In this document: in pieces, positions 1 to 64,000 of the stretch | How the letters are laid out: each line of letters starts with the position of its first letter | Position numbering within the stretch: position 1 is the stretch's first letter | Assembly: GCF_017308015.1 (NCBI RefSeq) | Contig: NZ_JAFKFW010000004.1 | Span: forward strand, 124,001 to 188,000 | DNA length: 64,000 nucleotides | Origin: Allobosea sp. | GTDB taxonomy: Bacteria; Pseudomonadota; Alphaproteobacteria; Rhizobiales; Beijerinckiaceae | Direction of reading: 5' to 3' | The notes under the pieces: model-generated | Database searches by the model: none | What the model saw: only the letters and a program-made list of their open reading frames with translations | What the model was told of the DNA's origin: nothing | Made by a program: the position numbers and the translations under genes

Positions 1-63
1 GGCGGCGCGCATCCCCTCGCCGGGGCGCGTCACCGTATCCGAGCGGAAATCATCCACGATCAT
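1..63 (-). CDS. L-threonine aldolase, N-terminal fragment (cut by window edge)
   Basis: Only the first 21 codons are inside the window; the gene continues beyond position 1. The minus-strand translation from the ATG at 61-63 begins MIVDDFRSDTVTRPGEGM. The DFRSDTVT block at residues 5-12 is the N-terminal hallmark of PLP-dependent low-specificity threonine aldolases, which cleave threonine or allo-threonine to glycine and acetaldehyde. An AAGGAT ribosome site lies just upstream of the ATG. It lies 79 bases downstream of the serine dehydratase gene on the same strand, so it is probably the next gene of that operon and extends the beta-hydroxy amino acid catabolism theme. The family call rests on this short stretch only. 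Confidence 0.72.
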   Translation of the reverse strand, partial: MIVDDFRSDTVTRPGEGMRAA

Positions 64-142
64 CGATCCGATCCTTGCAGGCTGTGCGTTCACACTACCC
101 GGGACGCGCCCGAGCCATCATGCAAAAATGGCAGGGGAGGGC

Positions 143-1522
143 TCAGCATTCCGGCAGGTTCACCGCGAGCCCGCCGAGGCTCGTCTCCTTGAAACGCTCG
201 TTCATGGCCTCGCCGGTCTGGCGCATCGCCTCGATGCAATTGTCCAGCGGCATGAAATGCGAGCCATCGCCGCGAAGGGCGAGGGAGGCCGCTGCCACTG
301 CCTTGATCGCGCCGATGCCGTTGCGCTCGATGCAGGGCACCTGAACGAGGCCCGCGGCGGGATCGCAGGTCATGCCGAGATGGTGTTCCAGTGCGATCTC
401 GGCGGCGTTCTCGATCTGGGCAGGCGAGCCGCCGAGCACGGCACAGAGCCCGGCCGCGGCCATTGCGGCGGCCGATCCGACCTCGCCCTGGCAGCCGGCC
501 TCGGCCCCGGAGATCGAGGCATTGTGCTTGATGAGGCCGCCGATCGCCGCTGCCGTCAGCAGGAAATCGGCGACCTTCTCCGGCTCTGCTCCGATGCAAT
601 GATCGAGATAATAGCGCAACACAGCGGGCACGACGCCCGCTGCACCGTTCGTCGGAGAGGTTACAACCCGGCCTCCGGCCGCATTCTCCTCGTTGACGGC
701 CATGGCGTAGACACTCAGCCAGTCGGCGGACGCATGCGGCTGAGAGCGGTTGGCCAGCTTCTCGGCCGCCAGTTGCCGATGGATGTGCGCTGCCCTGCGG
801 CGGACGCGCAAGCCGCCGGGCAGTTCGCCCTCCTTGTTCAGGCCGCGCTCGATGCAGCCGTTCATCACCGACCAGAGCCGGGCGAGACCACGATCGACCT
901 CTTCCGCCGGCTGGAGGTGGATTTCGTTGGCGCGCTTCATCTCCGCGATGGACAGCCCGCTATCCCTGGCCATGCGCAGCATCGCCGCCGCATTGGCGAA
1001 CGGGTAAGGCCAGGAGGAGGCCTGGGTGGCGGCAGCAGGGGCTTCGCGCTCCTGTGCGGTGACCACGAAGCCGCCGCCGATCGAATAATAGGTCTCGGAC
1101 AGCAGCTCCTCCCCGGCGGAATCGCGCGCGGAGAAGACGAGACCGTTGGCATGTCCGGGCAAGGGGGGGCCGTAATCGAAGACGATATCGGTCGCGGGGT
1201 CGAAGGCCAGCGGCGGCAGGCCGTCATGGTGCAGCAGATGGCTGCGGCCGAGCGCGTCGAGCTGTCTCTCGGCCGCATCGAAATCGAAGGCGGCCGGCGT
1301 CCAGCCGAGCAGGCCGAGCGCAACGGCCCGGTCGGTGGCATGGCCCTTCCCGGTGAAGGCGAGCGAGCCATAGAGCGTCGCCCTCACGGCCGCTGCCCGG
1401 TGGCACGACGGGGCCCGGCGCAGCAGATCGAGGAAATGTCCCGCCGCCGTCATCGGGCCCATCGTATGCGAGGATGAAGGGCCGATGCCGATCTTGAAGA
1501 CGTCGAATACGCTCAGGAACAT
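143..1522 (-). CDS. sdaA: L-serine dehydratase, single-chain iron-sulfur type
   Basis: 459 residues, the normal size of the one-chain iron-sulfur enzyme that deaminates L-serine to pyruvate and ammonia in the cytoplasm. The N-terminus [20 protein letters not shown] carries the conserved [10 protein letters not shown] block near residue 14. In the C-terminal half, cysteines in [19 protein letters not shown] and VPCIERN are the expected ligands of the catalytic [4Fe-4S] cluster. The start is placed at the ATG at 1520-1522, with a GGGGGTGGAT ribosome site in front and where the family begins; the reading frame is open further upstream without family similarity. It follows the gamma-glutamyltransferase gene on the same strand and would consume serine released from imported peptides. 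Confidence 0.95.
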
Positions 1523-1666
1523 ATCCACCCCCGCAGAGTCAGCCCGGAACGCCTCCGTGTTTCCCACCGCGCGGGAGCGCTCCAAGCCGTTGTTTCATGG
1601 CATTTTCTTCAAACGAGCCGGTATCCATCTCGCTTGAACATGTTCTTGTCCGTTTTGGAGGCAATC

Positions 1667-3280
1667 TCAGACGGAGATCGCCATGCCGTCGCGCTGCGGA
1701 TCGGCTCCGCCGGAGCACAGCTCATCGGTGATCCCGATGGCATGAAGGGCGGCGAAAGGGAATGTCTGGGCGGAGCGCTTGACGTCATATCCAGCAGCCG
1801 TGAGTTCGGCGCTGACGCTCCGACGAATGCGGTTGGAGATGTCGATCGTGTTCGACACAGCCATCACACGGGGCGCGGCGACGGCCTCGAAGGGCGACAT
1901 GCCGAAATCGATCATGTTCATGATGCCTTGCGCAATGGCCGGAGCGATATAGCTCCCGCCGGGCGCGCCGATGACGATGCGGGGCGTCTCTCCGTCGAAG
2001 ACGATGGTCGGCGCCGCCGAGGAGGCGCGACGCTTGCCGGGCGCGATCGACGCTGCCCGTCCGGGGCGCGGGTCGAAGCGGCTCATCGTGCCGTTGTAGA
2101 TGAAGCCGAGACCATCCGAGATCGCGCCGGACGGGCTGCCGAGCGTATGGGTCAACGCTACGCAGTTGCCCTCGCGGTCGACCACCGTGACATGAGTCGT
2201 CTCGCGCTGCGACTTGTCCAGCCGGTTGATGACAGCGCGTTCGCCGCGCCTGATCGCCTCGGCTTGTTCGGCCGCATGTTCCGTCGAGATCAATCGATCG
2301 ACGGGGACGTCGACATAGGCCGGGTCGCCCATGAAGCGGTCCTTGTCGATGGTCATGCGCCGCATCGCCTCGGCGAGCAGGGTGATGTGTTCGGTGCTGC
2401 CGTGCCCGAGTGCGCCGATGTCGAAATTCTCGAGGATGTGCAGCATCTGCAGCATCGACATGCCGCTGGCCGGCGGCGGGCTGGTGGAGATTCGGTGGCC
2501 GCGATAGGAACCCCAGATCGGCTTCGCGACAGAGAGTTCATAAGCCGCGAAGTCGCGCTCGCTGATCAGCCCGCCCTGGGCCGCGAAATCTGCCGCCATG
2601 CGGGCGGCCAAGGCGCCATGGTAGAAGTCGTCCGGTCCGCTCCTGGCGAGATGCTCGAGCGTCACGGCGAGATCTGGATTGACCAGCGTGTCGCCGACGC
2701 GCTTCGGACTGCCGTCCGGCCGGAAGTAGACCTCGCGACCGGTCTTGCTGTAGCGCAGCTTGTCGCCGGTATTGACCTCGCCGCCGGCGCTCTGGTCCTG
2801 GCTCCAGAACCAGTGCATGTGCGGACGCACGAGCACGCCTTCATGCGCCTGCCGGATCGCAGGAGCCATCACGTCGCGCCAGTCCATCGTGCCGAATTGC
2901 GAAAGCGCATAGGCATAGCCCTTGACGCTGCCGGGCGTGCAGACGGCGAGATGGCCGAACTCGTTGATGCCGCCCTTGAGCAGGAAAGCGAAGCCGTCCC
3001 GCGTCTGGCCGAGCAGATGGGGCAGCCACATATCCGGCGTCGCGGCGAGCGGGGCCTTGGCGTAGAATTCGACGATCTCATGCACGCCGCGGCCGGGCAT
3101 ATAGACCTGCATCGAGCCGAAGCCGCCGATGCCGCACATCAGCGGGTCGACCACACCCTGCATGAAGGCGCAGGCGATGGCCGCGTCGATGGCGTTGCCT
3201 CCGCGCTCGAGCACCTCGGCCCCGGCCTCCGCCGCTTCCGGCTGCGGCGCGACAATCATCGCATTCTTCATCGTCACCAT
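1667..3280 (-). CDS. ggt: Gamma-glutamyltransferase family protein
   Basis: 537 residues, an Ntn-hydrolase that removes or transfers gamma-glutamyl groups. The large-subunit region starts with the typical VLERGGNAIDAAIA and GIGGFG motifs. The small-subunit start is visible at about residue 361 as ETTHVTVVDREGNCVALTHT, where the threonine is the self-cleavage site and nucleophile. Downstream, the IVIGAPGGSYI block matches the glycine-rich end of the active site. I see no clear signal peptide, so it may be cytoplasmic, unlike periplasmic Escherichia coli Ggt. Start chosen at 3278-3280 because AGGGA lies 9 bases upstream; ATGs at 3289 and 3271 are alternatives. It sits between an M20 peptidase and serine dehydratase, consistent with degrading gamma-glutamyl amino acids. 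Confidence 0.9.
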   Translation of the reverse strand: MVTMKNAMIVAPQPEAAEAGAEVLERGGNAIDAAIACAFMQGVVDPLMCGIGGFGSMQVYMPGRGVHEIVEFYAKAPLAATPDMWLPHLLGQTRDGFAFLLKGGINEFGHLAVCTPGSVKGYAYALSQFGTMDWRDVMAPAIRQAHEGVLVRPHMHWFWSQDQSAGGEVNTGDKLRYSKTGREVYFRPDGSPKRVGDTLVNPDLAVTLEHLARSGPDDFYHGALAARMAADFAAQGGLISERDFAAYELSVAKPIWGSYRGHRISTSPPPASGMSMLQMLHILENFDIGALGHGSTEHITLLAEAMRRMTIDKDRFMGDPAYVDVPVDRLISTEHAAEQAEAIRRGERAVINRLDKSQRETTHVTVVDREGNCVALTHTLGSPSGAISDGLGFIYNGTMSRFDPRPGRAASIAPGKRRASSAAPTIVFDGETPRIVIGAPGGSYIAPAIAQGIMNMIDFGMSPFEAVAAPRVMAVSNTIDISNRIRRSVSAELTAAGYDVKRSAQTFPFAALHAIGITDELCSGGADPQRDGMAISV

Positions 3281-3483
3281 CAGTGGCATTCCCTGTCTCT
3301 TGGCATCGCCTGCGCTTGCAGGCAGCTTGGCGGCTGCGGCCGTCGATACGGCACCAGCGGCTCTGGATGAAGTGACCAGTCGATTCCGTTCGCGGGGTTC
3401 GGATGGCCGCGCGACCATATCGCTCTTGACCGCGGCCGCGGTCTCGCGTCCGGCACGCTGATGCTGTGTCGCGGCCTGGCGTC

Positions 3484-4620
3484 TCAGTCCGACAATCGCG
3501 CGAGAAGCCCGGCGATCAGCCGGGTGCGCCGCGCCAGGCTGTCCACCTCGATATGCTCTTCCAGCGTGTGATAGCCGGCGCCGAGCAGGCCGAGGCCGTC
3601 GAGCGAGGGGATGCCGGCCGCGCCGGTAAAGTTCGCATCCGAGCCGCCGCCGGCCGAGGCATGGCCGAGATCCCAGCCAAGCTCGGCCGCGATGCCGCGT
3701 GCCTCCCGGTAAAGCGCCATCGTGCCTTCGTCCGGCTCCCAGACCGGGCGGGTGACGGCGCGCTCGACCGTGAAGCCGGTGCCGTCCGCCTCGCGTTGCG
3801 ACAGGGCGAGCATGCGCTCGACGCCACGATCCAGATCGTCCTGCCGCTTCGCCATGCTGAGCGCCTCGGCCCGGCAGGATGTCGGCACGCAATTGACCCA
3901 TTGTCCGCCCTGGATCACGCCGACCGAGAAGGTGCAGTCCTCACCCGTCATCGCCTCGATGGCGAGGAGCTGCCGCGCCATCATGCTGATGGCGGAGCGC
4001 CCGTCCTTCAGGCGCGAGCCGGCATGACTCGGCCGGCCCTCGGCCGCGAGATTGAACCGGGCGATGGCATAGCGCCCGGTGACGACACCGTCGACCGGCT
4101 GGCCGGGTTCCGGCACCAGCACATAGCGGTGGCGGCGAGCCTCCTGCATGATCAGGTCGCGCGTGCCCGGGCTGCCGATCTCCTCGTCGGATGTGTAGAG
4201 CACCGTGACCGGCAGCGGCGTCGCGACGCCTGCCTTCGCCAAGGCCACGATGGCCTGGAGGCCCGCATAGGCGCCGCCCTTCATGTCGAGAATGCCCGGA
4301 CCGTAGCAGCGCGAGCCGTCGCGGCGGAAGGGCAGCTTGGCCAGCGTCCCGACCGGATGCACCGTGTCGAGATGCGACATCACGAGGATGCCGGGCTCGC
4401 CCTGTCGCGGATGCGGGAAGGTCGCGCGGACGCAGTCGCCCAGCCCCTTCGGTCCGGGGATGCGGCTGATGACGGCGCCGGCCGCCGCGGTGTCGGCCGC
4501 GGCGAGATCCATCATCCGGTTGACGGCGGCGGGATCGAAGGTGGGGCTCTCGCACTCGATCCAGGGGCGCAGGCCCGCGAGGAGAGTTTCGGTGTCGAGC
4601 GGCAGGCTGGCGATATCCAT
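3484..4620 (-). CDS. M20 family metallopeptidase (glutamate carboxypeptidase/ArgE-like)
   Basis: 378 residues of the M20/M28 di-zinc hydrolase fold, cutting terminal amide bonds of small peptides or N-acyl amino acids. Visible zinc and catalytic motifs are SHLDTVHP (about residue 83), GPGILDMKGG (about 111), TSDEEIGSPG (about 144) and a late histidine in GYHTLEEHIE. The dimerisation-domain histidine lies in RPSHAGSRLKDG. There is no signal peptide. The ATG at 4618-4620 is preceded by AAGG at a suitable distance, 11 bases after the end of the upstream M20D gene, so the two are translated from one message. Closest in layout to Pseudomonas carboxypeptidase G2-type enzymes, but substrate specificity cannot be read from the sequence. 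Confidence 0.88.
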   Translation of the reverse strand: MDIASLPLDTETLLAGLRPWIECESPTFDPAAVNRMMDLAAADTAAAGAVISRIPGPKGLGDCVRATFPHPRQGEPGILVMSHLDTVHPVGTLAKLPFRRDGSRCYGPGILDMKGGAYAGLQAIVALAKAGVATPLPVTVLYTSDEEIGSPGTRDLIMQEARRHRYVLVPEPGQPVDGVVTGRYAIARFNLAAEGRPSHAGSRLKDGRSAISMMARQLLAIEAMTGEDCTFSVGVIQGGQWVNCVPTSCRAEALSMAKRQDDLDRGVERMLALSQREADGTGFTVERAVTRPVWEPDEGTMALYREARGIAAELGWDLGHASAGGGSDANFTGAAGIPSLDGLGLLGAGYHTLEEHIEVDSLARRTRLIAGLLARLSD

Positions 4621-4631
4621 CGTGTCGACCT

Positions 4632-5792
4632 TCAGGCGGCGGCGCGGGTTTCGACGAGCCTTGCCAGCAGGCTGGCACCGACCGGCAGGATGCCGTCATC
4701 GAGAACATAAGCCGGGTTGTGCACCGGCACGGTGCCGGCATGGCCGACCCAGGCATAGGCACCGGGCACGACCCGCAGCATGTCAGCAAAATCCTCGCTT
4801 CCCATCAGCGGCTTGCCGTCAGTCAACACACCCTCGGGTCCGACGATCTCGGCGGCGACAGCGACAACGGCTTCGGTCTGGGCCTCGTGATTGACCAGCA
4901 CGTTGAAGATATTGCGGATGTCGACATCGATCGTGACGCCGAAACTCGCCGCCGTGCCGGCCGCGATCTCGCGCATCCGGTCGCGAACGAGCGCGCCGAT
5001 TTCCGGCGAGAAGGTGCGGATCGTGCCGGCCAGCATCGCCTCCTCGGGGATCACGTTATAGGCTGAGCCGGCATGGATCTGCGTGATCGAGAGCACGGCG
5101 GCCTCGCGCGGGTCGGCATTGCGGCTGACGATGGTCTGCAGCGCATTGGCGAGGCTCATTGCCACGACGATGGGGTCGCGCCCCATATGGGGCATGGCAC
5201 CATGGCTGCCGCGGCCGGTGATCTTGATGTCGAAGAAATCGGCGCCGGCCATGGCAGGTCCCGGGAAGATCGAGATCTGGCCGGGGTCGAGATCGGGCGA
5301 ATTGTGCAGCCCGTAGATCTCGTCGCAGGGGAAGCGCTCGAACAGATTCTCCGCGATCATGCTGCGCGCGCCGCCGAGCCCTTCCTCGGCCGGCTGGAAG
5401 ACGAAGACCGCCGTGCCCTTGAAGCCGCGGTTCTCGGCGAGATAGCGGGCAGCACCGAGCAGCATCGTGGTATGCCCGTCATGGCCGCAGGCATGCATCT
5501 TGCCGGCGACAGTCGAGCGCCAGGGCAGGTTGGTGATCTCCTGGATCGGCAATGCGTCCATGTCGGCACGCAGGCCGATGCGGCGGCCGGGCCCGCCGGT
5601 GCCGTGGAGGATGCCGACCAGGCCGGTCTTGCCGATGCCGCGGTGAACCTCGATGCCCCAGCCGGCGAGCTTCTCCGCGACGATGTTCGAGGTCCTGACC
5701 TCCTCGAAGCCGATCTCGGGATGGGCGTGGAGATCGCGGCGGATGGCGATGAGCTCGTCCGTGAAGGACAGGATCTCAGGCAGAACGGGCAT
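4632..5792 (-). CDS. M20D amidohydrolase (hippurate hydrolase/N-acyl amino acid amidohydrolase type)
   Basis: 386 residues, matching the aminoacylase-like M20D family that hydrolyses N-acyl amino acids. The N-terminal IAIRRDLHAHPEIGFEE and the metal-site motif MHACGHDGHTTMLLGAA (cysteine plus two histidines, about residue 100) are diagnostic, followed by FQPAEEGLGGARSMI with the catalytic glutamates and SHGAMPHMGRDPI in the lid domain. GGAG sits 5 bases before the ATG at 5790-5792. It lies 23 bases downstream of the M81 gene and just upstream of the M20 peptidase. Three different amidohydrolases in a row suggest stepwise trimming of an N-blocked or unusual peptide. Confidence 0.93.
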   Translation of the reverse strand: MPVLPEILSFTDELIAIRRDLHAHPEIGFEEVRTSNIVAEKLAGWGIEVHRGIGKTGLVGILHGTGGPGRRIGLRADMDALPIQEITNLPWRSTVAGKMHACGHDGHTTMLLGAARYLAENRGFKGTAVFVFQPAEEGLGGARSMIAENLFERFPCDEIYGLHNSPDLDPGQISIFPGPAMAGADFFDIKITGRGSHGAMPHMGRDPIVVAMSLANALQTIVSRNADPREAAVLSITQIHAGSAYNVIPEEAMLAGTIRTFSPEIGALVRDRMREIAAGTAASFGVTIDVDIRNIFNVLVNHEAQTEAVVAVAAEIVGPEGVLTDGKPLMGSEDFADMLRVVPGAYAWVGHAGTVPVHNPAYVLDDGILPVGASLLARLVETRAAA

Positions 5793-5815
5793 GACAACTC
5801 CAAAGGCCGGTTGGT

Positions 5816-7315
5816 TCAGGCGAAGGGCTGGCCGAGGGGCGAAGTGCGCAGGCCGGGCCGCAGCCTACGCCAGGGCAGGGCGGACGGGTCGACCGGCATT
5901 GGCCCCGGCGCGGCGCAGACGAGGATCGTCTCCGCGATCGGTTCGAAATCGGCGCGGAAATGCACCGAGCTCTTGTTGACGAGGATGGCCTGCTCTGTCG
6001 GCTCAATGCCGACCTGACGGTACATCGCCTGATCGGCCATCTGCGCCTTGCGCGAGCCGACGACGATGCGGACATCGCCGATGCGCAGACAGGCGCTCGG
6101 CCCCAGATTCATGCGCGATCCCCCGTAGAACGGACCCGGTGCGACGAAGCGCCCGTCCGACAGCTTCTCGACCACGAATTCGCCGGTGAGCGGGCGATCT
6201 CCGGGAATCCCGGAGTTTGCGCCCAGCGACAGCGCGATCGTCTTGCCTTCGCCGGCGGCATGGGCGGCGGCGGCCGCCGCCGCATCAACGATGACGCCGA
6301 TGGCGGCGCGTCTGGCGCCGCTCTCTACCAGAGCATGTGCCATGCCCATCGTGTCGGAATCGCCGCCTGCTCCGGGATTGTCCTGTGTGTCGGAAATGAC
6401 GACGGGCCTGGTTGCGGTCTGGGACAGCCGCATCGCCTCCGCCACGCCATCCTCGGGAGAGAAGACCCGCCCCTTGAACGCGGCTTCGCTGGCCATCACG
6501 CGGGCGAGGATGGCATCGGCCGCCCGGTTGGCATCGGCCTGCGTTGCGCCATAGGCGAGGACGGTCGCGCCGCAATCGGGGAAATCTGCAGCCGGGAAGC
6601 CCGGCAGGAAGGAGAGTGTCGGTACGACCGGGCCTTCGAGCGCGGCGAGCTCCGCATAGATCGTGCGGCACGGCTCCATCGCGGTGGCCTGCCAGGCGAT
6701 CGGGATCAGGTAGGGCACTTGCCGGAAGGCCTTGGCCGGGCGGGCGCCGGTCTCGATCAATTGCGCCAGCACCTCGGTCGAGCGGCTGCCTGTCAGCGCC
6801 ATGTCGATATGCGGATAGGTGCGGTAGGCGACGAGCGCGTCGGCCATCGCCATCATCAACGGCGTGACATTGCCGTGCAGGTCGAGGCTGACGACGAGCG
6901 GGACGTCCGGCCCGATCGCAGCGCGCACGCGCCGCAGCAATTCGCCCTCGCCGTCGTCGTGATTCTGCGCCACCATCGCGCCGTGCAGGTCGAGATAGAC
7001 GCCGTCCAGCGGCAGTGCGGCGGTGATGCGCTCGATCAGTTCGCCCGCGAGGGCTTCGAAGGCTTCGCTCGTTACATGGGCCGAGGGGCTGGCCGCGCAC
7101 CAGAGCGTCGGCACGAGCTTCCAATCGCGGCTGCGGGCGCTGTCGACGAAGCCGGCGGCGCCGACATTGATGTTCTTCACCGCTGCGAAGATCGCCTCTC
7201 CGCGCGCCAAAGGCGGCCAGCCGCCGCCTTGCAGGAAGGCTTCCATCCCGGCCATGCTGGGTGCGAAAGTATTGGTTTCGTGCAGAAATCCACCAAATGC
7301 GACGCGGCGCGACAT
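5816..7315 (-). CDS. M81 family metallopeptidase (MlrC-like)
   Basis: 499 residues. The start MSRRVAFGGFLHETNTFAPS carries the HETNTF metal motif that defines the M81/MlrC family, whose founding member is the microcystinase that cuts linearised microcystin to amino acids. Further blocks include GVYLDLHGAMVAQ (about residue 109), VSLDLHGNVTP (about 144) and YPHIDM (about 168), the histidine/aspartate-rich zinc site, and SDTQDNPGAGGDSD near residue 310. A GGGAGGGAACGG ribosome site fixes the start at 7313-7315; the reading frame continues upstream without similarity. Most MlrC homologues in rhizobia-type bacteria have unknown substrates. The context (amino acid importer upstream, M20 hydrolases and GGT downstream) argues for modified or gamma-linked peptides. 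Confidence 0.9.
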   Translation of the reverse strand: MSRRVAFGGFLHETNTFAPSMAGMEAFLQGGGWPPLARGEAIFAAVKNINVGAAGFVDSARSRDWKLVPTLWCAASPSAHVTSEAFEALAGELIERITAALPLDGVYLDLHGAMVAQNHDDGEGELLRRVRAAIGPDVPLVVSLDLHGNVTPLMMAMADALVAYRTYPHIDMALTGSRSTEVLAQLIETGARPAKAFRQVPYLIPIAWQATAMEPCRTIYAELAALEGPVVPTLSFLPGFPAADFPDCGATVLAYGATQADANRAADAILARVMASEAAFKGRVFSPEDGVAEAMRLSQTATRPVVISDTQDNPGAGGDSDTMGMAHALVESGARRAAIGVIVDAAAAAAAHAAGEGKTIALSLGANSGIPGDRPLTGEFVVEKLSDGRFVAPGPFYGGSRMNLGPSACLRIGDVRIVVGSRKAQMADQAMYRQVGIEPTEQAILVNKSSVHFRADFEPIAETILVCAAPGPMPVDPSALPWRRLRPGLRTSPLGQPFA

Positions 7316-7505
7316 CCGTTCCCTCCCCGGTTGCGCCGAGGTAATCACAGGCGGGCGCGCGCTCCAACACGCAAAAGCGCTGGCCCGGCCATCGTCAAAT
7401 GGCGGAGCGGCGCTGGCTTGGCCGCTGCACGAGGAGGCCGCCGAGATGCCGCATCCGGATCTGCGCGCGCGGGTCAGACCGGGCGGAGAGGGGCCGCGCC
7501 GCGTT

Positions 7506-8231
7506 CTAGAGAAGCAATCTTCCCAGGAAATCCCGCGCCCTGTCCGATTGCGGGGCCGAGAAGAAAGCTTCGGCGCCGGCCGTTTCAACGATCGTTCCTG
7601 CGTCCATGAACACGACGCGGTCGGCGACCTGCCGGGCGAAGCCCATCTCGTGAGTGACGCAAAGCATGGTCATGCCCTCCTGCGCCAGTTCAACCATGAC
7701 GGCGAGAACCTCGCTGATCATCTCGGGGTCGAGCGCGGAGGTCGGCTCGTCGAAGAGCATGACCTCCGGGTCCATCGACAGCGAGCGGGCGATGGCGACG
7801 CGCTGCTGCTGTCCGCCCGAGAGCTGGCTGGGATACTTGCCGGCATGGGCTCGCAGTCCGACGCGGTCGAGCAGGGCCATCGCCTTGTGCTCGGCCTCGG
7901 CCGCATCGCGCTTCAGCACCTTCTGCTGGGCGATCGTCAGGTTGCCGAGCACCGAGAGATGCGGGAACAGCTCGAAATGCTGGAAGACCATGCCGATGCG
8001 GCGGCGCCATTCGGGGAGTCTGACATCGCGATCCCGGATCGACTTTCCCTTGAAGAGAATGTCGCCTTTCTGGAAATCCTCGAGCCCGTTGATCAGCTTG
8101 ATGAGGGTGGATTTGCCCGAGCCCGACGGGCCGCAGAAGATCACCACTTCCCCCTTCTCGACCGCGACGCTGCAATCGTGCAGCGCCTGGAAATCCTCAT
8201 ACCATTTCGAGACGTTCTTCAGCGCGATCAT
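7506..8231 (-). CDS. Polar amino acid ABC transporter, ATP-binding protein
   Basis: 241 residues, the size of GlnQ/GltL ATPases. Walker A is GPSGSGKST at about residue 34, the Q-loop follows in [12 protein letters not shown], the signature is LSGGQQQR at about residue 137, Walker B is [12 protein letters not shown], and the switch histidine is in VTHEMGFA. The start codon at 8229-8231 overlaps the stop of the upstream permease by four bases (ATGA), so translation is coupled. It powers the importer formed by the two permeases and binding protein just upstream. A gap of about 190 bases separates it from the M81 gene; no terminator is obvious there. Confidence 0.95.
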
Positions 8232-8905
8232 GACGCCGTCCTGTTCTGAAGAAACCTGACCAGCCCACTCAGGCCGGAGCAGATCGCCCAGTAGACGGCG
8301 CCTGCCAGGAGCAGCATCGGAACCAGGGTGCCGTCGCGCTCGCCAATGCTCACGGTGTTGCGGAAGAAATCGCCGAGCGAGATGACGTAGACCAGCGAGG
8401 TGTCCTGGAAGATCACGATGCATTGCGTCATCATGATCGGAAGCATGGCGCGAAACGCCTGCGGCAGGATGATGTAGCGCATCGACTGATAGCGGGTCAT
8501 GCCGAGTGCAGCGGCGGCGTGGAATTGCCCCTTCGAGAGCCCGATGATGCCGGCGCGGATGATTTCCGCGAAGAACGCCGATTCGAGCAGGACGAAGGCG
8601 ACCATGGCCGAGACGAGGCGGATGTCGACGCTGGGCGAGAGACCGAAGACCGCCCGCAGGATCTGCGGCACGATCAGGAAGAACCAGAGCAGCAGCATGA
8701 CCAGCGGCACGGCTCGGAACAGTGCGACATAGTATTTGGAGAAGAGTTGCAGGGGCCGACTGCCGGAGACGGCGAGCATCGCCAGGACCGTGCCGCCTGC
8801 GATACCGCCGACGATCGCGACCAGAGTGACCTGCAGGGTGACCGCGATGCCGGCGCCGATGATGCTCCTGGCCGCGAGGATGGTGTCCCATTCGAGCGCG
8901 AACAT
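8228..8905 (-). CDS. Polar amino acid ABC transporter, permease (second subunit)
   Basis: 225 residues with about five hydrophobic segments, a HisM/GltK-type inner-membrane permease. The EAA loop is visible in [30 protein letters not shown] at about residues 133-162, which docks on the ATPase. Starts one base after the preceding permease stop and overlaps the ATPase gene by four bases, so the three are tightly coupled. The ATG at 8903-8905 has GGGAG just upstream, inside the end of the previous gene. Confidence 0.93.
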
Positions 8906-8906
8906 C

Positions 8907-9644
8907 TTAGGCTCCCATCATGCCAGGGAGCCGGATGCGTCGCTGAATCCATTCCATCAGGCGCAGGATGACGATGTTCAGCCCGATATAGGCGAGCGTC
9001 ACCACGATAAAGGATTCGTAGGGCTGCGCAGTGAAGTCGACGAGTTGCCGGGCCTGGCCGCTCAGCTCGAGCAGCCCGATGGTCGATGCGACGGCCGAGT
9101 TCTTCGAGATGATCAGGAATTCGGAGGTCAGGGGCGGCAGGATGCGGCGAAAGCATTGCGGCAGCAGGATATGACGGAACGTTTGCGGCAGCCTGAAGCC
9201 GAGCGCCTGCGCGGCCTGCAACTGGCCCGGCGGCAAGGCGGCGATGCCTGCGCGGACCTGTTCGCAGATGCGCGCGCCGGTGAAGAAGCCGAGCGCCAGC
9301 ACGGACACGACAAAGACCTGGGTGCTTGGGGTGATGCTCTTGATCCAGTCGCCGATTGCCGTGGGCAGCACCTCCGGCACGACGAAGAACCAGATAAAGA
9401 ACTGCACGATCAGCGGCACATTGCGGAAGAGCGAGACATAGGTCGCGCCGATCGCGTCGCAGAGGCGGCTCGGCCAGGCGCGAAGGATGCCGAAAGCGGT
9501 GCCGACAAGGAGGGCGAGCAACCATGCGGCCAGCGTGAGGGCTGCCGTCAGCAGCAGGCCGTGCAGGATCCAGCCGAGATAGGTCGCCCCTTCACCGGTG
9601 GCGACCGGCTGCAACAGGACGCCCCAGTTCCAATTGTAGCCCAT
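8907..9644 (-). CDS. Polar amino acid ABC transporter, permease (first subunit)
   Basis: 245 residues, GltJ/HisQ-type permease with several membrane helices starting near LLLTAALTLAAWLLALLVG. The RNVPLIVQFF segment and the EAA loop (PPGQLQAAQALGFRLPQTFR) are typical for glutamate/aspartate-type systems. The start is set at the ATG at 9642-9644 (MGYNWNWGVLL), with GGGTGGATC in front; the open frame extends 23 codons further but without similarity. It partners with the permease ending at 8228. The 124 bases separating it from the binding-protein gene could allow a higher dose of binding protein, but I see no clear hairpin there. Confidence 0.92.
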   Translation of the reverse strand: MGYNWNWGVLLQPVATGEGATYLGWILHGLLLTAALTLAAWLLALLVGTAFGILRAWPSRLCDAIGATYVSLFRNVPLIVQFFIWFFVVPEVLPTAIGDWIKSITPSTQVFVVSVLALGFFTGARICEQVRAGIAALPPGQLQAAQALGFRLPQTFRHILLPQCFRRILPPLTSEFLIISKNSAVASTIGLLELSGQARQLVDFTAQPYESFIVVTLAYIGLNIVILRLMEWIQRRIRLPGMMGA

Positions 9645-9768
9645 GATCCACCCAGTCGAGGCGTGACGGCCGGGCCGGAGCACTCCCGCGATTGCATCGC
9701 CGAAACGCTCCAACCTTTGTTGTCTAGAGGTATTCGAGCGATCCGGGGACCATTTCGCCCGAAAGCCT

Positions 9769-10686
9769 CTAGTTGAGGATCTTGTCGTTCGGAGCGGCGA
9801 AGAGTGCCTTCATGTCATCCGACAGGGCGAAATCGAGATTGAGTCCGCGCGGCGGAATCGGCGAGCGGAACCACTTGTCGTAGATCGCGACCGCCTTGCC
9901 GGATGTCTGCAGCTCCGCGAGGGTCTCGTCGAGCAGCTTCTTGAGTTGCGCATCGCCCTTGCGCACCATGCAGCCATAGGCTTCGCGCGATTGCGGTGTT
10001 CCGGTGATGATGAATTCGGAGGCATCCTTCGTCTTGGCGCGTTCGCCGGCGAGGAGAGCGTCGTCCATCATCATCGCCTTGGCGCGACCGGTCGACAGCA
10101 TCAGGAAGGACTCGGCATGGTCCTTGGCGCTGATGATGTTCATGCCCATGCCCTGATCCGCATTCATCTTGCGCAGCAGGATCTCGGAGGTCGTGCCGGC
10201 GCCGACCACGACATTCTGGCCCTTGAGGTCGGGGAAGTCGGTGATGCCGGTGCTTTTGCGCGTGAGCAGGCGGGTGCCGATGGCGAAGAAGGTGTTGGAG
10301 AAATCGACCTGCTGCTCGCGGGAGGCGTTGTGCGTGGTCGTCGTGCATTCGAAGTCGATGGTGCCGTTCTGCAGCAACGAGATCCGGTTCTGCGAGGTGA
10401 TCGGCAACTTGCGGACCTGGAGATCCGGCTTGCCGAGCTTCGCCTTGATCCGGTCCAGGATGATCGCAGTCAGGTCCATCGAGTACCCGACCGGGTTCTT
10501 GGCGTCATCATAATAGGAGAACGGGATCGAAGCCTCGCGGTAACCGATCACCACCACGCCGTCATCGGCGATCTTCTTCAGTGTCCCGTCGAGCGGTGCA
10601 TTCTGGCCGGAAGCGGCGACCGGCATCAGCAACAGCATGACTGCGCTCGCTGCGGCGCCAAGGCAAGTCGATAGAATCGTCTTCAT
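9769..10686 (-). CDS. Polar amino acid ABC transporter, periplasmic binding protein
   Basis: 305 residues with a Sec signal peptide (short basic start, hydrophobic ASAVMLLLMPVAASG, probable cleavage near residues 27-28). The mature part is a cluster 3 solute-binding protein: GVVVIGYREASIPFSYYD, then SMDLTAIILDRI, then TIDFECTTTTHNASREQQVDFSNTF, closest in style to glutamate/aspartate GltI. The E-C-T-T-T-T-H-N segment and the following R-x-x-x-V-D-F are ligand-contact regions in that group. GGAGG lies 11 bases before the ATG. It is the second gene of the presumed long operon and would bring glutamate-like amino acids, or compounds carrying a glutamyl group, to the permeases. Confidence 0.93.
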   Translation of the reverse strand: MKTILSTCLGAAASAVMLLLMPVAASGQNAPLDGTLKKIADDGVVVIGYREASIPFSYYDDAKNPVGYSMDLTAIILDRIKAKLGKPDLQVRKLPITSQNRISLLQNGTIDFECTTTTHNASREQQVDFSNTFFAIGTRLLTRKSTGITDFPDLKGQNVVVGAGTTSEILLRKMNADQGMGMNIISAKDHAESFLMLSTGRAKAMMMDDALLAGERAKTKDASEFIITGTPQSREAYGCMVRKGDAQLKKLLDETLAELQTSGKAVAIYDKWFRSPIPPRGLNLDFALSDDMKALFAAPNDKILN

Positions 10687-10704
10687 GTCGATGATCCTCC
10701 CTCG

Positions 10705-11994
10705 TTATGCTCCGACGATCGATGAGACGTCGATCACATACATCTGCCGCTCGTGCTCGTGCATCGAGTCGATGCAGACGCGGCGGCCGTCCTGGCTCCA
10801 GCGCGGGTGGAGATCGCAGCGGTTCTCCTTGGTGAGCGCGGGATCGGTGTAGAAGCTGCCGATGTCGTAGCGGACGCCCCTGGCGATGTCGTAGAGGATC
10901 AGGATCCGCTCGTTGCTGACGGGGTCGGGGTAGGTGTCGGTCAGGAGCCAGCGCTGATCGACCGGCGAATAGGTCATGTGGCCGTTCTCGGTCAGCGCCT
11001 CCCGGCCGATCACCGATACCCGAACCGGGTCGGCATCGGCATAGAGATGGTAGTGGATCGAGCCGGCATGCGGCCCCCAGACGATGATGTGATCGTCGTC
11101 GCGCCAGAGCGGGTGGGAAATCTGATACTCCGATTTTTCGTAATCGAAGGTGCCGACCGCGCTCGGATCGAAATCATCCTGCAATTGCGGCAGCGGATGG
11201 TCCGAGCACTCCAGCAGCCGGATATTGCCGCCGTCGGGGTCCATCGTGATCAGTCGGTGCAGGAAGCAGGTCTCGTCCTCGACCCGCTCCGTCCAGCGAT
11301 GCAGGAAGAGGACGCGGCTTGAGGACGGGTTGATCTCGATATGGCTGATCCAATGGATCGCCTTGTCCATGGACGGGCGGTGATCGAGCGCCTTGAGATC
11401 TGCATAGCTGACGAGGAGCCGCGTCTGGCCGGTCTCGAAGTCGAGGCGGCGGATGCCGTCATCGGCCGGGCAGAGCGGCAGGTCGGTGCGCTGGCCGGCG
11501 AGGCCGACATAGCCGATGGTCCTGTGGGTGACGTAGAGCCGCTCGTAGTCGATCGTCAGGGCGTAGCGGCCGTTGGGCGCGGCGACATAGATCGGCGTGT
11601 CGAGCTCACGCGAAGCGCCGCTGGCCAGATCGAAGATCACGGAGCCGAAACCGGGATAGGGGCCCCGGCGCCCGCCGGTCCGGACGTTGTAGATCAAGCG
11701 TTCGCTGCGCGTTGCATCGAGCCATTGCAACTGGCTGCCCATCTGCCAGTTCCACGCCGTCGTCCGGCCGCAAGGGTGGAAGGCGCCATCGCCTGCCAGA
11801 TCGAAGAAGCCAACCTCGGCGGCGCTGTCTGATTCCAGCACGAAATCGCGCGCGGCCACGCGCTGGGCGAGCAGGAGGCGGCTGCCCGCGCCCCAGTTCG
11901 TCTTGTCGTAGTAGCCGAAGAAGTGATGGCCTGCGCCGCTTCCGACCCGCGTGACCGGGCAGGTTCTCTTGATCGGTTGAACCAGGCTGTGCAT
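10705..11994 (-). CDS. Predicted beta-propeller protein, oligogalacturonate-lyase-like fold
   Basis: About 429 residues, no signal peptide. It begins near PVTRVGSGAGHHFFGYYDKTNW and continues with repeated WD/TolB-like blades, for example NWQMGSQLQWLD, APNGRYALTIDYERL, HWISHIEINPSSSRVLFLHRW and LHPRWSQDGRRVCIDS. The H-H-F-F-G-Y-Y-D-K start and the late H-P-x-W-S-x-D-G are seen in cytoplasmic propeller proteins distantly related to oligogalacturonate lyase; I do not know an assigned reaction for this subgroup. Start is uncertain: ATGs at 11994 and 12069 are possible and neither has a strong ribosome site. It is the first gene of the amino acid importer operon and is divergent from a LysR gene, so it may modify or sense the imported substrate. 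Confidence 0.6.
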   Translation of the reverse strand: MHSLVQPIKRTCPVTRVGSGAGHHFFGYYDKTNWGAGSRLLLAQRVAARDFVLESDSAAEVGFFDLAGDGAFHPCGRTTAWNWQMGSQLQWLDATRSERLIYNVRTGGRRGPYPGFGSVIFDLASGASRELDTPIYVAAPNGRYALTIDYERLYVTHRTIGYVGLAGQRTDLPLCPADDGIRRLDFETGQTRLLVSYADLKALDHRPSMDKAIHWISHIEINPSSSRVLFLHRWTERVEDETCFLHRLITMDPDGGNIRLLECSDHPLPQLQDDFDPSAVGTFDYEKSEYQISHPLWRDDDHIIVWGPHAGSIHYHLYADADPVRVSVIGREALTENGHMTYSPVDQRWLLTDTYPDPVSNERILILYDIARGVRYDIGSFYTDPALTKENRCDLHPRWSQDGRRVCIDSMHEHERQMYVIDVSSIVGA

Positions 11995-12095
11995 CGCCGC
12001 CACTGTACTTTCGATATCCGGGCGGAACTGCCCGCAGCGTGTCCGTCGCCTGAAAACGGCGGGGAACATGCGGGAAGACTAGGACCGCCAGAAAA

Positions 12096-12143
12096 TACGA
12101 AAAAATTCTTTCTCGAAACATCTGTATACGAAAATGATATGTG
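12096..12143. promoter_or_regulatory. Promoter/operator element, copy 1
   Basis: An AT-rich stretch in an otherwise GC-rich region, between the beta-propeller operon (minus) and the LysR gene (plus). It reads TACGAAAAAATTC, then TTTCTCGAAACA, a short spacer, then GAAAATGATAT. The same blocks in the same order and nearly the same spacing recur at 18322-18368 in front of the oligopeptide binding-protein gene. This suggests a common operator or promoter for both operons, with the adjacent LysR protein as the obvious candidate binder. The protein-DNA link is inferred. Confidence 0.55.
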
Positions 12144-12176
12144 TCGACGCGATGCAGACGTCCGGGAGACAGGTTC

Positions 12177-13058
12177 ATGGGCAGGCCGCTGAATTTCCAG
12201 CAGATCCAGGTTTTCAAGACAGTCATGGAGACCGGAACGACGACCAAGGCTGCGATCGCGCTCAACACGACCCAACCCTCGATCAGCCGGAAGCTGGCCG
12301 ATCTGCAGCAGGCGGCCGGCCTGCAGCTTTTCGAGCTGCATCACGGGCGTCTGCGCCCGACGCGCGAGGGGCGACAGCTCTACCGGTCGGTCCGCAAGCA
12401 TTTCGAGGGGCTGGAGAAGATCGAGACCGTGGTCGGCATCCTCCGGAAGTCCGGGGCCGGCGTGCTGCGCATCGGCAGTACACCGACGCTGGCCACGGGC
12501 CTGCTGCCGAAGGTGATCGATCGCTTCATGCAGCGCTTTCCCGGCACCTTCATCAATCTGCAGACGGAGGCGACCCCGCAGCTCGAGGAGCATCTGCGTC
12601 AGGAACTGGTCGACCTCGCGCTCACGACAGGGACGATGGACACGGCCCTGTTTCAGTGCACGACGATCACCCGGGCGAGAGCGGTCTGCATCGTTCCCCA
12701 CGAGCACGAACTCGCGCGCCTGCCGACGGTCGATCTAGCAACGCTCCACCGTTTCAGGCTTATCCTGCTCAACGACTCCGACAACATCGTCATCCGCATG
12801 CGCGAGCTCCTGGCCGAGGGCGGCTATCCGGAAGACGTTGCCGTGGAGACCAATTCATCGATCACCATCTGTGCGCTGGTTGCGGCTGGCGTGGGGATCG
12901 GAGTCGTCAATCCCTTCATCGCCAACACCTTCGCGGGGCAGTTCGCGATCAAGGACCTCAATCCTCCGATTCCGGTCGAGGTGCTGCTCGCCCAGTCGAT
13001 TACCATGGCACCGTCGATGCTGACGAAGGCGTTCTCCGAGATGCTGGCCTGCTCCTAG
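12177..13058 (+). CDS. LysR-family transcriptional regulator
   Basis: 293 residues. The N-terminal winged HTH is clear: FQQIQVFKTVMETGTTTKAA, then TTQPSISRKLADLQQAAG (recognition helix about residues 30-50), then LFELHHGRLRPTREG. The rest is a periplasmic-binding-like effector domain (LRIGSTPTLATGLLPKVIDRF onward). GGGAGACAGG sits before the ATG at 12177; a GTG at 12141 in the same frame is an alternative that would place the start inside the conserved AT-rich element. It is divergent from the beta-propeller/amino acid importer operon and ends against the convergent S41 protease gene, so it probably controls the flanking peptide and amino acid operons. Confidence 0.92.
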   Translation: MGRPLNFQQIQVFKTVMETGTTTKAAIALNTTQPSISRKLADLQQAAGLQLFELHHGRLRPTREGRQLYRSVRKHFEGLEKIETVVGILRKSGAGVLRIGSTPTLATGLLPKVIDRFMQRFPGTFINLQTEATPQLEEHLRQELVDLALTTGTMDTALFQCTTITRARAVCIVPHEHELARLPTVDLATLHRFRLILLNDSDNIVIRMRELLAEGGYPEDVAVETNSSITICALVAAGVGIGVVNPFIANTFAGQFAIKDLNPPIPVEVLLAQSITMAPSMLTKAFSEMLACS

Positions 13059-13124
13059 GCTCTCGGGGACAGCACCGGCCTGTGATTTTGCCTCGGCTTT
13101 TTCGATGGCCCCAGGTCACTTCTC

Positions 13125-13150
13125 AGGCCGATGCTCCCTCGCATCGGCCT
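13125..13150. terminator. Strong hairpin between convergent genes (bidirectional terminator candidate)
   Basis: Ten-base perfect stem AGGCCGATGC / GCATCGGCCT with a six-base loop (TCCCTC). It lies directly after the stop codon of the minus-strand S41 gene and about 65 bases after the LysR stop on the plus strand. No T-run follows on either strand, so it may end transcripts with help from Rho or protect their 3' ends. Confidence 0.55.
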
Positions 13151-14581
13151 TCAGGCTGCCCGCAGCGCCATCGCCATGACGCGGTCGAGGATCGTATCGG
13201 TCTCGCCCAGCCAGTCTGACATCCGCGCCTCCATGAACAGATCGGGCGCGATGCCGAAGCCGTCATACATTTCCCCGGTCTTCTGGAAGGAGGCCATCGT
13301 CGAGAGCCGCACCCGGATGTCGCTGTTCGGCAGGAGGAAGGGAATGCTGTTGCCGCTGCGCCCATTGCTCGCGGAGCCGACCAGCGTGACGTTCCGCCAA
13401 CCCTTGAAGGTCGAGACGAAGATGTCACCCGCACTGCCGACGCCCCAGTCCATCAACAGATAGACCGGCCGGTCATAATGCAGCTTGCCGGGTAAGGCGC
13501 GCAGCACGCCATAGTACCAGTCGGTGAAGCCCTCTTCGGGCACCTGCCACTGCGGATGAAAACCGGCCAGAAAGGCCTCCAGGGCCCGTTTCTCATCGGC
13601 AGGCACGCTCGGGTCGGCGCGGAAGAACATCGCCTTGTCGTCGACCTTGAGCTGGTCGATCAGGGTCTGGGCCGGCGTGTCGGCCGGCGCCCTCAGCCGC
13701 GCGACGTTATGGATGTACGGGCCGTCCTCCGTTGTCATGAAATAGGGGAAGAGCGCCGACAGGCATTCGCGCGTCCCGCCGCCACATTGCCGTGCGTCGA
13801 TGATGAGCGCATCCGTTTCGCGCAGAGGCGCCATCAGTGCGTCGATGCGCGCGGCGAGGGCGCTGTCGTTCTGGGAGTAGATGCGGAGATAGCCGATATT
13901 TCCGGTCCGAACGCCGCTCTCATCCGGCAGAGGGAGCAACGGGCCGGACGCGTCCTGCGTCTCCAGGAGCGGAACACTGACCATTCGGACCGAGCGGTTG
14001 GCGGCATCGCACAGCTCCACGGCGATGTCCTTAGCATCGGCCAGTCCGAGCTCCCGGCGCATGTAGCCGACATGGCGCAGAAGCCGCAGGCCGCGCGCGA
14101 GACGTTGCGAGCGCGAGGCGTAGGGACCGCTCGTGATGTCGCCTGCCTTGTCCAGCCATTGAAAGAACGGCAGCCCGTCGATGGACCTGACGAACGGGTG
14201 TTCCGCATCGAGCAGGCGCCGCGTCTGGGGGTGATAGGCGAAGGCCTGGTTGTTCTCGACGCCGATTGCGAAGGGACTATGGCCGCCGGGCAGCTCCTGC
14301 ATCCAGTCGACGACCTGGGCGTGGGAATCGCCGAGATGCTGGACGAGCTTCTGGATCTGGAGCGCGAGATTGCGGACCGAGACCTGCTCCGGCAGTCGCG
14401 CGCTCATCGCTGCGATGGCGTGATCATAGGGATAGGCTACGGCAGCCACGTAGGAGTGGCGGTCCCGGATGACGTCGCGCAGCGTTTCCAGGTCCGCCCG
14501 CGCCTCCTGGCGCGCGATGACCTTATCGCCGGAGCCGCCGGCGAAGAGCTGGTTGTTCAGGAATGATTCGAAGGAGCTCAT
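13151..14581 (-). CDS. S41-family (C-terminal processing protease-like) peptidase
   Basis: 476 residues. The N-terminal half is helical (DLETLRDVIRDRHSYVAAVAYPYD, QIQKLVQHLGDSHAQV), and the C-terminal half has the S41 catalytic fold: IGYLRIYSQND, ALIIDARQCGGGTRE, and LLMDWGVGSAGDIFVSTFKGW, where the serine of GSAGD is the expected nucleophile. No signal peptide is evident, so it probably works in the cytoplasm on imported peptides. It is the last gene of the unit with the oligopeptide-type permeases, 48 bases after the DppC-like gene. Start taken as the ATG at 14579-14581; a TTG nine bases upstream is an alternative. PDZ domain not obvious. Confidence 0.75.
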   Translation of the reverse strand: MSSFESFLNNQLFAGGSGDKVIARQEARADLETLRDVIRDRHSYVAAVAYPYDHAIAAMSARLPEQVSVRNLALQIQKLVQHLGDSHAQVVDWMQELPGGHSPFAIGVENNQAFAYHPQTRRLLDAEHPFVRSIDGLPFFQWLDKAGDITSGPYASRSQRLARGLRLLRHVGYMRRELGLADAKDIAVELCDAANRSVRMVSVPLLETQDASGPLLPLPDESGVRTGNIGYLRIYSQNDSALAARIDALMAPLRETDALIIDARQCGGGTRECLSALFPYFMTTEDGPYIHNVARLRAPADTPAQTLIDQLKVDDKAMFFRADPSVPADEKRALEAFLAGFHPQWQVPEEGFTDWYYGVLRALPGKLHYDRPVYLLMDWGVGSAGDIFVSTFKGWRNVTLVGSASNGRSGNSIPFLLPNSDIRVRLSTMASFQKTGEMYDGFGIAPDLFMEARMSDWLGETDTILDRVMAMALRAA

Positions 14582-14629
14582 GACAACCAATTGCCTCGAG
14601 GATCGGTATCGCTGTTCAGCCGGGCGTCG

Positions 14630-15532
14630 TTACCGCGCGCGCGGATCGAAGGCGCGGCGGACGGCTTCACCGAGCAGCACGAGGGACAGCACGGTGATGG
14701 TCAGGATCAGGCTGGGAAAGAGCAGCATATGCGGTGCGCTTGCGAGGTAGGGTTGCGCATCGCTGATGGCCGTGCCCCATGAGATCACCGGGGGCTGCAG
14801 GCCCAGACCGAGATAGGACAAGGTCGCTTCCGTACCGACATAGCCTCCGAGCGAGAGCGTCGCCAGGACGAGCAAGGGGGCGACGGCATTCGGCAGGATG
14901 TGACGAAGCGCGACCCGGAAGCTACCGGCGCCCGCGGCGCGCGCGGCGTCGACATAGTCGGCACTGCGGGTCTGCAGCACGCTGGCGCGCATCAAACGTG
15001 CCTCTGTCGCCCAGCCGAGCAGCGACAGCACCAGCGCCAGGCGCAGCACGCCGCTGCCGGAACTGCCCAGCGTGGCGAGGATGACGATCGCTCCGAGCAG
15101 GGTCGGCAGCCCGAGAACGACATCGGTGATGCGGGAGATGACGGCATCGACCACGCCGCCCTTCAAGCCGGCGACCAGACCGAGCGTTCCGCCGATGAGC
15201 GTGCTTCCGATCGTCGCCAGCAGCGCCACGGACAAGGAGGCGCGCGCGCCATGGACCGTCCGTGCGAAGACGTCGCAGCCCTGGATGTCGAAGCCGAACC
15301 AGCTTCCGTAAGCGGGCGGCTTGCGCGAGTTCAGCAGGATGCAGCGCTGTGGATCGACACTGGTGAACAGGCTCGGCGCGATCGCCATCACGGCGAGGAT
15401 CGCGAGGATGACGAGCCCGATCCAGACAAGCGGAGACCGGCCGAGCTGCGCCAGTGCCTCACCGGTGAGCGAGCGGCTGCGCCGGCGTGGCTCCGTTCCG
15501 GCGCGCGGGGTGGCCTGAAGGAGATCAGTCAT
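14630..15532 (-). CDS. Oligopeptide/dipeptide ABC transporter permease, DppC-like
   Basis: 300 residues with a basic N-terminus, a first membrane segment (PLVWIGLVILAILAVMAIAPSLF in part), a periplasmic part including PPAYGSWFGFDIQGCDVF, and five further helices. The inner-membrane EAA loop is SADYVDAARAAGAGSFRVALRH, ending in HILPNAVAPLLV. It overlaps the upstream DppB-like gene by eight bases. Unusually, no DppD/DppF-type ATPase gene follows; an S41 peptidase gene does. Confidence 0.92.
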   Translation of the reverse strand: MTDLLQATPRAGTEPRRRSRSLTGEALAQLGRSPLVWIGLVILAILAVMAIAPSLFTSVDPQRCILLNSRKPPAYGSWFGFDIQGCDVFARTVHGARASLSVALLATIGSTLIGGTLGLVAGLKGGVVDAVISRITDVVLGLPTLLGAIVILATLGSSGSGVLRLALVLSLLGWATEARLMRASVLQTRSADYVDAARAAGAGSFRVALRHILPNAVAPLLVLATLSLGGYVGTEATLSYLGLGLQPPVISWGTAISDAQPYLASAPHMLLFPSLILTITVLSLVLLGEAVRRAFDPRAR

Positions 15533-16451
15533 AGCGGATCCGGGGGTCCAGGACGGCATAGGAGAGGTCGACAAGGAGATTGATGAACAGGTAGGCGACG
15601 ACGACCACGGTGACGGCGCCGACGATGGTGATGCCGTCATGGCTCCGGATCGACTGGACGATCAGCCCGCCGACGCCGCTGATGTTGAACACGCCTTCGA
15701 CCACGACGGCCCCGGCGAGCAGCCCGCCGATATCCTTGCCAACATAGGTCACGGCCGGGATCAGGCTGTTGCGCAGCGCGTGTACGACGACGATGCGCGC
15801 CTCACCGAGGCCCTTGGCCCGCGCCGTGCGGATATAGTCGCTCTGCATGGTCTCGATCATCGCCGACCGCGTCAGGCGGGAGAGCGTGACCTGATGCGCC
15901 AGCGCAAGGACGATCGCCGGCAGCAGGAGCTCGGCGAAGCTCGTCGGATCGCTCACTGTCACCGGGAACCAGCCGAGCCGGACCCCGAAGACGAGCTGCG
16001 CCAGATTGGCGATGACGAAGCTGGGAAAGGCGATGATCCCGAGCCCTACCATCATGGTCGTCGTGTCGAAGGTCTTGCCGGGCCGTAGCGCTGCGAAGAC
16101 GCCGATCGTGATGCCGAGCAGCACCTCGACCAGCACGGCCAGCAGCGCCAGCCGGACCGTCGCGGGGAAGGCCGCGACGAGCTGTTCCGAGACGTCGCGG
16201 CCAGTGAAGGAGCGGCCGAGATCGCCGCGGCCGAGATCGGCGAGATAGTAGCCGTAGCGGACGATCAGCGGGCGATCGAGTTTGAATTCCTCGGTCGCGG
16301 CTGCCACGAAGGCGTCCGGGCATTCCCGGTCGCCGCATTTGCCCGCAAGCGGGTCCCCGGGCATGCCCCAGGCCAGGAAGAAGACGATGAAGGTCGTCCC
16401 CAGGAACACCGGTATGAACTGCAGAAGCCGGCGCAGGATGTAGCCTGTCAT
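15525..16451 (-). CDS. Oligopeptide/dipeptide ABC transporter permease, DppB-like
   Basis: 308 residues beginning MTGYILRRLLQFIPVFLGTT, the standard DppB start with one N-terminal helix. It then shows the conserved periplasmic stretch ending in LGRSFTGRDVSEQL, five more helices and the EAA loop SDYIRTARAKGLGEARIVVVHALRNSLIPAV at about residues 204-234. It lies 40 bases after the binding-protein gene. Together with the DppC-like protein it forms the membrane channel; the ATPases must come from elsewhere in the genome. Confidence 0.94.
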   Translation of the reverse strand: MTGYILRRLLQFIPVFLGTTFIVFFLAWGMPGDPLAGKCGDRECPDAFVAAATEEFKLDRPLIVRYGYYLADLGRGDLGRSFTGRDVSEQLVAAFPATVRLALLAVLVEVLLGITIGVFAALRPGKTFDTTTMMVGLGIIAFPSFVIANLAQLVFGVRLGWFPVTVSDPTSFAELLLPAIVLALAHQVTLSRLTRSAMIETMQSDYIRTARAKGLGEARIVVVHALRNSLIPAVTYVGKDIGGLLAGAVVVEGVFNISGVGGLIVQSIRSHDGITIVGAVTVVVVAYLFINLLVDLSYAVLDPRIRYD

Positions 16452-16491
16452 GTCGTCGCTCTTGTTTCCCGGCCGGGGCGGAAGCCCCGGA

Positions 16492-18123
16492 TCAGTCCTT
16501 CAGCGACAGCGCCGAATAGTCGATGCGGCCGTTGGCGTAGAGGGTGACGGTGCGCACCTTCGGGGAATGACCGACAGTCATGGCCGGATTCCAGAGCGGC
16601 ACGCGCGGCATCTCTGCGGTCAGGAGCCGCTCGGCCTCCTGGTAGGTTTTGATCGCGGTTGCCGAATCTTCCTTCGCGGCCTTGTCCATCAACGCGTCGA
16701 AAGCCGCGTTCTCGTAGGCGCCCCGGTTGGACGTGCCGTCCTTCGAATAGAGCGGGATCAGGGCGTTGTCGATCGACGGGTAGTCCATCGTCCAGTTCGA
16801 CGGGAACGGTCCATCTGCCTTGCCGGAACGTGTGAACGAGCGGAAGGTCGCGTTGTCGGAGAGCGCTGAGGTCACACAGGTGATGGAAAGCGTGTTCTGG
16901 ATGCTGTTGCAGACCGCATCCATCGCGGACTTCACTTCGCTGTCGCCCGCGTAATAGAGCTTGATCTCGCCCTTATAGCCGCCTGCCTTGGCCAGCAATT
17001 CCTTGGCCTTGGCCGGATTGAAGCTGCAGTATTCGCCGCAGGCGCCGGGCTCGTAGCCCTCGACGCCGGGCGGCACCCAGCCGGTGGCGGGCTGGCCGAT
17101 GCCATTGAAGAGAATATCGACGATCGCCTTGCGGTCGATGGCCATCGACAACGCCTGCCGGACCGCCGGCTTGAGCAATTGCGGGTTGGCGTCGGTATAG
17201 GGCATGCCGAGCGCCTGGATGTTCGCGCGCGGCTGGACAACGGTGCGGCCGCGCAGGTCGCGCTTCCAGAGATCGGCGACGAGCTTCGAGGCTGGGATTT
17301 CGCGCAGCAGATCGAGATTGCCGGCGACCAGATCGTTATAGGCCGCCTCGCGGCTGGTATAGATCCTGAGATCGACCCCCTTGATCGAAGGCTTGGCCGG
17401 TCCGGTATAGTCGGCGAAAGCCGCGAGCTTGTAGCCGGAATCCGGCGTGCCGGAGATGAACTGGAACGGTCCGGCGCCGATCGGCTTGCGGCCGAAGGCA
17501 GCGGGGTCCGCAAAGAAGGAGTCCGGCATCGGATAGAAGGCCTTGTAGCTGAGCTGGGCCTTGAAGACCGGCACCGGATTCTTCAGCTCGACCTGGAATT
17601 CATGATCGCCGATGACCTTGAGCCCGCTCATCCGGTTGGTCGCGGGAACCGGTGGCTTCTCGCCTTTCGGGGCCTTGGGATTGAGGTCGCCATAGCCGAT
17701 GACGACCGAGAACCAATCGTTGTTCGACTGGCCATTGGGGCCATAGGCTGCCCAATTCCAGGCATCGACGAAGTTCTTCGCCAGGACCTCGGTGCCGTCG
17801 TGGAACTTGCGTCCCTTCCGCAATTTGATCGTCCAGATCTTGTTGTCGGTGGTCGTGATCGACTCGGCGACATCCTCGATGATCGCGCCGGTTTTCGCAT
17901 CCGTCGTCACGAGGCCGGCCAGGATCGGCTGCAGGACGTCGGAACCACAGCTCTCGGTCGTATTGGTCGGGATCAGCGGGCCTGCAGGCGTGCAGGCGGA
18001 TACGGAAACCCAGCCCGGCTGCGGCGTCTGCGCGTGTCCGGGGGAGTTGTAGGCCATCAAGCCTGCGACGGCGATCGCAGCATGCATTGCCGTGAGGCTG
18101 GGCGAAAAACGGCTCTGTTTCAT
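16492..18123 (-). CDS. Oligopeptide ABC transporter, periplasmic binding protein (cluster C/SBP family 5)
   Basis: 543 residues. A Sec signal peptide is visible (MKQSRFSPSLTAMHAAIAVA, cleavage likely after GHAQT near residue 32). The mature protein has the family 5 landmarks: LAGLVTTDAKTGAIIEDVAES, the KIWTIKLRKGRKFHDGTEVLAKNF region split around residues 90-115, PIGAGPFQF, and RQALSMAIDRKAIVD. Four cysteines (CTPAG, SCGSD, ACGEYC) stand out and may form disulfides. GGGAGAGCAGA precedes the ATG at 18121-18123. The conserved AT-rich element lies about 200 bases upstream. It feeds the DppB/C permeases. Confidence 0.93.
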   Translation of the reverse strand: MKQSRFSPSLTAMHAAIAVAGLMAYNSPGHAQTPQPGWVSVSACTPAGPLIPTNTTESCGSDVLQPILAGLVTTDAKTGAIIEDVAESITTTDNKIWTIKLRKGRKFHDGTEVLAKNFVDAWNWAAYGPNGQSNNDWFSVVIGYGDLNPKAPKGEKPPVPATNRMSGLKVIGDHEFQVELKNPVPVFKAQLSYKAFYPMPDSFFADPAAFGRKPIGAGPFQFISGTPDSGYKLAAFADYTGPAKPSIKGVDLRIYTSREAAYNDLVAGNLDLLREIPASKLVADLWKRDLRGRTVVQPRANIQALGMPYTDANPQLLKPAVRQALSMAIDRKAIVDILFNGIGQPATGWVPPGVEGYEPGACGEYCSFNPAKAKELLAKAGGYKGEIKLYYAGDSEVKSAMDAVCNSIQNTLSITCVTSALSDNATFRSFTRSGKADGPFPSNWTMDYPSIDNALIPLYSKDGTSNRGAYENAAFDALMDKAAKEDSATAIKTYQEAERLLTAEMPRVPLWNPAMTVGHSPKVRTVTLYANGRIDYSALSLKD

Positions 18124-18828
18124 TCTGCTCTCCCGAAGGCTCCAGACCAGCAGCGCGCCATCGCAGCGGCTGCGATAGCGGCGTCTCCGTCGGCCAATAT
18201 CGACCAGGGCCGCCTGTTGGTGGCGTTCCCCATGGCGTACTTCGAACGATTCTGATTCCGGGGCGGAGCACCGCCCGGAGCCAGAGCGCCGAACAAGGCA
18301 AAGGATAGAGCCTGAGAGGGATACGAAAAATTCTTTTCGGAAACACTTCCATGCAGAAATGATATACATGGGACGTTGCGCGCTGGTCCCCGGAAGGTGC
18401 GTGCAGGAACCGGCTTCGGACTTTTGGGCTGTGGGCGAGGGCCGGCATGCGTCGGGCCGCACGCCGCTGCAGCGGCACCAGCCACTATCGTGGCCGAACG
18501 GTACGTCATGCCCGGATACTCGCCGAGACCTGGGGCGTTACTGTGAATCGCGTCGATGTGATCGGCCTGGCCACGCGAGCGGGTAGATTGCTGTAGGCGC
18601 CGCCCGGGGCTGCCTGCAGCTTCGAAAGCGCCTATACGCTGCTCTTCGTCGTGGGCGGAAGAAGGGGCGCATTCCACCCGGAGGATACGACAGGGCGCCT
18701 CTCAATCTGGGCGCTGCCGAGCCACGATGGCCGATGCGCGTGTCACGGCTCTCTCGCCGGCATACGTGCTTGGCCGGTCGAGAGTCGGGGCTTGCCGATC
18801 GCCGTTCTGGGGATACTGTTTCGTATCC
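18124..18828. other. Intergenic region, no gene recognised
   Basis: About 700 bases between the end of the YdiJ-like gene and the start of the oligopeptide binding-protein gene, both on the minus strand. The part near 18320-18370 holds the AT-rich element described separately. The rest is GC-rich, with open frames that show no family similarity and no ribosome sites. I see no RNA gene or clear terminator. Confidence 0.6.
18322..18368. promoter_or_regulatory. Promoter/operator element, copy 2
   Basis: Reads TACGAAAAATTC, TTTTCGGAAACA, a spacer, then GAAATGATATACA. It matches the element at 12096-12143 block for block with one single-base length difference. It lies about 200 bases upstream of the oligopeptide binding-protein start and on the same side relative to that gene as copy 1 is to the amino acid importer operon. 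A role as a shared operator is inferred from this repetition. Confidence 0.55.
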
Positions 18829-21800
18829 TCAACGGGACAAGAGTTCTTTCAGGATCTGGATTGGATGACGGGGAACATTTTCCCCCTTCAATTTTGCCTG
18901 CGATCGACACGAATAGCCGGTCGCCATCGGCACCTCGTCGAGAGAGAGCTCCTTCAACTTCTTCGCCCAGCTCAACTCAAATATCCGCTCCGAAAGGCCT
19001 CGGTTCCGCGTTTCGTGGCCGAAGGTTCCCGCCATTCCGCAGCAACCGGCCTCCGCGACGGAAAACGAAAGACCGAGCTTACGGAAAATCGTGCCCCAGT
19101 CGCTTATCGAGGCCGCTGCATTGGTCCGTTCCGTGCAATGAGGCAGCAAGCAATAACGCCGGTCCGACGCCAGTTTGTGGCCATCGAGGTGTGGGGTCTG
19201 GCCTGCAAGCCACTCTTGCAGCAGTGAAACTTGCGGCACCGCACCGGGCTCCAGCGATGCCGCGTACTCCTGGCGGTAGCAAAGCGTCATCGACGGATCG
19301 ATGCCGACGAGGGCCACGCCGCTCGCCGCCAAAGCCCTCAGCTCCCGGGCCCGCCTTGTCGCATTCCGCTCGAAGGCGCCGAGATAGCCATGAACGTGGA
19401 GCGCTTTGCCGTTCGGCCTCAGCGGAGCGACGTAGGGTCGGAACCCAAAAGCGAGAAGCAGATCGACGAGATCGAGAACGAGTTGCGGTTCGAAGGAGCT
19501 CGTAAACGCGTCCTGAACAATCACGACGCTGCGAGCCTTGTCAGCCGCGGACAACGCGGCAAGGTGCTCCGCCCGGGCGATCTTCATTCCACGTCGGTGC
19601 AGCTCCCGTTCCAGTGACAATCCGGGAAGGACAGGCAGGGCTGTCAGGCCGAGGCGTGAGAGCGCCGAACGACCGAGACTGCTGCCGACGAGCAGATTGT
19701 AGATTGCACCGACCGGCCGGAGCAACGGCAGGAGATGCTCGATGGAGGCGACCAGCGGATCTTTCAACGGCCTCAGATAACGGCCGTAGTAGAGTTCGAG
19801 AAACTTTGCCCGGAAGGCCGGAACGTTGACCTTGATCGGACACTGTCCGGCGCAGGCCTTGCACGCCAGGCAGGTGTCCAGCGCCTCCCGGACCCGGTGG
19901 GAGAAATCGCCGTCGCTTGCCGAACGCAGGCTGTTGCGCAGGCGAGCGGGCAGCGTTCGCAGTTTCGATGCGCTGCGAAGGTTCAAGGCCTCCTTGCGAG
20001 GATCGACGCCGAGCTCGGCCAATCGGCGCAACCATTCGCGGATGAGCGAGGCACGTCCCTTCGGCGAGAAGCGCCGGTCGCCCGTGGCCTTGAACGAGGG
20101 GCACATCGCCGAGTCCGCGTCGAAATCGAAACAGGCGCCGTTGCCGTTGCAGTGAGTCGCATTGTCGAAGGCTTCCCGCGTCGGTCGATCGATCTGGCGG
20201 TCGAACGATCCCCGCAGCGCGACCTCGTCGATCCGCGCAAGCTCACCACGGCCGGGCGTTGCGATCTTGCCCGGATTCAACTGGTTATTCGGGTCGAACG
20301 CCGCCTTGAGGCTCTGCAGGGCCGGATAGAGTGGTCCGAACATCTCCGGCACATATTCGGATCGAACACCCTTGCCATGTTCGCCCCAGAGCACGCCGCC
20401 ATATTTGCGGGTGAGAGCGAAGACCGCGTCGCTGATCTTGCGGATCAGCGGCTCCTGCGATGGGTCGGAAAGGTCGAGCGCCGGCCGGACATGGAGCACG
20501 CCGGCATCGACGTGGCCAAACATGCCGTAGTCGAGACCCTCCGCATCCAGCAGCGCGCGGAACTCCGCGATGTAGTCGGCGAGATGCTCCGGCGGTACGG
20601 CGGTGTCCTCGACGAACGGCAGCGGACGCCTCGCGCCATTCACATTGCCGAGAAGGCCCACGGCTCGCTTCCGCATGGCCCAGATGCCTTCGATGGCGTC
20701 GCGATCCATCGCGATGGTATGCGCACGGCGCCCGACTCCAGGTTCGGCGGTCAGTCTCGCCTCGATACGCATGATCTTCCCGCGCAGCGCCTCGGGCTCG
20801 TCGGCCAGGACCTCTACGATATTGATGCCCTGTGCCGGCCCTGAGGCATCATCGGGAAAGAAGGCCGAGACGCGCGGCCAGATCATGTCGCCGCGCGCGA
20901 GCCCGAGAACCCGGCCATCGACGGTCTCGACGGATGCGACACCCAGCCCCGCGAGCAGACGCGCGTCGGTCAGGGCCGAGCCGAAATCGTCATATCGGAG
21001 GTTGATCAGCGCCGTATGTCGCGGGATCGGCATCAGGTTGAGTTCGGCCTCGGCGATCAGCGCCAGCGTTCCCTCTGCACCGCAGAGGAGGGCGGCGAGG
21101 TTCAGCCCGTCATCCTCGCTGCGCAGATGGTCGAGGTCGTAGCCGGTCAGGAAGCGATTCAGCTTCGGAAAATGCGCTGCGACATGGGGACGGCTCTCAC
21201 GCTCGATCGCATCGACCTGGCGATAGAGCCGCCCGATGCGATCATCCCTGAGCTGCTCGGCTTTGAGGGCTTCCGGGCCGAGTAGTCGCGCATCCAATTC
21301 GGTGCCATCCACCAGCACCGCGTGCAGCGCGAGGACATGATTGCTCGTCTTCCCGTAAAGGCAGGAGCCCTGGCCGCAGGCATCCGTATTGATCATCCCG
21401 CCGATCGTGGCACGATTGGAGGTCGAAAGCTCCGGGGCGAAGAAGAGCCCATGGGGAGCCAGGGCCCTGTTCAATTGATCCTTGACGACGCCTGCTTCGA
21501 CGACCGCCCGCCGCCCTGCCGGGTCGATCGAGAGAATTCGGTTCATGTGGCGCGACATGTCAATGACGATGCCATCCGACAGCGACTGACCGTTGGTCCC
21601 GGTCCCGCCGCCGCGCGCGGCCAGCTTGACCGAGGAAAACCGCGGCTCGGCCGCAAGGCGCGCGATCCGCACCAGATCGGCCTTCCCGTGGGGAAACAGG
21701 ATCGCCTGCGGAGCGACCTGGTAGATCGAGTTATCAGTCGCGTATACGGTGGTGCTCGCCTCGTCGCCGCTGCAATCTCCCTCGAACCCGGCCGCCTTCA

Positions 21801-21864
21801 GCGCGGACAGAAAGGCGTCCCGCTGCTCGTCGGCCGGCTTCATCGGTTTCAGTGCGGGTATCAT
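18829..21864 (-). CDS. YdiJ-like FAD/iron-sulfur dehydrogenase (D-2-hydroxyglutarate dehydrogenase candidate)
   Basis: 1011 residues in three parts. Residues about 1-260 are the FAD-binding domain (KLAARGGGTGTNGQSLSDG, STSNRATIGGMINTDACG), then an FAD-oxidase C-terminal domain. Next comes a ferredoxin-like part with CNGNGACF and CLACKACAGQCPIKV (about 545-680), and last a CCG domain with LLPHCTERTN and AEAGCCGMAGTFG (about 900-975). This fusion of GlcD-like and GlcF-like parts is that of E. coli YdiJ and its Pseudomonas putida homologue, which oxidises D-2-hydroxyglutarate. GGAG eight bases before the ATG at 21862-21864 decides the start. It is the last gene of the long catabolic run, downstream of the kinase/PLP enzyme pair. 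Lactate or glycolate remain possible substrates. Confidence 0.85.
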   Translation of the reverse strand: MIPALKPMKPADEQRDAFLSALKAAGFEGDCSGDEASTTVYATDNSIYQVAPQAILFPHGKADLVRIARLAAEPRFSSVKLAARGGGTGTNGQSLSDGIVIDMSRHMNRILSIDPAGRRAVVEAGVVKDQLNRALAPHGLFFAPELSTSNRATIGGMINTDACGQGSCLYGKTSNHVLALHAVLVDGTELDARLLGPEALKAEQLRDDRIGRLYRQVDAIERESRPHVAAHFPKLNRFLTGYDLDHLRSEDDGLNLAALLCGAEGTLALIAEAELNLMPIPRHTALINLRYDDFGSALTDARLLAGLGVASVETVDGRVLGLARGDMIWPRVSAFFPDDASGPAQGINIVEVLADEPEALRGKIMRIEARLTAEPGVGRRAHTIAMDRDAIEGIWAMRKRAVGLLGNVNGARRPLPFVEDTAVPPEHLADYIAEFRALLDAEGLDYGMFGHVDAGVLHVRPALDLSDPSQEPLIRKISDAVFALTRKYGGVLWGEHGKGVRSEYVPEMFGPLYPALQSLKAAFDPNNQLNPGKIATPGRGELARIDEVALRGSFDRQIDRPTREAFDNATHCNGNGACFDFDADSAMCPSFKATGDRRFSPKGRASLIREWLRRLAELGVDPRKEALNLRSASKLRTLPARLRNSLRSASDGDFSHRVREALDTCLACKACAGQCPIKVNVPAFRAKFLELYYGRYLRPLKDPLVASIEHLLPLLRPVGAIYNLLVGSSLGRSALSRLGLTALPVLPGLSLERELHRRGMKIARAEHLAALSAADKARSVVIVQDAFTSSFEPQLVLDLVDLLLAFGFRPYVAPLRPNGKALHVHGYLGAFERNATRRARELRALAASGVALVGIDPSMTLCYRQEYAASLEPGAVPQVSLLQEWLAGQTPHLDGHKLASDRRYCLLPHCTERTNAAASISDWGTIFRKLGLSFSVAEAGCCGMAGTFGHETRNRGLSERIFELSWAKKLKELSLDEVPMATGYSCRSQAKLKGENVPRHPIQILKELLSR

Positions 21865-21897
21865 GAACACGGCTCCGCGGGATCGTGCTGCAGCACT

Positions 21898-21939
21898 GGG
21901 CGGCCGTCATTTTCCGCGGAAAATCAGTCCCGGCCGCCC
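21898..21939. repeat. Nested palindrome before the YdiJ-like gene
   Basis: Outer nine-base arms GGGCGGCCG (21898-21906) and CGGCCGCCC (21931-21939) enclose a perfect 16-base palindrome ATTTTCCGCGGAAAAT (21909-21924). It lies in the 137 bases between the class III aminotransferase stop and the YdiJ-like start. It could be an operator, or a large mRNA hairpin that attenuates or terminates transcription before the last gene. No T-run follows. Confidence 0.6.
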
Positions 21940-22001
21940 CTCGTTTCGACGCAGACCATGCGGAACGCGATCGCTCCGCATGGCCCGATTTCGGCATTCC
22001 T

Positions 22002-23333
22002 TCAGGCGGAGGTCGCTGCGACCTCGGAAAGGGCTTCCTCAAAGCGTGCCAGAAACATCTCGCCGTTCTCCTTCGAAAAGCAGAGGGGCGGACGGATCTT
22101 CAGGCAGTTGCCTCTCGGACCGGCCGCGCCGATCAAAATCTGCTTTTCGCGCAATACGTTGACCAGTTTCGCCGTTTCCGCTGACGCGGGCTCGCGGGTC
22201 TTGCGATCCTTTACCAGCTCCAGGCCGATGAACAAGCCGGCGCCGCGGATATCTCCGATGAGTTCGCAGCGCTTCGCGAGCTCCTCGAGGCCCGCTCGCA
22301 GTTCCAGCCCCCGGCTGCGTGCGTTCGCGATGAGCGTCTCGTCCTCGATGACTTCCAGCACGGCATTGCCGACGGCGGCCGATACCGGGTTGCCGCCGAA
22401 CGTGTTGAAGTACCGGCTTCTCGCTCCGAATTCGGTCAGCAGTTCCGGCCGCGCAACCACGCCTGCGACCGGGTGACCGTTGCCCATCGGTTTCCCCAAC
22501 GTGACGAGGTCGGGCACCACGCCATGGCGCGAGAACCCCCACATGCCATCGCCGGTCCGTCCGAAGCCGGGCTGGACCTCGTCGGCGATATAGAGTCCGC
22601 CAGCTCTACGGATCTCATCGACCGCGTCGTTGATGACTCCGATGGGATGGGCGAACACGCCGTCGCTCGAAAAGATGCCGTCGATCAGAAGCGCGGCCGG
22701 CTTGATGTTCGCGGCTTCGAGGCTGGCGATGGCGCTGCGGACATCGGCGGCGAACCGCGCACGGGCCTGGTCCGGGTCTCCCCGATAGGTATCGGGCGGC
22801 GGGACGGTTCTGACGAAATCCCCCAGGGTGACGGCAGCACCGAGAGAGGGCGATGCCTGTGCCAGCGTGACCGTGGTCCCGTGATACGCGGTCTCGGTGA
22901 TGATCAGCCCTTTGCCGCCGCTGTGCAGGTGGGCGATGCGGAGCGCCAGATCATTGGCCTCGCTGCCCGTGCAGGCGAACATGACCTGGCTGAGCTCGGG
23001 CGGGAAATAGCCGAGAAGCTTCTCGGCATAGTCGAGAATTCCGCTGTGGAGATAGCGGGTGTGGGTATTAAGCGTCAGGGCCTGCTCGTGCAGTGCCTTC
23101 ACGACATGAGGGTGAGCGTGTCCCACACAGGCGACATTGTTGTACATATCGAGATATTGCCGGCCCTGCGCATCATACAGCCAGATGCCTTTCCCCCGCA
23201 CGAGATGGACAGGCCTCTCGTAGAACAGCCTGTAGGCCGGGCCGAGCAGCCTGGCCCGGCGGGCCATGATCTGTTCGTCGGTTTCATGAGCGCCCTGCGC
23301 GGAATGGTTTCTCATCGTCCCCGACATCGTCAT
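22002..23333 (-). CDS. Class III PLP-dependent aminotransferase-fold enzyme (phospho-lyase candidate)
   Basis: 443 residues. PLP-site features are CTGSEANDLALRIAH (about residue 118), YIADEVQPGFGRTG (about 245) and the Schiff-base lysine in VTLGKPMGNGHPVAGV (about 276). The start RLFYERPVHLVRGKGIWLYD and the NGHPVAGVV block resemble the AGXT2-like group that includes ethanolamine-phosphate and 5-phosphohydroxylysine phospho-lyases, rather than GABA or ornithine transaminases. Translation is coupled to the upstream APH-fold kinase by an ATGA overlap, which supports a kinase-then-lyase pathway. An ordinary omega-amino acid transaminase activity cannot be excluded. Confidence 0.82.
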   Translation of the reverse strand: MTMSGTMRNHSAQGAHETDEQIMARRARLLGPAYRLFYERPVHLVRGKGIWLYDAQGRQYLDMYNNVACVGHAHPHVVKALHEQALTLNTHTRYLHSGILDYAEKLLGYFPPELSQVMFACTGSEANDLALRIAHLHSGGKGLIITETAYHGTTVTLAQASPSLGAAVTLGDFVRTVPPPDTYRGDPDQARARFAADVRSAIASLEAANIKPAALLIDGIFSSDGVFAHPIGVINDAVDEIRRAGGLYIADEVQPGFGRTGDGMWGFSRHGVVPDLVTLGKPMGNGHPVAGVVARPELLTEFGARSRYFNTFGGNPVSAAVGNAVLEVIEDETLIANARSRGLELRAGLEELAKRCELIGDIRGAGLFIGLELVKDRKTREPASAETAKLVNVLREKQILIGAAGPRGNCLKIRPPLCFSKENGEMFLARFEEALSEVAATSA

Positions 23334-24385
23334 TGGCCTGACACCTTGTAGTCTCGGAAATATTCGAGGATTTCGCGCTGCGGACGCGTCGACAGGTGAT
23401 CCAGCATGCGCGCAGCCAAATCCGTATAGCGCTGGATGTAGGCGATGTTCTCCGGATGGATCGTGGAGCGCCACCCGGTAATCGCGATCACGACTGCGAG
23501 GCGGGTCCTGATCAGGTCCGGCAGCAGATCGAACTCGTCGCGCTCGAGCGGCATCGCCTTGTGATAGGCCGCGATCAACGCAGCGGAACCCTCTAGAGGG
23601 TCCTCGGCGATGTCGAGCTGGTAGGTTGCGGCGACCGCCACGTTGATCACGAGCTGGCTGTGGATCATATCGCCGAAGTCGATGATCCCTGAGATTTCGG
23701 ACTCGTTGTCACCGTGGACGAGGACGTTATGGGCATTCGCATCGTTGTGGATGACCTGCCCTCTCAGGCACCGGACCTTTTGCGACAGCTCGTACTCGAA
23801 GCGCTCCAGTACCGGATCGGCAACCATGCGGTATTCGCGCCGACTATGCACGAGCAGACCCCGAAGCTTCGCGGCCTGCCGGATGTCCCAGAGCAAGGGC
23901 TGCCCGGCGCCCGGATGGAAGAACCCCTTCAGCGCGTTGTCCAGTCGCCCGAGGCACGCGCCGAGGCTGTGTGCCTGACGCGCGGTGCGGCGTACGGTGT
24001 GGAGAGGCTTCCCCTTCAGATAGGACAGCACACGCATGGTTCGCCGCCGGGTATCGGGGCCGACGAACTCGATCTCGGTCCCGCCCGAAAGCGTGCGGAT
24101 GACACGCGGAACGGGGACGCCGGCATCGACCGCTTCGACATGCAGAAGCGCCTGCGTCTGGAAATCCGTGATCTCGCGCGTCTCGTTCGGATTGGCGATC
24201 TTGACCAAATATTCGTCGCCGTCGCCGGTTCTGACACGGATGTTCTGATCCCGCTCGCTCGGCAGCCTGAGCTTTTCTCCGGCGATTCCATAATGCTTCA
24301 GGATCAGGTCATCGGCGAGCCCGTCGCCGATGACCTGTTCATCCGGCCGGGACAGATCTTGCAGCAGGTCGGCAGTCGTCATCAT
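23330..24385 (-). CDS. APH-fold kinase, hydroxylysine kinase-like
   Basis: 351 residues of the aminoglycoside phosphotransferase/choline kinase fold. The N-lobe holds DEYLVKIANPNE with the ATP-contact lysine (about residue 61). The catalytic loop is VIHNDANAHNVLVHGD (about 212) and the metal-binding aspartate is in SGIIDFGDM (about 235). A HPENIAYIQRYTDLAARML stretch near the C-terminus is typical of the hydroxylysine kinase group (HYKK/AGPHD1). It overlaps the thioesterase gene in front and the class III PLP gene behind by four bases each. It likely phosphorylates a hydroxyl group on a small amine or amino acid, whose product the PLP enzyme would eliminate. Confidence 0.8.
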   Translation of the reverse strand: MMTTADLLQDLSRPDEQVIGDGLADDLILKHYGIAGEKLRLPSERDQNIRVRTGDGDEYLVKIANPNETREITDFQTQALLHVEAVDAGVPVPRVIRTLSGGTEIEFVGPDTRRRTMRVLSYLKGKPLHTVRRTARQAHSLGACLGRLDNALKGFFHPGAGQPLLWDIRQAAKLRGLLVHSRREYRMVADPVLERFEYELSQKVRCLRGQVIHNDANAHNVLVHGDNESEISGIIDFGDMIHSQLVINVAVAATYQLDIAEDPLEGSAALIAAYHKAMPLERDEFDLLPDLIRTRLAVVIAITGWRSTIHPENIAYIQRYTDLAARMLDHLSTRPQREILEYFRDYKVSGQ

Positions 24386-24897
24386 GAATCTCGCATATCG
24401 TTCTGCCGCGATCCGGAAACTGGCGGCGGCTGTTTGCGGCGCACGGCAATGACCGAACCGAGGCCGTCCGGCATGTCCGCAGCTTGGCCGGCGAGCAGCC
24501 GAAGCCGCTCCTGGGCGTGCTCGGGCATCGCCACCACCTTGCGTGTGGCGTGAGAGACATGCAGCGAGAGCTGCTCATAGCTCGCCAGAAGCTCACGCTC
24601 CTCGCCGCGATACATCTGATGGAAGTAGTGGATGGCCTTGTCGCTGGAAGCGATGACCTGGCTCTCGACGGTCAGCTCGTCGCCGTCACGCGCTTCGCTC
24701 TTGAAGATGATATGCGCCTCGGCGGCGAACGTTCCGTGCCCGGAGCGCTTCGCATAGCTCTCGCCGAGGTCGAGCGCGTCGAGCAGGGCGTCGGTCGCGC
24801 CGTCGAAGACGAGCGGGTAGTACGCGACGTTCATGTGGCCGTTATAATCTGTCCACTCGGACTTCACTTTGGTCCGCAGACCAATTTTCTCAGTCAT
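24382..24897 (-). CDS. Hot-dog fold acyl-CoA thioesterase (4HBT superfamily)
   Basis: 171 residues. The active-site helix region is visible in EWTDYNGHMNVAYYPLVFD at about residues 14-32, where the D-x-N-G-H-M-N motif is characteristic of 4-hydroxybenzoyl-CoA thioesterase relatives, including the betainyl-CoA thioesterase-like group of carnitine degradation. There is an HATRKV turn and a variable basic tail. It overlaps the kinase gene by four bases. It may release a free acid from a CoA ester made by the CaiB-type transferase or enoyl-CoA hydratase of the same cluster; the substrate is unknown. Confidence 0.82.
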   Translation of the reverse strand: MTEKIGLRTKVKSEWTDYNGHMNVAYYPLVFDGATDALLDALDLGESYAKRSGHGTFAAEAHIIFKSEARDGDELTVESQVIASSDKAIHYFHQMYRGEERELLASYEQLSLHVSHATRKVVAMPEHAQERLRLLAGQAADMPDGLGSVIAVRRKQPPPVSGSRQNDMRDS

Positions 24898-25040
24898 GGC
24901 TTCATCGGTCCAGGTCGCGCTTGTCTGGGATGTCGGGCGTGCCGAACCGATGCGCGCCGTGAGGGCGCGCCGTGTCGATCCGGCTCTCTGCTTCGGCGTC
25001 GGGCAGGCCGGAGAAGCGGATCGCTCTCCGGACCTGTGGA

Positions 25041-26387
25041 CTAGAGGTCGTGCGCGGTGTTCCCGAGGGCCTGTTCGATCGCGCGGGCCCAGTAGAGCAG
25101 TTTGGGATCTTCCTTGACGACGCCGATGACCTGCAGGCCGATCGGCAAGCCGCTACGGCTGCGCGATACCGGCAGATTGATCGCAGGGTTGTGCAGCAGC
25201 GACCAGATCCGGATGAACGCATTGCTTCCGGTGCTCGTCGCCAATGGTGCCTCGCCCAGCGTCGAGGGCATCACGAGCACATCGAAATCATCCGCCAGCC
25301 GTACGAATTCTCTGCGGCAGCGATCGGCGGTGTCGAGAGCTTCCGCATATTGGGCGCTGGTATAGCCCTCGCCGGTGTTGATCTGATCGATCAATCGCTG
25401 GTCGATCCGGTGGCTGTGGTATTTTTTGATGTCGGCGTAGTGCCGCGCAATATCGTAGTCCCCGACCAGGTCCTGGACGTCGCCGATATCGTCGAAGATC
25501 TCCGGCATCGTGATGTCCGAAACCTTCGCCCCCGCCGAGCGCAGCTTCTCGAGATTCTCCTCGAAGATCGCCCGGCTCTCCGGCTCCATGCTGGCGACAT
25601 CCTTCGTGCGCCAGACGCTGACGCGCAACGAAGCGATGTCGGGGATGTCCGTACCGAAGCGCGGGTCGCCGGTATAGACGTTCATGAACCTGGTCACGTC
25701 TTCGACCGACCGGCAAATCGGGCCGACCACGTCCAGCGGCCGGCCATAGGTGCGGATACCGACATAGGGAATGACGTCGAGCGTCGGCTTGAAGCCGACG
25801 GCGCCGTTATAGGCCGAGGGACGGATGATCGATCCGGCCGTCTGCGTTCCCAGTGAGATCGGCACCTGAAAATCGGCGACCGATGCCCCCGAGCCGGCCG
25901 ACGACGCAGATGGCGTGCGCTCGATGTCGTGAGGGTTTCGACACGGACCGGGGAGAACGGTTGCGTGCAGCGACACGGTGTTCTTGCCGAGAATGTTCAT
26001 TCCCAGATCGCGACACTGCGCGACGACAGGAGCATCCACACCCGGGCGACGGTTCGGGAAGATCTCCGGATCGCCCCGTTCCGTCGGCATGTCCGCGGTG
26101 TCGATCGTGTCCTTGATCCCGAGCGGGACACCGTCCAGCTCACGCGCCCGGCCGTGCTTGTCGAAATTCCTGGCGCGTGCCAACGCGGCGTCGGCGGCGA
26201 CATGGATCCATGCCTTCACGTCGGCATTGCGCTGCTCGATCCGCTCCAGACAGGCTTCCGTCCAGCGCTCGCAGGTCAGGCTTCCCTCGGCCAGCGCGGC
26301 AAGGCCGGCGCTCATCGTCAGCCCGGCGATCTCCGATGCAGGCGGGCGCTTCTTCGGTGAAGCGCTGTGACTGTTCGTACCCGTCAT
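25041..26387 (-). CDS. Amidase signature (AS) family hydrolase
   Basis: 448 residues. The catalytic lysine is in DGVPLGIKDTIDTADM (about residue 86), the cis-serine region is TPSASSAGSGASVAD (about 150), and the nucleophile serine is in LGTQTAGSIIRPSAYNGAVGFKP (about 174), a variant of the usual GTDTGGSIR found in one AS subgroup. The C-terminal HNPAINLPVSRSRSGLPIGLQV block is also typical. AAGG six bases before the ATG at 26385-26387 fixes the start. It directly follows the branched-chain-type importer genes, so it probably cleaves an amide (or urea/allophanate-like) bond in the imported compound. About 140 bases separate it from the thioesterase gene. Confidence 0.9.
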   Translation of the reverse strand: MTGTNSHSASPKKRPPASEIAGLTMSAGLAALAEGSLTCERWTEACLERIEQRNADVKAWIHVAADAALARARNFDKHGRARELDGVPLGIKDTIDTADMPTERGDPEIFPNRRPGVDAPVVAQCRDLGMNILGKNTVSLHATVLPGPCRNPHDIERTPSASSAGSGASVADFQVPISLGTQTAGSIIRPSAYNGAVGFKPTLDVIPYVGIRTYGRPLDVVGPICRSVEDVTRFMNVYTGDPRFGTDIPDIASLRVSVWRTKDVASMEPESRAIFEENLEKLRSAGAKVSDITMPEIFDDIGDVQDLVGDYDIARHYADIKKYHSHRIDQRLIDQINTGEGYTSAQYAEALDTADRCRREFVRLADDFDVLVMPSTLGEAPLATSTGSNAFIRIWSLLHNPAINLPVSRSRSGLPIGLQVIGVVKEDPKLLYWARAIEQALGNTAHDL

Positions 26388-26424
26388 GCTATACCTTCCG
26401 ATATTCAGTCTCGATCGATGGATG

Positions 26425-27150
26425 CTAAGCATCCGCTGTCTGCGGCTGCGGATGACGTCCGAGATAGAGTTCGGCCATTTCCTCGTTGCCCAGAAGATCG
26501 GCCCCGGTTCCACTGAGGACGATTTTTCCTGCATCGAGGATGTAGCCACGATCACTGAAGGCGAGCGCCTGCCGCGCCCTTTGCTCGACCATCAATACGG
26601 CGACACCCATCGTCTTGAGGCGCTTGACCTCCTCGAAGACCTGTCCCGTCAGCGCCGGCGACAGCGCGGCGGATGGCTCGTCCAGCAGGATGAGTTTGGG
26701 GCGCGGCAGCAGCGCCCGTGCAAAGGCGAGCTGCTGACGTTCACCGCCCGACAGGCTCTCCGCATAAGTCCCGCGCCGTTCGGCCAGCACCGGGAAGAGC
26801 TCGAACATTTCCCGGACGCCCTGCGGGCGGCCGCAGATTTCGCCGGTGAGTTGCAGGTTCTCATAAACCGTCATTGAACCGAAGACGTTTGCTACCTGCG
26901 GAACATATGTAATCCCCGACCGGATACGATCTTCGGTGGGTTGCCGCAGGAGCTCCGTCCCGAGGAAGACCGCCGACCCTTCGACACGCGGGAGCAACCC
27001 CATGACGGCCTTGAGCACGGTCGACTTTCCGGCTCCGTTGGTTCCTGCGATCGTGACGATCTCGTTCTCGTGCACGACCATGTCGATGTTCGAGACGATA
27101 TACGTTTCGCTATACCCGGCAGACAGGTTCTTGATTGTCAGGATGCTCAT
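26425..27150 (-). CDS. livF: Branched-chain-type ABC transporter ATPase, LivF-like
   Basis: 241 residues with Walker A GTNGAGKST (about residue 35), signature LSGGERQQ (about 134) and Walker B LILLDEPSAAL. The shortened helical region and the missing C-terminal extension mark the LivF type. ATGA overlap with the LivG gene. It acts with LivG on the LivH/LivM channel. In this locus the imported compound is more likely an amide or hydroxy amino acid than leucine. Confidence 0.94.
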   Translation of the reverse strand: MSILTIKNLSAGYSETYIVSNIDMVVHENEIVTIAGTNGAGKSTVLKAVMGLLPRVEGSAVFLGTELLRQPTEDRIRSGITYVPQVANVFGSMTVYENLQLTGEICGRPQGVREMFELFPVLAERRGTYAESLSGGERQQLAFARALLPRPKLILLDEPSAALSPALTGQVFEEVKRLKTMGVAVLMVEQRARQALAFSDRGYILDAGKIVLSGTGADLLGNEEMAELYLGRHPQPQTADA

Positions 27151-27908
27151 ATGACACCACCCATATACGCTTCGCGCACCTGTTCATTCGCCAGAACTTC
27201 TTGAGCCGTTCCTTCTGTGATGATCTTTCCACGGTCCATCGCGTACATTCTGGGTACAAGCCGCGACAGTTCCGCGAGGTTGTGCTCGATGATCACCACC
27301 GTCAGTCCGCGCTTGTTCAGCTCGGCGATACGCTCCGATAACTCCCCGATCAGGACCGGATTGACGCCGGCAAAGGGCTCGTCGAGGAGAATGCATTGCG
27401 GTCCGAGCATCAGAAGCCGGCCGAGCTCGAGCAGTTTCTTCTGGCCTCCGGAGAGCTTGCTCGCCATTTCGTTCTCGACCCGGCTCAGGTTGAGAAAGGA
27501 GATGATCTCCCGTGCACGGGCCTCGAGCCTCTCTTCTTCCGCCGCGATCCGTCGCCCCATGAACATGAGCGGGAGGAGCTTTTCCCCGAGCTGGTTCGGC
27601 GCTGCGGCCAGCAGGTTTTCCCGGACCGTGAGGTTGCCGAATTCGCGCGGTACCTGGAAGGTGCGCCCGAGGCCACGGCGGACGCGCTGATGGATCGGCA
27701 GATGATCAAAGGTCTCGCCGGCGAACGTGATATGCCCGGAAAGTCGCGAGACATAGCCGGTGATCACCGAAAACAGCGTGCTCTTTCCTGCGCCGTTGGT
27801 GCCGATGATCCCGACGAGTTCGCCCTTGTTCACGGTGAGGCTGACATCGTCCAGCGCCTTGAAGGAGCCGAAGCCGGCCGTGATGTTCTTGATCGACAGG
27901 AGCTCCAT
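27147..27908 (-). CDS. livG: Branched-chain-type ABC transporter ATPase, LivG-like
   Basis: 253 residues. Walker A is GTNGAGKSTLFSVI (about residue 37), the signature LSGGQKKLLELGR (about 154), and Walker B CILLDEPFAGVNP. The GLGRTFQVPREFGNLTVREN stretch after Walker A is LivG-specific. It starts one base after the LivM stop and overlaps LivF by four bases. Confidence 0.94.
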   Translation of the reverse strand: MELLSIKNITAGFGSFKALDDVSLTVNKGELVGIIGTNGAGKSTLFSVITGYVSRLSGHITFAGETFDHLPIHQRVRRGLGRTFQVPREFGNLTVRENLLAAAPNQLGEKLLPLMFMGRRIAAEEERLEARAREIISFLNLSRVENEMASKLSGGQKKLLELGRLLMLGPQCILLDEPFAGVNPVLIGELSERIAELNKRGLTVVIIEHNLAELSRLVPRMYAMDRGKIITEGTAQEVLANEQVREAYMGGVI

Positions 27909-27909
27909 C

Positions 27910-28800
27910 TCAGTTCCTCACGATCGAGCGACCGAACAGACCTTGCGGCCGGTAGAGGACGACGCAGATCAGCGCCATGCCGATCATCCAGATACGAACG
28001 CTGGCCAGCTTCACCTCGCTGATGCCGCCGACGAAGTCGCCGATGAAGCGCGAGCCTTCCAGGAACCCGACGAGGATGCAGGTGCCGACGATGACGCCCT
28101 TCATCGTGTCCGCACCGCCGAGAACCAGGGCAATCCAGACGTAGAAGGTGACCAGCGGCACGTATTGCTCGGGGCTGATGAAGGTCAGGTAATGTGCCTG
28201 AAGGCCTCCGGCCAGGCCGGCGCAGGCGGCCCCCAGCATCAGCGACCGTGTCTTGAACTGGGCCGTATCCTTGCCCAGCGCGCGGGCGGCCGTCTCGTTG
28301 TCCCTGATCGCCTCGATCGCGCGGCCGAAGGGGCTCTTGACGAGCTTTCGGAATGCCAGGAACGCGATGATGTTGATCGCCAGAAGGAGGAGCAGGATGC
28401 ACAGGTCGATCCGGCTCGGCTCGACCCAGCCCGAGAACAGGCGAGGAATCTTCGTGAGCCCATGCATGCCGCGCGTCAGCCACTCCTCGGTTTGCAGGGT
28501 CATGCGGACCGCTTCGGAAAAGCCGAGCGTGACGATGGCCAGGTAGTTGCCGCCGAGGCGCAGCGCGATGATGCCGATCGGGTAGGCGCACAAGGTCGCC
28601 AGCCCGGTCGCTGCGATCAGGGAGAGCGGTATCGGAACTCCCTTGATAGCCAGAATCGAAGACGTGTAGGCGCCGATGGCGACGAAACCGACGAGGCCGA
28701 AATTGCTGAGCCCGGTGAAGCCGTACTGAAGGGCAAGCCCGCCAGCCATGAGCATGTAGATCAGTATCGTGATACCGATCGTGATGACATAGCCTTCCAT
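27910..28800 (-). CDS. livM: Branched-chain-type ABC transporter permease, LivM-like
   Basis: 296 residues with about eight or nine membrane helices, starting YVITIGITILIYMLMAGGLA. LivM features include GYNL-like GFTGLSNFGLVGFVAIGAY, RLGGNYLAIVTLGFSEAVRM and the EAA-equivalent loop KSPFGRAIEAIRDNETAARALG at about residues 152-173. Four bases separate it from LivH and one from LivG. Confidence 0.94.
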   Translation of the reverse strand: MEGYVITIGITILIYMLMAGGLALQYGFTGLSNFGLVGFVAIGAYTSSILAIKGVPIPLSLIAATGLATLCAYPIGIIALRLGGNYLAIVTLGFSEAVRMTLQTEEWLTRGMHGLTKIPRLFSGWVEPSRIDLCILLLLLAINIIAFLAFRKLVKSPFGRAIEAIRDNETAARALGKDTAQFKTRSLMLGAACAGLAGGLQAHYLTFISPEQYVPLVTFYVWIALVLGGADTMKGVIVGTCILVGFLEGSRFIGDFVGGISEVKLASVRIWMIGMALICVVLYRPQGLFGRSIVRN

Positions 28801-28804
28801 GATT

Positions 28805-29680
28805 TCACCTCACAGCTACGATGCGGCCCAGAATGCCCTGTGGCCTAAGCAACAGCACCGTGAGCAAGACAATGAACGCCAGGACGATCTTGTAGGGCGG
28901 GCCGACCAGGAGGCTGGCCCATTCCTGGGCGATGCCGAAGATGAGCGCCCCGATCACTGCGCCAACCGGGCTTCCGATCCCGCCGAGAATGACCGCGGCG
29001 AACATCAGGATCAGCAACTCGAAGCCGAGTTCAGGAACCACCACCGCCTTCAGACCCAGCAGGACGCCGGCCAGACCGCAGAAGGCACCAGTCAGCATCC
29101 ACAGTACCAGCATGACCGATTTCTCGCGGATGCCGCTGGTTGCCGCGAGATCCCCATTGTCGGCTAGCGCCCGCATCTTCCGGCCGGTCGGCGTGAGGTG
29201 AAGAAGCGAGAACGCCCCGATCAGTGCGACAAGAGCCGCCGCAACCACATAGAGATCCGTGGGCAGGATGCGCACGCCGCCGAAATTCCATGCCCGCGTG
29301 ATCGGGGTCTGGATCATGTATTGATCGTAGCCCGCGAAGAACGTGATCGTGCACCGGACGACGAATGCGATGCCGATCGACGAGATGAGCAGGGAGATAT
29401 GCGAACGCCCGGTCAGCCGTCGGAACACCCAGAAGTAGAAGAACAGCGATACGGCGACCGTGACGACCATGGCGTTGAGTGCCGCGATCAGCACCGAACC
29501 GCTAAAGAATGCCTGGGATGCCACCGCCGTGTACGCGCCGAGGGTCATATAATCACCCACGGCAGCGTTCGGGAATCGAGCGACGCCGAATACCAGCGTA
29601 ATCGCCAAGGCTGGAAGCGCTATCAACAGCCCGAGAACAGTACCGTTAATAGTCGCGTCAGCTATTGATAGCCAAGTCAT
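28805..29680 (-). CDS. livH: Branched-chain-type ABC transporter permease, LivH-like
   Basis: 291 residues, multispanning. The start NGTVLGLLIALPALAITLVFGV and the RFPNAAVGDYMTLGAYTAV block match LivH, as does the loop TPTGRKMRALADNGDLAATSGI at about residues 165-186, which contacts the ATPase. It pairs with LivM in the inner membrane. Two bases separate it from the binding-protein gene. Confidence 0.93.
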   Translation of the reverse strand: MTWLSIADATINGTVLGLLIALPALAITLVFGVARFPNAAVGDYMTLGAYTAVASQAFFSGSVLIAALNAMVVTVAVSLFFYFWVFRRLTGRSHISLLISSIGIAFVVRCTITFFAGYDQYMIQTPITRAWNFGGVRILPTDLYVVAAALVALIGAFSLLHLTPTGRKMRALADNGDLAATSGIREKSVMLVLWMLTGAFCGLAGVLLGLKAVVVPELGFELLILMFAAVILGGIGSPVGAVIGALIFGIAQEWASLLVGPPYKIVLAFIVLLTVLLLRPQGILGRIVAVR

Positions 29681-29682
29681 AT

Positions 29683-30930
29683 TCAGATCTTTTGCGAAAT
29701 GGAGCTTCCGAGAATGGTTTCTCTCAGCTCAAGGTTTCCGTTCACGATCTCGAACACGCCGAAATCCGGAATTGCATCACCGCGTTCGCCGAAATTGACG
29801 TCGGACGAGGCGCCGTCGTAGTCGATTTTCTTTCCCGCACGCAGGGCGTCCCGCCCTTCGGCGAACGACGTGACCTTCTGCCCCGGCGGGGTGGTCACTT
29901 CCCGGATCTTGCGATTGACATCCAGCGTCGTCGCGCTCGGCCCGGCGGCCTCGACCGCGAGCGCGAGGGTGATGACCATATCGTATGCCTGCGAAGCATA
30001 CATATCGGCCTCCTTCCCGGTTTTCCTGCGGAATTCGGAGGCGAGATGCTGAAACGCCGGATGCTTCTCCTTGGGCACATGGTGCACGGAGAGCACGCCC
30101 TCGAGCACCTCTTTCCCGAGCGCCTTGATCAAACCCTCGTTCGCGGTCCAGCCGGGCATGATGAACTTGCAGTCATATCCGGACTGATACCATTCCTTGA
30201 GCAGGATGGAGGCGTCCGGCCGATAGCTGCCGAGCACGATGACATCCGGCTTCGTCGCGAGAACGCTGTTGAGCTCGGTCCGATAGGAGCTTTGGTTGGG
30301 TTCGTAGATGACCAGGGAGCTGAGCTTCCCTCCGCCCTGCTCCCATGCATCCCGGAAGTTGTGGGCCTGGCCGACGAAGGTGGAATTGTTGAAGGCCATC
30401 ACGGCGGGGCGCTTGAAGCCCCTGCGCCTGGCGATCTCCGCATAGGCCCTGGCGAAGACGGCGTTGGAGGCGAAGTAAATCCAGGAAAGCCCTTTGTGAT
30501 TTTCCTTGGGAATATCCGGCGATCCGCAGGTATTCATCATGATGACATTGGATTCGTCCGTTGTCGGCATGATCGCGAGGCAAACCGCAGAGGACCAGAC
30601 GCTGATGATCGCCTCGACCTTGTTGATTTCGATCATTTTCTTGGTTGCCAGAAGGCCGGCGTCCGTTCTGGTCTGATCGTCCTCGCTGAACATGACCAAC
30701 TGCCGGCCAGCCGCCCCGCCCAGCGCGTTTACCTCGTCGACCGCGATCCGTGCAGCTTCGAGCATGTATGGGCCGTAGGGGCCGCCGACCCCCGTCATCG
30801 AGTTCAAGGAGCCGATTCTGAACGGCTGCAGCGCCTGAGCACCGGCCGCGAGCGGCAGCGCTGCCCCGGAGGCAAGAGCCAATGAAGACAGCCCGAAATC
30901 GCGACGCGATAGCTTGCGGAAATGTACCAT
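29683..30930 (-). CDS. Branched-chain amino acid/amide-type ABC binding protein, Tat-exported
   Basis: 415 residues of the Leu/Ile/Val- or amide-binding SBP family. The N-terminus has a twin-arginine signal, LSRRDFGLSSLALASGAAL (residues 8-26), so it is probably exported folded. Mature features include IGSLNSMTGVGGPYGPYMLEAARIA split around residues 38-62, then EDDQTRTDAGL, and VMAFNNSTFVGQAHNF. AGGGAGAAAATA stands before the ATG at 30928-30930. It heads the LivHMGF genes. The AT-rich 95 bases upstream may hold an internal promoter. Confidence 0.92.
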   Translation of the reverse strand: MVHFRKLSRRDFGLSSLALASGAALPLAAGAQALQPFRIGSLNSMTGVGGPYGPYMLEAARIAVDEVNALGGAAGRQLVMFSEDDQTRTDAGLLATKKMIEINKVEAIISVWSSAVCLAIMPTTDESNVIMMNTCGSPDIPKENHKGLSWIYFASNAVFARAYAEIARRRGFKRPAVMAFNNSTFVGQAHNFRDAWEQGGGKLSSLVIYEPNQSSYRTELNSVLATKPDVIVLGSYRPDASILLKEWYQSGYDCKFIMPGWTANEGLIKALGKEVLEGVLSVHHVPKEKHPAFQHLASEFRRKTGKEADMYASQAYDMVITLALAVEAAGPSATTLDVNRKIREVTTPPGQKVTSFAEGRDALRAGKKIDYDGASSDVNFGERGDAIPDFGVFEIVNGNLELRETILGSSISQKI

Positions 30931-31025
30931 TATTTTCTCCCTAGATTTTGTTTATTGATCGGCAGGACGTAAAATTACTGCAAGATTTGTTCCTTGATTG
31001 CTTTATGTTCTCCTGTTGCCGGGAG
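30931..31025 (-). promoter_or_regulatory. AT-rich gap with possible internal promoter for the importer genes
   Basis: These 95 bases separate the CaiB-type gene from the importer binding-protein gene, the widest gap within this run apart from the one before the YdiJ-like gene and the 143-base gap between the amidase and thioesterase genes. It is clearly richer in A and T than its neighbours. On the minus strand TTGCAG is followed at promoter-like spacing by ATCAAT, a weak -35/-10 match. Assignment is tentative. Confidence 0.3.
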
Positions 31026-32246
31026 TTATTGAATCACCCTCTCGCTCCTGAGAGTTTCAATCTCGGCCTGAGGAACACCGAAGAGGCGCAGGACATCGTC
31101 GGTATCGCGCCCCATCGTGGGGGCCGAGGTCCGCACGCTACCCGGCGTAAGCGAAAGCTTTCCGGGGATGCCGATCATCTTCATGCGGCCGATGGTCGGG
31201 TGGTCAACCTCCTCGATCATCCCGCGTTCGATGTAGTGCCTGTCCTTCATGGCGGCGCCGAAATCGTTGATCGGACCGCAGGGGACGCCGGCCTTGTCGC
31301 AGCGCTCGATCCAGGTCTGCGCGTCCGCCGACGCCAGCTCTCGCTCCAGAATTGCCTCCAGAGCATCGACGTTGCGCATGCGGTCCATGTTGGTGGCAAA
31401 GCGCGGGTCTTCGAGAAGATCCGGCCGGTCGATGACCGCCGCGCACATCTTCTCCCAGGTCCGCTGATTGGCGGCGCCGATGATGATGTAGCCGTTTCCG
31501 GTTCGCAGGGCCTGATAGGGGGCAGAGACCCGATGCCGGCTTCCCGTCGCTTCCGGGATGGTGCCGTCGGTGAAGTAGGCTGCAGCCTCCCATGTGAACC
31601 ATGGCAAACCGCACTCGGCCAGCGAGACGTCGATGTGCTGTCCTTCGCCCGTCTTCAGTTGATGGACGTAGGCGGCGAGGATCGAGTAGGTCGCGGTCAG
31701 GCCGGCACCGATGTCGTAGATCGCGATGCCGGACTTGAGTGGCCGCCCGCCGGGCTCGCCGGTCATGCTCATGATGCCGGTCATCCCCTGCGCCACGAGG
31801 TCGAAGCCGCCGCGCGTCGCGTAAGGCCCCGTCTGGCCATAGCCGGAGATCGAGCAATAGATCAGGCGAGGATTGATCTTCTTGAGCGATTCGAAGTCGA
31901 CGCCCAGTTTCTTGGTCACCCCGACGCGATAATTCTCGACGACGACATCGGCCCATTTGACGAGCTTGTCGAAGATATCGCGGCAACGCGCATCTTTCAG
32001 GTTGAGGACGATACCCTTCTTATTGCGGTTGATATGCGCGAAGCAGAGCGATTCCCCATCGACGAACGGGCCCATTTCCCGGGAATCGTCGCCCGTGCCG
32101 GGCTTTTCGATCTTGATGACCTCGGCGCCGTAATCCGCCAGCACCATCGTGCAGAACGGGCCGGCCATGATCTGGGAAAGATCCAGAATCTTGAGGCCTT
32201 GAAGCGGCAATGTCGCAACCTTGTTCATGACTGAGCTGTTTCTCAT
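31026..32246 (-). CDS. CaiB/BaiF family CoA-transferase
   Basis: 406 residues of type III CoA-transferase. Family blocks are LKILDLSQIMAGPFCTMVLADYGAEVIKIE split across residues 18-47, then GPYATRGGFDLVAQGMTGIM (about 145), with the aspartate of GGFD in the place of the catalytic residue, and TGNGYIIIGAANQRTW. These enzymes move CoA between carboxylic acids without ATP, which would activate the pathway intermediate. The ATG at 32244-32246 overlaps the enoyl-CoA hydratase stop (ATGA); the ATG at 32228 is an alternative. Confidence 0.92.
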   Translation of the reverse strand: MRNSSVMNKVATLPLQGLKILDLSQIMAGPFCTMVLADYGAEVIKIEKPGTGDDSREMGPFVDGESLCFAHINRNKKGIVLNLKDARCRDIFDKLVKWADVVVENYRVGVTKKLGVDFESLKKINPRLIYCSISGYGQTGPYATRGGFDLVAQGMTGIMSMTGEPGGRPLKSGIAIYDIGAGLTATYSILAAYVHQLKTGEGQHIDVSLAECGLPWFTWEAAAYFTDGTIPEATGSRHRVSAPYQALRTGNGYIIIGAANQRTWEKMCAAVIDRPDLLEDPRFATNMDRMRNVDALEAILERELASADAQTWIERCDKAGVPCGPINDFGAAMKDRHYIERGMIEEVDHPTIGRMKMIGIPGKLSLTPGSVRTSAPTMGRDTDDVLRLFGVPQAEIETLRSERVIQ

Positions 32247-33016
32247 CTTCCGACGAATACGGGTTTGGATTTGTTCGCGAACGCCGCCCTGCCGATGCGA
32301 TAATCTTCGCTATCGAAGCAGGCGTAGGCCTCGTCGAACTCGACAGCGGAGACCGGCTCGCTCGACCGGAGTCTTCGGACGAAGGCCTTGTGCCGTCGGT
32401 TGACGAGTGGAGCGCCGTTGACGATGCGGCCGACGGTCTCCTCGACGCTCGCGGCGAGCCGGTCGTCGCTGACGACACGCGTCAGCAGGCCCTTGGAGAG
32501 TGCCTCGCCTGCATCGAAGATGTTGCCCTCGATGAGAATCTCGAGCGCGACCGAATGCCCGACCAGGGAAATCAGATCCTCGAGCTCGCGGTAGTCGACG
32601 GTGAGGCCGATGCGGTTGACAGGGATTCCGTAGCGGCTGCTCGCGGAAGCGATCCGTACATCGCAAAGAGCCGCGATCTCCAACCCGCCGCCGACGCAGA
32701 CACCCTCGATCTGCGCAACCGTCGGGTGGCGGCAATGCTTCAGCGTATCGGTCATGCGGACCGTGAATTCCGCATACTCGCGGACTTTCGCCTTGCCTTC
32801 CCGGTTCTCGCCGAAGTCGCCGATGTCGCTGCCGGCACAGAAATGCCCGCCTGCGCCGCGCACGAGCACGCATCTCACGTCATCGTCGGCATCGAGATCG
32901 ACCATGATCTCGCCGAACCGCCGGAACATCTCCAGCGTGAGCGCATTACGCTTTTCCGGCCGGTCCAGCGTGACCGTGGCAAGCCCGCGCTCGTCCCGAT
33001 TCAGCCGGATGGTCAT
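32243..33016 (-). CDS. Enoyl-CoA hydratase/isomerase family protein
   Basis: 257 residues of the crotonase fold. The oxyanion-hole segments are VRGAGGHFCAGSDIGDF (about residue 57) and EGVCVGGGLEIAALCDVRIA (about 102), with the usual glutamate in GGGLE. It starts with an ATGA overlap to the M29-like gene and ends with one to the CoA-transferase gene, so the three are translated as a unit. It probably hydrates an unsaturated CoA ester or acts on another CoA-linked intermediate of the pathway. Confidence 0.92.
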   Translation of the reverse strand: MTIRLNRDERGLATVTLDRPEKRNALTLEMFRRFGEIMVDLDADDDVRCVLVRGAGGHFCAGSDIGDFGENREGKAKVREYAEFTVRMTDTLKHCRHPTVAQIEGVCVGGGLEIAALCDVRIASASSRYGIPVNRIGLTVDYRELEDLISLVGHSVALEILIEGNIFDAGEALSKGLLTRVVSDDRLAASVEETVGRIVNGAPLVNRRHKAFVRRLRSSEPVSAVEFDEAYACFDSEDYRIGRAAFANKSKPVFVGR

Positions 33017-33993
33017 GCCCGCCCCTCCGGGAAGACCTGGCCGTTGCGCAGCACGACCTTGCCGTCGAGCTCGAGCGTGCTGTCGATGAGCACGGTGTCG
33101 TAATGCGCCGCTGCCTTGGTGAGGCCGCCGATATAAGCACTCGTCCCGAGCGCGAGCTGGATCGACCCGTAGACGCTCTCGTCCGACAGCATCGTGCCGT
33201 CGAGCGTGCATTTCGGGTTCATGCCGACGCCGAGCTCGCCGAGATTGTAGACCAGAGGATCATTGAAGCTCTCGAGCAGTGTGCGGAATGCATCGGCTTC
33301 GCGGCCGCCCTCGATCGAAACGGCCATCCCGTCGCGCATCTCGATCCGCACGGGCTCGTCCTGGATCACGGCGACGCCCGGGATGCTGCCGTTGACCACG
33401 ATCATGCCGTTAGCCGTGCCCTCCACGGGGGCCACGCTCGACTCCAGGCCGTAGCCAGCCGAAATGTCGATCGTGTTGGCGAAGCCGTTCAGCGAGCGCC
33501 CACGCCGGCCAGCGATGCTGAGGGTCACATCCGTGCCGAGTGCACTGGTCACGCGCGCCACACTGGCGTTCGTGAATGCCTCCGCCAGCCCGTCAATCTC
33601 GGGCCGCAGCGCGTCGAAATCGGCATCCCAGCCGGACGCTCCGAAAAAGCCTGCGCCGTCAGATTCGGGCAGGACGATCACGCGCGCCCCGGCACGCGTC
33701 GCTTCCTGCCGGGCGGCAGTATGGGCGATGTTCGCACGGGTCATGCCAACGATCAGGTCGGCCTCCTTCATCGCGGCCGCGGTGATGTCGGAAAGCTGCA
33801 CTCCATGCACCGCGGAACCCGTCACCTGAAGCAGATGCAACGGCGCGCCAATTTCGTTCAGTGCGATCGCCAGCGGCTCGACATTGTGCTGGGTGTAGAG
33901 GTCGTAGATGACGAGAACCTTGGTCGATGCGTCGGCGGCGCCGAGCTTCCTCACGACCTTGCGCGCATTCGCTAATTTCAACAGCGTATTCAA
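33013..33993 (-). CDS. M29/NicX-like metalloenzyme (aminopeptidase-fold or dihydroxypyridine dioxygenase-like)
   Basis: About 326 residues, beginning with a non-ATG start. No ATG exists near the conserved N-terminus; TTG at 33991-33993 with GGAG eight bases upstream is the best choice (TTG at 33996 is an alternative). The fold family covers M29 leucyl aminopeptidases and NicX, the iron 2,5-dihydroxypyridine ring-cleaving dioxygenase. Visible features are GTANGMIVVNGSIPG (about 210), YNLGELGVGMNPKC (about 260) and a metal H-x-D in AAHYDTVLIDSTLELDG (about 303). Short length favours the NicX side, but the ligand set is incomplete by eye. It is divergent from the GntR gene across a perfect palindrome. 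Confidence 0.65.
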   Translation of the reverse strand: MNTLLKLANARKVVRKLGAADASTKVLVIYDLYTQHNVEPLAIALNEIGAPLHLLQVTGSAVHGVQLSDITAAAMKEADLIVGMTRANIAHTAARQEATRAGARVIVLPESDGAGFFGASGWDADFDALRPEIDGLAEAFTNASVARVTSALGTDVTLSIAGRRGRSLNGFANTIDISAGYGLESSVAPVEGTANGMIVVNGSIPGVAVIQDEPVRIEMRDGMAVSIEGGREADAFRTLLESFNDPLVYNLGELGVGMNPKCTLDGTMLSDESVYGSIQLALGTSAYIGGLTKAAAHYDTVLIDSTLELDGKVVLRNGQVFPEGRA

Positions 33994-34099
33994 CAATTTA
34001 ACTCCGGGTAGGCCAGGCCGCGGCGCGTCGTCAAGAAGGCTGGAGCGCCTTCCTTGGGGTCGAAGGATGGCAAGTGTGCATTCTGTTGTCAACTCAATC

Positions 34100-34115
34100 G
34101 TACAATGGATTGTAC
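34100..34115. promoter_or_regulatory. Operator palindrome of the GntR regulator
   Basis: Perfect dyad GTACAAT-GG-ATTGTAC between the divergent M29-like gene (start 33993) and the GntR gene (start 34184). It fits the size of a FadR/FCD-type GntR operator and could repress both directions. Binding is inferred from position and symmetry. Confidence 0.7.
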
Positions 34116-34183
34116 ACACTTTGAGAGACAGCGTCGCATCCGCGATTGCCTTCAATGGGCGGACCCGATATTTTGGAGTTTTG

Positions 34184-34888
34184 ATGGACCCCCGAGCTGA
34201 ACCGAGGACACGCTTGACTGATAAGAAGGCGCCAAAGCCGAGAAAGCCCGCAAGCATCACGGAGGCGATCCGCGACCTTCGCGAAAAAATCTCCACGCAA
34301 CAGCTCATTCCGGGTAGCCGAGTCCTGGAGCAGGAGGTCGCGAAGAGCTACAAGATTCCCCGCGCCAAGGCTCGGGAAGTCCTTGCGGCATTGGAAGATC
34401 GAGGGTTGATCGAGCGCGAGCCCAACAAGGGCGCCATCGTGTCTCCCGTCGATATGGAGACGACCTATCGGCTCTATGAGGTTCGCGAAGTCCTGGACGG
34501 TCTTACGGTTCGCCTGGCGGCTGAACGCTCGCGCCCGGAAGACTGGGCTGATATCCAGGAGCTATTCGGTGACCTCTTCGAGAGCAGCCTGCGCGCGGGA
34601 GATCTCGATACGCATATCGGGATCATCGAAAAATTCCGGAACCGGATACGCATCGTCGCTGACAGCAACGTTCTCAGTGACATGCTCGACCGGGTTTACG
34701 ATCGGTCTCGCGTGACCATGCGTCGGGTGGCCCTTCTGCCTGGTCGGGCCGAGCTCGGTATGAAACAGTACCGATCCGTTCTCGAGGCGATCGTACGAGG
34801 GGATGGCGAGGAGGCCGAGCGTCGCGTGCGCGAACTGAACCGAAGCGCTCGAGACTATATCACGCGCTTCAAGAACTATGTTCTGTAG
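34184..34888 (+). CDS. GntR-family regulator, FadR subfamily (FCD effector domain)
   Basis: 234 residues. The winged HTH runs from ITEAIRDLREKISTQQLIPG through LEQEVAKSYKIPRAKAREVLAALEDRGLIEREPNKGAIV (about residues 22-85). The all-helical FCD domain follows (TYRLYEVREVLDGLTVRLAAE, then IEKFRNRI). Start chosen at 34184 because GGAG lies five bases upstream and the HTH starts at the usual distance; the frame stays open upstream into the operator region. Divergent from the catabolic run, it is the likely repressor of the 34-18.8 kb genes. Confidence 0.92.
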   Translation: MDPRAEPRTRLTDKKAPKPRKPASITEAIRDLREKISTQQLIPGSRVLEQEVAKSYKIPRAKAREVLAALEDRGLIEREPNKGAIVSPVDMETTYRLYEVREVLDGLTVRLAAERSRPEDWADIQELFGDLFESSLRAGDLDTHIGIIEKFRNRIRIVADSNVLSDMLDRVYDRSRVTMRRVALLPGRAELGMKQYRSVLEAIVRGDGEEAERRVRELNRSARDYITRFKNYVL

Positions 34889-35904
34889 TCGTCCGCGAAC
34901 AGCGGTGATCAGGCGTCATGATGGAATCTGACCGGGAAATCCGTTCCAAGAAACCTCGTTAGATTCAGGTCGCGAAGAGACTCGTTTCGAGCGGATGGGC
35001 ACCGGATATCGAGACGGGGGCGGCGTTTGCGGCGCCGCCTCCGGAGCCGTTGGAGCGACGGCCGACCATGCCGTGCTCGTTCTTGAGGTTGCCGAGAGCC
35101 GGCTCCACCGCGGATCGGTGCCGGATCTGATATCTGAGGCGGCGCTGATGCGCTGCCTTCGGCCCGTTTTGCTGCGATAGACGAGAAATTCCGGCAACTG
35201 AGCGCCGTTTTGCGCCTCGGTCACGGATGTGACGGCGCGCGTGGAAACTATCGTGCGGGCCGCCCGAGCCGCCGGTACGCACACGAAGAGCAAGCTGCCA
35301 TTGCGGTGATCTGGCGGCGGGGGCAGTTCGCGAATTCGTGGGGTTCATGGACCGCCCTTGTCGATGAATACAGTCCTTTGCTGGCGTCGTCGCTCTCCGC
35401 CGATGCAGTCCTGGCGCCCGATGCGGGAACGAAGATCGCAGCTTTCGGGCGAATGATCTGCGGAACGAGCTGCAGCTTCAAAGACCCTGATGGCCGAAAT
35501 CAAACTTGGCGAGGCATGGGGCTGGCCCGCGAGATGTTGCTGCGGTGGTCCTGAAACAAGGTGCGGTCGGGGTTCAGGTGGCGGCGATCTGCCTTCGGGT
35601 CTGGGCCGGCCAGGCGATCTCTTCAATTGGGGGAATGGAAGGGGCTTCTGCCGGTTGTGACCCGGCGAAAGCGCTGAGGTTCGGCCGCGAGCGCGAATCC
35701 GTCATCATGGCATGCGGTGAGTGGCGGATGTCGGTCCGGCCGGGCTGCGCGCGGCATGTCACGTTGTCAGGGCACGCCGCGACGGCCCCGCCGTCGCCTG
35801 GATCGAAGCGATCTGCGAGACCTGTGTCCGCGACGGCTATTGCGATGCACGGGCGCTGCGGGCGCGCAGGCGTGGCCGGCCTGCGTCCGCTTCTGCTTGT
35901 TTTC
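34889..35904. other. Accessory gap with no intact gene
   Basis: About a kilobase of mixed GC-rich sequence after the GntR gene. It contains a decayed IS5-type transposase fragment at 35049-35195. The remainder has short open frames on both strands with no family similarity that I can recognise and no convincing ribosome sites. It reads as degraded mobile DNA. Confidence 0.6.
35049..35195 (-). pseudogene. IS5-family transposase C-terminal relic
   Basis: Minus-strand translation contains NGPKAAHQRRLRYQIRHRSA followed by VEPALGNLKNEHGM. This matches the conserved C-terminal block of IS5-group transposases (R-R-R-S-x-V/I-E-P-x-I-G-H-x-K-x-E-H-R-M), where the glutamate of VEP is the last catalytic DDE residue. 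Upstream family parts are missing and no inverted-repeat ends are visible, so the element is dead. Confidence 0.7.
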
Positions 35905-35922
35905 GTATTCAAATCTGAATAC
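35905..35922. promoter_or_regulatory. Palindromic operator candidate before the hydroxyacid dehydrogenase operon
   Basis: Perfect arms GTATTCA-AATC-TGAATAC, flanked by TT/AA so that the outer bases nearly pair too. It lies about 60 bases upstream of the TTG start of the dehydrogenase gene in a short AT-rich island. Size and symmetry fit a GntR- or TetR-type operator; the GntR gene at 38992 is one possible source. Confidence 0.6.
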
Positions 35923-35983
35923 AAGTTAAAACTCTGAACTGCGCACATGGCCGCGCAGCAGCCTTTTTCAAGGGAGAGCGATT

Positions 35984-36901
35984 TTGCGTGCGGTTTTTGT
36001 CGATGCGAACGAGACCCTGAGCGCCGTCGCCGAGAAGCTCAGCCGGGCCGGTGACCCCGGCCTCACGATCAACCGCAACCCCTCCGTCTCCTCTCAGGAG
36101 CTACCCAGCCTGTTGGGTGACGCCGAGGTTGCGATCATCGACCACACGCATCTGTCGACGGATATTGCGAAGCAGTGCCGCGGGCTCAAGCATGTCGTCT
36201 TCCTGGGCACGGGCCCGCGCAGCTACATGAATCCCGACGAGCTCGCGGAGCACGGCATCACCGTGCATATCGTCAAGGGGTATGGCGACACGGCTGTTGC
36301 CGAATGCGCCTTCGCTCTGATGTGGGCCGCCGCAAAGGGATTTGCGCGGATGGACCGGGGCATGCGTGCCGGCCAGTGGCTGCGCACCGACGGCGTGCAG
36401 CTCACCGGCAAAACGCTCGGCCTCATCGGTTTCGGCGGCATTGCGGCCGAGATGGCGCGGCTGGCGCGCGGCGCCGGGATGAAGGTCATCGCCTGGAACC
36501 GGACGCCGCGCAGCCATGACGGCGTCTCGTTCGTGTCGCTCGACACCGTGCTGGCAGAGAGCGACGTCGTCTCGCTGCATCTCCTGCTGACGGACGAGAC
36601 TCGCGGTCTGGTCACTCGCGAACGGATCGCGGCGATGAAGCCGGGGGCAATCCTCGTCAACACCGCACGCGGCGCTCTCGTCGACGAGGATGCCATGGTC
36701 GAGGCGCTCCGGTCGGGTCATATCCGGCACGCCGGTCTCGACGTCTATACGATCGAGCCCATGCCGGAAGGCCATGTGCTGACCACGATGGAGAACGTCA
36801 CGCTTTCCGCCCACTCCGCGTTCCGGACACCCGAAGCGAGCGACAACCTGATCGGCGCAGCCCTCGACCATTGCCGCCGCATCGCCGCGACAGGTCGATG
36901 A
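35984..36901 (+). CDS. D-isomer-specific 2-hydroxyacid dehydrogenase
   Basis: 305 residues. NAD-binding GLIGFGGIAAEMARLARGAG lies at about residues 144-163. Catalytic residues are the arginine in NTARGALVDEDAM (about 225), the glutamate in YTIEPMPEG (about 260) and the histidine in LSAHSAFRTPE (about 278). The start is a TTG at 35984 preceded by AGGGAGAG; no suitable ATG exists. It heads a short operon with RidA and an aminotransferase gene: the stop overlaps a possible ATG for RidA. It probably reduces or oxidises a 2-oxo/2-hydroxy acid linked to the aminotransferase product. Confidence 0.9.
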   Translation: MRAVFVDANETLSAVAEKLSRAGDPGLTINRNPSVSSQELPSLLGDAEVAIIDHTHLSTDIAKQCRGLKHVVFLGTGPRSYMNPDELAEHGITVHIVKGYGDTAVAECAFALMWAAAKGFARMDRGMRAGQWLRTDGVQLTGKTLGLIGFGGIAAEMARLARGAGMKVIAWNRTPRSHDGVSFVSLDTVLAESDVVSLHLLLTDETRGLVTRERIAAMKPGAILVNTARGALVDEDAMVEALRSGHIRHAGLDVYTIEPMPEGHVLTTMENVTLSAHSAFRTPEASDNLIGAALDHCRRIAATGR

Positions 36902-36924
36902 GCCGCCCTGGAGACGAGACTGCC

Positions 36925-37275
36925 ATGGCCGACATTATCCGCATCGATCAGAACGCCCGCCGCAGCCGCGCCGTCGCCGCCGGTGGATTGGTCTTCCTTG
37001 CCGGCCAGGTGGCCGACGACAAGGCTGGCGACATCGCCCAGCAGACCCGTGAGACTCTGGCGAAGGTCGACGACATGCTGGCGCGGGCCGGGACCGACAA
37101 ATCCCGGCTCGTCAGTGTCCAGATCTGGCTGAGATCCATGGAGGATTTCGAGGCGATGAACCGCGTCTACGACGCCTGGGTCGTCCGGGGCCAGACGCCG
37201 GCCCGCGCCTGCGGCAAGGTCGAACTCGCCGATCCGGCGTACCGCATCGAGGTGATCGCGGTCGCGCTGGCCTAG
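36925..37275 (+). CDS. RidA/YjgF-family imine deaminase
   Basis: 116 residues, the usual RidA size. It starts MADIIRIDQNARRSRAV, contains GLVFLAGQVADD, and ends with the family block TPARACGKVELADPAYRIEV; the arginine in PARAC contacts the imine substrate carboxylate. Such proteins hydrolyse reactive enamine or imine intermediates made by PLP enzymes, which fits the aminotransferase gene next door. An ATG at 36898 overlaps the previous stop and is an alternative start; GGAG before 36925 favours the shorter form. Confidence 0.93.
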   Translation: MADIIRIDQNARRSRAVAAGGLVFLAGQVADDKAGDIAQQTRETLAKVDDMLARAGTDKSRLVSVQIWLRSMEDFEAMNRVYDAWVVRGQTPARACGKVELADPAYRIEVIAVALA

Positions 37276-37304
37276 GAGTCGGTGCAGCCGCAGGGGAGGC
37301 TTTC

Positions 37305-38528
37305 ATGGACAAATCCACGCAGTGCAGCGATTTTCGTCCCGCCGGGCGGCTTGGTTCGATCGGCGTTTCCGAGATCCTGAAGATCGGAGCCGCTGCGGCG
37401 CGGCTAAAGCGCGAAGGCCGGCCCGTCATCGTGCTCGGAGCCGGTGAACCGGACTTCGATACGCCCGACAACGTCAAGCAGGCGGGCGAGCATGCGATCC
37501 GCACCGGCAAGACGAAATATCCGCCGCTCGAGGGCACGCCGGAGCTGAAGGCGGCGATCGTCGAGAAATTCCGCCGCGAAAACGGGCTCTCCTACGCGCC
37601 GGACGAGGTGACGGTCAGCTCCGGCGCGAAAGCCATTCTCTACAACGCCTTCATGGCCAGCCTCGACCCGGGCGACGAGGTCATCCTCGCCGCGCCCTAT
37701 TGGACGACCTATGCCGACATCGTCCGGATCGCCGGCGGCACTCCCGTGGACGTGGTCTGCCGCGAGGAGAACGGTTTCCGTCTCACAGCAGAAGATCTGG
37801 AGCGTGCCATTACGCCGCGTACGCGCTGGCTTTTGCTGAATTCGCCGTCGAACCCGTCCGGCGCCGCCTATACGGAGGCAAACCTGCGACCGATCACCGA
37901 GGTTCTGCTGCGTCATCCGCATGTCTGGCTGATGTCGGACGACATCTACGAACACCTCGTCTATGACGGCCTGGATTTCGTCACGGCCGCGCAGATCGAG
38001 CCAGCGCTCAAGCCACGCACCCTCACGGTCAACGGCGTCTCCAAGGCCTACGCGATGACCGGCTGGCGCATCGGCTATGCCGCAGGACCGAAACCGCTGA
38101 TCGCGGCGATGGCTGTGGTCCAGAGCCAGATTTCCATGGCCTGCTCCGTCAGCCAGGCCGCGGCCGTCGAAGCCCTCAACGGGCCTCAGGAAATCCTGAC
38201 CGAGCGCCGCCTCGCCTTTCAGCGCCGTCGCGATCTCGTCGTCGATGCTCTGAACGCGATCGACGGCATCGCCTGCCGCAAGCCGGAAGGAGCCTTCTAC
38301 ACCTTCGCGAGTTGCGCAGGGCTCATCGGCCGCAGGGCGCCCGATGGAACGGTGATCGACAGCGACGCCACCTTCTGTCGCTATCTGCTGGAACAGCACG
38401 ACGTCGCTGTCGTTCCGGGCAGTTGCTTCGGTCTCGCACCCTATTTCCGGATTTCCTATGCAGCTTCCGAGGAAAGCCTGCGCGAGGCTTGCGCGCGGAT
38501 CGCCCGCGCTTGCGTGGCATTGTCATGA
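37305..38528 (+). CDS. Class I/II pyridoxal-phosphate aminotransferase (aspartate aminotransferase type)
   Basis: 407 residues. The Schiff-base lysine is in TVNGVSKAYAMTGWRIGYAA at about residues 244-263. Other fold landmarks are VLGAGEPDFDTPDN, VTVSSGAKAILYNAF, LNSPSNPSGA with the substrate-binding asparagine, and the terminal arginine in YFRISYAAS that holds the substrate carboxylate. It resembles the AatA/type Ib group. It shares the operon with RidA and the hydroxyacid dehydrogenase, implying interconversion of an amino acid, its 2-oxo acid and 2-hydroxy acid. Confidence 0.93.
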   Translation: MDKSTQCSDFRPAGRLGSIGVSEILKIGAAAARLKREGRPVIVLGAGEPDFDTPDNVKQAGEHAIRTGKTKYPPLEGTPELKAAIVEKFRRENGLSYAPDEVTVSSGAKAILYNAFMASLDPGDEVILAAPYWTTYADIVRIAGGTPVDVVCREENGFRLTAEDLERAITPRTRWLLLNSPSNPSGAAYTEANLRPITEVLLRHPHVWLMSDDIYEHLVYDGLDFVTAAQIEPALKPRTLTVNGVSKAYAMTGWRIGYAAGPKPLIAAMAVVQSQISMACSVSQAAAVEALNGPQEILTERRLAFQRRRDLVVDALNAIDGIACRKPEGAFYTFASCAGLIGRRAPDGTVIDSDATFCRYLLEQHDVAVVPGSCFGLAPYFRISYAASEESLREACARIARACVALS

Positions 38529-38800
38529 CCTTCCCGAGCAGCGGCAGCCGGCGCCTCGTCGACCTCCTCCGGCGCCAGGGGATCGAGCGCATCACCTGGG
38601 TACCCGGCGAAAGCTATCTCGCGGCGCTCGATTTCCTGCATGATGCGGCGGTGGACGTCGTTATCTGCGTACGGGGGAATCCGCGGCCATGATGGCCGAG
38701 GCTTATGCAGGCTGATCGGTCTGCCCGGCGTGCCCTCCAAGTCGCGGTCACCGGCGCCGCCGCTTTTCGCATCGCTTGCTTGCTCGAAGTCCCGCCCGAC
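38525..38800 (+). pseudogene. Broken TPP-dependent enzyme gene (acetolactate synthase/decarboxylase type)
   Basis: The ATG at 38525 overlaps the aminotransferase stop (ATGA) and encodes SRRLVDLLRRQGIERITWVP followed by GESYLAALDFL, the normal N-terminus of TPP-binding synthases. After VVDVVICV-like sequence the frame shifts near 38674, and GESAAMMAEAYAG, the segment with the TPP-activating glutamate, appears in another frame before a stop at 38713. Traces continue in a third frame (LIGLPGV). The remaining roughly 450 codons are absent. It was probably the last gene of this operon. Confidence 0.75.
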
Positions 38801-38958
38801 AGCCATTGCGCCACAGTAATCGTCCCGCCGCAGGCGCTGCGGAGACGTCGATGCACTACATCCATTCCTCGATCACTTGGTTTCATGCGGCTGCACCCAT
38901 ACCGTTTCGACTAATCGGCACGTTGCAAGACGGGTTTCGCTGACCGTATAGGGAGATA

Positions 38959-38979
38959 TGTTGCAGCTTGCATGCAACA
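38959..38979. promoter_or_regulatory. Inverted repeat before the GntR gene
   Basis: Arms TGTTGCA and TGCAACA separated by seven bases, with an inner TTGCATGCAA palindrome. It ends 12 bases before the GTG start and covers the promoter region, so autoregulation by the downstream GntR protein is likely. Confidence 0.55.
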
Positions 38980-38991
38980 GCAGGAGGAGTA

Positions 38992-39681
38992 GTGGAAAGC
39001 AATTCCGATAGCGTTGTCGACCGCGTCTACGAGCAGCTCAAGGCGATGGCCGTGAGCTACGAGCTCAAGCCCGGCGAACGCCTCAACGAGGGCGGTATCG
39101 CCAAGCGCCTCGGCGTCAGCCGGACGCCGTTGCGCGAGGCGCTGAACCGCCTGAATACCGAGGGTTTCCTGCGTTTCGTTCCGGGAAAGGGTTTCTTTTG
39201 TCGGGAACTCGACGCGCAGGAGATCTTCGACCTCTACGAGTTGCGCAAGACACTCGAAGTGTCGGCGGCGCGGCTCGCCATCGGCCGCGCCAAGGACGCC
39301 GACATTGATGCGCTGGCCGCTTTCCTCGACCGGACAGGTCCCGATCCCGGCGAGCGCAGCACGGTCGAACTCGTCGAGCTGGACGAGGTCTTCCACGAGG
39401 GGCTGATGGCGATGTCCGGCAATGCCGAGATGCTGCGCGTGCTGCGCAACGTCAATGCGCGCATCCGGTTCGTGCGTTGGATCGATATGGATCGCATCAA
39501 CCGATCCAAGACCCAGGCCGAGCATCGCGCGGTTCTTCAAAGCCTCAAGGCCCGCGACGAGGCGACCTGCATCGAGCTGCTCGAAAAGCATATCGACCGC
39601 CGTCTCGATCAGATCACGGCAGCTATCAAGGAGGGCTATGCCCAAATCTACATGCTCGCGAAGCGCCCGCATGCGCCGTGA
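38992..39681 (+). CDS. GntR-family regulator, FCD subfamily
   Basis: 229 residues. The HTH is VYEQLKAMAVSYELKPGERL then EGGIAKRLGVSRTPLREALNRLNTEGFL (about residues 10-58), followed by FVPGKGFFCREL and the helical FCD domain (DLYELRKTLEVSAARLAI, LDEVFHEGLMAMSGN with metal/ligand histidine). The start is GTG at 38992 with a strong AGGAGGAG site; a TTG eight codons upstream lies inside the inverted repeat and is unlikely. It probably controls the hydroxyacid dehydrogenase/RidA/aminotransferase operon just upstream. Confidence 0.92.
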   Translation: MESNSDSVVDRVYEQLKAMAVSYELKPGERLNEGGIAKRLGVSRTPLREALNRLNTEGFLRFVPGKGFFCRELDAQEIFDLYELRKTLEVSAARLAIGRAKDADIDALAAFLDRTGPDPGERSTVELVELDEVFHEGLMAMSGNAEMLRVLRNVNARIRFVRWIDMDRINRSKTQAEHRAVLQSLKARDEATCIELLEKHIDRRLDQITAAIKEGYAQIYMLAKRPHAP

Positions 39682-40164
39682 AACATGAAGCTTCGGGGAA
39701 TTTAGGCTGGTTCTCCTTGTCGCTCGGACATGCTGAGACGTCGTCGACACCCGGGGGTTCCGAGCTGGCCGCTGCCTGACCGATTGCTGTCTTTGGAGCG
39801 CAGCGAGGAGCGTTCTGAGCCACCGGCATTTTCAGGACGATCAGTGTGAGCGGGTTTCGGCCAGCCTCGTCGATGATAGGCGGACGCGTCGTTCGACGGC
39901 CCTTTTTATGGTTTGTGCGGACCGGCTCGCCCGGTGCAATCTGCCTGGCGCCTTTGTCAGGAGAGCTGCGCCTTTCGTAGTTTCAGCCGCTGAAGCCGGA
40001 GGCATATCTGTTGCACATCGTCGCAACGGTGCCGAACTATCCAGCTTCGGCTATCTGATCGTCGTTTCCAGGGTCATCCGCGCTCACTGCTATGCAGCGG
40101 GTACCCGGAAAGGTGCCAGAAGGTTGTGCCTTTGGCCGCCGCCGTCGCGGCTCGAGTGCTGACG
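39682..40164. other. Gap before the transposase relic, no gene recognised
   Basis: About 480 bases after the GntR gene. Short open frames on both strands show no family similarity. The adjacent sequence to the right is an IS5 relic, so part of this stretch may be the decayed front of the same element, but I cannot identify its residues. Confidence 0.5.
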
Positions 40165-40379
40165 CCCCACACGGCCGCCGCCGCTTACAACGCCGATCTC
40201 CTCCGCCAGATGGTTGCGAGAAGGGCGCCATCGCCGTCATTCCCGGTACGCTGGCGTGCAGATCTCTTCTCGACGGGCGCCCCGAGGCTCGGCGCCACCT
40301 CGTCGCATGCTGCTCCATCGGCAATTGCGGCCCGCGCGGTTTGCGGTATTTCCGCTTTCTCCCGGGTCTTTTGGCGAAG
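40165..40379 (+). pseudogene. IS5-family transposase relic, frameshifted
   Basis: Two reading frames together give TAAAAYNADLLRQMVA (to about 40218), then KGAIAVIPGTLACR and LLDGRPEARRHLVACC. Intact IS5-family transposases of the IS427-like type read as A-Y-N/D-A/S-D-x-L-R-Q, K-G-A-x-A-V-I-P, and R-H-L-V-E-C-C in this order and spacing. Here the catalytic glutamate of LVECC has become alanine and a frameshift separates the first block. It belongs to a different IS5 group from the relic at 35.1 kb. Confidence 0.68.
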
Positions 40380-40407
40380 AGCGGCGGGGGGGGCGCCGAG
40401 GCCTCTC

Positions 40408-41244
40408 TCAGAACGTCGCCGGTGTGTTGATCCAGATGACGACTGCCGGGACATCGGCCGTATTGCGCCAGGCATGCGGCCGCACGCTTTCGAAATAGAA
40501 CGAATCCCCGGCGGCCAGTAAGAAAAACCGGGAGCTGTCGAGCGAGATTTCGATACTTCCGGCGAGTATGTGCAAAAATTCCTCGCCGGCATGGGAGTAG
40601 GTGCCTTCGCTCGAAGCTCCCGGCGCCAGCTCAAAGCGATGGCATTCCATCAAGCTCGGCCCGCGCGACAGGGCCTGCACCGTAACACCCGGTGACGTAG
40701 GGGGCCAGGTCGCCCACTCTCCGGCCCTCACCAGATATTCGTTGTCGTGATGATCGGCCTGCCCGTTCAAGGCTGCGACTGTTGTGTTGAAGTGTTGGGC
40801 CAATTCATGAAGCGACTTGAATGAGACGCCGACCGACGTTCGTTCGAATGTCGATAGCGTGGAGACCGGAATCCCGGTTGCCTGGGAAATCGCTTCAAGG
40901 GTCTGATGAGAGGCTTGCCGGAGCCGACGAATTCGCAACCCGACTGGCAGCCCCGCTCCGTCGACCGGCGCAGCTCCGCTTTTCCCGGGAGACGGATTGC
41001 CGGCTTTGTCCTGCCCCATGCGCGTCGCGATCGCCGCCGGATTCAGGCCTTTATCGCTCCTGAGCCGGGCAATTTCCTTAAGCCGGGCCAGTTGCTCGAC
41101 GGTGAACAACCGCTGGCCAGCCTGCGTTCGCACGGGGGTGATCAGTCCGTGCGCCTCCCAGAGACGCAATGTCGAAGTCGATACTCCGGCAATCCGAGCG
41201 GCTTCCGCAATCCGAAAATGGTTTGACTTCACATTCATGTCCAT
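40408..41244 (-). CDS. Three-domain regulator: MerR HTH, XRE HTH and cupin
   Basis: About 278 residues. Residues about 9-65 are a MerR winged helix (FRIAEAARIAGVSTSTLRLW, then LARLKEIARLRSDKGLNPAAI). Residues about 95-155 are an XRE/Cro HTH (RIRRLRQASHQTLEAISQAT, then GIPVSTLSTFERTSVGVSF). Residues about 190-278 are a cupin (SHAGEEFLHILAGSIEISLD, and GDSFYFESVRPHAWRN). XRE plus cupin is common; an added MerR domain is unusual. Start uncertain: ATGs at 41244, 41238 and 41304 are possible and lack strong ribosome sites; 41304 would fall inside a palindrome. Divergent from the importer operon at 41677, it is the likely local regulator. Confidence 0.85.
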   Translation of the reverse strand: MDMNVKSNHFRIAEAARIAGVSTSTLRLWEAHGLITPVRTQAGQRLFTVEQLARLKEIARLRSDKGLNPAAIATRMGQDKAGNPSPGKSGAAPVDGAGLPVGLRIRRLRQASHQTLEAISQATGIPVSTLSTFERTSVGVSFKSLHELAQHFNTTVAALNGQADHHDNEYLVRAGEWATWPPTSPGVTVQALSRGPSLMECHRFELAPGASSEGTYSHAGEEFLHILAGSIEISLDSSRFFLLAAGDSFYFESVRPHAWRNTADVPAVVIWINTPATF

Positions 41245-41290
41245 GTCGGGCGCTGCCGCCAAGCGGCGCGGCCGAAAATAAGATGCGCAT

Positions 41291-41345
41291 TCAAGATAAA
41301 CCATCTTGATTTGCTACCGAAAAAATACAAGAATGCATTTCGGTA
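41291..41345. promoter_or_regulatory. Two adjacent inverted repeats between regulator and importer operon
   Basis: First dyad TCAAGAT-AAACC-ATCTTGA (41291-41309). Second dyad TACCGAAA (41315-41322) and TTTCGGTA (41338-41345) with a 15-base spacer. Both are perfect and lie in an AT-rich island in front of the three-domain regulator (minus) and upstream of the importer operon (plus). Two different palindromes may match the two different DNA-binding domains of the regulator; this is inference. Confidence 0.6.
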
Positions 41346-41676
41346 TTCAGGAGATAATGATGACCATAGCGCTCCAAGGGGTGTCAGCAAGCGTGCGGGC
41401 CCGCTGGCCTCGTGGCGGCGCCTGGATGGTCGGCGTGGCGCAATCGGCGCTCCTGTCATTTCGGTGCCGCGATGCGGAGCGCGGCGATCTGGCGGCGAGG
41501 ATGGCTCAGGGCCGGCGCTCAACTGCCGGCTGAGGCTCCGGGCCGCCGGGTCTTGCTCATCGCGCCAGTCGCCGGGACTGGGCGGCAAGTGTGCGGATGG
41601 CAGGGCTGCAGGCCGGGTAGGTTGAACCCGTGTTCGGGGGCGGAAATCGCCCACAAAAGGGAAACAAGGCAGAAAA
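41346..41676 (+). other. Leader region upstream of the importer operon
   Basis: About 330 bases between the operator dyads and the importer ATPase start. Short frames here have no recognisable similarity. It would form a long 5' leader if transcription starts in the AT-rich island near 41.3 kb. No riboswitch fold is evident by eye. Confidence 0.45.
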
Positions 41677-42753
41677 ATGGCCGGTCTGGAAATCTCTAAC
41701 GTAACGAAGAAGTACGCGAATTTTCGCGCTGTTGACGATGTTTCAATCAGCATCAAGCGGGGTGAGTTTCTGACATTGCTCGGGCCGTCCGGTTCCGGCA
41801 AAACAACTCTGCTGATGATGATCGCGGGTTTTGTTCAGGCCGATCGGGGAGACCTGACACTCAACGGTCAGACCATTACTCATTTACCGCCGGAGGCCCG
41901 CAACCTTGGGATGGTTTTTCAAGGTTATGCGCTCTTTCCGCATCTCTCGGTCTTCGACAACGTCGCCTTTCCTCTCAAGGTGCGAAAGCAATCGCGAGAG
42001 GAAATTGCAACGAAAGTCAGGGCGGCGCTCGATCTCGTGCAATTGACCGCGCTGGCTGATCGTTTGCCGCGCCAGCTTTCGGGTGGGCAGCAGCAGCGCG
42101 TGGCTCTTGCCAGGGCCCTTGTGTTCCAGCCCCATCTTCTCCTTCTCGACGAGCCGCTCAGCGCGCTCGATAAAAAGCTGCGGGCCGAGCTTCAGGACGA
42201 ACTCAAGCGGTTGCACCGGAAAGTCGGCCTGGGCTTCATTTATGTGACGCACGACCAGGAAGAAGCGCTTTCCATGTCAGACCGCATCGCGGTTATGCGC
42301 AGCGGCAAGATCGTCGAGCATGGTACGCCGACAGATCTCTATGAGCGTCCCAATACCGCCTTCGTCGCGGACTTCATCGGGAAAAGCAATTTCGTGAGCG
42401 GGTCGGTCGTCGAGCATCGCGACGGGGGATTCGTGTTTTCCGGTGGAGGGGTCCGCTTCGTCCAGCGGACGAAAGGGCCTGCTCCTGCGATCGGGGCGGG
42501 CGTCAGCATCGCTCTTCGCCCGGAGAAGATCGGAGTTCTTCGCTCGGGCGAGACAGCCGAGAACGAACTGGCTGGGACCCTTACGGAATGGAACTATCTC
42601 GGTTCGGAGTTCCGCCTCGTCGTCGATGCCGGCCCCTTCGGATCGTTCAGCGTTTCCGTGCCGACCTGGCAATCCGACCTCGCGCCGGAGATCGGCGCGG
42701 CGATGAAGCTGGGCTGGAGTGCCGCAGCCGGCATGGTCGTCGCTCAAGACTGA
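41677..42753 (+). CDS. Spermidine/putrescine- or iron-type ABC transporter ATPase (PotA-like)
   Basis: 358 residues. Walker A GPSGSGKTT lies at about residue 36, signature [15 protein letters not shown] at about 133, Walker B LLLLDEPLSALD, and the switch histidine in VTHDQEEALSMSDR. The C-terminal 120 residues form a TOBE-type regulatory domain (FVADFIGKSNFVSGSV, then IALRPEKIGV). It is the first gene of a complete importer: ATPase, binding protein and two permeases in a row. Confidence 0.94.
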   Translation: MAGLEISNVTKKYANFRAVDDVSISIKRGEFLTLLGPSGSGKTTLLMMIAGFVQADRGDLTLNGQTITHLPPEARNLGMVFQGYALFPHLSVFDNVAFPLKVRKQSREEIATKVRAALDLVQLTALADRLPRQLSGGQQQRVALARALVFQPHLLLLDEPLSALDKKLRAELQDELKRLHRKVGLGFIYVTHDQEEALSMSDRIAVMRSGKIVEHGTPTDLYERPNTAFVADFIGKSNFVSGSVVEHRDGGFVFSGGGVRFVQRTKGPAPAIGAGVSIALRPEKIGVLRSGETAENELAGTLTEWNYLGSEFRLVVDAGPFGSFSVSVPTWQSDLAPEIGAAMKLGWSAAAGMVVAQD

Positions 42754-42801
42754 TCACGCGACCACCCGATCTCTGAATTCCAACAAAAAGAGGGATGAAA
42801 C

Positions 42802-43908
42802 ATGGATAAGCATGATTTCGCAGAAGATTGCGTCAATCTGGCAATCGAGCGAGGGGCCGATCCCTCTCGCCGCGATCTGATCCGCAATGCGCTCGCCATG
42901 GGCATCGCCCCTGCGGCGCTGACGCTCGCCGGCAACGGCGCGGCTCTCGCGCAGGCCCGCAAGGAGGTCGTTCTCGTCAATTTCGGCGGTGTGGCCATGC
43001 CTGCGTTCGAAGAAGCGTTCGTCAAGCCGTTCGCGGCCGAGGGCGGTAAGATCGTGCTGGACGGAAGCGGCGCGTTAAGCGGCAAGATCCTGACCATGGT
43101 GCGGTCCAAGAACGTCACCTGGGACATCTGCGATTCCGGCGTGACGTCGCTCGGCGAACTGGGCCCCCATGACGTTCTTGAGGACATCGATTACTCCATC
43201 GTCGACAAGAGCAAGGTTTTCCCTGAATTCGCCTATGAAAAGGGCGTGGTGAACTACATGTTCAGCACGGTCATGGCCTGGGATACCAGCAAGATCAAAA
43301 CCGAGCCGACACTCGCGGATTTCTTCGATACCAAGAAATATCCCGGCCGCCGCATGATGCGGAAGAATTCGCAGGCCATGCTCGAGATGGCGCTCCTGGC
43401 GGACGGTGTGCCGAAGGACAAGCTCTATCCGCTGGACGTGAAGCGGGCTTTCGCGAAGATCGCGACGATCAAAAAGGACCTCCTGTTCTGGTCGAGCGGG
43501 TCGGACAGCCAGAGCCTGCTGCGTGATGGCGAGTGCGTCATGGGCATGCTTTGGCACACGCGGGCCAACGTCCTGATCGAGGAGACCGGCGGCCGCATCC
43601 AGTATACGTTCAAGGACGGATTGCTGCAGCCCGGCATCTGGGTCGTGCCCAAGGGCAACCCGGCCGGCAAGGAGGCCATGCGCGCCATCGCGTCCATGCA
43701 GAAGCCGGAAGGTCAGATCCGTTTGCTGGCGGCAATGGGGAACGGCCCGGCCAATCCGCTTGCAAACGCCCAGGTTCCCGCTGAGCTGGCCGCGCGGAAT
43801 CCGTCTTCGCCACAGAACGCAGCCGTTCAGGTAAAAGTAAACGCCGAATGGTATACGGCGAACCACACCAAAACATATCAAGAATTTCTTGATCTTATCT
43901 CGTCGTGA
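42802..43908 (+). CDS. Polyamine/iron-type ABC binding protein (PotD-like), Tat-exported
   Basis: 368 residues. The N-terminus has a twin-arginine signal, PSRRDLIRNALAMGIAPAAL (about residues 21-40), with cleavage likely after ALAQA near residue 51. The mature part is a spermidine/putrescine-binding fold: VVLVNFGGVAMPAFEEAFVK, then NVTWDICDSG, MAWDTSKI, and PGRRMMRKNSQAMLEMALL. The PGRR...LEMALLADGV block is shared with the binding protein at 63236, so the two are paralogues. A palindrome after its stop may raise its expression over the permeases. Confidence 0.92.
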   Translation: MDKHDFAEDCVNLAIERGADPSRRDLIRNALAMGIAPAALTLAGNGAALAQARKEVVLVNFGGVAMPAFEEAFVKPFAAEGGKIVLDGSGALSGKILTMVRSKNVTWDICDSGVTSLGELGPHDVLEDIDYSIVDKSKVFPEFAYEKGVVNYMFSTVMAWDTSKIKTEPTLADFFDTKKYPGRRMMRKNSQAMLEMALLADGVPKDKLYPLDVKRAFAKIATIKKDLLFWSSGSDSQSLLRDGECVMGMLWHTRANVLIEETGGRIQYTFKDGLLQPGIWVVPKGNPAGKEAMRAIASMQKPEGQIRLLAAMGNGPANPLANAQVPAELAARNPSSPQNAAVQVKVNAEWYTANHTKTYQEFLDLISS

Positions 43909-43937
43909 TCTTGGTGCCAGTCGGTAGGAAGACTTAG

Positions 43938-43951
43938 CATCATCGATGATG
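43938..43951 (+). repeat. Palindrome between binding-protein and permease genes
   Basis: Perfect 14-base palindrome CATCATCGATGATG, 30 bases after the binding-protein stop and about 40 bases before the first permease. Such intergenic hairpins often stabilise the upstream message so that binding protein exceeds permease; here that role is inferred. Confidence 0.45.
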
Positions 43952-43992
43952 ATGCGGCCGAGAGCTGCAGGGCTTCAAACAGGATTGAATAG

Positions 43993-44874
43993 ATGAGTGT
44001 TCATGCCTCGGCCAGAGAGCGGCGAGCAGGATTAAGCCTGCTCGCCGGTACCCATACGCGGTATTGGCTCCTGATCGCGCCGGCCTTGTTCATGCTGTGC
44101 GTGTTCTACATATACCCGATCGGCCGCGTGCTCTGGATGAGTGTAACCGTCCCGGCGCCCGGCTTGGGGAATTACGAACTCCTTGCGACCAGCGCATCGA
44201 TCCACAAGATGCTGCTGACGACGGCGCGGATCACCATGGTGACCACCGTCGTTACGCTGATCTTGGCCTATATTCTGGCTTATACACTGGTGCATTCGTC
44301 GCCGCGAACGCAGCGATGGATGTTTCTCGGCATCCTGATCCCATTGTGGATCTCGGTCCTCGTGCGGGCATTCGCCTGGTTCGTCCTGCTGCGTCGGGAT
44401 GGGCTGATCAATTCCGTTCTGATGTCGAGCGGCATCATCGATACGCCGCTGAGCCTGATCTGGAACGAGACGGGCGTGATGATCGGCATGATTCACTACA
44501 TGCTGCCGCTGGGCGTGCTGCCGATCTACGCCAACATGCGCGATATCGATCAACGCTGCATCGCCGCGGCTCGTGGACTGGGCGCGAAGCGGTTTGAGGC
44601 TTTCCGGAGGGTCTTCCTGCCGTTGTCCCTTCCGGGCGTGGTGGGCGCAGGCATCCTCGTCTTCATCTTCTCGCTTGGTTTCTTCGTGACTCCGGCGCTG
44701 CTGGGTGGCGGCAAGACGCTGATGATCGCCGAGTACATCAAGGTTCAGATTCTCGAAGTCGTCCGTTGGGGACTGGGCACGATGCTCGCCGCAACCCTGC
44801 TTCTGCTGATCGGCGGGTTGCTGGCGGCGCTGAGCAGGCTGGTGAACCTGCGTAAACTCTTCGGAGCTGGCTGA
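43993..44874 (+). CDS. Polyamine/iron-type ABC transporter permease, PotB-like
   Basis: 293 residues with about six helices. Family motifs include LLIAPALFMLCVFYIYPIGRVLWMSV split over residues 23-48, and the EAA loop RCIAAARGLGAKRFEAFRRVFLPLSLPGVVGA at about residues 188-219. It ends in a one-base overlap with the second permease. Confidence 0.94.
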   Translation: MSVHASARERRAGLSLLAGTHTRYWLLIAPALFMLCVFYIYPIGRVLWMSVTVPAPGLGNYELLATSASIHKMLLTTARITMVTTVVTLILAYILAYTLVHSSPRTQRWMFLGILIPLWISVLVRAFAWFVLLRRDGLINSVLMSSGIIDTPLSLIWNETGVMIGMIHYMLPLGVLPIYANMRDIDQRCIAAARGLGAKRFEAFRRVFLPLSLPGVVGAGILVFIFSLGFFVTPALLGGGKTLMIAEYIKVQILEVVRWGLGTMLAATLLLLIGGLLAALSRLVNLRKLFGAG

Positions 44875-45665
44875 TGAGCACGAACGGCTTTGGCAATATC
44901 TCGATCATGACGCGGTCGATGGCGTGGTTGATCGTCTGCTTCCTCGTGCTGCCCATCACCATCGTCTTCGCAGTGTCGGTGACGGACAAGCACTATCTGT
45001 CGCTGCCCGAGCAGGGAATTTCGTTCCAGTATTACGAGAAGCTGTTCACTTCCGGCCCCTGGATGACGAGCATTCTGCAGAGCTTTGTCATTGCATGCGC
45101 ATCCACGGTCGCGGCGGTCCTGCTCGGCACGTTGTGCGCCATCGGCTGCTGGCGCCTGGGCAACCGTGCAAGCGATTTCGTCCGGATGCTGATGCTGGTG
45201 CCGATCATGGTTCCCACCATCGTCTATGCGCTTGGAATCTATCAGTTCTGGATCGATCTGCGTCTGCTCGACAGCTATACCGGGCTGATCATCGCGCACA
45301 TCGTGACGGGGCTGCCCTATGTGGTGATCACCGTCTCCACGGCGCTTGCGGGGTTTGACCCGCGCCTGGAGCAGGCTTCGCTCAGCCTCGGCGCCAGCAT
45401 TGGCCAGACGCTGAGACTGGTGATCATTCCCAACATCAAGCCGGGGGTGATCTCGGGGGCGATCTTCGCCTTCATTCACAGCTGGGATGAACTCGTCCTG
45501 GCTCTCTTCATCGCCGGCCGCGCTGTCTTCACCCTGCCGCGACGCATGTGGGACGGCATCAACGAATCGCTGGATCCGACCATGGCTGCCGTTGCGGCGG
45601 TTCTGATCGCGATCACTGTCAGTCTTCTCTGTACCGACGCCTATACACGCTCGCGACGAGCCTAA
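44874..45665 (+). CDS. Polyamine/iron-type ABC transporter permease, PotC-like
   Basis: 263 residues with about six helices. The EAA loop is LEQASLSLGASIGQTLRLVIIPNIKPGVISG at about residues 166-196. It begins on the last base of the preceding gene (ATGAG overlap), so the permeases are made together. The amidohydrolase gene follows after 23 bases. Confidence 0.94.
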   Translation: MSTNGFGNISIMTRSMAWLIVCFLVLPITIVFAVSVTDKHYLSLPEQGISFQYYEKLFTSGPWMTSILQSFVIACASTVAAVLLGTLCAIGCWRLGNRASDFVRMLMLVPIMVPTIVYALGIYQFWIDLRLLDSYTGLIIAHIVTGLPYVVITVSTALAGFDPRLEQASLSLGASIGQTLRLVIIPNIKPGVISGAIFAFIHSWDELVLALFIAGRAVFTLPRRMWDGINESLDPTMAAVAAVLIAITVSLLCTDAYTRSRRA

Positions 45666-45688
45666 TCGGAACTTGTGAGGTAAATCCA

Positions 45689-47287
45689 ATGTCTGACGAA
45701 CGCGCTCACGGCGCCCAGAAAACCACTGCGCTCGGCTGGCTCGAACAGAACGCCGATCAGTTGTCCGCCAATCATATGACCATCTGGAATCTGCACGAGC
45801 CGTCCTGGCGCGAGTACAAGTCCGCAGCCTGGTATGTCGAACGTCTGCGGGCCGAGGGCTTCACCGTCGAGGAAGGCACAGGCGGCATGCCGACCGCCTT
45901 CTGCGCGGAATGGTCCAATGGCGATGGGCCGACGATCGGTGGCTATGCCGAGTACGACGCGGTTCCGGGGACGTCGCAGGCGGCTGTTCCGTACCATCAG
46001 CCGCGCGAGGGGGTCAGCCGGCACGCGGCAGGCCATACCGATCCGCATTCCGCGCTCGGCATCGGTTCTTTTGCCGGTTTCCTTGCGGCCAAACATGCGA
46101 TGGAGCGCCATGGTATCAAGGGGCGGCTGAAGTTCTTCGGCGAGCCGGCCGAGAAGATGTGCGGCTCAAAGCCCGTGCACGCGGCCAAGGGCTATTACGA
46201 CGACCTCGACGCCGCCATCAGCTTTCACCCGCACTCGTTCCCGGCACTGGCGAACAGCTGCTTCTGGGACACCCACAGCGCGCCCTACTGGAGCCGGATC
46301 TACACCTTCGAATGCAACAATCCGGAAACGTGGCAGCAGGGCGCCGGCCTTACCACCGTCACGCATAACCACTCGACCGCGCGTGCACCCGGCGCCATCG
46401 ACGCCGTCTGCCTCATGTACACCTCGTCGAAATACACGAAGGAATCCATGCTGCCACACCATGGCAGTTGGAGTCTGAACGAATATATCGTTCAGGCAGG
46501 TTACGCGGCTGCCGACAACCGCGCGCCGGGTCTCGCCCAGATCCAGTATTCGCTGCGCGCGCCGACGCTCGACATGTGCGAGCGCGTCTTCGAGGTGCTC
46601 GACCGCAATGCCGAGCATTGCGCTGCAATGACCCATTGCACGACCTCGGCCGCATGGATCACGCGGACTCGGGCAGGCCTGCCCAACCATGCCATGGCGG
46701 AGACTGCCTGGCGCAATTTCGAGGCCGTCGGTGCGCCGCAATGGAACGAGCGGGCGCGTGAGTTCGGGCGCGAGATTCAAAAAAGCCTCGGCGTCGAACC
46801 GATGGATAATCCGTTCGCGACGGAGATCCAGACCCTGACCGCGCCCTGGGAAGGCGAGAAGGCGTTCCGCGCCCAGTTGCCGGCCTGGCAGAAGAATCTC
46901 GCGGCTGACGATTACGTGGACTACACTTGGCATGCGCCGACGGTCCGGCTCTATGTCGGGCGGCCGACGCTGAAATCTGTCCCCGGCATGCGCTATCCCG
47001 ACTGGACGCGCCATGCGATGGGCGGCATGCCGGACTGCATCGATCCGATGTGGTCGACAGCCAGCAAGGTGATCGCCATGACGATCATCGATCTGCTCAC
47101 CGACGGCACGTCGCTGGCCAAGGCCCAGGACGAGTTCAAGCAGCGCACTGGCGGCGGGATCGGCGGATCGAACTGGGTCGCTCCGCTGTTGCCGCGCGAT
47201 TTCGAGGCCCCGATCCATTACCGCTGGCCCGAATACGTCACAACCGAACGCGGCACCGAATGGACGACGCCGACGGCTGCCGGCTGA
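45689..47287 (+). CDS. M20 amidohydrolase, p-aminobenzoyl-glutamate hydrolase (AbgB)-like
   Basis: 532 residues, longer than standard M20D proteins, as for AbgB. Features are GGYAEYDAVPG (about residue 89), HTDPHSALGIGSFAGFLAAK (about 118) with metal ligands in place of the C-G-H-D motif, FGEPAEKMCGSKPVHA (about 150) and SFHPHSFPAL. AbgB relatives hydrolyse amides of aromatic or other N-blocked amino acids. GAGG lies nine bases before the ATG at 45689. Its place between the importer and the deiminase-like gene suggests that the imported compound is N-acylated and is first freed of its acyl group. Confidence 0.88.
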   Translation: MSDERAHGAQKTTALGWLEQNADQLSANHMTIWNLHEPSWREYKSAAWYVERLRAEGFTVEEGTGGMPTAFCAEWSNGDGPTIGGYAEYDAVPGTSQAAVPYHQPREGVSRHAAGHTDPHSALGIGSFAGFLAAKHAMERHGIKGRLKFFGEPAEKMCGSKPVHAAKGYYDDLDAAISFHPHSFPALANSCFWDTHSAPYWSRIYTFECNNPETWQQGAGLTTVTHNHSTARAPGAIDAVCLMYTSSKYTKESMLPHHGSWSLNEYIVQAGYAAADNRAPGLAQIQYSLRAPTLDMCERVFEVLDRNAEHCAAMTHCTTSAAWITRTRAGLPNHAMAETAWRNFEAVGAPQWNERAREFGREIQKSLGVEPMDNPFATEIQTLTAPWEGEKAFRAQLPAWQKNLAADDYVDYTWHAPTVRLYVGRPTLKSVPGMRYPDWTRHAMGGMPDCIDPMWSTASKVIAMTIIDLLTDGTSLAKAQDEFKQRTGGGIGGSNWVAPLLPRDFEAPIHYRWPEYVTTERGTEWTTPTAAG

Positions 47288-47336
47288 GCATCGCCGCCTC
47301 TCCCCAATTTACTTCATCAGCACGGAGATTTCGATC

Positions 47337-48344
47337 GTGTCGATCATTTCGGAACCCGAATACCGCTACAACATGTTGATCAAGCAGTTCGGCTCGCGCG
47401 CCGAGCCGGCCTTCCACAGCGAGTCCGAGCAGCTCGGCGTCTGGGGGCGGCACTGGGGCTGCAACAACGACGTCGGCCAGTTGCGCATGGTGCTGATGCA
47501 TCGTCCGGGTGACGAGCTGAATATCGTCGATCCGTCCAAGCGCCTGCCCGACATCGGCGCCTTCGGCGATCCGGAGAAGGGCTGGTACTGGCGCGGCAAC
47601 TCGATCCCCGATCTGGCGGCCCAGCAGGCCGAGCATGACGGCCTCGTTGCCGCTCTGCGCGAGGAAGGGGCCGAGGTCGTGTTCGTCGATAAGGCGGCGC
47701 CCGGCAAGATGAAGACTGTCTACACGCGTGACAGCGTCATCGCGGTGAATGGTGGCGCCATCGTCACGCGTTTGGGGCCGCCGATCCGCCGGGGTGAAGA
47801 ACAGCCGGTCACGCGCACGCTGGCAAAGCTCGGCATGCCGATCCTGCGCACGATCACCGGTACCGGCCTCATGGAAGGCGGCAGCTTCGCCTTCCTGACG
47901 CCCAAGGTCGCCGTCGTCGCATTGTCCAGCCGTGGCAACGAAGAGGGCGCGCGCCAGCTCGAAGAGGTGCTGCGCACCCAGGGCGTCGAACTCCTGCGCG
48001 TCGAGTTGACCGGCTATCGCCTGCATATCGACGGTCTTTTCGTGATGCTCGATCCGGAAACCTGCTTCCTGAACCCCTCGATGCTGCCCTTCTGGTTCCT
48101 GGAGAAGCTGACCGAACTCGGTATCCGTCAGATCGAGGTCTGCCCGGACGACAAGACCAGCGTCGTGAATTGCCTGGCTGTCAGGCCGGGGCGCGTTCTG
48201 ATGCGGGAGGGGCTCTCGGAGCGCACCCAGGCGAAGTTCGACAAGGCCGGGATCTCGATCCGCTTCGTGCCCTACGACAACGTGGCTCTCGGTGGTGGCG
48301 GCATCCACTGCTCCACCTCGCCATTGATCCGCGACCCGCTTTGA
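47337..48344 (+). CDS. Guanidine-modifying superfamily hydrolase (arginine deiminase/dimethylargininase-like)
   Basis: 335 residues of the pentein fold shared by arginine deiminase, dimethylargininase (DDAH) and amidinotransferases. Visible active-site parts are TGLMEGGSFAFL (acid, about residue 180), GYRLHIDGLFVML (histidine, about 222) and the nucleophile cysteine in LGGGGIHCSTSPLIRD near the C-terminus (about 326). The early VLMHRPGDEL is also conserved in the superfamily. Start is GTG at 47337 with GGAG nine bases upstream. It would hydrolyse a guanidino group to a ureido group, or move an amidino group; which one is not decided by sequence alone. A clear terminator follows. Confidence 0.88.
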   Translation: MSIISEPEYRYNMLIKQFGSRAEPAFHSESEQLGVWGRHWGCNNDVGQLRMVLMHRPGDELNIVDPSKRLPDIGAFGDPEKGWYWRGNSIPDLAAQQAEHDGLVAALREEGAEVVFVDKAAPGKMKTVYTRDSVIAVNGGAIVTRLGPPIRRGEEQPVTRTLAKLGMPILRTITGTGLMEGGSFAFLTPKVAVVALSSRGNEEGARQLEEVLRTQGVELLRVELTGYRLHIDGLFVMLDPETCFLNPSMLPFWFLEKLTELGIRQIEVCPDDKTSVVNCLAVRPGRVLMREGLSERTQAKFDKAGISIRFVPYDNVALGGGGIHCSTSPLIRDPL

Positions 48345-48351
48345 GACGGGA

Positions 48352-48380
48352 GGGCCGGGCAAGAATGCCCGGCCCTTTTT
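48352..48380 (+). terminator. Rho-independent terminator after the deiminase-like gene
   Basis: Nine-base GC stem GGGCCGGGC / GCCCGGCCC, six-base loop AAGAAT, followed directly by TTTTT. It lies seven bases after the stop codon, so the importer/hydrolase operon ends here and the TPP gene starts a new unit or is reached by read-through. Confidence 0.92.
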
Positions 48381-48415
48381 CCGATAATCTGGTCGATCGA
48401 CGCTAAGGAAGAGAC

Positions 48416-49960
48416 ATGAACGGCGCGGAAAGCTTGGTACGAACGCTCGTGGCAAGCGGAGTTGACACCTGCTTTGCCAATCCCGGCACATCGGAAATGC
48501 ATTTTGTCGCCGCGCTCGACCGGGTTGCCGGCATGCGCTGCGTCCTGGGGCTGTTCGAGGGCGTGGTCTCGGGCGCTGCCGACGGCTATGCCCGCATGAC
48601 GGACAAGCCGGCGGCGACCCTGCTGCATCTCGGCCCGGGGCTCGGCAATGCGCTGGCCAATCTTCACAATGCGCGCAAGGCCAACACCCCCGTCGTCAAC
48701 ATCGTTGGCGACCACGCGACGCATCACCGCCGTTACGACGCGCCCCTGACCTCGGATGTCGAAGGCGTCGCCCGCCCGATGTCGAGCTGGGTCAAGACAT
48801 CGATGGATGCGCGTTCCGTGGCGCGGGACGGAGCCGAGGCGGTTGCCGCCTCCCTGGCGGGAGCGGGAGGGGTCGCGACCCTGATCCTGCCGGCCGATAC
48901 CGCCTGGAACGAGTCCGACGGCCCCGCCGCACCAGTGCCTGTCGCGGCCCGGCCCAAGGTCTCCGACGACGCTTTGCGGGAAGCGGTCAGCGCCCTGCGT
49001 TCGGGCGAGCCGACGCTCATCCTCGTCGGAGGACGCGCGCAGCGGGCGCGCACCATGGAGCTCGCCAGCCGGATCGCCGAAACCTGTGGCGCACGGGTTC
49101 TGGGGCCGACCTCCAACGCGCGCATCGAACGCGGCGCCGGCAGGCCTCGCCTCGACCGGATCTTCTACGTGGTCGGGCGGGCTCTGGAGCAGCTCAGCGA
49201 CATCCGCCGCGTCGTGTTGGTCGGAACGCAGGAGCCCGTGGCCTTTTTCGCCTATCCGGGGAAGCCTAGCCTCGTGCTGCCACCCGAATGTCAGGTCCAC
49301 GCCTTCGCCAAGCCCGAAGACGATATTCTCGATGCGCTCGAGCGACTGGCCGACGCGGTGGGCGCGACGGCGACGAGCCCACTCATCCAGCCCCTGAGCC
49401 GGCCGGACCTGCCCACCGGTGCGATCACGCCCGAAACCATCGGCGCAGTGGTCGGTGCGCTGCTGCCCGAGAACGCGATCGTCGTCGACGAGAGCATCAA
49501 TGCCGGCCGCGGCGTCTACCCCGCGACCATCGGCGCTCCCGCCCATGATTGGCTGCAACTGACCGGGGGGTCGATCGGCATCGGCCTGCCCCTGGCTACG
49601 GGTGCCGCGGTCGCCTGTCCCGACAGGCCCGTCGTCGCTCTCCAGGCCGATGGGTCCGGCATGTACACGTTGCAGGCTCTGTGGACCCAGGCGCGCGAGA
49701 ACCTCAACATCACCACGATCATCTTCTCCAATCGCGCTTATGCCAGCCTCGAAACGGAGCTGCACAATGTCGGCGCGACCAATCCCGGGCGAACGGCGCT
49801 CGACATGCTCGACCTCAGCCGGCCGGACCTGGACTGGGTGAAACTGGCGGAGGGAATGGGTGTCGAAGCCGCGCGCGCCGATACGGTCGAGAAGCTGATC
49901 GATCTCTTCGGGCAGAGCGTCAAAAGGCCAGGTCCCTTCCTCATCGAGGTTCCGTGCTGA
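48416..49960 (+). CDS. TPP-dependent enzyme, acetolactate synthase large subunit/2-oxoacid decarboxylase-like
   Basis: 514 residues in three TPP-enzyme domains. The TPP-activating glutamate is in GLFEGVVSGAADGYARM at about residue 48. The central domain follows, and the diphosphate-binding motif lies in ALQADGSGMYTLQALWTQARENLNIT at about 405-430 (A-D-G-S in place of G-D-G-x). Length and the short N-terminus (CFANPGTSEMHFVAALD) are closer to benzoylformate-decarboxylase-like proteins than to true acetolactate synthase, and no small subunit gene is nearby. In this context a 2-oxo acid decarboxylase acting on a guanidino or ureido 2-oxo acid is plausible. Confidence 0.85.
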   Translation: MNGAESLVRTLVASGVDTCFANPGTSEMHFVAALDRVAGMRCVLGLFEGVVSGAADGYARMTDKPAATLLHLGPGLGNALANLHNARKANTPVVNIVGDHATHHRRYDAPLTSDVEGVARPMSSWVKTSMDARSVARDGAEAVAASLAGAGGVATLILPADTAWNESDGPAAPVPVAARPKVSDDALREAVSALRSGEPTLILVGGRAQRARTMELASRIAETCGARVLGPTSNARIERGAGRPRLDRIFYVVGRALEQLSDIRRVVLVGTQEPVAFFAYPGKPSLVLPPECQVHAFAKPEDDILDALERLADAVGATATSPLIQPLSRPDLPTGAITPETIGAVVGALLPENAIVVDESINAGRGVYPATIGAPAHDWLQLTGGSIGIGLPLATGAAVACPDRPVVALQADGSGMYTLQALWTQARENLNITTIIFSNRAYASLETELHNVGATNPGRTALDMLDLSRPDLDWVKLAEGMGVEAARADTVEKLIDLFGQSVKRPGPFLIEVPC

Positions 49961-49983
49961 CCTGACGTCACGCCGCCCGCCAG

Positions 49984-50014
49984 GATGCGATGCAGTTCGA
50001 GGCTGCATCGCATC
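49984..50014. terminator. Long perfect hairpin after the TPP-enzyme gene
   Basis: Twelve-base perfect stem GATGCGATGCAG / CTGCATCGCATC with a seven-base loop, 23 bases after the TPP gene stop. No T-run follows, so it is either a Rho-assisted terminator or a transcript-stabilising hairpin. Confidence 0.55.
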
Positions 50015-50207
50015 TAGACGCCGTCCGCATGATGATGGCCGGTCCGATCCACGAGCCTCGACCGTGCCGGTGGAATCGGGTCCAGCGGCTGCCCCGTCGG
50101 GCTCCGACATTCGCCCGATTGGAAGCGACCTGTTCGGCGGACCGCTTCAAGAAGCGCAAGCTCGGAAATGCGACGTTTCCGATGCAGATTTGAACCAGGA
50201 TATCGCG

Positions 50208-51437
50208 ATGACCGTGACGATCGATTCCGACCGCCTCTGGAACAGGCATATGGAGCTGGCACGTTTCGGAGCCACGGCCGGGGGAGGCGTCTGGCGCCTC
50301 GCTCTCGACGGGTCGGATCTTGAGGCGCATCGAGCGCTGGCGGATATCGCGCTCGGGCTGGGCTTCAAGCTTTTCCTGGACGACGTCGGCAACCTCTTCA
50401 TCCGACGGGAAGGGCTGGATCCGCTCCTGCCGCCCGTGGTCAGCGGCTCGCATTGCGACAGTCAGCCCAATGGCGGTCGCTTCGACGGCATATTCGGCGT
50501 CCTTGCCGCGCTGGAGGCTCTGCAGAGCATCCAGCAATCGGGCGTGCAAACCCGCCATCCCCTGGAATGCGTCGTCTGGAATAACGAAGAGGGTTCGCGC
50601 TTCGCCCCAGGCTGCATGGGCTCGGCGGTCTATTCCGGCGTGATGTCCCTGGAACAGGCCCTGGCCACGATCGGGGACGACGGCGTGCCGCTGCGCGATT
50701 GCGTGCGCGCGCTCCGGGAGCTTCTGCCGGAGGCGGAACATCGTCCGCTGGGGACGCCCTTCGCCGCCCTGATCGAGGCCCATATCGAACAGGGGCCGGA
50801 ACTCGAGGAAGGCGGCATCACGCTGGGCGTCGTTACCGGGATGCAGGGCAATCTGCGCCTGATGGTGGATGTCACGGGCCGAGAGGACCATTCCGGCACC
50901 ACGCCGCGACGGAGGCGCAAGGATGCGTTCTTCAGCGCGGTCACGATTGTCCAGGCCTTGCGGGAGGCCCTGCATGACGAAAAGGACGTTCTGCGTTTCA
51001 CCGTCGGCCGGTTCAGCATCTCGCCGAACGCCTGGTCGGTTGTACCGGGGAGAGCCAGCTTTGCCATCGATCTGCGCCACCCGGATCAGGCGGAGCTGGA
51101 ACGCTGCCATGCGATCGTCATCGAGACCGTGGCTCGTCACGCCGCGCCCTGCGAAGCGACCGTGACCCAAAAATCGAGCGCAATCCCGGTTTCATTCGAA
51201 GGGCCGGTACGCGATGCCATCCAGAGGGCGGCCCAATTGCGGCAGATCAGCCACCGCTCGATTTATTCAGGCGCCGGACATGATTCCCGGTATTTCCCTG
51301 GCCTGTGCCCCACGGGAATGCTCTTCATTCCGTGCAAGGACGGCATCAGCCACAATGAAGCGGAGTATGCGAGCCCATCCGACATCGCCGCGGGAGCGCA
51401 AATCGTCGCTGACGTCATGCTGGAACTCGCCTCGTGA
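50208..51437 (+). CDS. Hydantoinase/carbamoylase-family amidase, first copy
   Basis: 409 residues. This M20-fold group includes N-carbamoyl-L-amino acid hydrolase, beta-ureidopropionase and allantoate amidohydrolase. Metal and substrate motifs are SGSHCDSQPNGGRFDGIFG (about residue 76), WNNEEGSRFAPGCMGS (about 126), AHIEQGPELEEGG (about 192) and SGAGHDSRYF (about 356). The usual H-L-D-T is H-C-D-S here. AGGA before the ATG at 50208 fixes the start. It would remove a carbamoyl group, releasing CO2 and ammonia from a ureido acid, a natural step after the deiminase-like enzyme. Confidence 0.9.
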   Translation: MTVTIDSDRLWNRHMELARFGATAGGGVWRLALDGSDLEAHRALADIALGLGFKLFLDDVGNLFIRREGLDPLLPPVVSGSHCDSQPNGGRFDGIFGVLAALEALQSIQQSGVQTRHPLECVVWNNEEGSRFAPGCMGSAVYSGVMSLEQALATIGDDGVPLRDCVRALRELLPEAEHRPLGTPFAALIEAHIEQGPELEEGGITLGVVTGMQGNLRLMVDVTGREDHSGTTPRRRRKDAFFSAVTIVQALREALHDEKDVLRFTVGRFSISPNAWSVVPGRASFAIDLRHPDQAELERCHAIVIETVARHAAPCEATVTQKSSAIPVSFEGPVRDAIQRAAQLRQISHRSIYSGAGHDSRYFPGLCPTGMLFIPCKDGISHNEAEYASPSDIAAGAQIVADVMLELAS

Positions 51438-51692
51438 GGGGCTGAACCATGCCGGGGGCGGGCGATCCGCCCAGCCCTGCCGCAAGTCACCACATCCGCG
51501 AGCCACGCCAGGCGCGAGGCTTCCCGAATATGGTGACCATCGTCGGCCATGACGCGATGTTCGCAGAAGCATCCCATCTGTCAGCGAGATTGAACGCCCG
51601 TGCAAGCTGCCCTCCTACGCCGGAACAGGTCGGGCGTCGTGCGAAACGGCAGCCGCTCCCGGCAGCTGTTTCACGACAGGAGAGCTTGACCC

Positions 51693-52613
51693 GTGCCCGA
51701 CAAGACGTCTCGGCCGCTGCCATCGCCGGTCTCCCTGCGCGCCTTCGAAGCACTGGGGCGACTGGGAAGCGTTCGCGCTGCGGGGGATGAGCTGGCTGTC
51801 AGCCATACGGTGATCTCGAAACACCTTCGCCATCTGCAAGAGACGCTGGGGGTGGTCCTGATGGCCCAGCAAGGCCGGCGCCTTGTTCTGACCGAGGACG
51901 GGCGGCGCTATCATCAGGACATTGCAAGTGCTTTTGCTCAAATGCGGCGTGCAACCCGCGCCTTGCGCGCCAAACGCCCGTCCAAACTCAATATCTGGTG
52001 CACGCCGGGCATCGTCGGCAACCGCCTGCTGTCGCGGCTGCCGGAATTGACCGGCCCGCCACGCGACTGGGACATCAATCTCCAGCCGACCCTCGCTCGT
52101 CCGGATCTCGCCGGAGGGGAGGCCGACGCGCTCATCACCTATGCGGAAGGGCAGGAGCGGGACGAACGTATTCAGGTCGAGGAGCTGGTTCGCCCGCGTG
52201 TCTTTCCAGTGGCCAGTCCCGCCTTTCTGGCAGGAAGGGCGCAGATGAGCATCGAGGATATCGCCCATAGTGCGCTCATCCATGAGGAATCGACGGAGCA
52301 ATGGGCAAACTGGCTGGCTCTGGCCGGTCTTCGGGAGATTCCGAGCCTGCACGGCCAGCAGCTTTGGCACGCCCATATAGCGATCGAGGGAGCCCGGCTC
52401 GGCCAGGGCATCGCGATCGCCAACGACATGCTGGTGGAGGACGAATTGAGAAGCGGCGCCCTGGTCGAAGTCGGGAGCTCCAACATCTACATGGGCAGCT
52501 ATCGGCTGCTGGCGCTCCGCAAGCGCTGGACCGAACCCACTATCAGCGTGCTGCGTCAATGGCTGCGCGAGGCTTTCCGGGCCGATCCGGCACGGCCCTC
52601 CGTCGCCGGCTGA
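51693..52613 (+). CDS. LysR-family regulator (GcvA-like)
   Basis: 306 residues. The HTH is SLRAFEALGRLGSVRAAGDE then LAVSHTVISKHLRHLQETLG (about residues 14-53), followed by LTEDGRRYHQDIA and an effector domain. Start is a GTG at 51693 with AGGAG upstream. It lies just before gabT in the same direction and after the carbamoylase gene, so it likely controls the GABA-forming genes on one or both sides. The 255 bases upstream hold its promoter, but I see no clear palindrome. Confidence 0.9.
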   Translation: MPDKTSRPLPSPVSLRAFEALGRLGSVRAAGDELAVSHTVISKHLRHLQETLGVVLMAQQGRRLVLTEDGRRYHQDIASAFAQMRRATRALRAKRPSKLNIWCTPGIVGNRLLSRLPELTGPPRDWDINLQPTLARPDLAGGEADALITYAEGQERDERIQVEELVRPRVFPVASPAFLAGRAQMSIEDIAHSALIHEESTEQWANWLALAGLREIPSLHGQQLWHAHIAIEGARLGQGIAIANDMLVEDELRSGALVEVGSSNIYMGSYRLLALRKRWTEPTISVLRQWLREAFRADPARPSVAG

Positions 52614-52725
52614 TCGCGGCGATCGCGAGATCATGTGCGCAAAAGAGACCGATCCGGCGCTTTAATACTGATTGTTGGGGCAGGGGGCGCCTCCTAGCAT
52701 GAACCCAACGATCCAGGAGGCCTTC

Positions 52726-54003
52726 ATGCCGACCAATGCAGAACTTCTCGTCCGCCGCAACAACGCCGTCGTGCAGGGTGTCGGCCATGCCACGCCTCTC
52801 TTCGCCGATCGCGCCGTCAACAGCGAGATATGGGATGTCGAGGGCAAGCGCTATGTGGATTTCGCCGGGGGTATCGCGGTGCTCAACACCGGGCATTGCC
52901 ATCCCGCCATCATCGAGGCCGTGCGCGCCCAGCTAGACCGCTTCACGCATAGCTGCTTCCAGGTCATGGCCTATGAGCCGTATGTCGAACTCGCCGAGCG
53001 CCTGAACGCGCTGGCGCCGATCGACGGACCAGCCAAGACGGTGCTCTTCACCACGGGCGCCGAAGCCACGGAGAATGCCGTCAAGATCGCCCGCGCGGCC
53101 ACCGGCCGGGCCGGCGTGATCGCCTTCACCGGCGGCTTCCATGGCCGCACGATCATGGCCTCGGCGATGACCGGCAAGGTGGTGCCCTACAAGAAGGGCC
53201 TCGGGCCGACGCTTCCCGATGTCTGGCACGTCCCGTTCCCTGCCACCGGCGGCGACGTGAGCGTCGAGGATGCGCTGCGTTATCTCGGCTTCATCTTCAA
53301 GGCGGATGTCGACCCCTCGCGGGTCGCAGCCATCATTATCGAGCCCGTTCAGGGCGAAGGCGGCTTCCATCAGGCTCCGCTGGAGCTGATCGCCAGCCTG
53401 CGCCGGATCTGCGACGAGCATGGCATCATGCTGATCGCGGACGAAGTCCAGACCGGCTTCGGACGCACCGGCAAGATGTTCGCCATGGAGCACTACGATG
53501 CCAAGCCGGATCTGATCTGCGTGGCGAAAAGCCTGGCTGGCGGATTCCCCCTCTCCGGTGTCATCGGACGGGCGGCAATCATGGATGCGGCAGCCCCTGG
53601 CGGCCTCGGCGGCACCTATGCCGGCAACCCTCTTGCCTGCGTTGCGGCGCTGGCGGTTCTCGACATCTTCGAGAAGGAGAAGCTGATCGAACGGGCCAAC
53701 GCCATCGGCGAGCGGGTGCGCAGTTCGCTCGCGCGTATGGCGCAAGCCAACCACCTCCTGCCGATTTCGGAAGCGCGCGGTCCGGGCGCCATGGTTGCTT
53801 TCGACATCATCAAGGAGCGTGGCGGGATCGAGCCGGATGCCGAGGCAACCCGGCGCGTCACCATGCGTGCCCATGAGAACGGGCTGATCCTGCTGTCATG
53901 CGGCACCAACGCCAACACGATCCGGATCCTCGTGCCGCTGACTGCCTCCGACGCGATCGTCGACGAGGGGCTGGCCATTCTCGAAACCGCGCTGGCGGCC
54001 TGA
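52726..54003 (+). CDS. gabT: 4-aminobutyrate aminotransferase
   Basis: 425 residues of class III aminotransferase. It opens with RRNNAVVQGVGHATPLFADR and has VLFTTGAEATENAVKIAR (about residue 105), IIEPVQGEGGFHQAP (about 204), LIADEVQTGFGRTG (about 238) and the PLP lysine in ICVAKSLAGGFPLSGVIGR (about 268), all as in GabT. CAGGAGG precedes the ATG at 52726. It transfers the amino group of GABA to 2-oxoglutarate, giving succinate semialdehyde for the enzyme encoded next. 5-Aminovalerate is a possible alternative substrate. Confidence 0.93.
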   Translation: MPTNAELLVRRNNAVVQGVGHATPLFADRAVNSEIWDVEGKRYVDFAGGIAVLNTGHCHPAIIEAVRAQLDRFTHSCFQVMAYEPYVELAERLNALAPIDGPAKTVLFTTGAEATENAVKIARAATGRAGVIAFTGGFHGRTIMASAMTGKVVPYKKGLGPTLPDVWHVPFPATGGDVSVEDALRYLGFIFKADVDPSRVAAIIIEPVQGEGGFHQAPLELIASLRRICDEHGIMLIADEVQTGFGRTGKMFAMEHYDAKPDLICVAKSLAGGFPLSGVIGRAAIMDAAAPGGLGGTYAGNPLACVAALAVLDIFEKEKLIERANAIGERVRSSLARMAQANHLLPISEARGPGAMVAFDIIKERGGIEPDAEATRRVTMRAHENGLILLSCGTNANTIRILVPLTASDAIVDEGLAILETALAA

Positions 54004-54024
54004 ACCGCACGAATTGGATACCCC

Positions 54025-55476
54025 ATGCTGAACCTCAACGATCCGTCGCTCCTGAAGTCGCAGTGCCTTGTCGATGGAGACTGGCTCGGCGTAGCCGTTG
54101 ACCCCGTCGATAATCCTGCGACCGGTGCCGTGCTGGCCAAGGTGCCGCATTTCGGCGCAGCGGAGGCCACGACGGCCGTCGAGGCCGCTTCGCGCGCCTT
54201 CAAGCCATGGGCCAAAAAGAGCGCGAAGGAACGCTCCGTCATCCTGCGCAAATGGTTCGACCTGATCATGGCGAACCAGGAGGATCTCGCCAGGATCATG
54301 ACCGCCGAACAGGGCAAGCCGCTGGCCGAGGCGCGCGGCGAGGTGGCCTACGCTGCGTCCTTCGTCGAGTTCTACGCCGAGGAAGCCAAGCGCATCTATG
54401 GCGAGACGATTCCCTCTCCTTTCCCGAATTCGCGCATCATCGTGGCCAAGCAGCCGATCGGGGTCTGCGCTGCGATCACGCCCTGGAACTTCCCTGCCGC
54501 GATGATCACCCGCAAATGCGCGCCGGGTCTCGCCGCAGGTTGCACGTTCGTCATCAAGCCGGCGCCTGATACGCCACTGACGGCCCTGGCGCTGGCCGAA
54601 CTCGCCGGGCGCGCTGGCTTTCCCAAGGGGGTGCTCAACATCGTCACCGGTGACGCCAAGGCGATCGGCGGCGTAATGACCTCGCATCCGGCGGTGCGCT
54701 TCGTCGGCTTCACCGGCTCGACCCCGGTCGGCAAGCTCCTGATGCAGCAGGCTGCCTCCACGGTGAAGAAGGTCGGGCTGGAACTCGGTGGCAATGCGCC
54801 CTTCATCGTCTTCGACGATGCCGATATCGACGCAGCCGTACAGGGCGCGATCATCGCCAAGTACCGTAATATGGGACAGACCTGCGTCTGCACCAACCGA
54901 CTCTATGTCCAGGCTGGTATCCATGATGCCTTTGTCGAGAAATTCGCCGGTGAGGTCGCGAAGATGAAGGTCGGCGATGGCGCCGAGCCCGGCGTCGTAC
55001 AGGGGCCGCTGATCAACCAGGCCGCAGTCGACAAGGTCGAGCGCCATGTCGCCGATGCCGTCGCCAACGGTGCCGCCGTCGTGGTCGGCGGCAAGCGCCA
55101 TGCGCTGGGCCGCACCTTCTACGAGCCGACTGTGCTCTCGGGCGTCACCACCAGGATGCTGGTGACGCGCGAGGAGACCTTTGGCCCGGTCGCGCCGGTC
55201 TATCGCTTCGACGACGAGGACGAGGTGGTGGCACTGGCGAACGACACGCCCTTCGGGCTGGCAGCCTATTTCTACACCAAGGATCTCGGCCGGGCCTTCC
55301 GCGTCGCAGAGGAGCTGGAATACGGCATGGTCGGTGTCAATTCCGCGATCCTCAGCACCGAGGTCGCGCCCTTCGGCGGAGTCAAGGAATCCGGCCTCGG
55401 ACGCGAAGGCTCTCTCCACGGAATGGAGGAGTTCGTCGAAATCAAATACATGCTCATGGGCGGTCTCGGGCACTGA
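54025..55476 (+). CDS. gabD: Succinate-semialdehyde dehydrogenase, NAD(P)+
   Basis: 483 residues of the aldehyde dehydrogenase fold. ITPWNFPAAMITRKCAPGLA lies at about residue 152, the catalytic glutamate in GLELGGNAPFIVF at about 254, and the cysteine in NMGQTCVCTNRLYV at about 288; the C-x-C pair is typical of GabD. The C-terminus EVAPFGGVKESGLGREGS is also as expected. Starts 21 bases after gabT. It oxidises succinate semialdehyde to succinate for the citric acid cycle. Confidence 0.94.
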   Translation: MLNLNDPSLLKSQCLVDGDWLGVAVDPVDNPATGAVLAKVPHFGAAEATTAVEAASRAFKPWAKKSAKERSVILRKWFDLIMANQEDLARIMTAEQGKPLAEARGEVAYAASFVEFYAEEAKRIYGETIPSPFPNSRIIVAKQPIGVCAAITPWNFPAAMITRKCAPGLAAGCTFVIKPAPDTPLTALALAELAGRAGFPKGVLNIVTGDAKAIGGVMTSHPAVRFVGFTGSTPVGKLLMQQAASTVKKVGLELGGNAPFIVFDDADIDAAVQGAIIAKYRNMGQTCVCTNRLYVQAGIHDAFVEKFAGEVAKMKVGDGAEPGVVQGPLINQAAVDKVERHVADAVANGAAVVVGGKRHALGRTFYEPTVLSGVTTRMLVTREETFGPVAPVYRFDDEDEVVALANDTPFGLAAYFYTKDLGRAFRVAEELEYGMVGVNSAILSTEVAPFGGVKESGLGREGSLHGMEEFVEIKYMLMGGLGH

Positions 55477-55689
55477 AGCGAGGCTCCGTCGTATCGTGCG
55501 GTCAGCATCGCTGCCCCCGGCGGGGCGACGGGTTCGCGGATCCGGCCGCCATTCCCGCCTGCAGGATCGTGAATCGCCCTGCACGATGCCGGGACCACCG
55601 CCGCGGGCTGTCCACCGGTAGCGGCCGCTTTTCACGAATGCGCTCGCGGAATGGTGCCGAACGGAACTTCCATGTTTGCAGGTAGTGTC

Positions 55690-56940
55690 ATGAATAGAAG
55701 CAATCTGGCGATCAACGCTGATCGTCTCTGGGCGGACCTGATGCAGACCGCCCTGATCGGCGGTACTGCCAAGGGCGGCATCCGCCGGCTGACGCTGACC
55801 GACGAAGATCGGCAAGTGCGCGACTGGTTCTGTGGCGAATGCCGGGCGCTCGGCTGCGAGGTCACGATCGACGAGGTCGGCAATATTTTTGCCGTGCGGC
55901 CCGGCTTGCGCAGCGATCTCGCGCCGGTCGCGATCGGCAGCCATCTGGATACCCAGCCGACGGGGGGCAAGTTCGACGGCGTGCTCGGCGTTCTGGCGGG
56001 GCTGGAATGCCTGCGGACGGTGCACGAGGCAGGCTATCGCACCAACGCCCCGCTGATGCTGGTGAACTGGACGAATGAGGAAGGCTCCCGCTTCGCGCCG
56101 GCCATGCTCGGCTCGGGCGTCCATGCCGGCGTGTTCGACCGCGCCTACGCCGATTCCCGGATCGATGCGGAAGGGCAAACCTTCTCGGCGGCGCTGGACG
56201 GCATCGGCTATCGCGGCTCGGTGCCCGTCGGCCAGATCCCGATCGGCGCGATGTTCGAGTTGCACATCGAGCAGGGGCCGATCCTCGAAGCCGAAGAGAA
56301 GACGATCGGCGTCGTGACCGGGGTGCAGGCGATGCGCTGGTACGACATCGAGATCGAGGGCCGCGAGTCCCATGCCGGATCGACCCCTATGGCCCTGCGC
56401 GCCGACGCGCTGACCGCGAGCGCCGTGCTGATCCAGGAGATCGACGCCATGGCGCGGGGCCTTCATGACGCCGTCGCCACCGTCGGCACGATCGCCGCCC
56501 GGCCCGGCTCGCGCAATGTCATCCCCGGCAGTGTCACGATGTCGCTCGACCTGCGCCATCCCCGAGATGCCGACCTCGACGCCATGGAGCAGGCCGTCGA
56601 GACCGCGCTGCAGGACATCACAGGTGCGCGCGGAATGAGCGGTGCCATGACGCGGATCTGGACATCGCCGTCGGTCCGTTTCGACGAGGCCTGCATCGCG
56701 GCCGTCCGGCGTGCTGCCGCCAGCGGCGGCCACGCCATGCGCGACATCGTCTCGGGCGCGGGCCACGATGCCGCCTATATCGCGCGCATCGCCCCAACCA
56801 CGATGATCTTCGTGCCCTGTGCCGGCGGCCTGAGTCATAACGAGGCCGAGAGCGCCACCTACGCGGATTGCGCAGCGGGTGCCGAAGTCTTGCTGCAGGC
56901 CGTCCTGGATCTCGACCAACGCCACGCAGACGGGCTGTGA
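55690..56940 (+). CDS. Hydantoinase/carbamoylase-family amidase, second copy
   Basis: 416 residues. The motifs are those of N-carbamoyl-L-amino acid hydrolases: IGSHLDTQPTGGKFDGVLG (about residue 80), WTNEEGSRFAPAMLGSGV (about 130), LHIEQGPILEAEEK (about 197), ESHAGSTPMALRADAL and SGAGHDAAYIARI. It keeps the standard H-L-D-T that the first copy has altered to H-C-D-S, so the two may have different substrates. The start at 55690 (MNRSNLAINADRLW) has AGGTAG upstream. It is followed after 17 bases by an aldehyde dehydrogenase gene in the same unit. Confidence 0.92.
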   Translation: MNRSNLAINADRLWADLMQTALIGGTAKGGIRRLTLTDEDRQVRDWFCGECRALGCEVTIDEVGNIFAVRPGLRSDLAPVAIGSHLDTQPTGGKFDGVLGVLAGLECLRTVHEAGYRTNAPLMLVNWTNEEGSRFAPAMLGSGVHAGVFDRAYADSRIDAEGQTFSAALDGIGYRGSVPVGQIPIGAMFELHIEQGPILEAEEKTIGVVTGVQAMRWYDIEIEGRESHAGSTPMALRADALTASAVLIQEIDAMARGLHDAVATVGTIAARPGSRNVIPGSVTMSLDLRHPRDADLDAMEQAVETALQDITGARGMSGAMTRIWTSPSVRFDEACIAAVRRAAASGGHAMRDIVSGAGHDAAYIARIAPTTMIFVPCAGGLSHNEAESATYADCAAGAEVLLQAVLDLDQRHADGL

Positions 56941-56957
56941 ACGGAGCCAATACCGAG

Positions 56958-58388
56958 ATGTCGAATCCTGAGCATTTCTACATCGACGGGCGTTGGGTGC
57001 CCGGCGAAGGCTCCGCAACCCTGGCTGTCATCGACCCGTCGACCGAGAAGGCCTATGCCGAGATCGCGCTCGGCAGTGTCACTGACATCGACAAGGCCGT
57101 GATGGCGGCCCGCAAGGCCTTCGCCGCCTTTGCCGGCACCAGCCGCCACGAGCGGATGGAACTGCTCGAAGCGATCATCGCGGAATACGAAAAGCGCCAG
57201 GACGAGATGGCGGAGGTGATCTCGCGTGAAATGGGCGCGCCGATCAATCTCGCGCGCCGGGCACAGGCGGCGGCCGGCCGTGAGCACCTGTCGCAGGCGC
57301 TGGCCGCCCTCAGGAACTACACCTTCGAGACCCATATCAACAACGTGCTCGTCACTCGCGAGCCGATCGGCGTCTGTGGCTTCATCACCCCCTGGAACTG
57401 GCCGATGAACCAGATCGCCTGCAAGGTCGGCCCGGCCCTCGCCACCGGCTGCACCATGGTGCTGAAGCCGAGCGAGGTGGCACCGATGTCGGCTCTGCTG
57501 TTCAGCGAGATCATGCATGCGGCCGGGGTTCCTGCCGGCGTCTACAACATGGTCAATGGCGACGGCGCCACTGCCGGGGATGCCCTGTCGCGCCACCCGG
57601 AGGTCGACATGGTCTCGTTCACCGGGTCTACCCGCGCCGGCATCCTCGTTGCCAAGGCAGCCGCCGACACAGTGAAGCGCGTCCACCAGGAACTGGGTGG
57701 CAAATCGCCGAACATCCTGCTCGACGATGCCGATTTCGAACAGGCCGTGACCAGAGGCGTGCTCGGCTGCTTCGGCAATACCGGCCAATCCTGCAATGCT
57801 CCGACCAGGCTGCTCGTTCCTGCCGACAGGCAGGCCGAGGTGATCGAGATCGCAGCGCGGGTAGCGGCCACGGTCAGCGTCGGTGACCCCCGCTCCGCCC
57901 AGACGACGATGGGGCCTGTGGTCAGCGCCCTGCAGTTCGAGCGGATCCAGCGGCTGATCGAAGTCGGGATCGCCGAAGGCGCGACGCTGGTCGCAGGCGG
58001 CCTCGGACGGCCGGAAGGGCTTGAGACCGGCTATTATGTCCGGCCGACCATCTTCGCCGATGTCGACAATCAGATGTCGATCGCCCGGGACGAAATCTTC
58101 GGGCCGGTGCTTTCGATCCTGCCTTATCGCTCCGAGGAAGAGGCGGTCGCCATCGCCAACGACACCGTTTACGGTTTGTCGAGCTATGTTACGTCCAGCG
58201 ATATCGAGCGCGCTCGCGGGCTGGCCCGCTCGATACGGGCAGGCATGGTCCATATCAACGGTGCACCGATCGATAGCGCAGCACCTTTCGGCGGTTACCG
58301 GCAGTCGGGGAACGGCCGCGAGGGCGGCGTGTTCGGCTTCGAAGATTTCCTCGAAGTGAAATCCATCTTCGGTCATGGTCGGAGCTGA
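56958..58388 (+). CDS. NAD-dependent aldehyde dehydrogenase
   Basis: 476 residues. The substrate channel motif ITPWNWPMNQIACKVGPAL lies at about residue 141, the catalytic glutamate in HQELGGKSPNILLDDAD at about 242, and the nucleophile cysteine in FGNTGQSCNAPTRLLV at about 275. The C-terminal PFGGYRQSGNGREGG is typical. It is not of the GabD type and has the single-cysteine form used for varied amino- and guanidino-aldehydes. Co-transcription with a carbamoylase makes a ureido- or guanidino-aldehyde a reasonable substrate. Start fixed by GGAG before the ATG at 56958. Confidence 0.93.
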   Translation: MSNPEHFYIDGRWVPGEGSATLAVIDPSTEKAYAEIALGSVTDIDKAVMAARKAFAAFAGTSRHERMELLEAIIAEYEKRQDEMAEVISREMGAPINLARRAQAAAGREHLSQALAALRNYTFETHINNVLVTREPIGVCGFITPWNWPMNQIACKVGPALATGCTMVLKPSEVAPMSALLFSEIMHAAGVPAGVYNMVNGDGATAGDALSRHPEVDMVSFTGSTRAGILVAKAAADTVKRVHQELGGKSPNILLDDADFEQAVTRGVLGCFGNTGQSCNAPTRLLVPADRQAEVIEIAARVAATVSVGDPRSAQTTMGPVVSALQFERIQRLIEVGIAEGATLVAGGLGRPEGLETGYYVRPTIFADVDNQMSIARDEIFGPVLSILPYRSEEEAVAIANDTVYGLSSYVTSSDIERARGLARSIRAGMVHINGAPIDSAAPFGGYRQSGNGREGGVFGFEDFLEVKSIFGHGRS

Positions 58389-58822
58389 GCTTCGTCGTAA
58401 CCCCTCGCCGATAATCGGGCAGGGTTCTGCAAGAAGGGCGCAGACAGTCGGCGTCTCGAGGTAGGGCCGAACGACCGGAACCTGTTGTCCTACCGCTGTT
58501 TGCGGCTGGATCGTCGTCATTGCGCTGACATCGGGAAATCAGCGCCGGACGTCGGCATGGTTGCCCTTGCCGGGAACGATGGCCGCGGCAATGCCTTCTG
58601 GCCACGCTGCGCTGGCAGGCCCCCTCGCTTCAAAGCTGCGCTGGTGCTCCCGCTTGCGCGGGTCGCGCCGCCTACGGCAACAACGTCGCGAGACTGGCAG
58701 ATCGGGCTGGCGCCGCTTTGCCGCAATATCTGCGGATTGGCGGCGCTTTCCTCGGCGTCACGGTTGCCCGTGCGCCAAAAAGACATCGTTGTGCCTGGAC
58801 CTGTCCGACACGGATGGAACCG
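58389..58822. other. Convergent intergenic region without recognised features
   Basis: About 430 bases between the convergent aldehyde dehydrogenase (plus) and CoA-ligase (minus) genes. Both must end here. I see no strong hairpin with a T-run, no RNA gene and no frame with family similarity. Confidence 0.55.
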
Positions 58823-60460
58823 TCATTGCGACCGCCAGCTTTTTGACCCGCTATCGTAGGACCCCGCGCGCAGGTCGGGGCGGGCCGATACAAGATCGAT
58901 CTTCTTGATCTTGTTGCCCGGCGTGCGGGGAAATTCGTCGACATATTCCAGGTAGCGAGGCACCTTGAAGCGCGCGAGATTCTTCCGGCAATGATCGAGT
59001 ATGAGTTCAGGTGGCATGTCGGCCGCTGACTTGCCGCCATCGAGCTTGATATAGGCCTTGATCTCCTCGCCCCGGATATCGTCCGGAACGGGAAGGACCG
59101 CTGCCTCCGCAATGCCGGACAGGCTGCGCAGGATGCCCTCGATCTCCAGGGCGGAGACATTCTCGCCACTGCGGCGGATCATGTCCTTGCGGCGGCCTTC
59201 ATAGTAGAAGAATCCCGCATCGTCGCGGCGGCCCGCGTCGCCCGTTCGGAACCAGCCCTCCGCATCCCGGGCTGCAGCATTGGCCTCGGGGCGGTTGAAA
59301 TAGCCCAGGAATGTGCTGTAGCCGCGAACCAGGATTTCCCCCACGGTCCCGTCCGGAACGGTGTGGCCATGTTCGTCCGCGATCCGAACCTCCCGAAAGG
59401 CGGACGGAATCCCGACAGTGCCGGTTCCGGTGAACATGGTCGCTTCCACCGGCACATAGAGCGAGGAGCCGAGTTCGGTCATGCCGTAGCCCTGGCGGGC
59501 GACACAACGGTAACGTTGCTCCACCGCGGCGTAGTTCGACAGGCGGTGGCTGTAGCAGTAGGCGATCTTGAGGCTGTTCTCGCCGTCGTCGGGACGCTCG
59601 GGGGCGTTGGTGACGATTTCAGGCAGGCTGCAGAACTCGATATTGAAGGTCTTCACCCATTCCATGAAGCGCGAGGCGCTCTGGCGTCTCGCGACAAAGG
59701 CGGTGCCCCCCCCCGTCAGGGACAGCATCAGCATCGCCTGTCCGTCGACATAGTGGAACGGCTGGGCGATGAGGTTTCGCGAGATGGGGAAATGAAGCTG
59801 TGCGTTCCAGACCCGGCCGCGCAGCAGCCAATATGATTGCGGAAGTATCGCGCCCTTCGGCAAGCCCGTCGTTCCCGATGTATACTGAATATTGGCGGGA
59901 TCGCTGAGTGACGGTTGTTCGGGCGGCACGAAATCCTCCCGGCCGGAAGCCTCGATATCCTCCCAGCGTCGGGCGCCGGACCTCGTTCCCGCCAATGCAA
60001 CCACATGCCCCGCCGGGATCGGCGACACCGGCAGCTCATCCAGCAACGCCAGGTATTTCCCATGGATGATCAGGAACTGGGCTTCCGCATCCCGAATGAC
60101 GTAGTTGAGTTCACGCGCCGTATACGCCTGGTTCAACGGCGCAACGACCGCGCCGATCCTCAGCAGGGCGAACCAGGTCAGCAGGTAATGCACGTCGGTA
60201 TCGAGCATGACGGCGACGTGGGTGCCTCGCCTGATGCCCATGCGGTTCAAGCCGTCGGCGAGTTGTGCGGTGCGCCGCGCCAGCGATCGGTAACTGATCT
60301 CGATGCCATCGTCGAAGAACGACGCGAAGGCTCGCTCTCCATAGCGGGCGGCGGCGTCTGTGATCAGCGCGCCGACATTGGCGGGAAGTGGCTCGCGTTC
60401 GAGACGCCGCATCGCTTGTTCGGACGCCCAGCCGGACGTTTCGAGGCTGGAATTTGCCAT
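58823..60460 (-). CDS. Acyl-CoA synthetase/AMP-dependent ligase (CaiC-like)
   Basis: 545 residues of the ANL adenylating family. The ATP loop is IQYTSGTTGLPKGAILPQS (about residue 193), the A5 motif is RQGYGMTELGSSLY (about 323), the hinge region EGWFRTGDAGRRDDAGFFYY (about 405) and the catalytic lysine lies in RTPGNKIKKIDL near the C-terminus (about 518). The family activates a carboxylic acid to its CoA ester; a role with carnitine- or crotonobetaine-like acids is only a resemblance. AAGGAG eight bases before the ATG at 60458-60460. Starts 23 bases after the upstream gene. Confidence 0.92.
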   Translation of the reverse strand: MANSSLETSGWASEQAMRRLEREPLPANVGALITDAAARYGERAFASFFDDGIEISYRSLARRTAQLADGLNRMGIRRGTHVAVMLDTDVHYLLTWFALLRIGAVVAPLNQAYTARELNYVIRDAEAQFLIIHGKYLALLDELPVSPIPAGHVVALAGTRSGARRWEDIEASGREDFVPPEQPSLSDPANIQYTSGTTGLPKGAILPQSYWLLRGRVWNAQLHFPISRNLIAQPFHYVDGQAMLMLSLTGGGTAFVARRQSASRFMEWVKTFNIEFCSLPEIVTNAPERPDDGENSLKIAYCYSHRLSNYAAVEQRYRCVARQGYGMTELGSSLYVPVEATMFTGTGTVGIPSAFREVRIADEHGHTVPDGTVGEILVRGYSTFLGYFNRPEANAAARDAEGWFRTGDAGRRDDAGFFYYEGRRKDMIRRSGENVSALEIEGILRSLSGIAEAAVLPVPDDIRGEEIKAYIKLDGGKSAADMPPELILDHCRKNLARFKVPRYLEYVDEFPRTPGNKIKKIDLVSARPDLRAGSYDSGSKSWRSQ

Positions 60461-60483
60461 GGGAAGGCTCCTTCCTGCGCCCG

Positions 60484-61548
60484 TCACCACAGCCACTTTC
60501 CGGTATCTTCGAAGGTCCAGGTTTCGCTCTCGATCGGCCCAGGGAAGGGCTCGCTCTCTCGGGTGACGCGGATGCGACCGTTGAGCACGCGCGTTCCCAT
60601 GCGCTGGAAGTGGAACATGGCGTCCCGCAGATCCTCCGGGGTTTCCCAGTCGAAAGGTTTGTAGGAGCGCAGCACGACGCGGAAGCGGCGATCGCCATCC
60701 CAGATCAACTCATGGTCCTGCCGCGTCGCGCGGAGCAGCCCGGTAAAAAGCCGGGAGATCGACGCGAGGTCATTGCCTTCGATGCCCTGGTCGGCCTTCA
60801 GCTCATGGATGTACTGGATCGCCAGGAGGCGCATGGTCTGGGCCACGATATACGACGTGGAATCCAGCCCGAACTTGGCGATCATGGTCAGGATGGTGCG
60901 CGAGACATAGCCCCCGGCGAATTTCGGCCGTGCCTTCAGCTTGCGCTCCTCGGGCCAGAGTTCCGGATCGAGCACCGGCGCCTTGCTGGGATCGAATTCC
61001 GGCGTGCGCAGTTCAACCCGGAACACCAGAGCTTCCTCGGGAGCGAGCGCCCGGTCGTGCTCGATGAAGCAGCCCTCGTCGTAGGGGTCGCCTTCCATGA
61101 TGGTCTTGGTGCGGACATACTGCAGGCCCGGCGCCCCGAGCAGTGCGCCATTGCGGGGATGCCAGGCGCTGCCCATGGTACGGCGCGCATGGCCGGGCAG
61201 GGCGAGCATCGCGACGCCGGCATAGGTCCACATCGGGGCCAGATACCGGATCCAGACTTTTTTCGGCGTCTCCTCGATATACTCCATCTTGAGGCCGCCG
61301 ATGGCGTTCGTCAGGTAGTGGTATTTGGCCGCCTTCACCGCTGGCGGCTCGTCATCCTTGATGCCGAGCCGGCGCAGGCCTTCCAGGAAATGGACGCGCT
61401 GGTGGGCCTGGAGCGTGTCGAACCAGACCTGCCGGAAAGACGTGTCACCCTTTTCCCGGAAAATCACTGCGGTCAGTCCCGAGAACATTCGTCCCCATAA
61501 TTTCTCCGCCAAGAGAGAATCCGCGCGCAATTGCTCGATGGCAGTCAT
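60484..61548 (-). CDS. Conserved hypothetical protein of unknown function
   Basis: 354 residues, soluble, no signal peptide or membrane helix. I do not recognise the family with confidence. Notable stretches are KYHYLTNAIGGLKMEYIEET, then VWIRYLAPMWTYAGVAMLAL, GSAWHPRNGALLGAPGLQYV, then EGDPYDEGCFIEHDRALAPE, and a W-rich C-terminus. The G-D-P-Y-D-E-G-C-F-x-E-x-D run resembles proteins annotated as 2-amino-thiazoline-4-carboxylate hydrolase-like, a weak match. It lies directly upstream of the CoA-ligase gene and has a perfect palindrome in front of its start, so it is probably the first gene of that operon and acts on the same substrate. Confidence 0.8.
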   Translation of the reverse strand: MTAIEQLRADSLLAEKLWGRMFSGLTAVIFREKGDTSFRQVWFDTLQAHQRVHFLEGLRRLGIKDDEPPAVKAAKYHYLTNAIGGLKMEYIEETPKKVWIRYLAPMWTYAGVAMLALPGHARRTMGSAWHPRNGALLGAPGLQYVRTKTIMEGDPYDEGCFIEHDRALAPEEALVFRVELRTPEFDPSKAPVLDPELWPEERKLKARPKFAGGYVSRTILTMIAKFGLDSTSYIVAQTMRLLAIQYIHELKADQGIEGNDLASISRLFTGLLRATRQDHELIWDGDRRFRVVLRSYKPFDWETPEDLRDAMFHFQRMGTRVLNGRIRVTRESEPFPGPIESETWTFEDTGKWLW

Positions 61549-61561
61549 GTCAGACTCTTTC

Positions 61562-61576
61562 TATCGCATTGCGATA
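61562..61576. promoter_or_regulatory. Operator palindrome, copy 1 (TATCGCA-T-TGCGATA)
   Basis: Perfect 15-base dyad 13 bases upstream of the minus-strand gene starting at 61548, in a short AT-rich gap. Its flank (TTTC on the left) and core recur at 63208-63222. Symmetry and size fit an IclR-, GntR- or LacI-type operator; no regulator gene of that kind is next to it in the window. Confidence 0.6.
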
Positions 61577-61672
61577 ACGACAAGTGTTATTCAATGAAAC
61601 TAGGTGTCATTCTTTGAGGTGTCAACGCCTGCTCATTCGCAAGTCGCTGAGCCGTTCGGACGCTGAGCGGGA

Positions 61673-62062
61673 TCAGGCTGGCGCTGACGGGTTCACCGGC
61701 TTCATGATTGCGGTGGCGGTGGCAACGATCTCACCGGCCTCGTCAGAGATCTCGCCCTCGCAGAAAATCAGTGATCGGCCGCTTTTGACAACGCGGCCCT
61801 CGACTGAAACCGGGCCGCGTGCCGCCTTCAGGAATGCGAGCTGCAGGCTCACCGTGACGACCGGCAGCCCGACGGAGCAGCGCGCCGCCGATGCAAGGCC
61901 GATATCGAGCAGCCCGCTCAATACGCCGCCATGCAGAAACCCGTGATTGTTTGCCAGGGCCGGCTGTGGCTGCAGCCGCAGCCGCGAGACACCGTCCGCA
62001 TAGGAGACGGGCTCGATGCCGCAAAGCGATGCAAAGGGGACCTCGGCTCCGAAAATGTTCAT
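61673..62062 (-). CDS. PaaI-type hot-dog thioesterase
   Basis: 129 residues. The active-site motif ANNHGFLHGGVLSGLLDIGL lies at about residues 37-56 (H-G-G-x-x-x-x-L-x-D), followed by VTVSLQLAFLKAA and GEIVATATAI. Such small tetrameric enzymes hydrolyse acyl-CoA thioesters, often aryl. It overlaps the hydroxyacid dehydrogenase gene by four bases (ATGA). It may undo or complete the CoA chemistry of the ligase encoded downstream. Confidence 0.92.
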   Translation of the reverse strand: MNIFGAEVPFASLCGIEPVSYADGVSRLRLQPQPALANNHGFLHGGVLSGLLDIGLASAARCSVGLPVVTVSLQLAFLKAARGPVSVEGRVVKSGRSLIFCEGEISDEAGEIVATATAIMKPVNPSAPA

Positions 62063-63078
62063 GTGGCTTCCTCGGGAGATGGGTGAGAGTTGAAAGGGGA
62101 GGCCGAACGGCCCGAGATCTCGTCGCTCAAGCTTGCGATATTGGCGCCGATCGCCGTCCAGCGCCGGGTCAGCAGCGAGGCGGACCAGGTGGCGACGTGC
62201 GGCGTCATGATGACGTTGGGCAGCTCATGAAAGGCTAGGCCGGAAGGGCGAGGATGCGGCGCATCGGGCGTCGGATAGTGCCACCAGACATCGAGAATGG
62301 CGCCGGCGATCCTACGGGTCTTCAGAGCATCGAAGAGATCGGACTCCACCGTGATGGCCGCGCGCGCGGTGTTGATCAGGACCGCATCCGGTTTCATGTG
62401 CGCCAGAGCCGTTCGATCGATCAGGCCCTGCGTCTGGGGCGTCAGTGGGCATGCGAGCAGAAGAAAATCGCTTCTCGCCAGGAGCACGGGAAGCTCATCC
62501 GGCAGGAAGCTGGCATCCAGCTCGGCAGAAAGGGCGCGCCGCTTGCGGTTGAGTGTCTCGACCACCATGCCGAAAGCCTTGGCGCGCTTGGCCACCGCGG
62601 TGCCGATCGTACCCATGCCGATGATGGAGAGCGTGCGCCCTTGCAGTTCCGGTCGAAGGGGCGCCCGGGCAGCCGATCCATGTGCCCAGCGCCCGGTACG
62701 AAACGCCTGGTTCATGGAGCCGATGCCGACGCACCATTCCAGCATCGCCGCCATCACGAACTCGCTCGCGCCGGTTCCGTGCTCATGGAGCGTTCTGACG
62801 CGACAGCCCGGGGGCAGGCGACTTCGGTCGATCAGATCGGCGCCGGCCGCCGGCACTTGCAGCAGTTTCAACCTGGGGGCGGGAGGGTGGGAGGCGTCGA
62901 GGCACCGTGTCACCAGGACATCGGCCTCGGCATAGGCGGGAGCCACTGTTTCGTAGGAAGCGTCCGAGGGAAACTCCCGTATCTCGGCCGGTACGGACAG
63001 ATGGCTGCGCAGGATGCGAGCGGTTTCGGCGGGGTCGTGGTCGGACAGGCGCGCGACGTTGTGGATGACGACCTTCAT
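62059..63078 (-). CDS. D-isomer-specific 2-hydroxyacid dehydrogenase
   Basis: 339 residues. The NAD-binding motif SIIGMGTIGTAVAKRAKAFG lies at about residues 150-169. Catalytic arginine is in LINTARAAITVESD (about 237), where the usual R-G is R-A. The acid position reads ILDVWWHYP, a W-W variant in place of the usual V-F-x-x-E, and the histidine is in IMTPHVATWSAS. The W-W-H-Y-P pattern is found in a subgroup close to phosphonate or formate dehydrogenase-like sequences. Start at the ATG 63076-63078; an adjacent TTG is an alternative. Confidence 0.88.
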   Translation of the reverse strand: MKVVIHNVARLSDHDPAETARILRSHLSVPAEIREFPSDASYETVAPAYAEADVLVTRCLDASHPPAPRLKLLQVPAAGADLIDRSRLPPGCRVRTLHEHGTGASEFVMAAMLEWCVGIGSMNQAFRTGRWAHGSAARAPLRPELQGRTLSIIGMGTIGTAVAKRAKAFGMVVETLNRKRRALSAELDASFLPDELPVLLARSDFLLLACPLTPQTQGLIDRTALAHMKPDAVLINTARAAITVESDLFDALKTRRIAGAILDVWWHYPTPDAPHPRPSGLAFHELPNVIMTPHVATWSASLLTRRWTAIGANIASLSDEISGRSASPFNSHPSPEEAT

Positions 63079-63207
63079 CAAGCTTCGGGGCGCTCGCCAA
63101 TGCTTGATCCATCGATGGTGCCAGAACCCGGCGGCGCTGGGCGGCGCCTCGAAATGCGGTTGACACTCATCGCAATTCTCGTAACCTCTACGGACTACGA
63201 CTGTTTC

Positions 63208-63222
63208 TATCGCATTTCGATG
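63208..63222. promoter_or_regulatory. Operator palindrome, copy 2 (degenerate)
   Basis: TATCGCATTTCGATG, preceded by GTTTC, matches the palindrome at 61562-61576 at most positions, with the same upstream TTTC. It lies 13 bases before the plus-strand binding-protein start and about 130 bases from the divergent dehydrogenase start, so it could control both. Confidence 0.5.
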
Positions 63223-63235
63223 ATTGGATCAAGCC

Positions 63236-64000
63236 ATGTCGTACTCTCGTTTCGATGAATCAAGACGCCGCTTCCTCCTTAATGCCGGTACAGGAGCGGC
63301 CTCCCTCGCCCTCGCGCCGCTGGCCGGTTCGCGTGCTTTCGCGAACGAGCGGCTGACCGTTGCGGACGCGGGTGGTGAAATCACCCGAGCCAACGACCAG
63401 ACTCTCTACGAGCCCTTCCGGAAGGAAAGCGGCGTGGCGGTGACCGTGATCGCCCGCGAGCATGAGCCGATCAGCCAGGTGAAGGCTCTTGTGGAATCGA
63501 AGTCCTACATCTGGGACGTGGTTGCGCTGACGGCGCAGCAGGCCATGACCCTGGATGCCGAGAACCTTCTTGATCCGCTGGATTGGAACGATCCTCACAT
63601 GCAGGAGCTCATTCCGGCGGCCAAGCGGCCCAATTGGATGGCGCACTCCACCTATGCCGCGGTACTTGGCTACAATAAAACGAAGTTTGGCACGCAGGGG
63701 CCCCAATCCTGGGCCGATTTCTGGAACGTTGAAAAGTTTCCGGGGCGCCGCAGCCTGCGCAAGCATCCGATCGAGACGCTCGAGATGGCGCTGATGGCCG
63801 ATGGCGTGCCGCTCGACAAGATCTATCCCATCGACATGGACCGGGCATTCGCCAGCCTGGACAAGATCAAGCCGCATATCCACGTCTGGTGGACGGGTGG
63901 CGCGCAATCGACGCAGTTGCTGCAGAGCGGCGAGGTCGACATGATTCCTATCTGGAGCGCGCGCCTGCAGACCATCATCGATGGCGGCGCTGCGGCGGTC
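63236..64000 (+). CDS. Polyamine/iron-type ABC binding protein, N-terminal part (cut by window edge)
   Basis: 255 codons are inside the window and the frame is open to the last base. The N-terminus MSYSRFDESRRRFLLNAG is a twin-arginine signal (S-R-R-R-F-L-L), followed by a hydrophobic stretch and likely cleavage after SRAFA near residue 37. The mature part follows the same plan as the binding protein at 42802: LTVADAGGEITRANDQ, SYIWDVVALTAQQAM, SWADFWNVEKFPGRRSLRKH and LEMALMADGVPLDKIYPID. It probably heads another importer to the right of the window and shares an operator with the CoA-ligase operon. Confidence 0.92.
   Translation, partial: MSYSRFDESRRRFLLNAGTGAASLALAPLAGSRAFANERLTVADAGGEITRANDQTLYEPFRKESGVAVTVIAREHEPISQVKALVESKSYIWDVVALTAQQAMTLDAENLLDPLDWNDPHMQELIPAAKRPNWMAHSTYAAVLGYNKTKFGTQGPQSWADFWNVEKFPGRRSLRKHPIETLEMALMADGVPLDKIYPIDMDRAFASLDKIKPHIHVWWTGGAQSTQLLQSGEVDMIPIWSARLQTIIDGGAAAV

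Follow-up and report, generated by a model that had tools for sequence, protein, structure and literature searches.

The window analysed here, that is, the whole 64,000-nt stretch of DNA, comes from Allobosea sp. (GCF_017308015.1, contig NZ_JAFKFW010000004.1, positions 124,001-188,000 of the forward strand). Its open frames outline a gene unit at 40408-58388, larger than the 45689-58388 first proposed. In order, the unit consists of a regulator, a PotA-type importer, an M20 hydrolase, a pentein, a thiamine pyrophosphate (TPP) enzyme, a carbamoylase, a LysR regulator, GabT, GabD, a second carbamoylase, and an aldehyde dehydrogenase (Table 1). The genes listed in the initial annotation are indeed open frames at the claimed positions, and profile scores place them in the claimed families, but the LysR gene inside the run was missing from that list. 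The importer was correctly named, but it is found at 41677-45665, upstream of the interval then given, as is the divergent MerR/cupin regulator. Class I aminotransferases are absent from 40408-58388, the nearest being at 37305.

Table 1. Genes of the unit and three possible suppliers of its 2-oxo acid
Feature	Position	Strand	Evidence
2-hydroxyacid dehydrogenase, possible 2-oxo acid supplier	35984-36901	+	Pfam
Rid protein, possible 2-oxo acid supplier	36871-37275	+	Pfam
Class I aminotransferase, possible 2-oxo acid supplier	37305-38528	+	Pfam
MerR + XRE-type HTH + cupin protein, probable regulator	40408-41304	-	Pfam MerR_1, HTH_31, Cupin_2
ABC importer ATPase, PotA (polyamine) subfamily	41677-42753	+	TIGR01187 376.2 bits, cut-off 355.6
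Periplasmic binding protein	42802-43908	+	PF13416
ABC permease 1	43993-44874	+	PF00528; conserved in relatives
ABC permease 2	44874-45665	+	Conserved in relatives
M20-family amidohydrolase (AbgB-like; M20B)	45689-47287	+	TIGR01891 109.5 bits, below cut-off
Pentein, proposed guanidino-group hydrolase	47337-48344	+	PF02274 62.7 bits, cut-off 22.8
TPP enzyme, PRK07586 family	48416-49960	+	NF005760 796.3 bits, cut-off 363
Carbamoylase 1 (CARB1)	50208-51437	+	TIGR01879 350.2 bits, cut-off 204
GcvA-like LysR regulator	51693-52613	+	NF008352 187.7 bits, below cut-off 288
GabT, 4-aminobutyrate transaminase	52726-54003	+	TIGR00700 563.5 bits, cut-off 506.65
GabD, succinate-semialdehyde dehydrogenase	54025-55476	+	TIGR01780 715.8 bits, cut-off 646.35
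Carbamoylase 2 (CARB2)	55651-56940	+	TIGR01879 434.7 bits, cut-off 204
Aldehyde dehydrogenase	56958-58388	+	PF00171; reaches no equivalog cut-off

One scan confirmed 266 relatives of the pentein, and the surroundings of 80 of these (loci L036-L115) were counted at fixed identity thresholds by tblastn and stop-to-stop HMM scans. Gene finding by codon-position GC called antisense frames in place of some genes, the pentein of L038-L040 among them. The full comparison table holds 94 loci, in which L027-L029 are contigs identical to L038-L040. Because the run of importer, M20 hydrolase, pentein, TPP enzyme, carbamoylase and aldehyde dehydrogenase is found again in Microvirga (L037) and the Bosea-type loci L038 and L039, with identities of 68-88%, the unit is more than a chance assembly. 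L036 and L040 have the M20-pentein-TPP-carbamoylase portion, with no aldehyde dehydrogenase match in the locus table. Among the 80 loci, the carbamoylase is found in ten, a TPP gene in eleven (L060, L075 and L089 being put into this count by hand), and both in eight (p 2.4e-7, with related genomes treated as independent). M20B is present in all ten carbamoylase-bearing loci and GabT in seven of the 80. At 50% identity the carbamoylase is absent from 70 loci, and the three TPP kinds counted are absent from 69, in stretches that average 18.5 kb and are in some cases cut by a contig end; L053 and L065 carry a more distant TPP gene. Many loci have class II aldolase genes (38/80) or DAO-type genes (28/80) instead of the carbamoylase and TPP genes.

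The MerR/XRE/cupin protein, which is probably the regulator of the unit, has homologues of 62-63% identity in L038-L040, which are Bosea-type loci. The LysR-GabT pair is present too in L037 and L041-L043. In the importer, the second permease starts at the final base of the first, and the binding protein has 75-78% identity to its counterparts in L037-L040; an NCBIfam profile search with this protein at 1e-8 gave zero matches. The M20 enzyme remains below both cut-offs (109.5 against 153.75 bits for TIGR01891, 22.1 against 24.6 bits for PF01546), and a homologue of at least 50% identity shares a stretch with the pentein in 30 of the 80 loci. Outside the pentein loci its relatives occur in varied contexts. 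Two of them adjoin dipeptide-type importers, as judged by eye, and the neighbourhoods at the 19 places examined (of 20 outside the Allobosea genome) gave no pointer to the substrate. M20B probably frees a guanidino acid from an amide. The N-acyl substrate originally assigned to it is a guess, since the enzyme does not reach its family cut-off and its relatives vary in context.

The pentein has the arginine deiminase (ADI) fold. It matches five ADI/DDAH models in NCBIfam, all with scores far under the cut-offs, including arcA (66.4 bits, cut-off 489.1) and the DDAH equivalogs (61.5, 47.2 and 31.1 bits; cut-offs 340, 450 and 300); arginine dihydrolase (ArgZ) was considered and is not among the five. 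Its profile finds DDAH at E 1.7e-21 and the amidinotransferase AGAT at 4.5e-4 or worse, the latter over a C-terminal part; judged by sequence, amidino transfer may still be an activity of the pentein. Agmatine deiminase families in NCBIfam and Pfam give zero matches at E 0.001. In an alignment of 88 sequences, from which L023 and L027-L029 were dropped as duplicates or near-duplicates along with matches spanning fewer than 280 query residues, Asp132, Glu180, His230, Asp232, Cys325 and Arg151 are invariant, while Arg199 and Lys126 are each present in 87. The protein thus retains the catalytic Cys, His, Glu and two Asp of arginine deiminase (roles as given in excerpts of PMC3474736) as well as the two carboxylate arginines. 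In the profile alignment against ADI 4bof, the ADI helical domain has no counterpart in the pentein: residues 82-162 of 4bof fall between aligned pieces, at the almost adjacent profile positions 124 and 126. Lys126 aligns to Asp60 of DDAH, which we take to be a contact at the alpha-amino end of the substrate, and the pentein therefore probably acts once the alpha-amino group has been removed. By equal spacing, ADI carries an Asn at the equivalent place (PMC3474736). The cut-offs, the absent helical domain and Lys126 rule out membership of the classical ADI or DDAH families. The substrate would be a guanidino acid without an alpha-amino group, 4-guanidinobutyrate being the best fit.

The window's TPP enzyme is not AruI by NCBIfam (120.3 bits against NF005712, cut-off 500), and a profile search of the Allobosea genome found no AruI over the cut-off. 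However, an AruI-family decarboxylase follows the pentein in L051 and L046, at the position of the window's TPP gene (688.2 and 712.1 bits against the same model). The TPP gene was initially read as encoding a 2-oxoacid decarboxylase-like enzyme, and we retain the decarboxylase function as a proposal, with the family assignment now that of PRK07586. A 70% paralogue shares a gene run with methylaspartate ammonia-lyase, so the TPP family is not specific to guanidines. The TPP genes of L060, L075 and L089 were rejected as AruI, being of the PRK08266 type. In the 385 genomes of the class there are 35 AruI matches, 34 of which were fetched with their neighbourhoods; a pentein shares the stretch in five of these 34 (L167, L182, L183, L187 and L188), which derive from two families. 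In L188 the pentein (26%) has AruI on one side and an M20B homologue (60%) on the other. The penteins of L187 and L188 do score weakly against arginine dihydrolase (ArgZ). AruI is present in 9 of 18 genomes with M20B, versus 30 in the full set of 384 (Fisher p 9.6e-7, with related genomes treated as independent), and this overlap comes from four families.

As for the supply of the 2-oxo acid, the aminotransferase at 37305, which had been put forward as a candidate for the first step, is no conserved partner: a homologue of at least 50% identity occurs in only two of the 80 pentein loci (L046, 55%; L074, 60%), with others at 38-40% in L050, L053 and L098. A GlcD-like dehydrogenase is found in three Bosea-type loci and in both Rhodobacteraceae loci; L046 holds it together with the aminotransferase homologue. 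The Allobosea GlcD (a 65% homologue on another contig) was considered as completing the unit, and its context gave no link.

Both carbamoylases exceed the cut-off for TIGR01879 (hydantoinase/carbamoylase amidase), and each has close relatives in other pentein loci; CARB1 groups with the carbamoylase of the Albimonas locus L089 (100/100). CARB2 is the conserved carbamoylase of the unit. It matches N-carbamoyl-beta-alanine amidohydrolase 8c46 at E 2.9e-116, as against 1.9e-51 for allantoate amidohydrolase 1z2l, but it is also over the cut-off of NF006769, a subfamily model named for allantoate amidohydrolase (583.9 bits, cut-off 452). A characterised relative, the 8c46 enzyme, takes N-carbamoyl-gamma-aminobutyric acid (excerpts of PMC10952681), and CARB2 is proposed to be a 4-ureidobutyrate hydrolase. 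The aldehyde dehydrogenase, whose gene follows the carbamoylase in L037-L039, is proposed to oxidise 4-guanidinobutyraldehyde. No guanidinobutyrase is found in the unit, the four PF00491 ureohydrolase matches of the genome, three of them strong, all being on other contigs. Elsewhere, 6 of the 80 pentein loci and 5 of the 34 AruI loci have a ureohydrolase nearby. With these neighbours and the three strong Allobosea matches, the deiminase route may be redundant.

These genes can be read as a single pathway from an imported guanidino compound through 4-guanidinobutyrate, 4-ureidobutyrate and GABA to succinate, a reading to which we give close to an even chance. The compound imported would carry a guanidino group and probably be the amide of an arginine-like acid, from which the M20 hydrolase would release the guanidino acid. 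Depending on the species, an oxidase, dehydrogenase or transaminase would yield the 2-oxo acid (5-guanidino-2-oxopentanoate or a close analogue), which the TPP enzyme would decarboxylate to the aldehyde, and the aldehyde dehydrogenase would oxidise this to 4-guanidinobutyrate. The pentein would then deiminate 4-guanidinobutyrate to 4-ureidobutyrate, a carbamoylase would convert that to GABA with removal of CO2 and ammonia, and GabT and GabD would carry GABA to succinate. What the sequences show directly is the gene content, its conservation, the catalytic residues and, in two relatives, an AruI-family gene at the TPP position; from these we infer each substrate, where the pentein acts in the order, what M20B does and how the two carbamoylases are used. 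A guanidino-ureido-amine route to GABA with a 2-oxo-acid decarboxylase step, as originally suggested, continues to be the best reading, given AruI in the TPP slot and the recurrence of carbamoylase, TPP and GabT genes with the pentein. More tentatively, the penteins marked by Lys126 may form a separate family that deiminates des-alpha-amino guanidino acids (4-guanidinobutyrate or its 2-oxo or 2-hydroxy precursors). Together with a carbamoylase, they could make up an undescribed alternative to guanidinobutyrase, avoiding urea and urease. It would occur mainly in Alphaproteobacteria, and the 2-oxo acid would come from 2-hydroxyacid, D-amino-acid-type or transaminase enzymes according to species.

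The order first envisaged was different: the pentein would act on an arginine-type amino acid to give citrulline, with transamination to 5-ureido-2-oxopentanoate, decarboxylation, and oxidation to 4-ureidobutyrate before GABA. This order may exist elsewhere, since L025 and L167 each have a DDAH-like pentein that keeps the DDAH aspartate and adjoins an aminotransferase and AruI. In the window's own family Lys replaces that aspartate and the ADI Asn, and the class I aminotransferase is not conserved with the pentein, which makes the citrulline order improbable here. A different chain length, from homoarginine or 5-guanidinovalerate to 5-aminovalerate and glutarate with GabT/GabD serving as DavT/DavD, is slightly less likely still: GabT/GabD-family enzymes can take C5 substrates, but both Gab proteins pass the cut-offs of C4-named models, and the AruI members in the TPP slot indicate the chain length of arginine.

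The PuuE-like genes in 14 of the 80 loci recall instead a cyclic guanidine or a hydantoin-like ureide whose ring would be opened by a PuuE-like hydrolase, the Gab genes being mere neighbours. In the PDB, 2-nitroimidazole nitrohydrolase also matches nearly the whole pentein, but the printed alignment lacks the pentein's Arg-Asp pair, and for this reason that identity was set aside. No PuuE-like gene is among those of the window's unit, and the AruI and TPP genes would be left unexplained, so we consider the ring-opening route unlikely. Much the same holds for separate catabolic genes gathered in one region with no single pathway. Gene content does vary widely over the 80 loci, and in the window, unlike in the Bosea-type loci, CARB1, LysR, GabT and GabD stand between the TPP gene and CARB2; against this, GabT, carbamoylase and TPP genes recur together with the pentein in differing orders.

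The preferred route to GABA via 4-ureidobutyrate has parallels in known systems. The arginine transaminase pathway employs AruH/AruI, KauB, guanidinobutyrase, GabT and GabD. The agmatine route uses AguA/AguB, an agmatine deiminase and N-carbamoylputrescine amidohydrolase. With the former, whose intermediates are given in excerpts of PMC2242806 and PMC7268258, the unit shares a proposed 2-oxo-acid decarboxylase, an aldehyde dehydrogenase, the enzymes from GABA to succinate and, in two relatives, the AruI family itself. Unlike it, the unit has a TPP enzyme from a different family, lacks a conserved class I transaminase, and carries a pentein and carbamoylase in place of guanidinobutyrase; these two would stand in for that enzyme, in parallel to the agmatine route. 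Like AguA/AguB, the proposed unit would deiminate and then take off the carbamoyl group with no release of urea, but its predicted substrate bears a carboxylate, its carbamoylase is of the M20 type, and its pentein matches no AguA family. With ArcA and DDAH the pentein shares the fold, the Cys/His/Glu/Asp set and the two carboxylate arginines, and it differs from both in Lys126 and in its low scores, and from ArcA in the helical domain. CARB2 resembles the 8c46 enzyme, but hydantoinase/dihydropyrimidinase and other pyrimidine genes are absent from the unit.

In the open-access literature searched, we found no description of a route from a guanidino acid through a ureido acid to GABA, which does not by itself establish its absence from print. 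Papers that mention ureidobutyrate mostly concern, by their titles, seaweed chemistry and metabolomics, and spelling variants of the name lead to one on beta-ureidopropionase among others. For guanidinobutyrate deiminase and related terms, mentions among the matches listed are limited to argininic acid or 5-guanidino-2-oxopentanoate. If correct, the proposed pathway would be a missing branch of arginine-type catabolism, matching the agmatine deiminase route on a carboxylate-bearing substrate and yielding GABA without urea, and it would give the pentein family a testable function. It would also be a warning not to take such genes for ATP-yielding ADI pathways; the plasmid records examined name members of this family only as "arginine deiminase family protein".

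The genes listed in the initial annotation were all found in the window, frames and families included. The boundaries it drew for the unit held for the genes named but were too narrow in extent, since an importer and a regulator are also included; both were assigned to the unit because they recur adjoining the same genes in Bosea-type relatives. The unit is an accessory locus, its pentein gene being present at ≥83% in its own genome and three genomes of the same genus (101 genomes searched: own and 100 relatives).

Features of the unit in the window
Feature	Position	Orientation	Assignment
MerR/XRE/cupin regulator	40408-41304	divergent	part of unit
PotA-type ABC importer	41677-45665		part of unit
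M20 amidohydrolase (M20B)	45689-47287		part of unit
Pentein (guanidino-group hydrolase)	47337-48344		part of unit
TPP enzyme	48416-49960		part of unit
Carbamoylase CARB1	50208-51437		part of unit
Carbamoylase CARB2	55651-56940		part of unit

The unit is real and coherent, and is probably a deiminase-carbamoylase variant of 2-ketoarginine catabolism. As described in parts of PMC2242806 and PMC7268258, known 2-ketoarginine routes to GABA rely on ureohydrolases; the main text of PMC7268258 contains no word starting with “ureido”. The open-access literature, judged on titles, opening lines of abstracts or counts of terms, yielded no bacterial ureidobutyrate or guanidinobutyrate-deiminase pathway of the proposed form.

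Profile alignments to DDAH and ADI identify Asp132, Glu180, His230, Asp232 and Cys325 as the pentein catalytic set. Its spacings 126-132-151, 180-199 and 230-232 match those of M. penetrans ADI (Asn198-Asp204-Arg223, Glu257-Arg276 and His313-Asp315), as numbered in the relevant part of PMC3474736. There, Arg223 and Arg276 bind the substrate carboxylate, making Arg151 and Arg199 their counterparts, and Asn198 is among the residues contacting the substrate amino and carboxylate groups (PMC3474736, in part). The ADI Asn was placed against residue 126 by spacing, the Asn itself being outside the printed alignment; DDAH Asp60, which lies at the alpha-amino end of the substrate, aligns with residue 126 within it. 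At position 126, 87 of 88 sequences carry Lys; the AruI-linked penteins of four loci (L182, L183, L187 and L188) carry Tyr, and the DDAH-like ones of L025 and L167, both adjoining an aminotransferase, carry Asp. Asp-type penteins may thus act on the amino acid before transamination, and Lys- and Tyr-types on a compound already without its amino group; 4-guanidinobutyrate would best fit the gene set.

CARB2, the conserved carbamoylase of the two, resembles 8c46, an N-carbamoyl-beta-alanine amidohydrolase (E 2.9e-116), more closely than it does the allantoate amidohydrolase 1z2l (1.9e-51). According to part of PMC10952681, the 8c46 enzyme cleaves N-carbamoyl-gamma-aminobutyric acid, >1.5 times better than the alpha isomer. 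In a 19-row tree, some of whose rows have long branches, CARB1 pairs with an Albimonas locus carbamoylase (100/100), and CARB2 falls in a cluster (80/70) with the carbamoylases from Microvirga, the Bosea-type loci and Pseudogemmobacter. Both groupings are separate from the six further carbamoylases over cut-off that the genome holds beyond the window. On this tree the pentein-locus carbamoylases require two changes of label, and those from Kozakia/Komagataeibacter and Devosia have no settled placement. Within an N-V-I-P-G stretch, CARB2 carries an Asn, presumably a carboxylate binder, where CARB1 has Ser.

Scanning once with a pentein alignment of 11 sequences confirmed 266 relatives, 80 of which were kept (loci L036-L115). 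Gene order around the pentein follows several layouts. Eight loci (L036-L043), whose records carry the names Bosea, Microvirga, Bradyrhizobium or Rhizobiales/Hyphomicrobiales, have importer, M20 and pentein in common, with TPP in 6/8, carbamoylase in 5/8 and GabT in 7/8. The Bosea-type loci (L038-L040) have an extra GlcD-like dehydrogenase (258.2 bits in L028, against a cut-off of 567.9) and a PuuE-like hydrolase. In two Rhodobacteraceae loci (L046, L051) the pentein is followed by an AruI-family 2-ketoarginine decarboxylase over the cut-off of 500 (712.1 and 688.2 bits) and a GlcD-like gene; L051 also holds a carbamoylase. The order in Kozakia and Komagataeibacter is pentein-M20-class II aldolase-PuuE-like-carbamoylase. 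On the Kozakia plasmid (L021, 6788-20581), pentein, M20, aldolase and carbamoylase are ringed by a TonB receptor and several binding proteins, with two polysaccharide-deacetylase (PuuE-like) genes. In a large Roseomonas-type group, the pentein's neighbours are an importer, a class II aldolase and GhrA-like, DAO-type and Amidohydro_3 genes; neither carbamoylase nor TPP gene was found there at the thresholds used. In L077 (1312-10996) and about 20 similar loci of this group, the importer is of the PotA type, the GhrA-like gene encodes a reductase and the DAO-type gene an oxidase; these loci read as a different or incomplete pathway around the same pentein family.

Across the 80 loci, M20B occurs in 30, carbamoylase in 10, TPP-type genes in 11 (PRK07586, n=6; AruI, n=2; PRK08266, n=3), GabT in seven, GabD in four, GlcD-like in five, PuuE-like in 14, ureohydrolase in six, class II aldolase in 38 and DAO-type in 28. 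Carbamoylase and TPP occur together in eight (Fisher p 2.4e-7), and M20B in 10/10 carbamoylase loci (p 1.8e-5), both values being too small given kinship among genomes. Since most loci have no nearby carbamoylase and TPP, the pentein family is wider than the proposed pathway. In L064 (11022-12697) and L070 the pentein is followed by DUF1028 and a ureohydrolase, agmatinase-like in L064 but under agmatinase cut-offs.

Taking the decarboxylase as the starting point, AruI matches above the NF005712 cut-off number 35, spread over 30 of 385 class genomes. Among the 34 neighbourhoods fetched, five hold a pentein gene (4/5 in one family), five a ureohydrolase (L166, L168, L187, L189 and L193), and one both. 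L188 combines AruI (640.9 bits), an M20B homologue at 60% and a pentein just 26% like the window's, so the trio exists with two different pentein kinds. In the same sample, M20B occurs in 18 genomes besides the window's own, nine of which, from four families, carry AruI (Fisher p 9.6e-7); a pentein lies near M20B in 5/19 places viewed. L025 (7226-10801, Phaeobacter) and L167 hold a compact cluster of aminotransferase, AruI and DDAH-like pentein, a candidate methylarginine or citrulline-type route.

Several points weaken the proposed pathway. The window TPP enzyme bears the family name acetolactate synthase large subunit, and the genome encodes three strong ureohydrolases as well as the six further carbamoylases. 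On another contig of this genome, a TPP paralogue at 70% adjoins a CitE-like gene, with methylaspartate ammonia-lyase following it (598.1 bits against a cut-off of 286.15). This run (L132, 6785-12388), with its CitE/RipC-like lyase and an M20 deacylase, adjoins an apparent amino-acid-type ABC importer and is possibly a separate catabolic unit. Downstream of the unit, on the opposite strand (58823-62062, -), an AMP-dependent ligase and a hotdog thioesterase, together with a protein of 354 aa that matched nothing in Pfam at 1e-6, apparently form a different unit.
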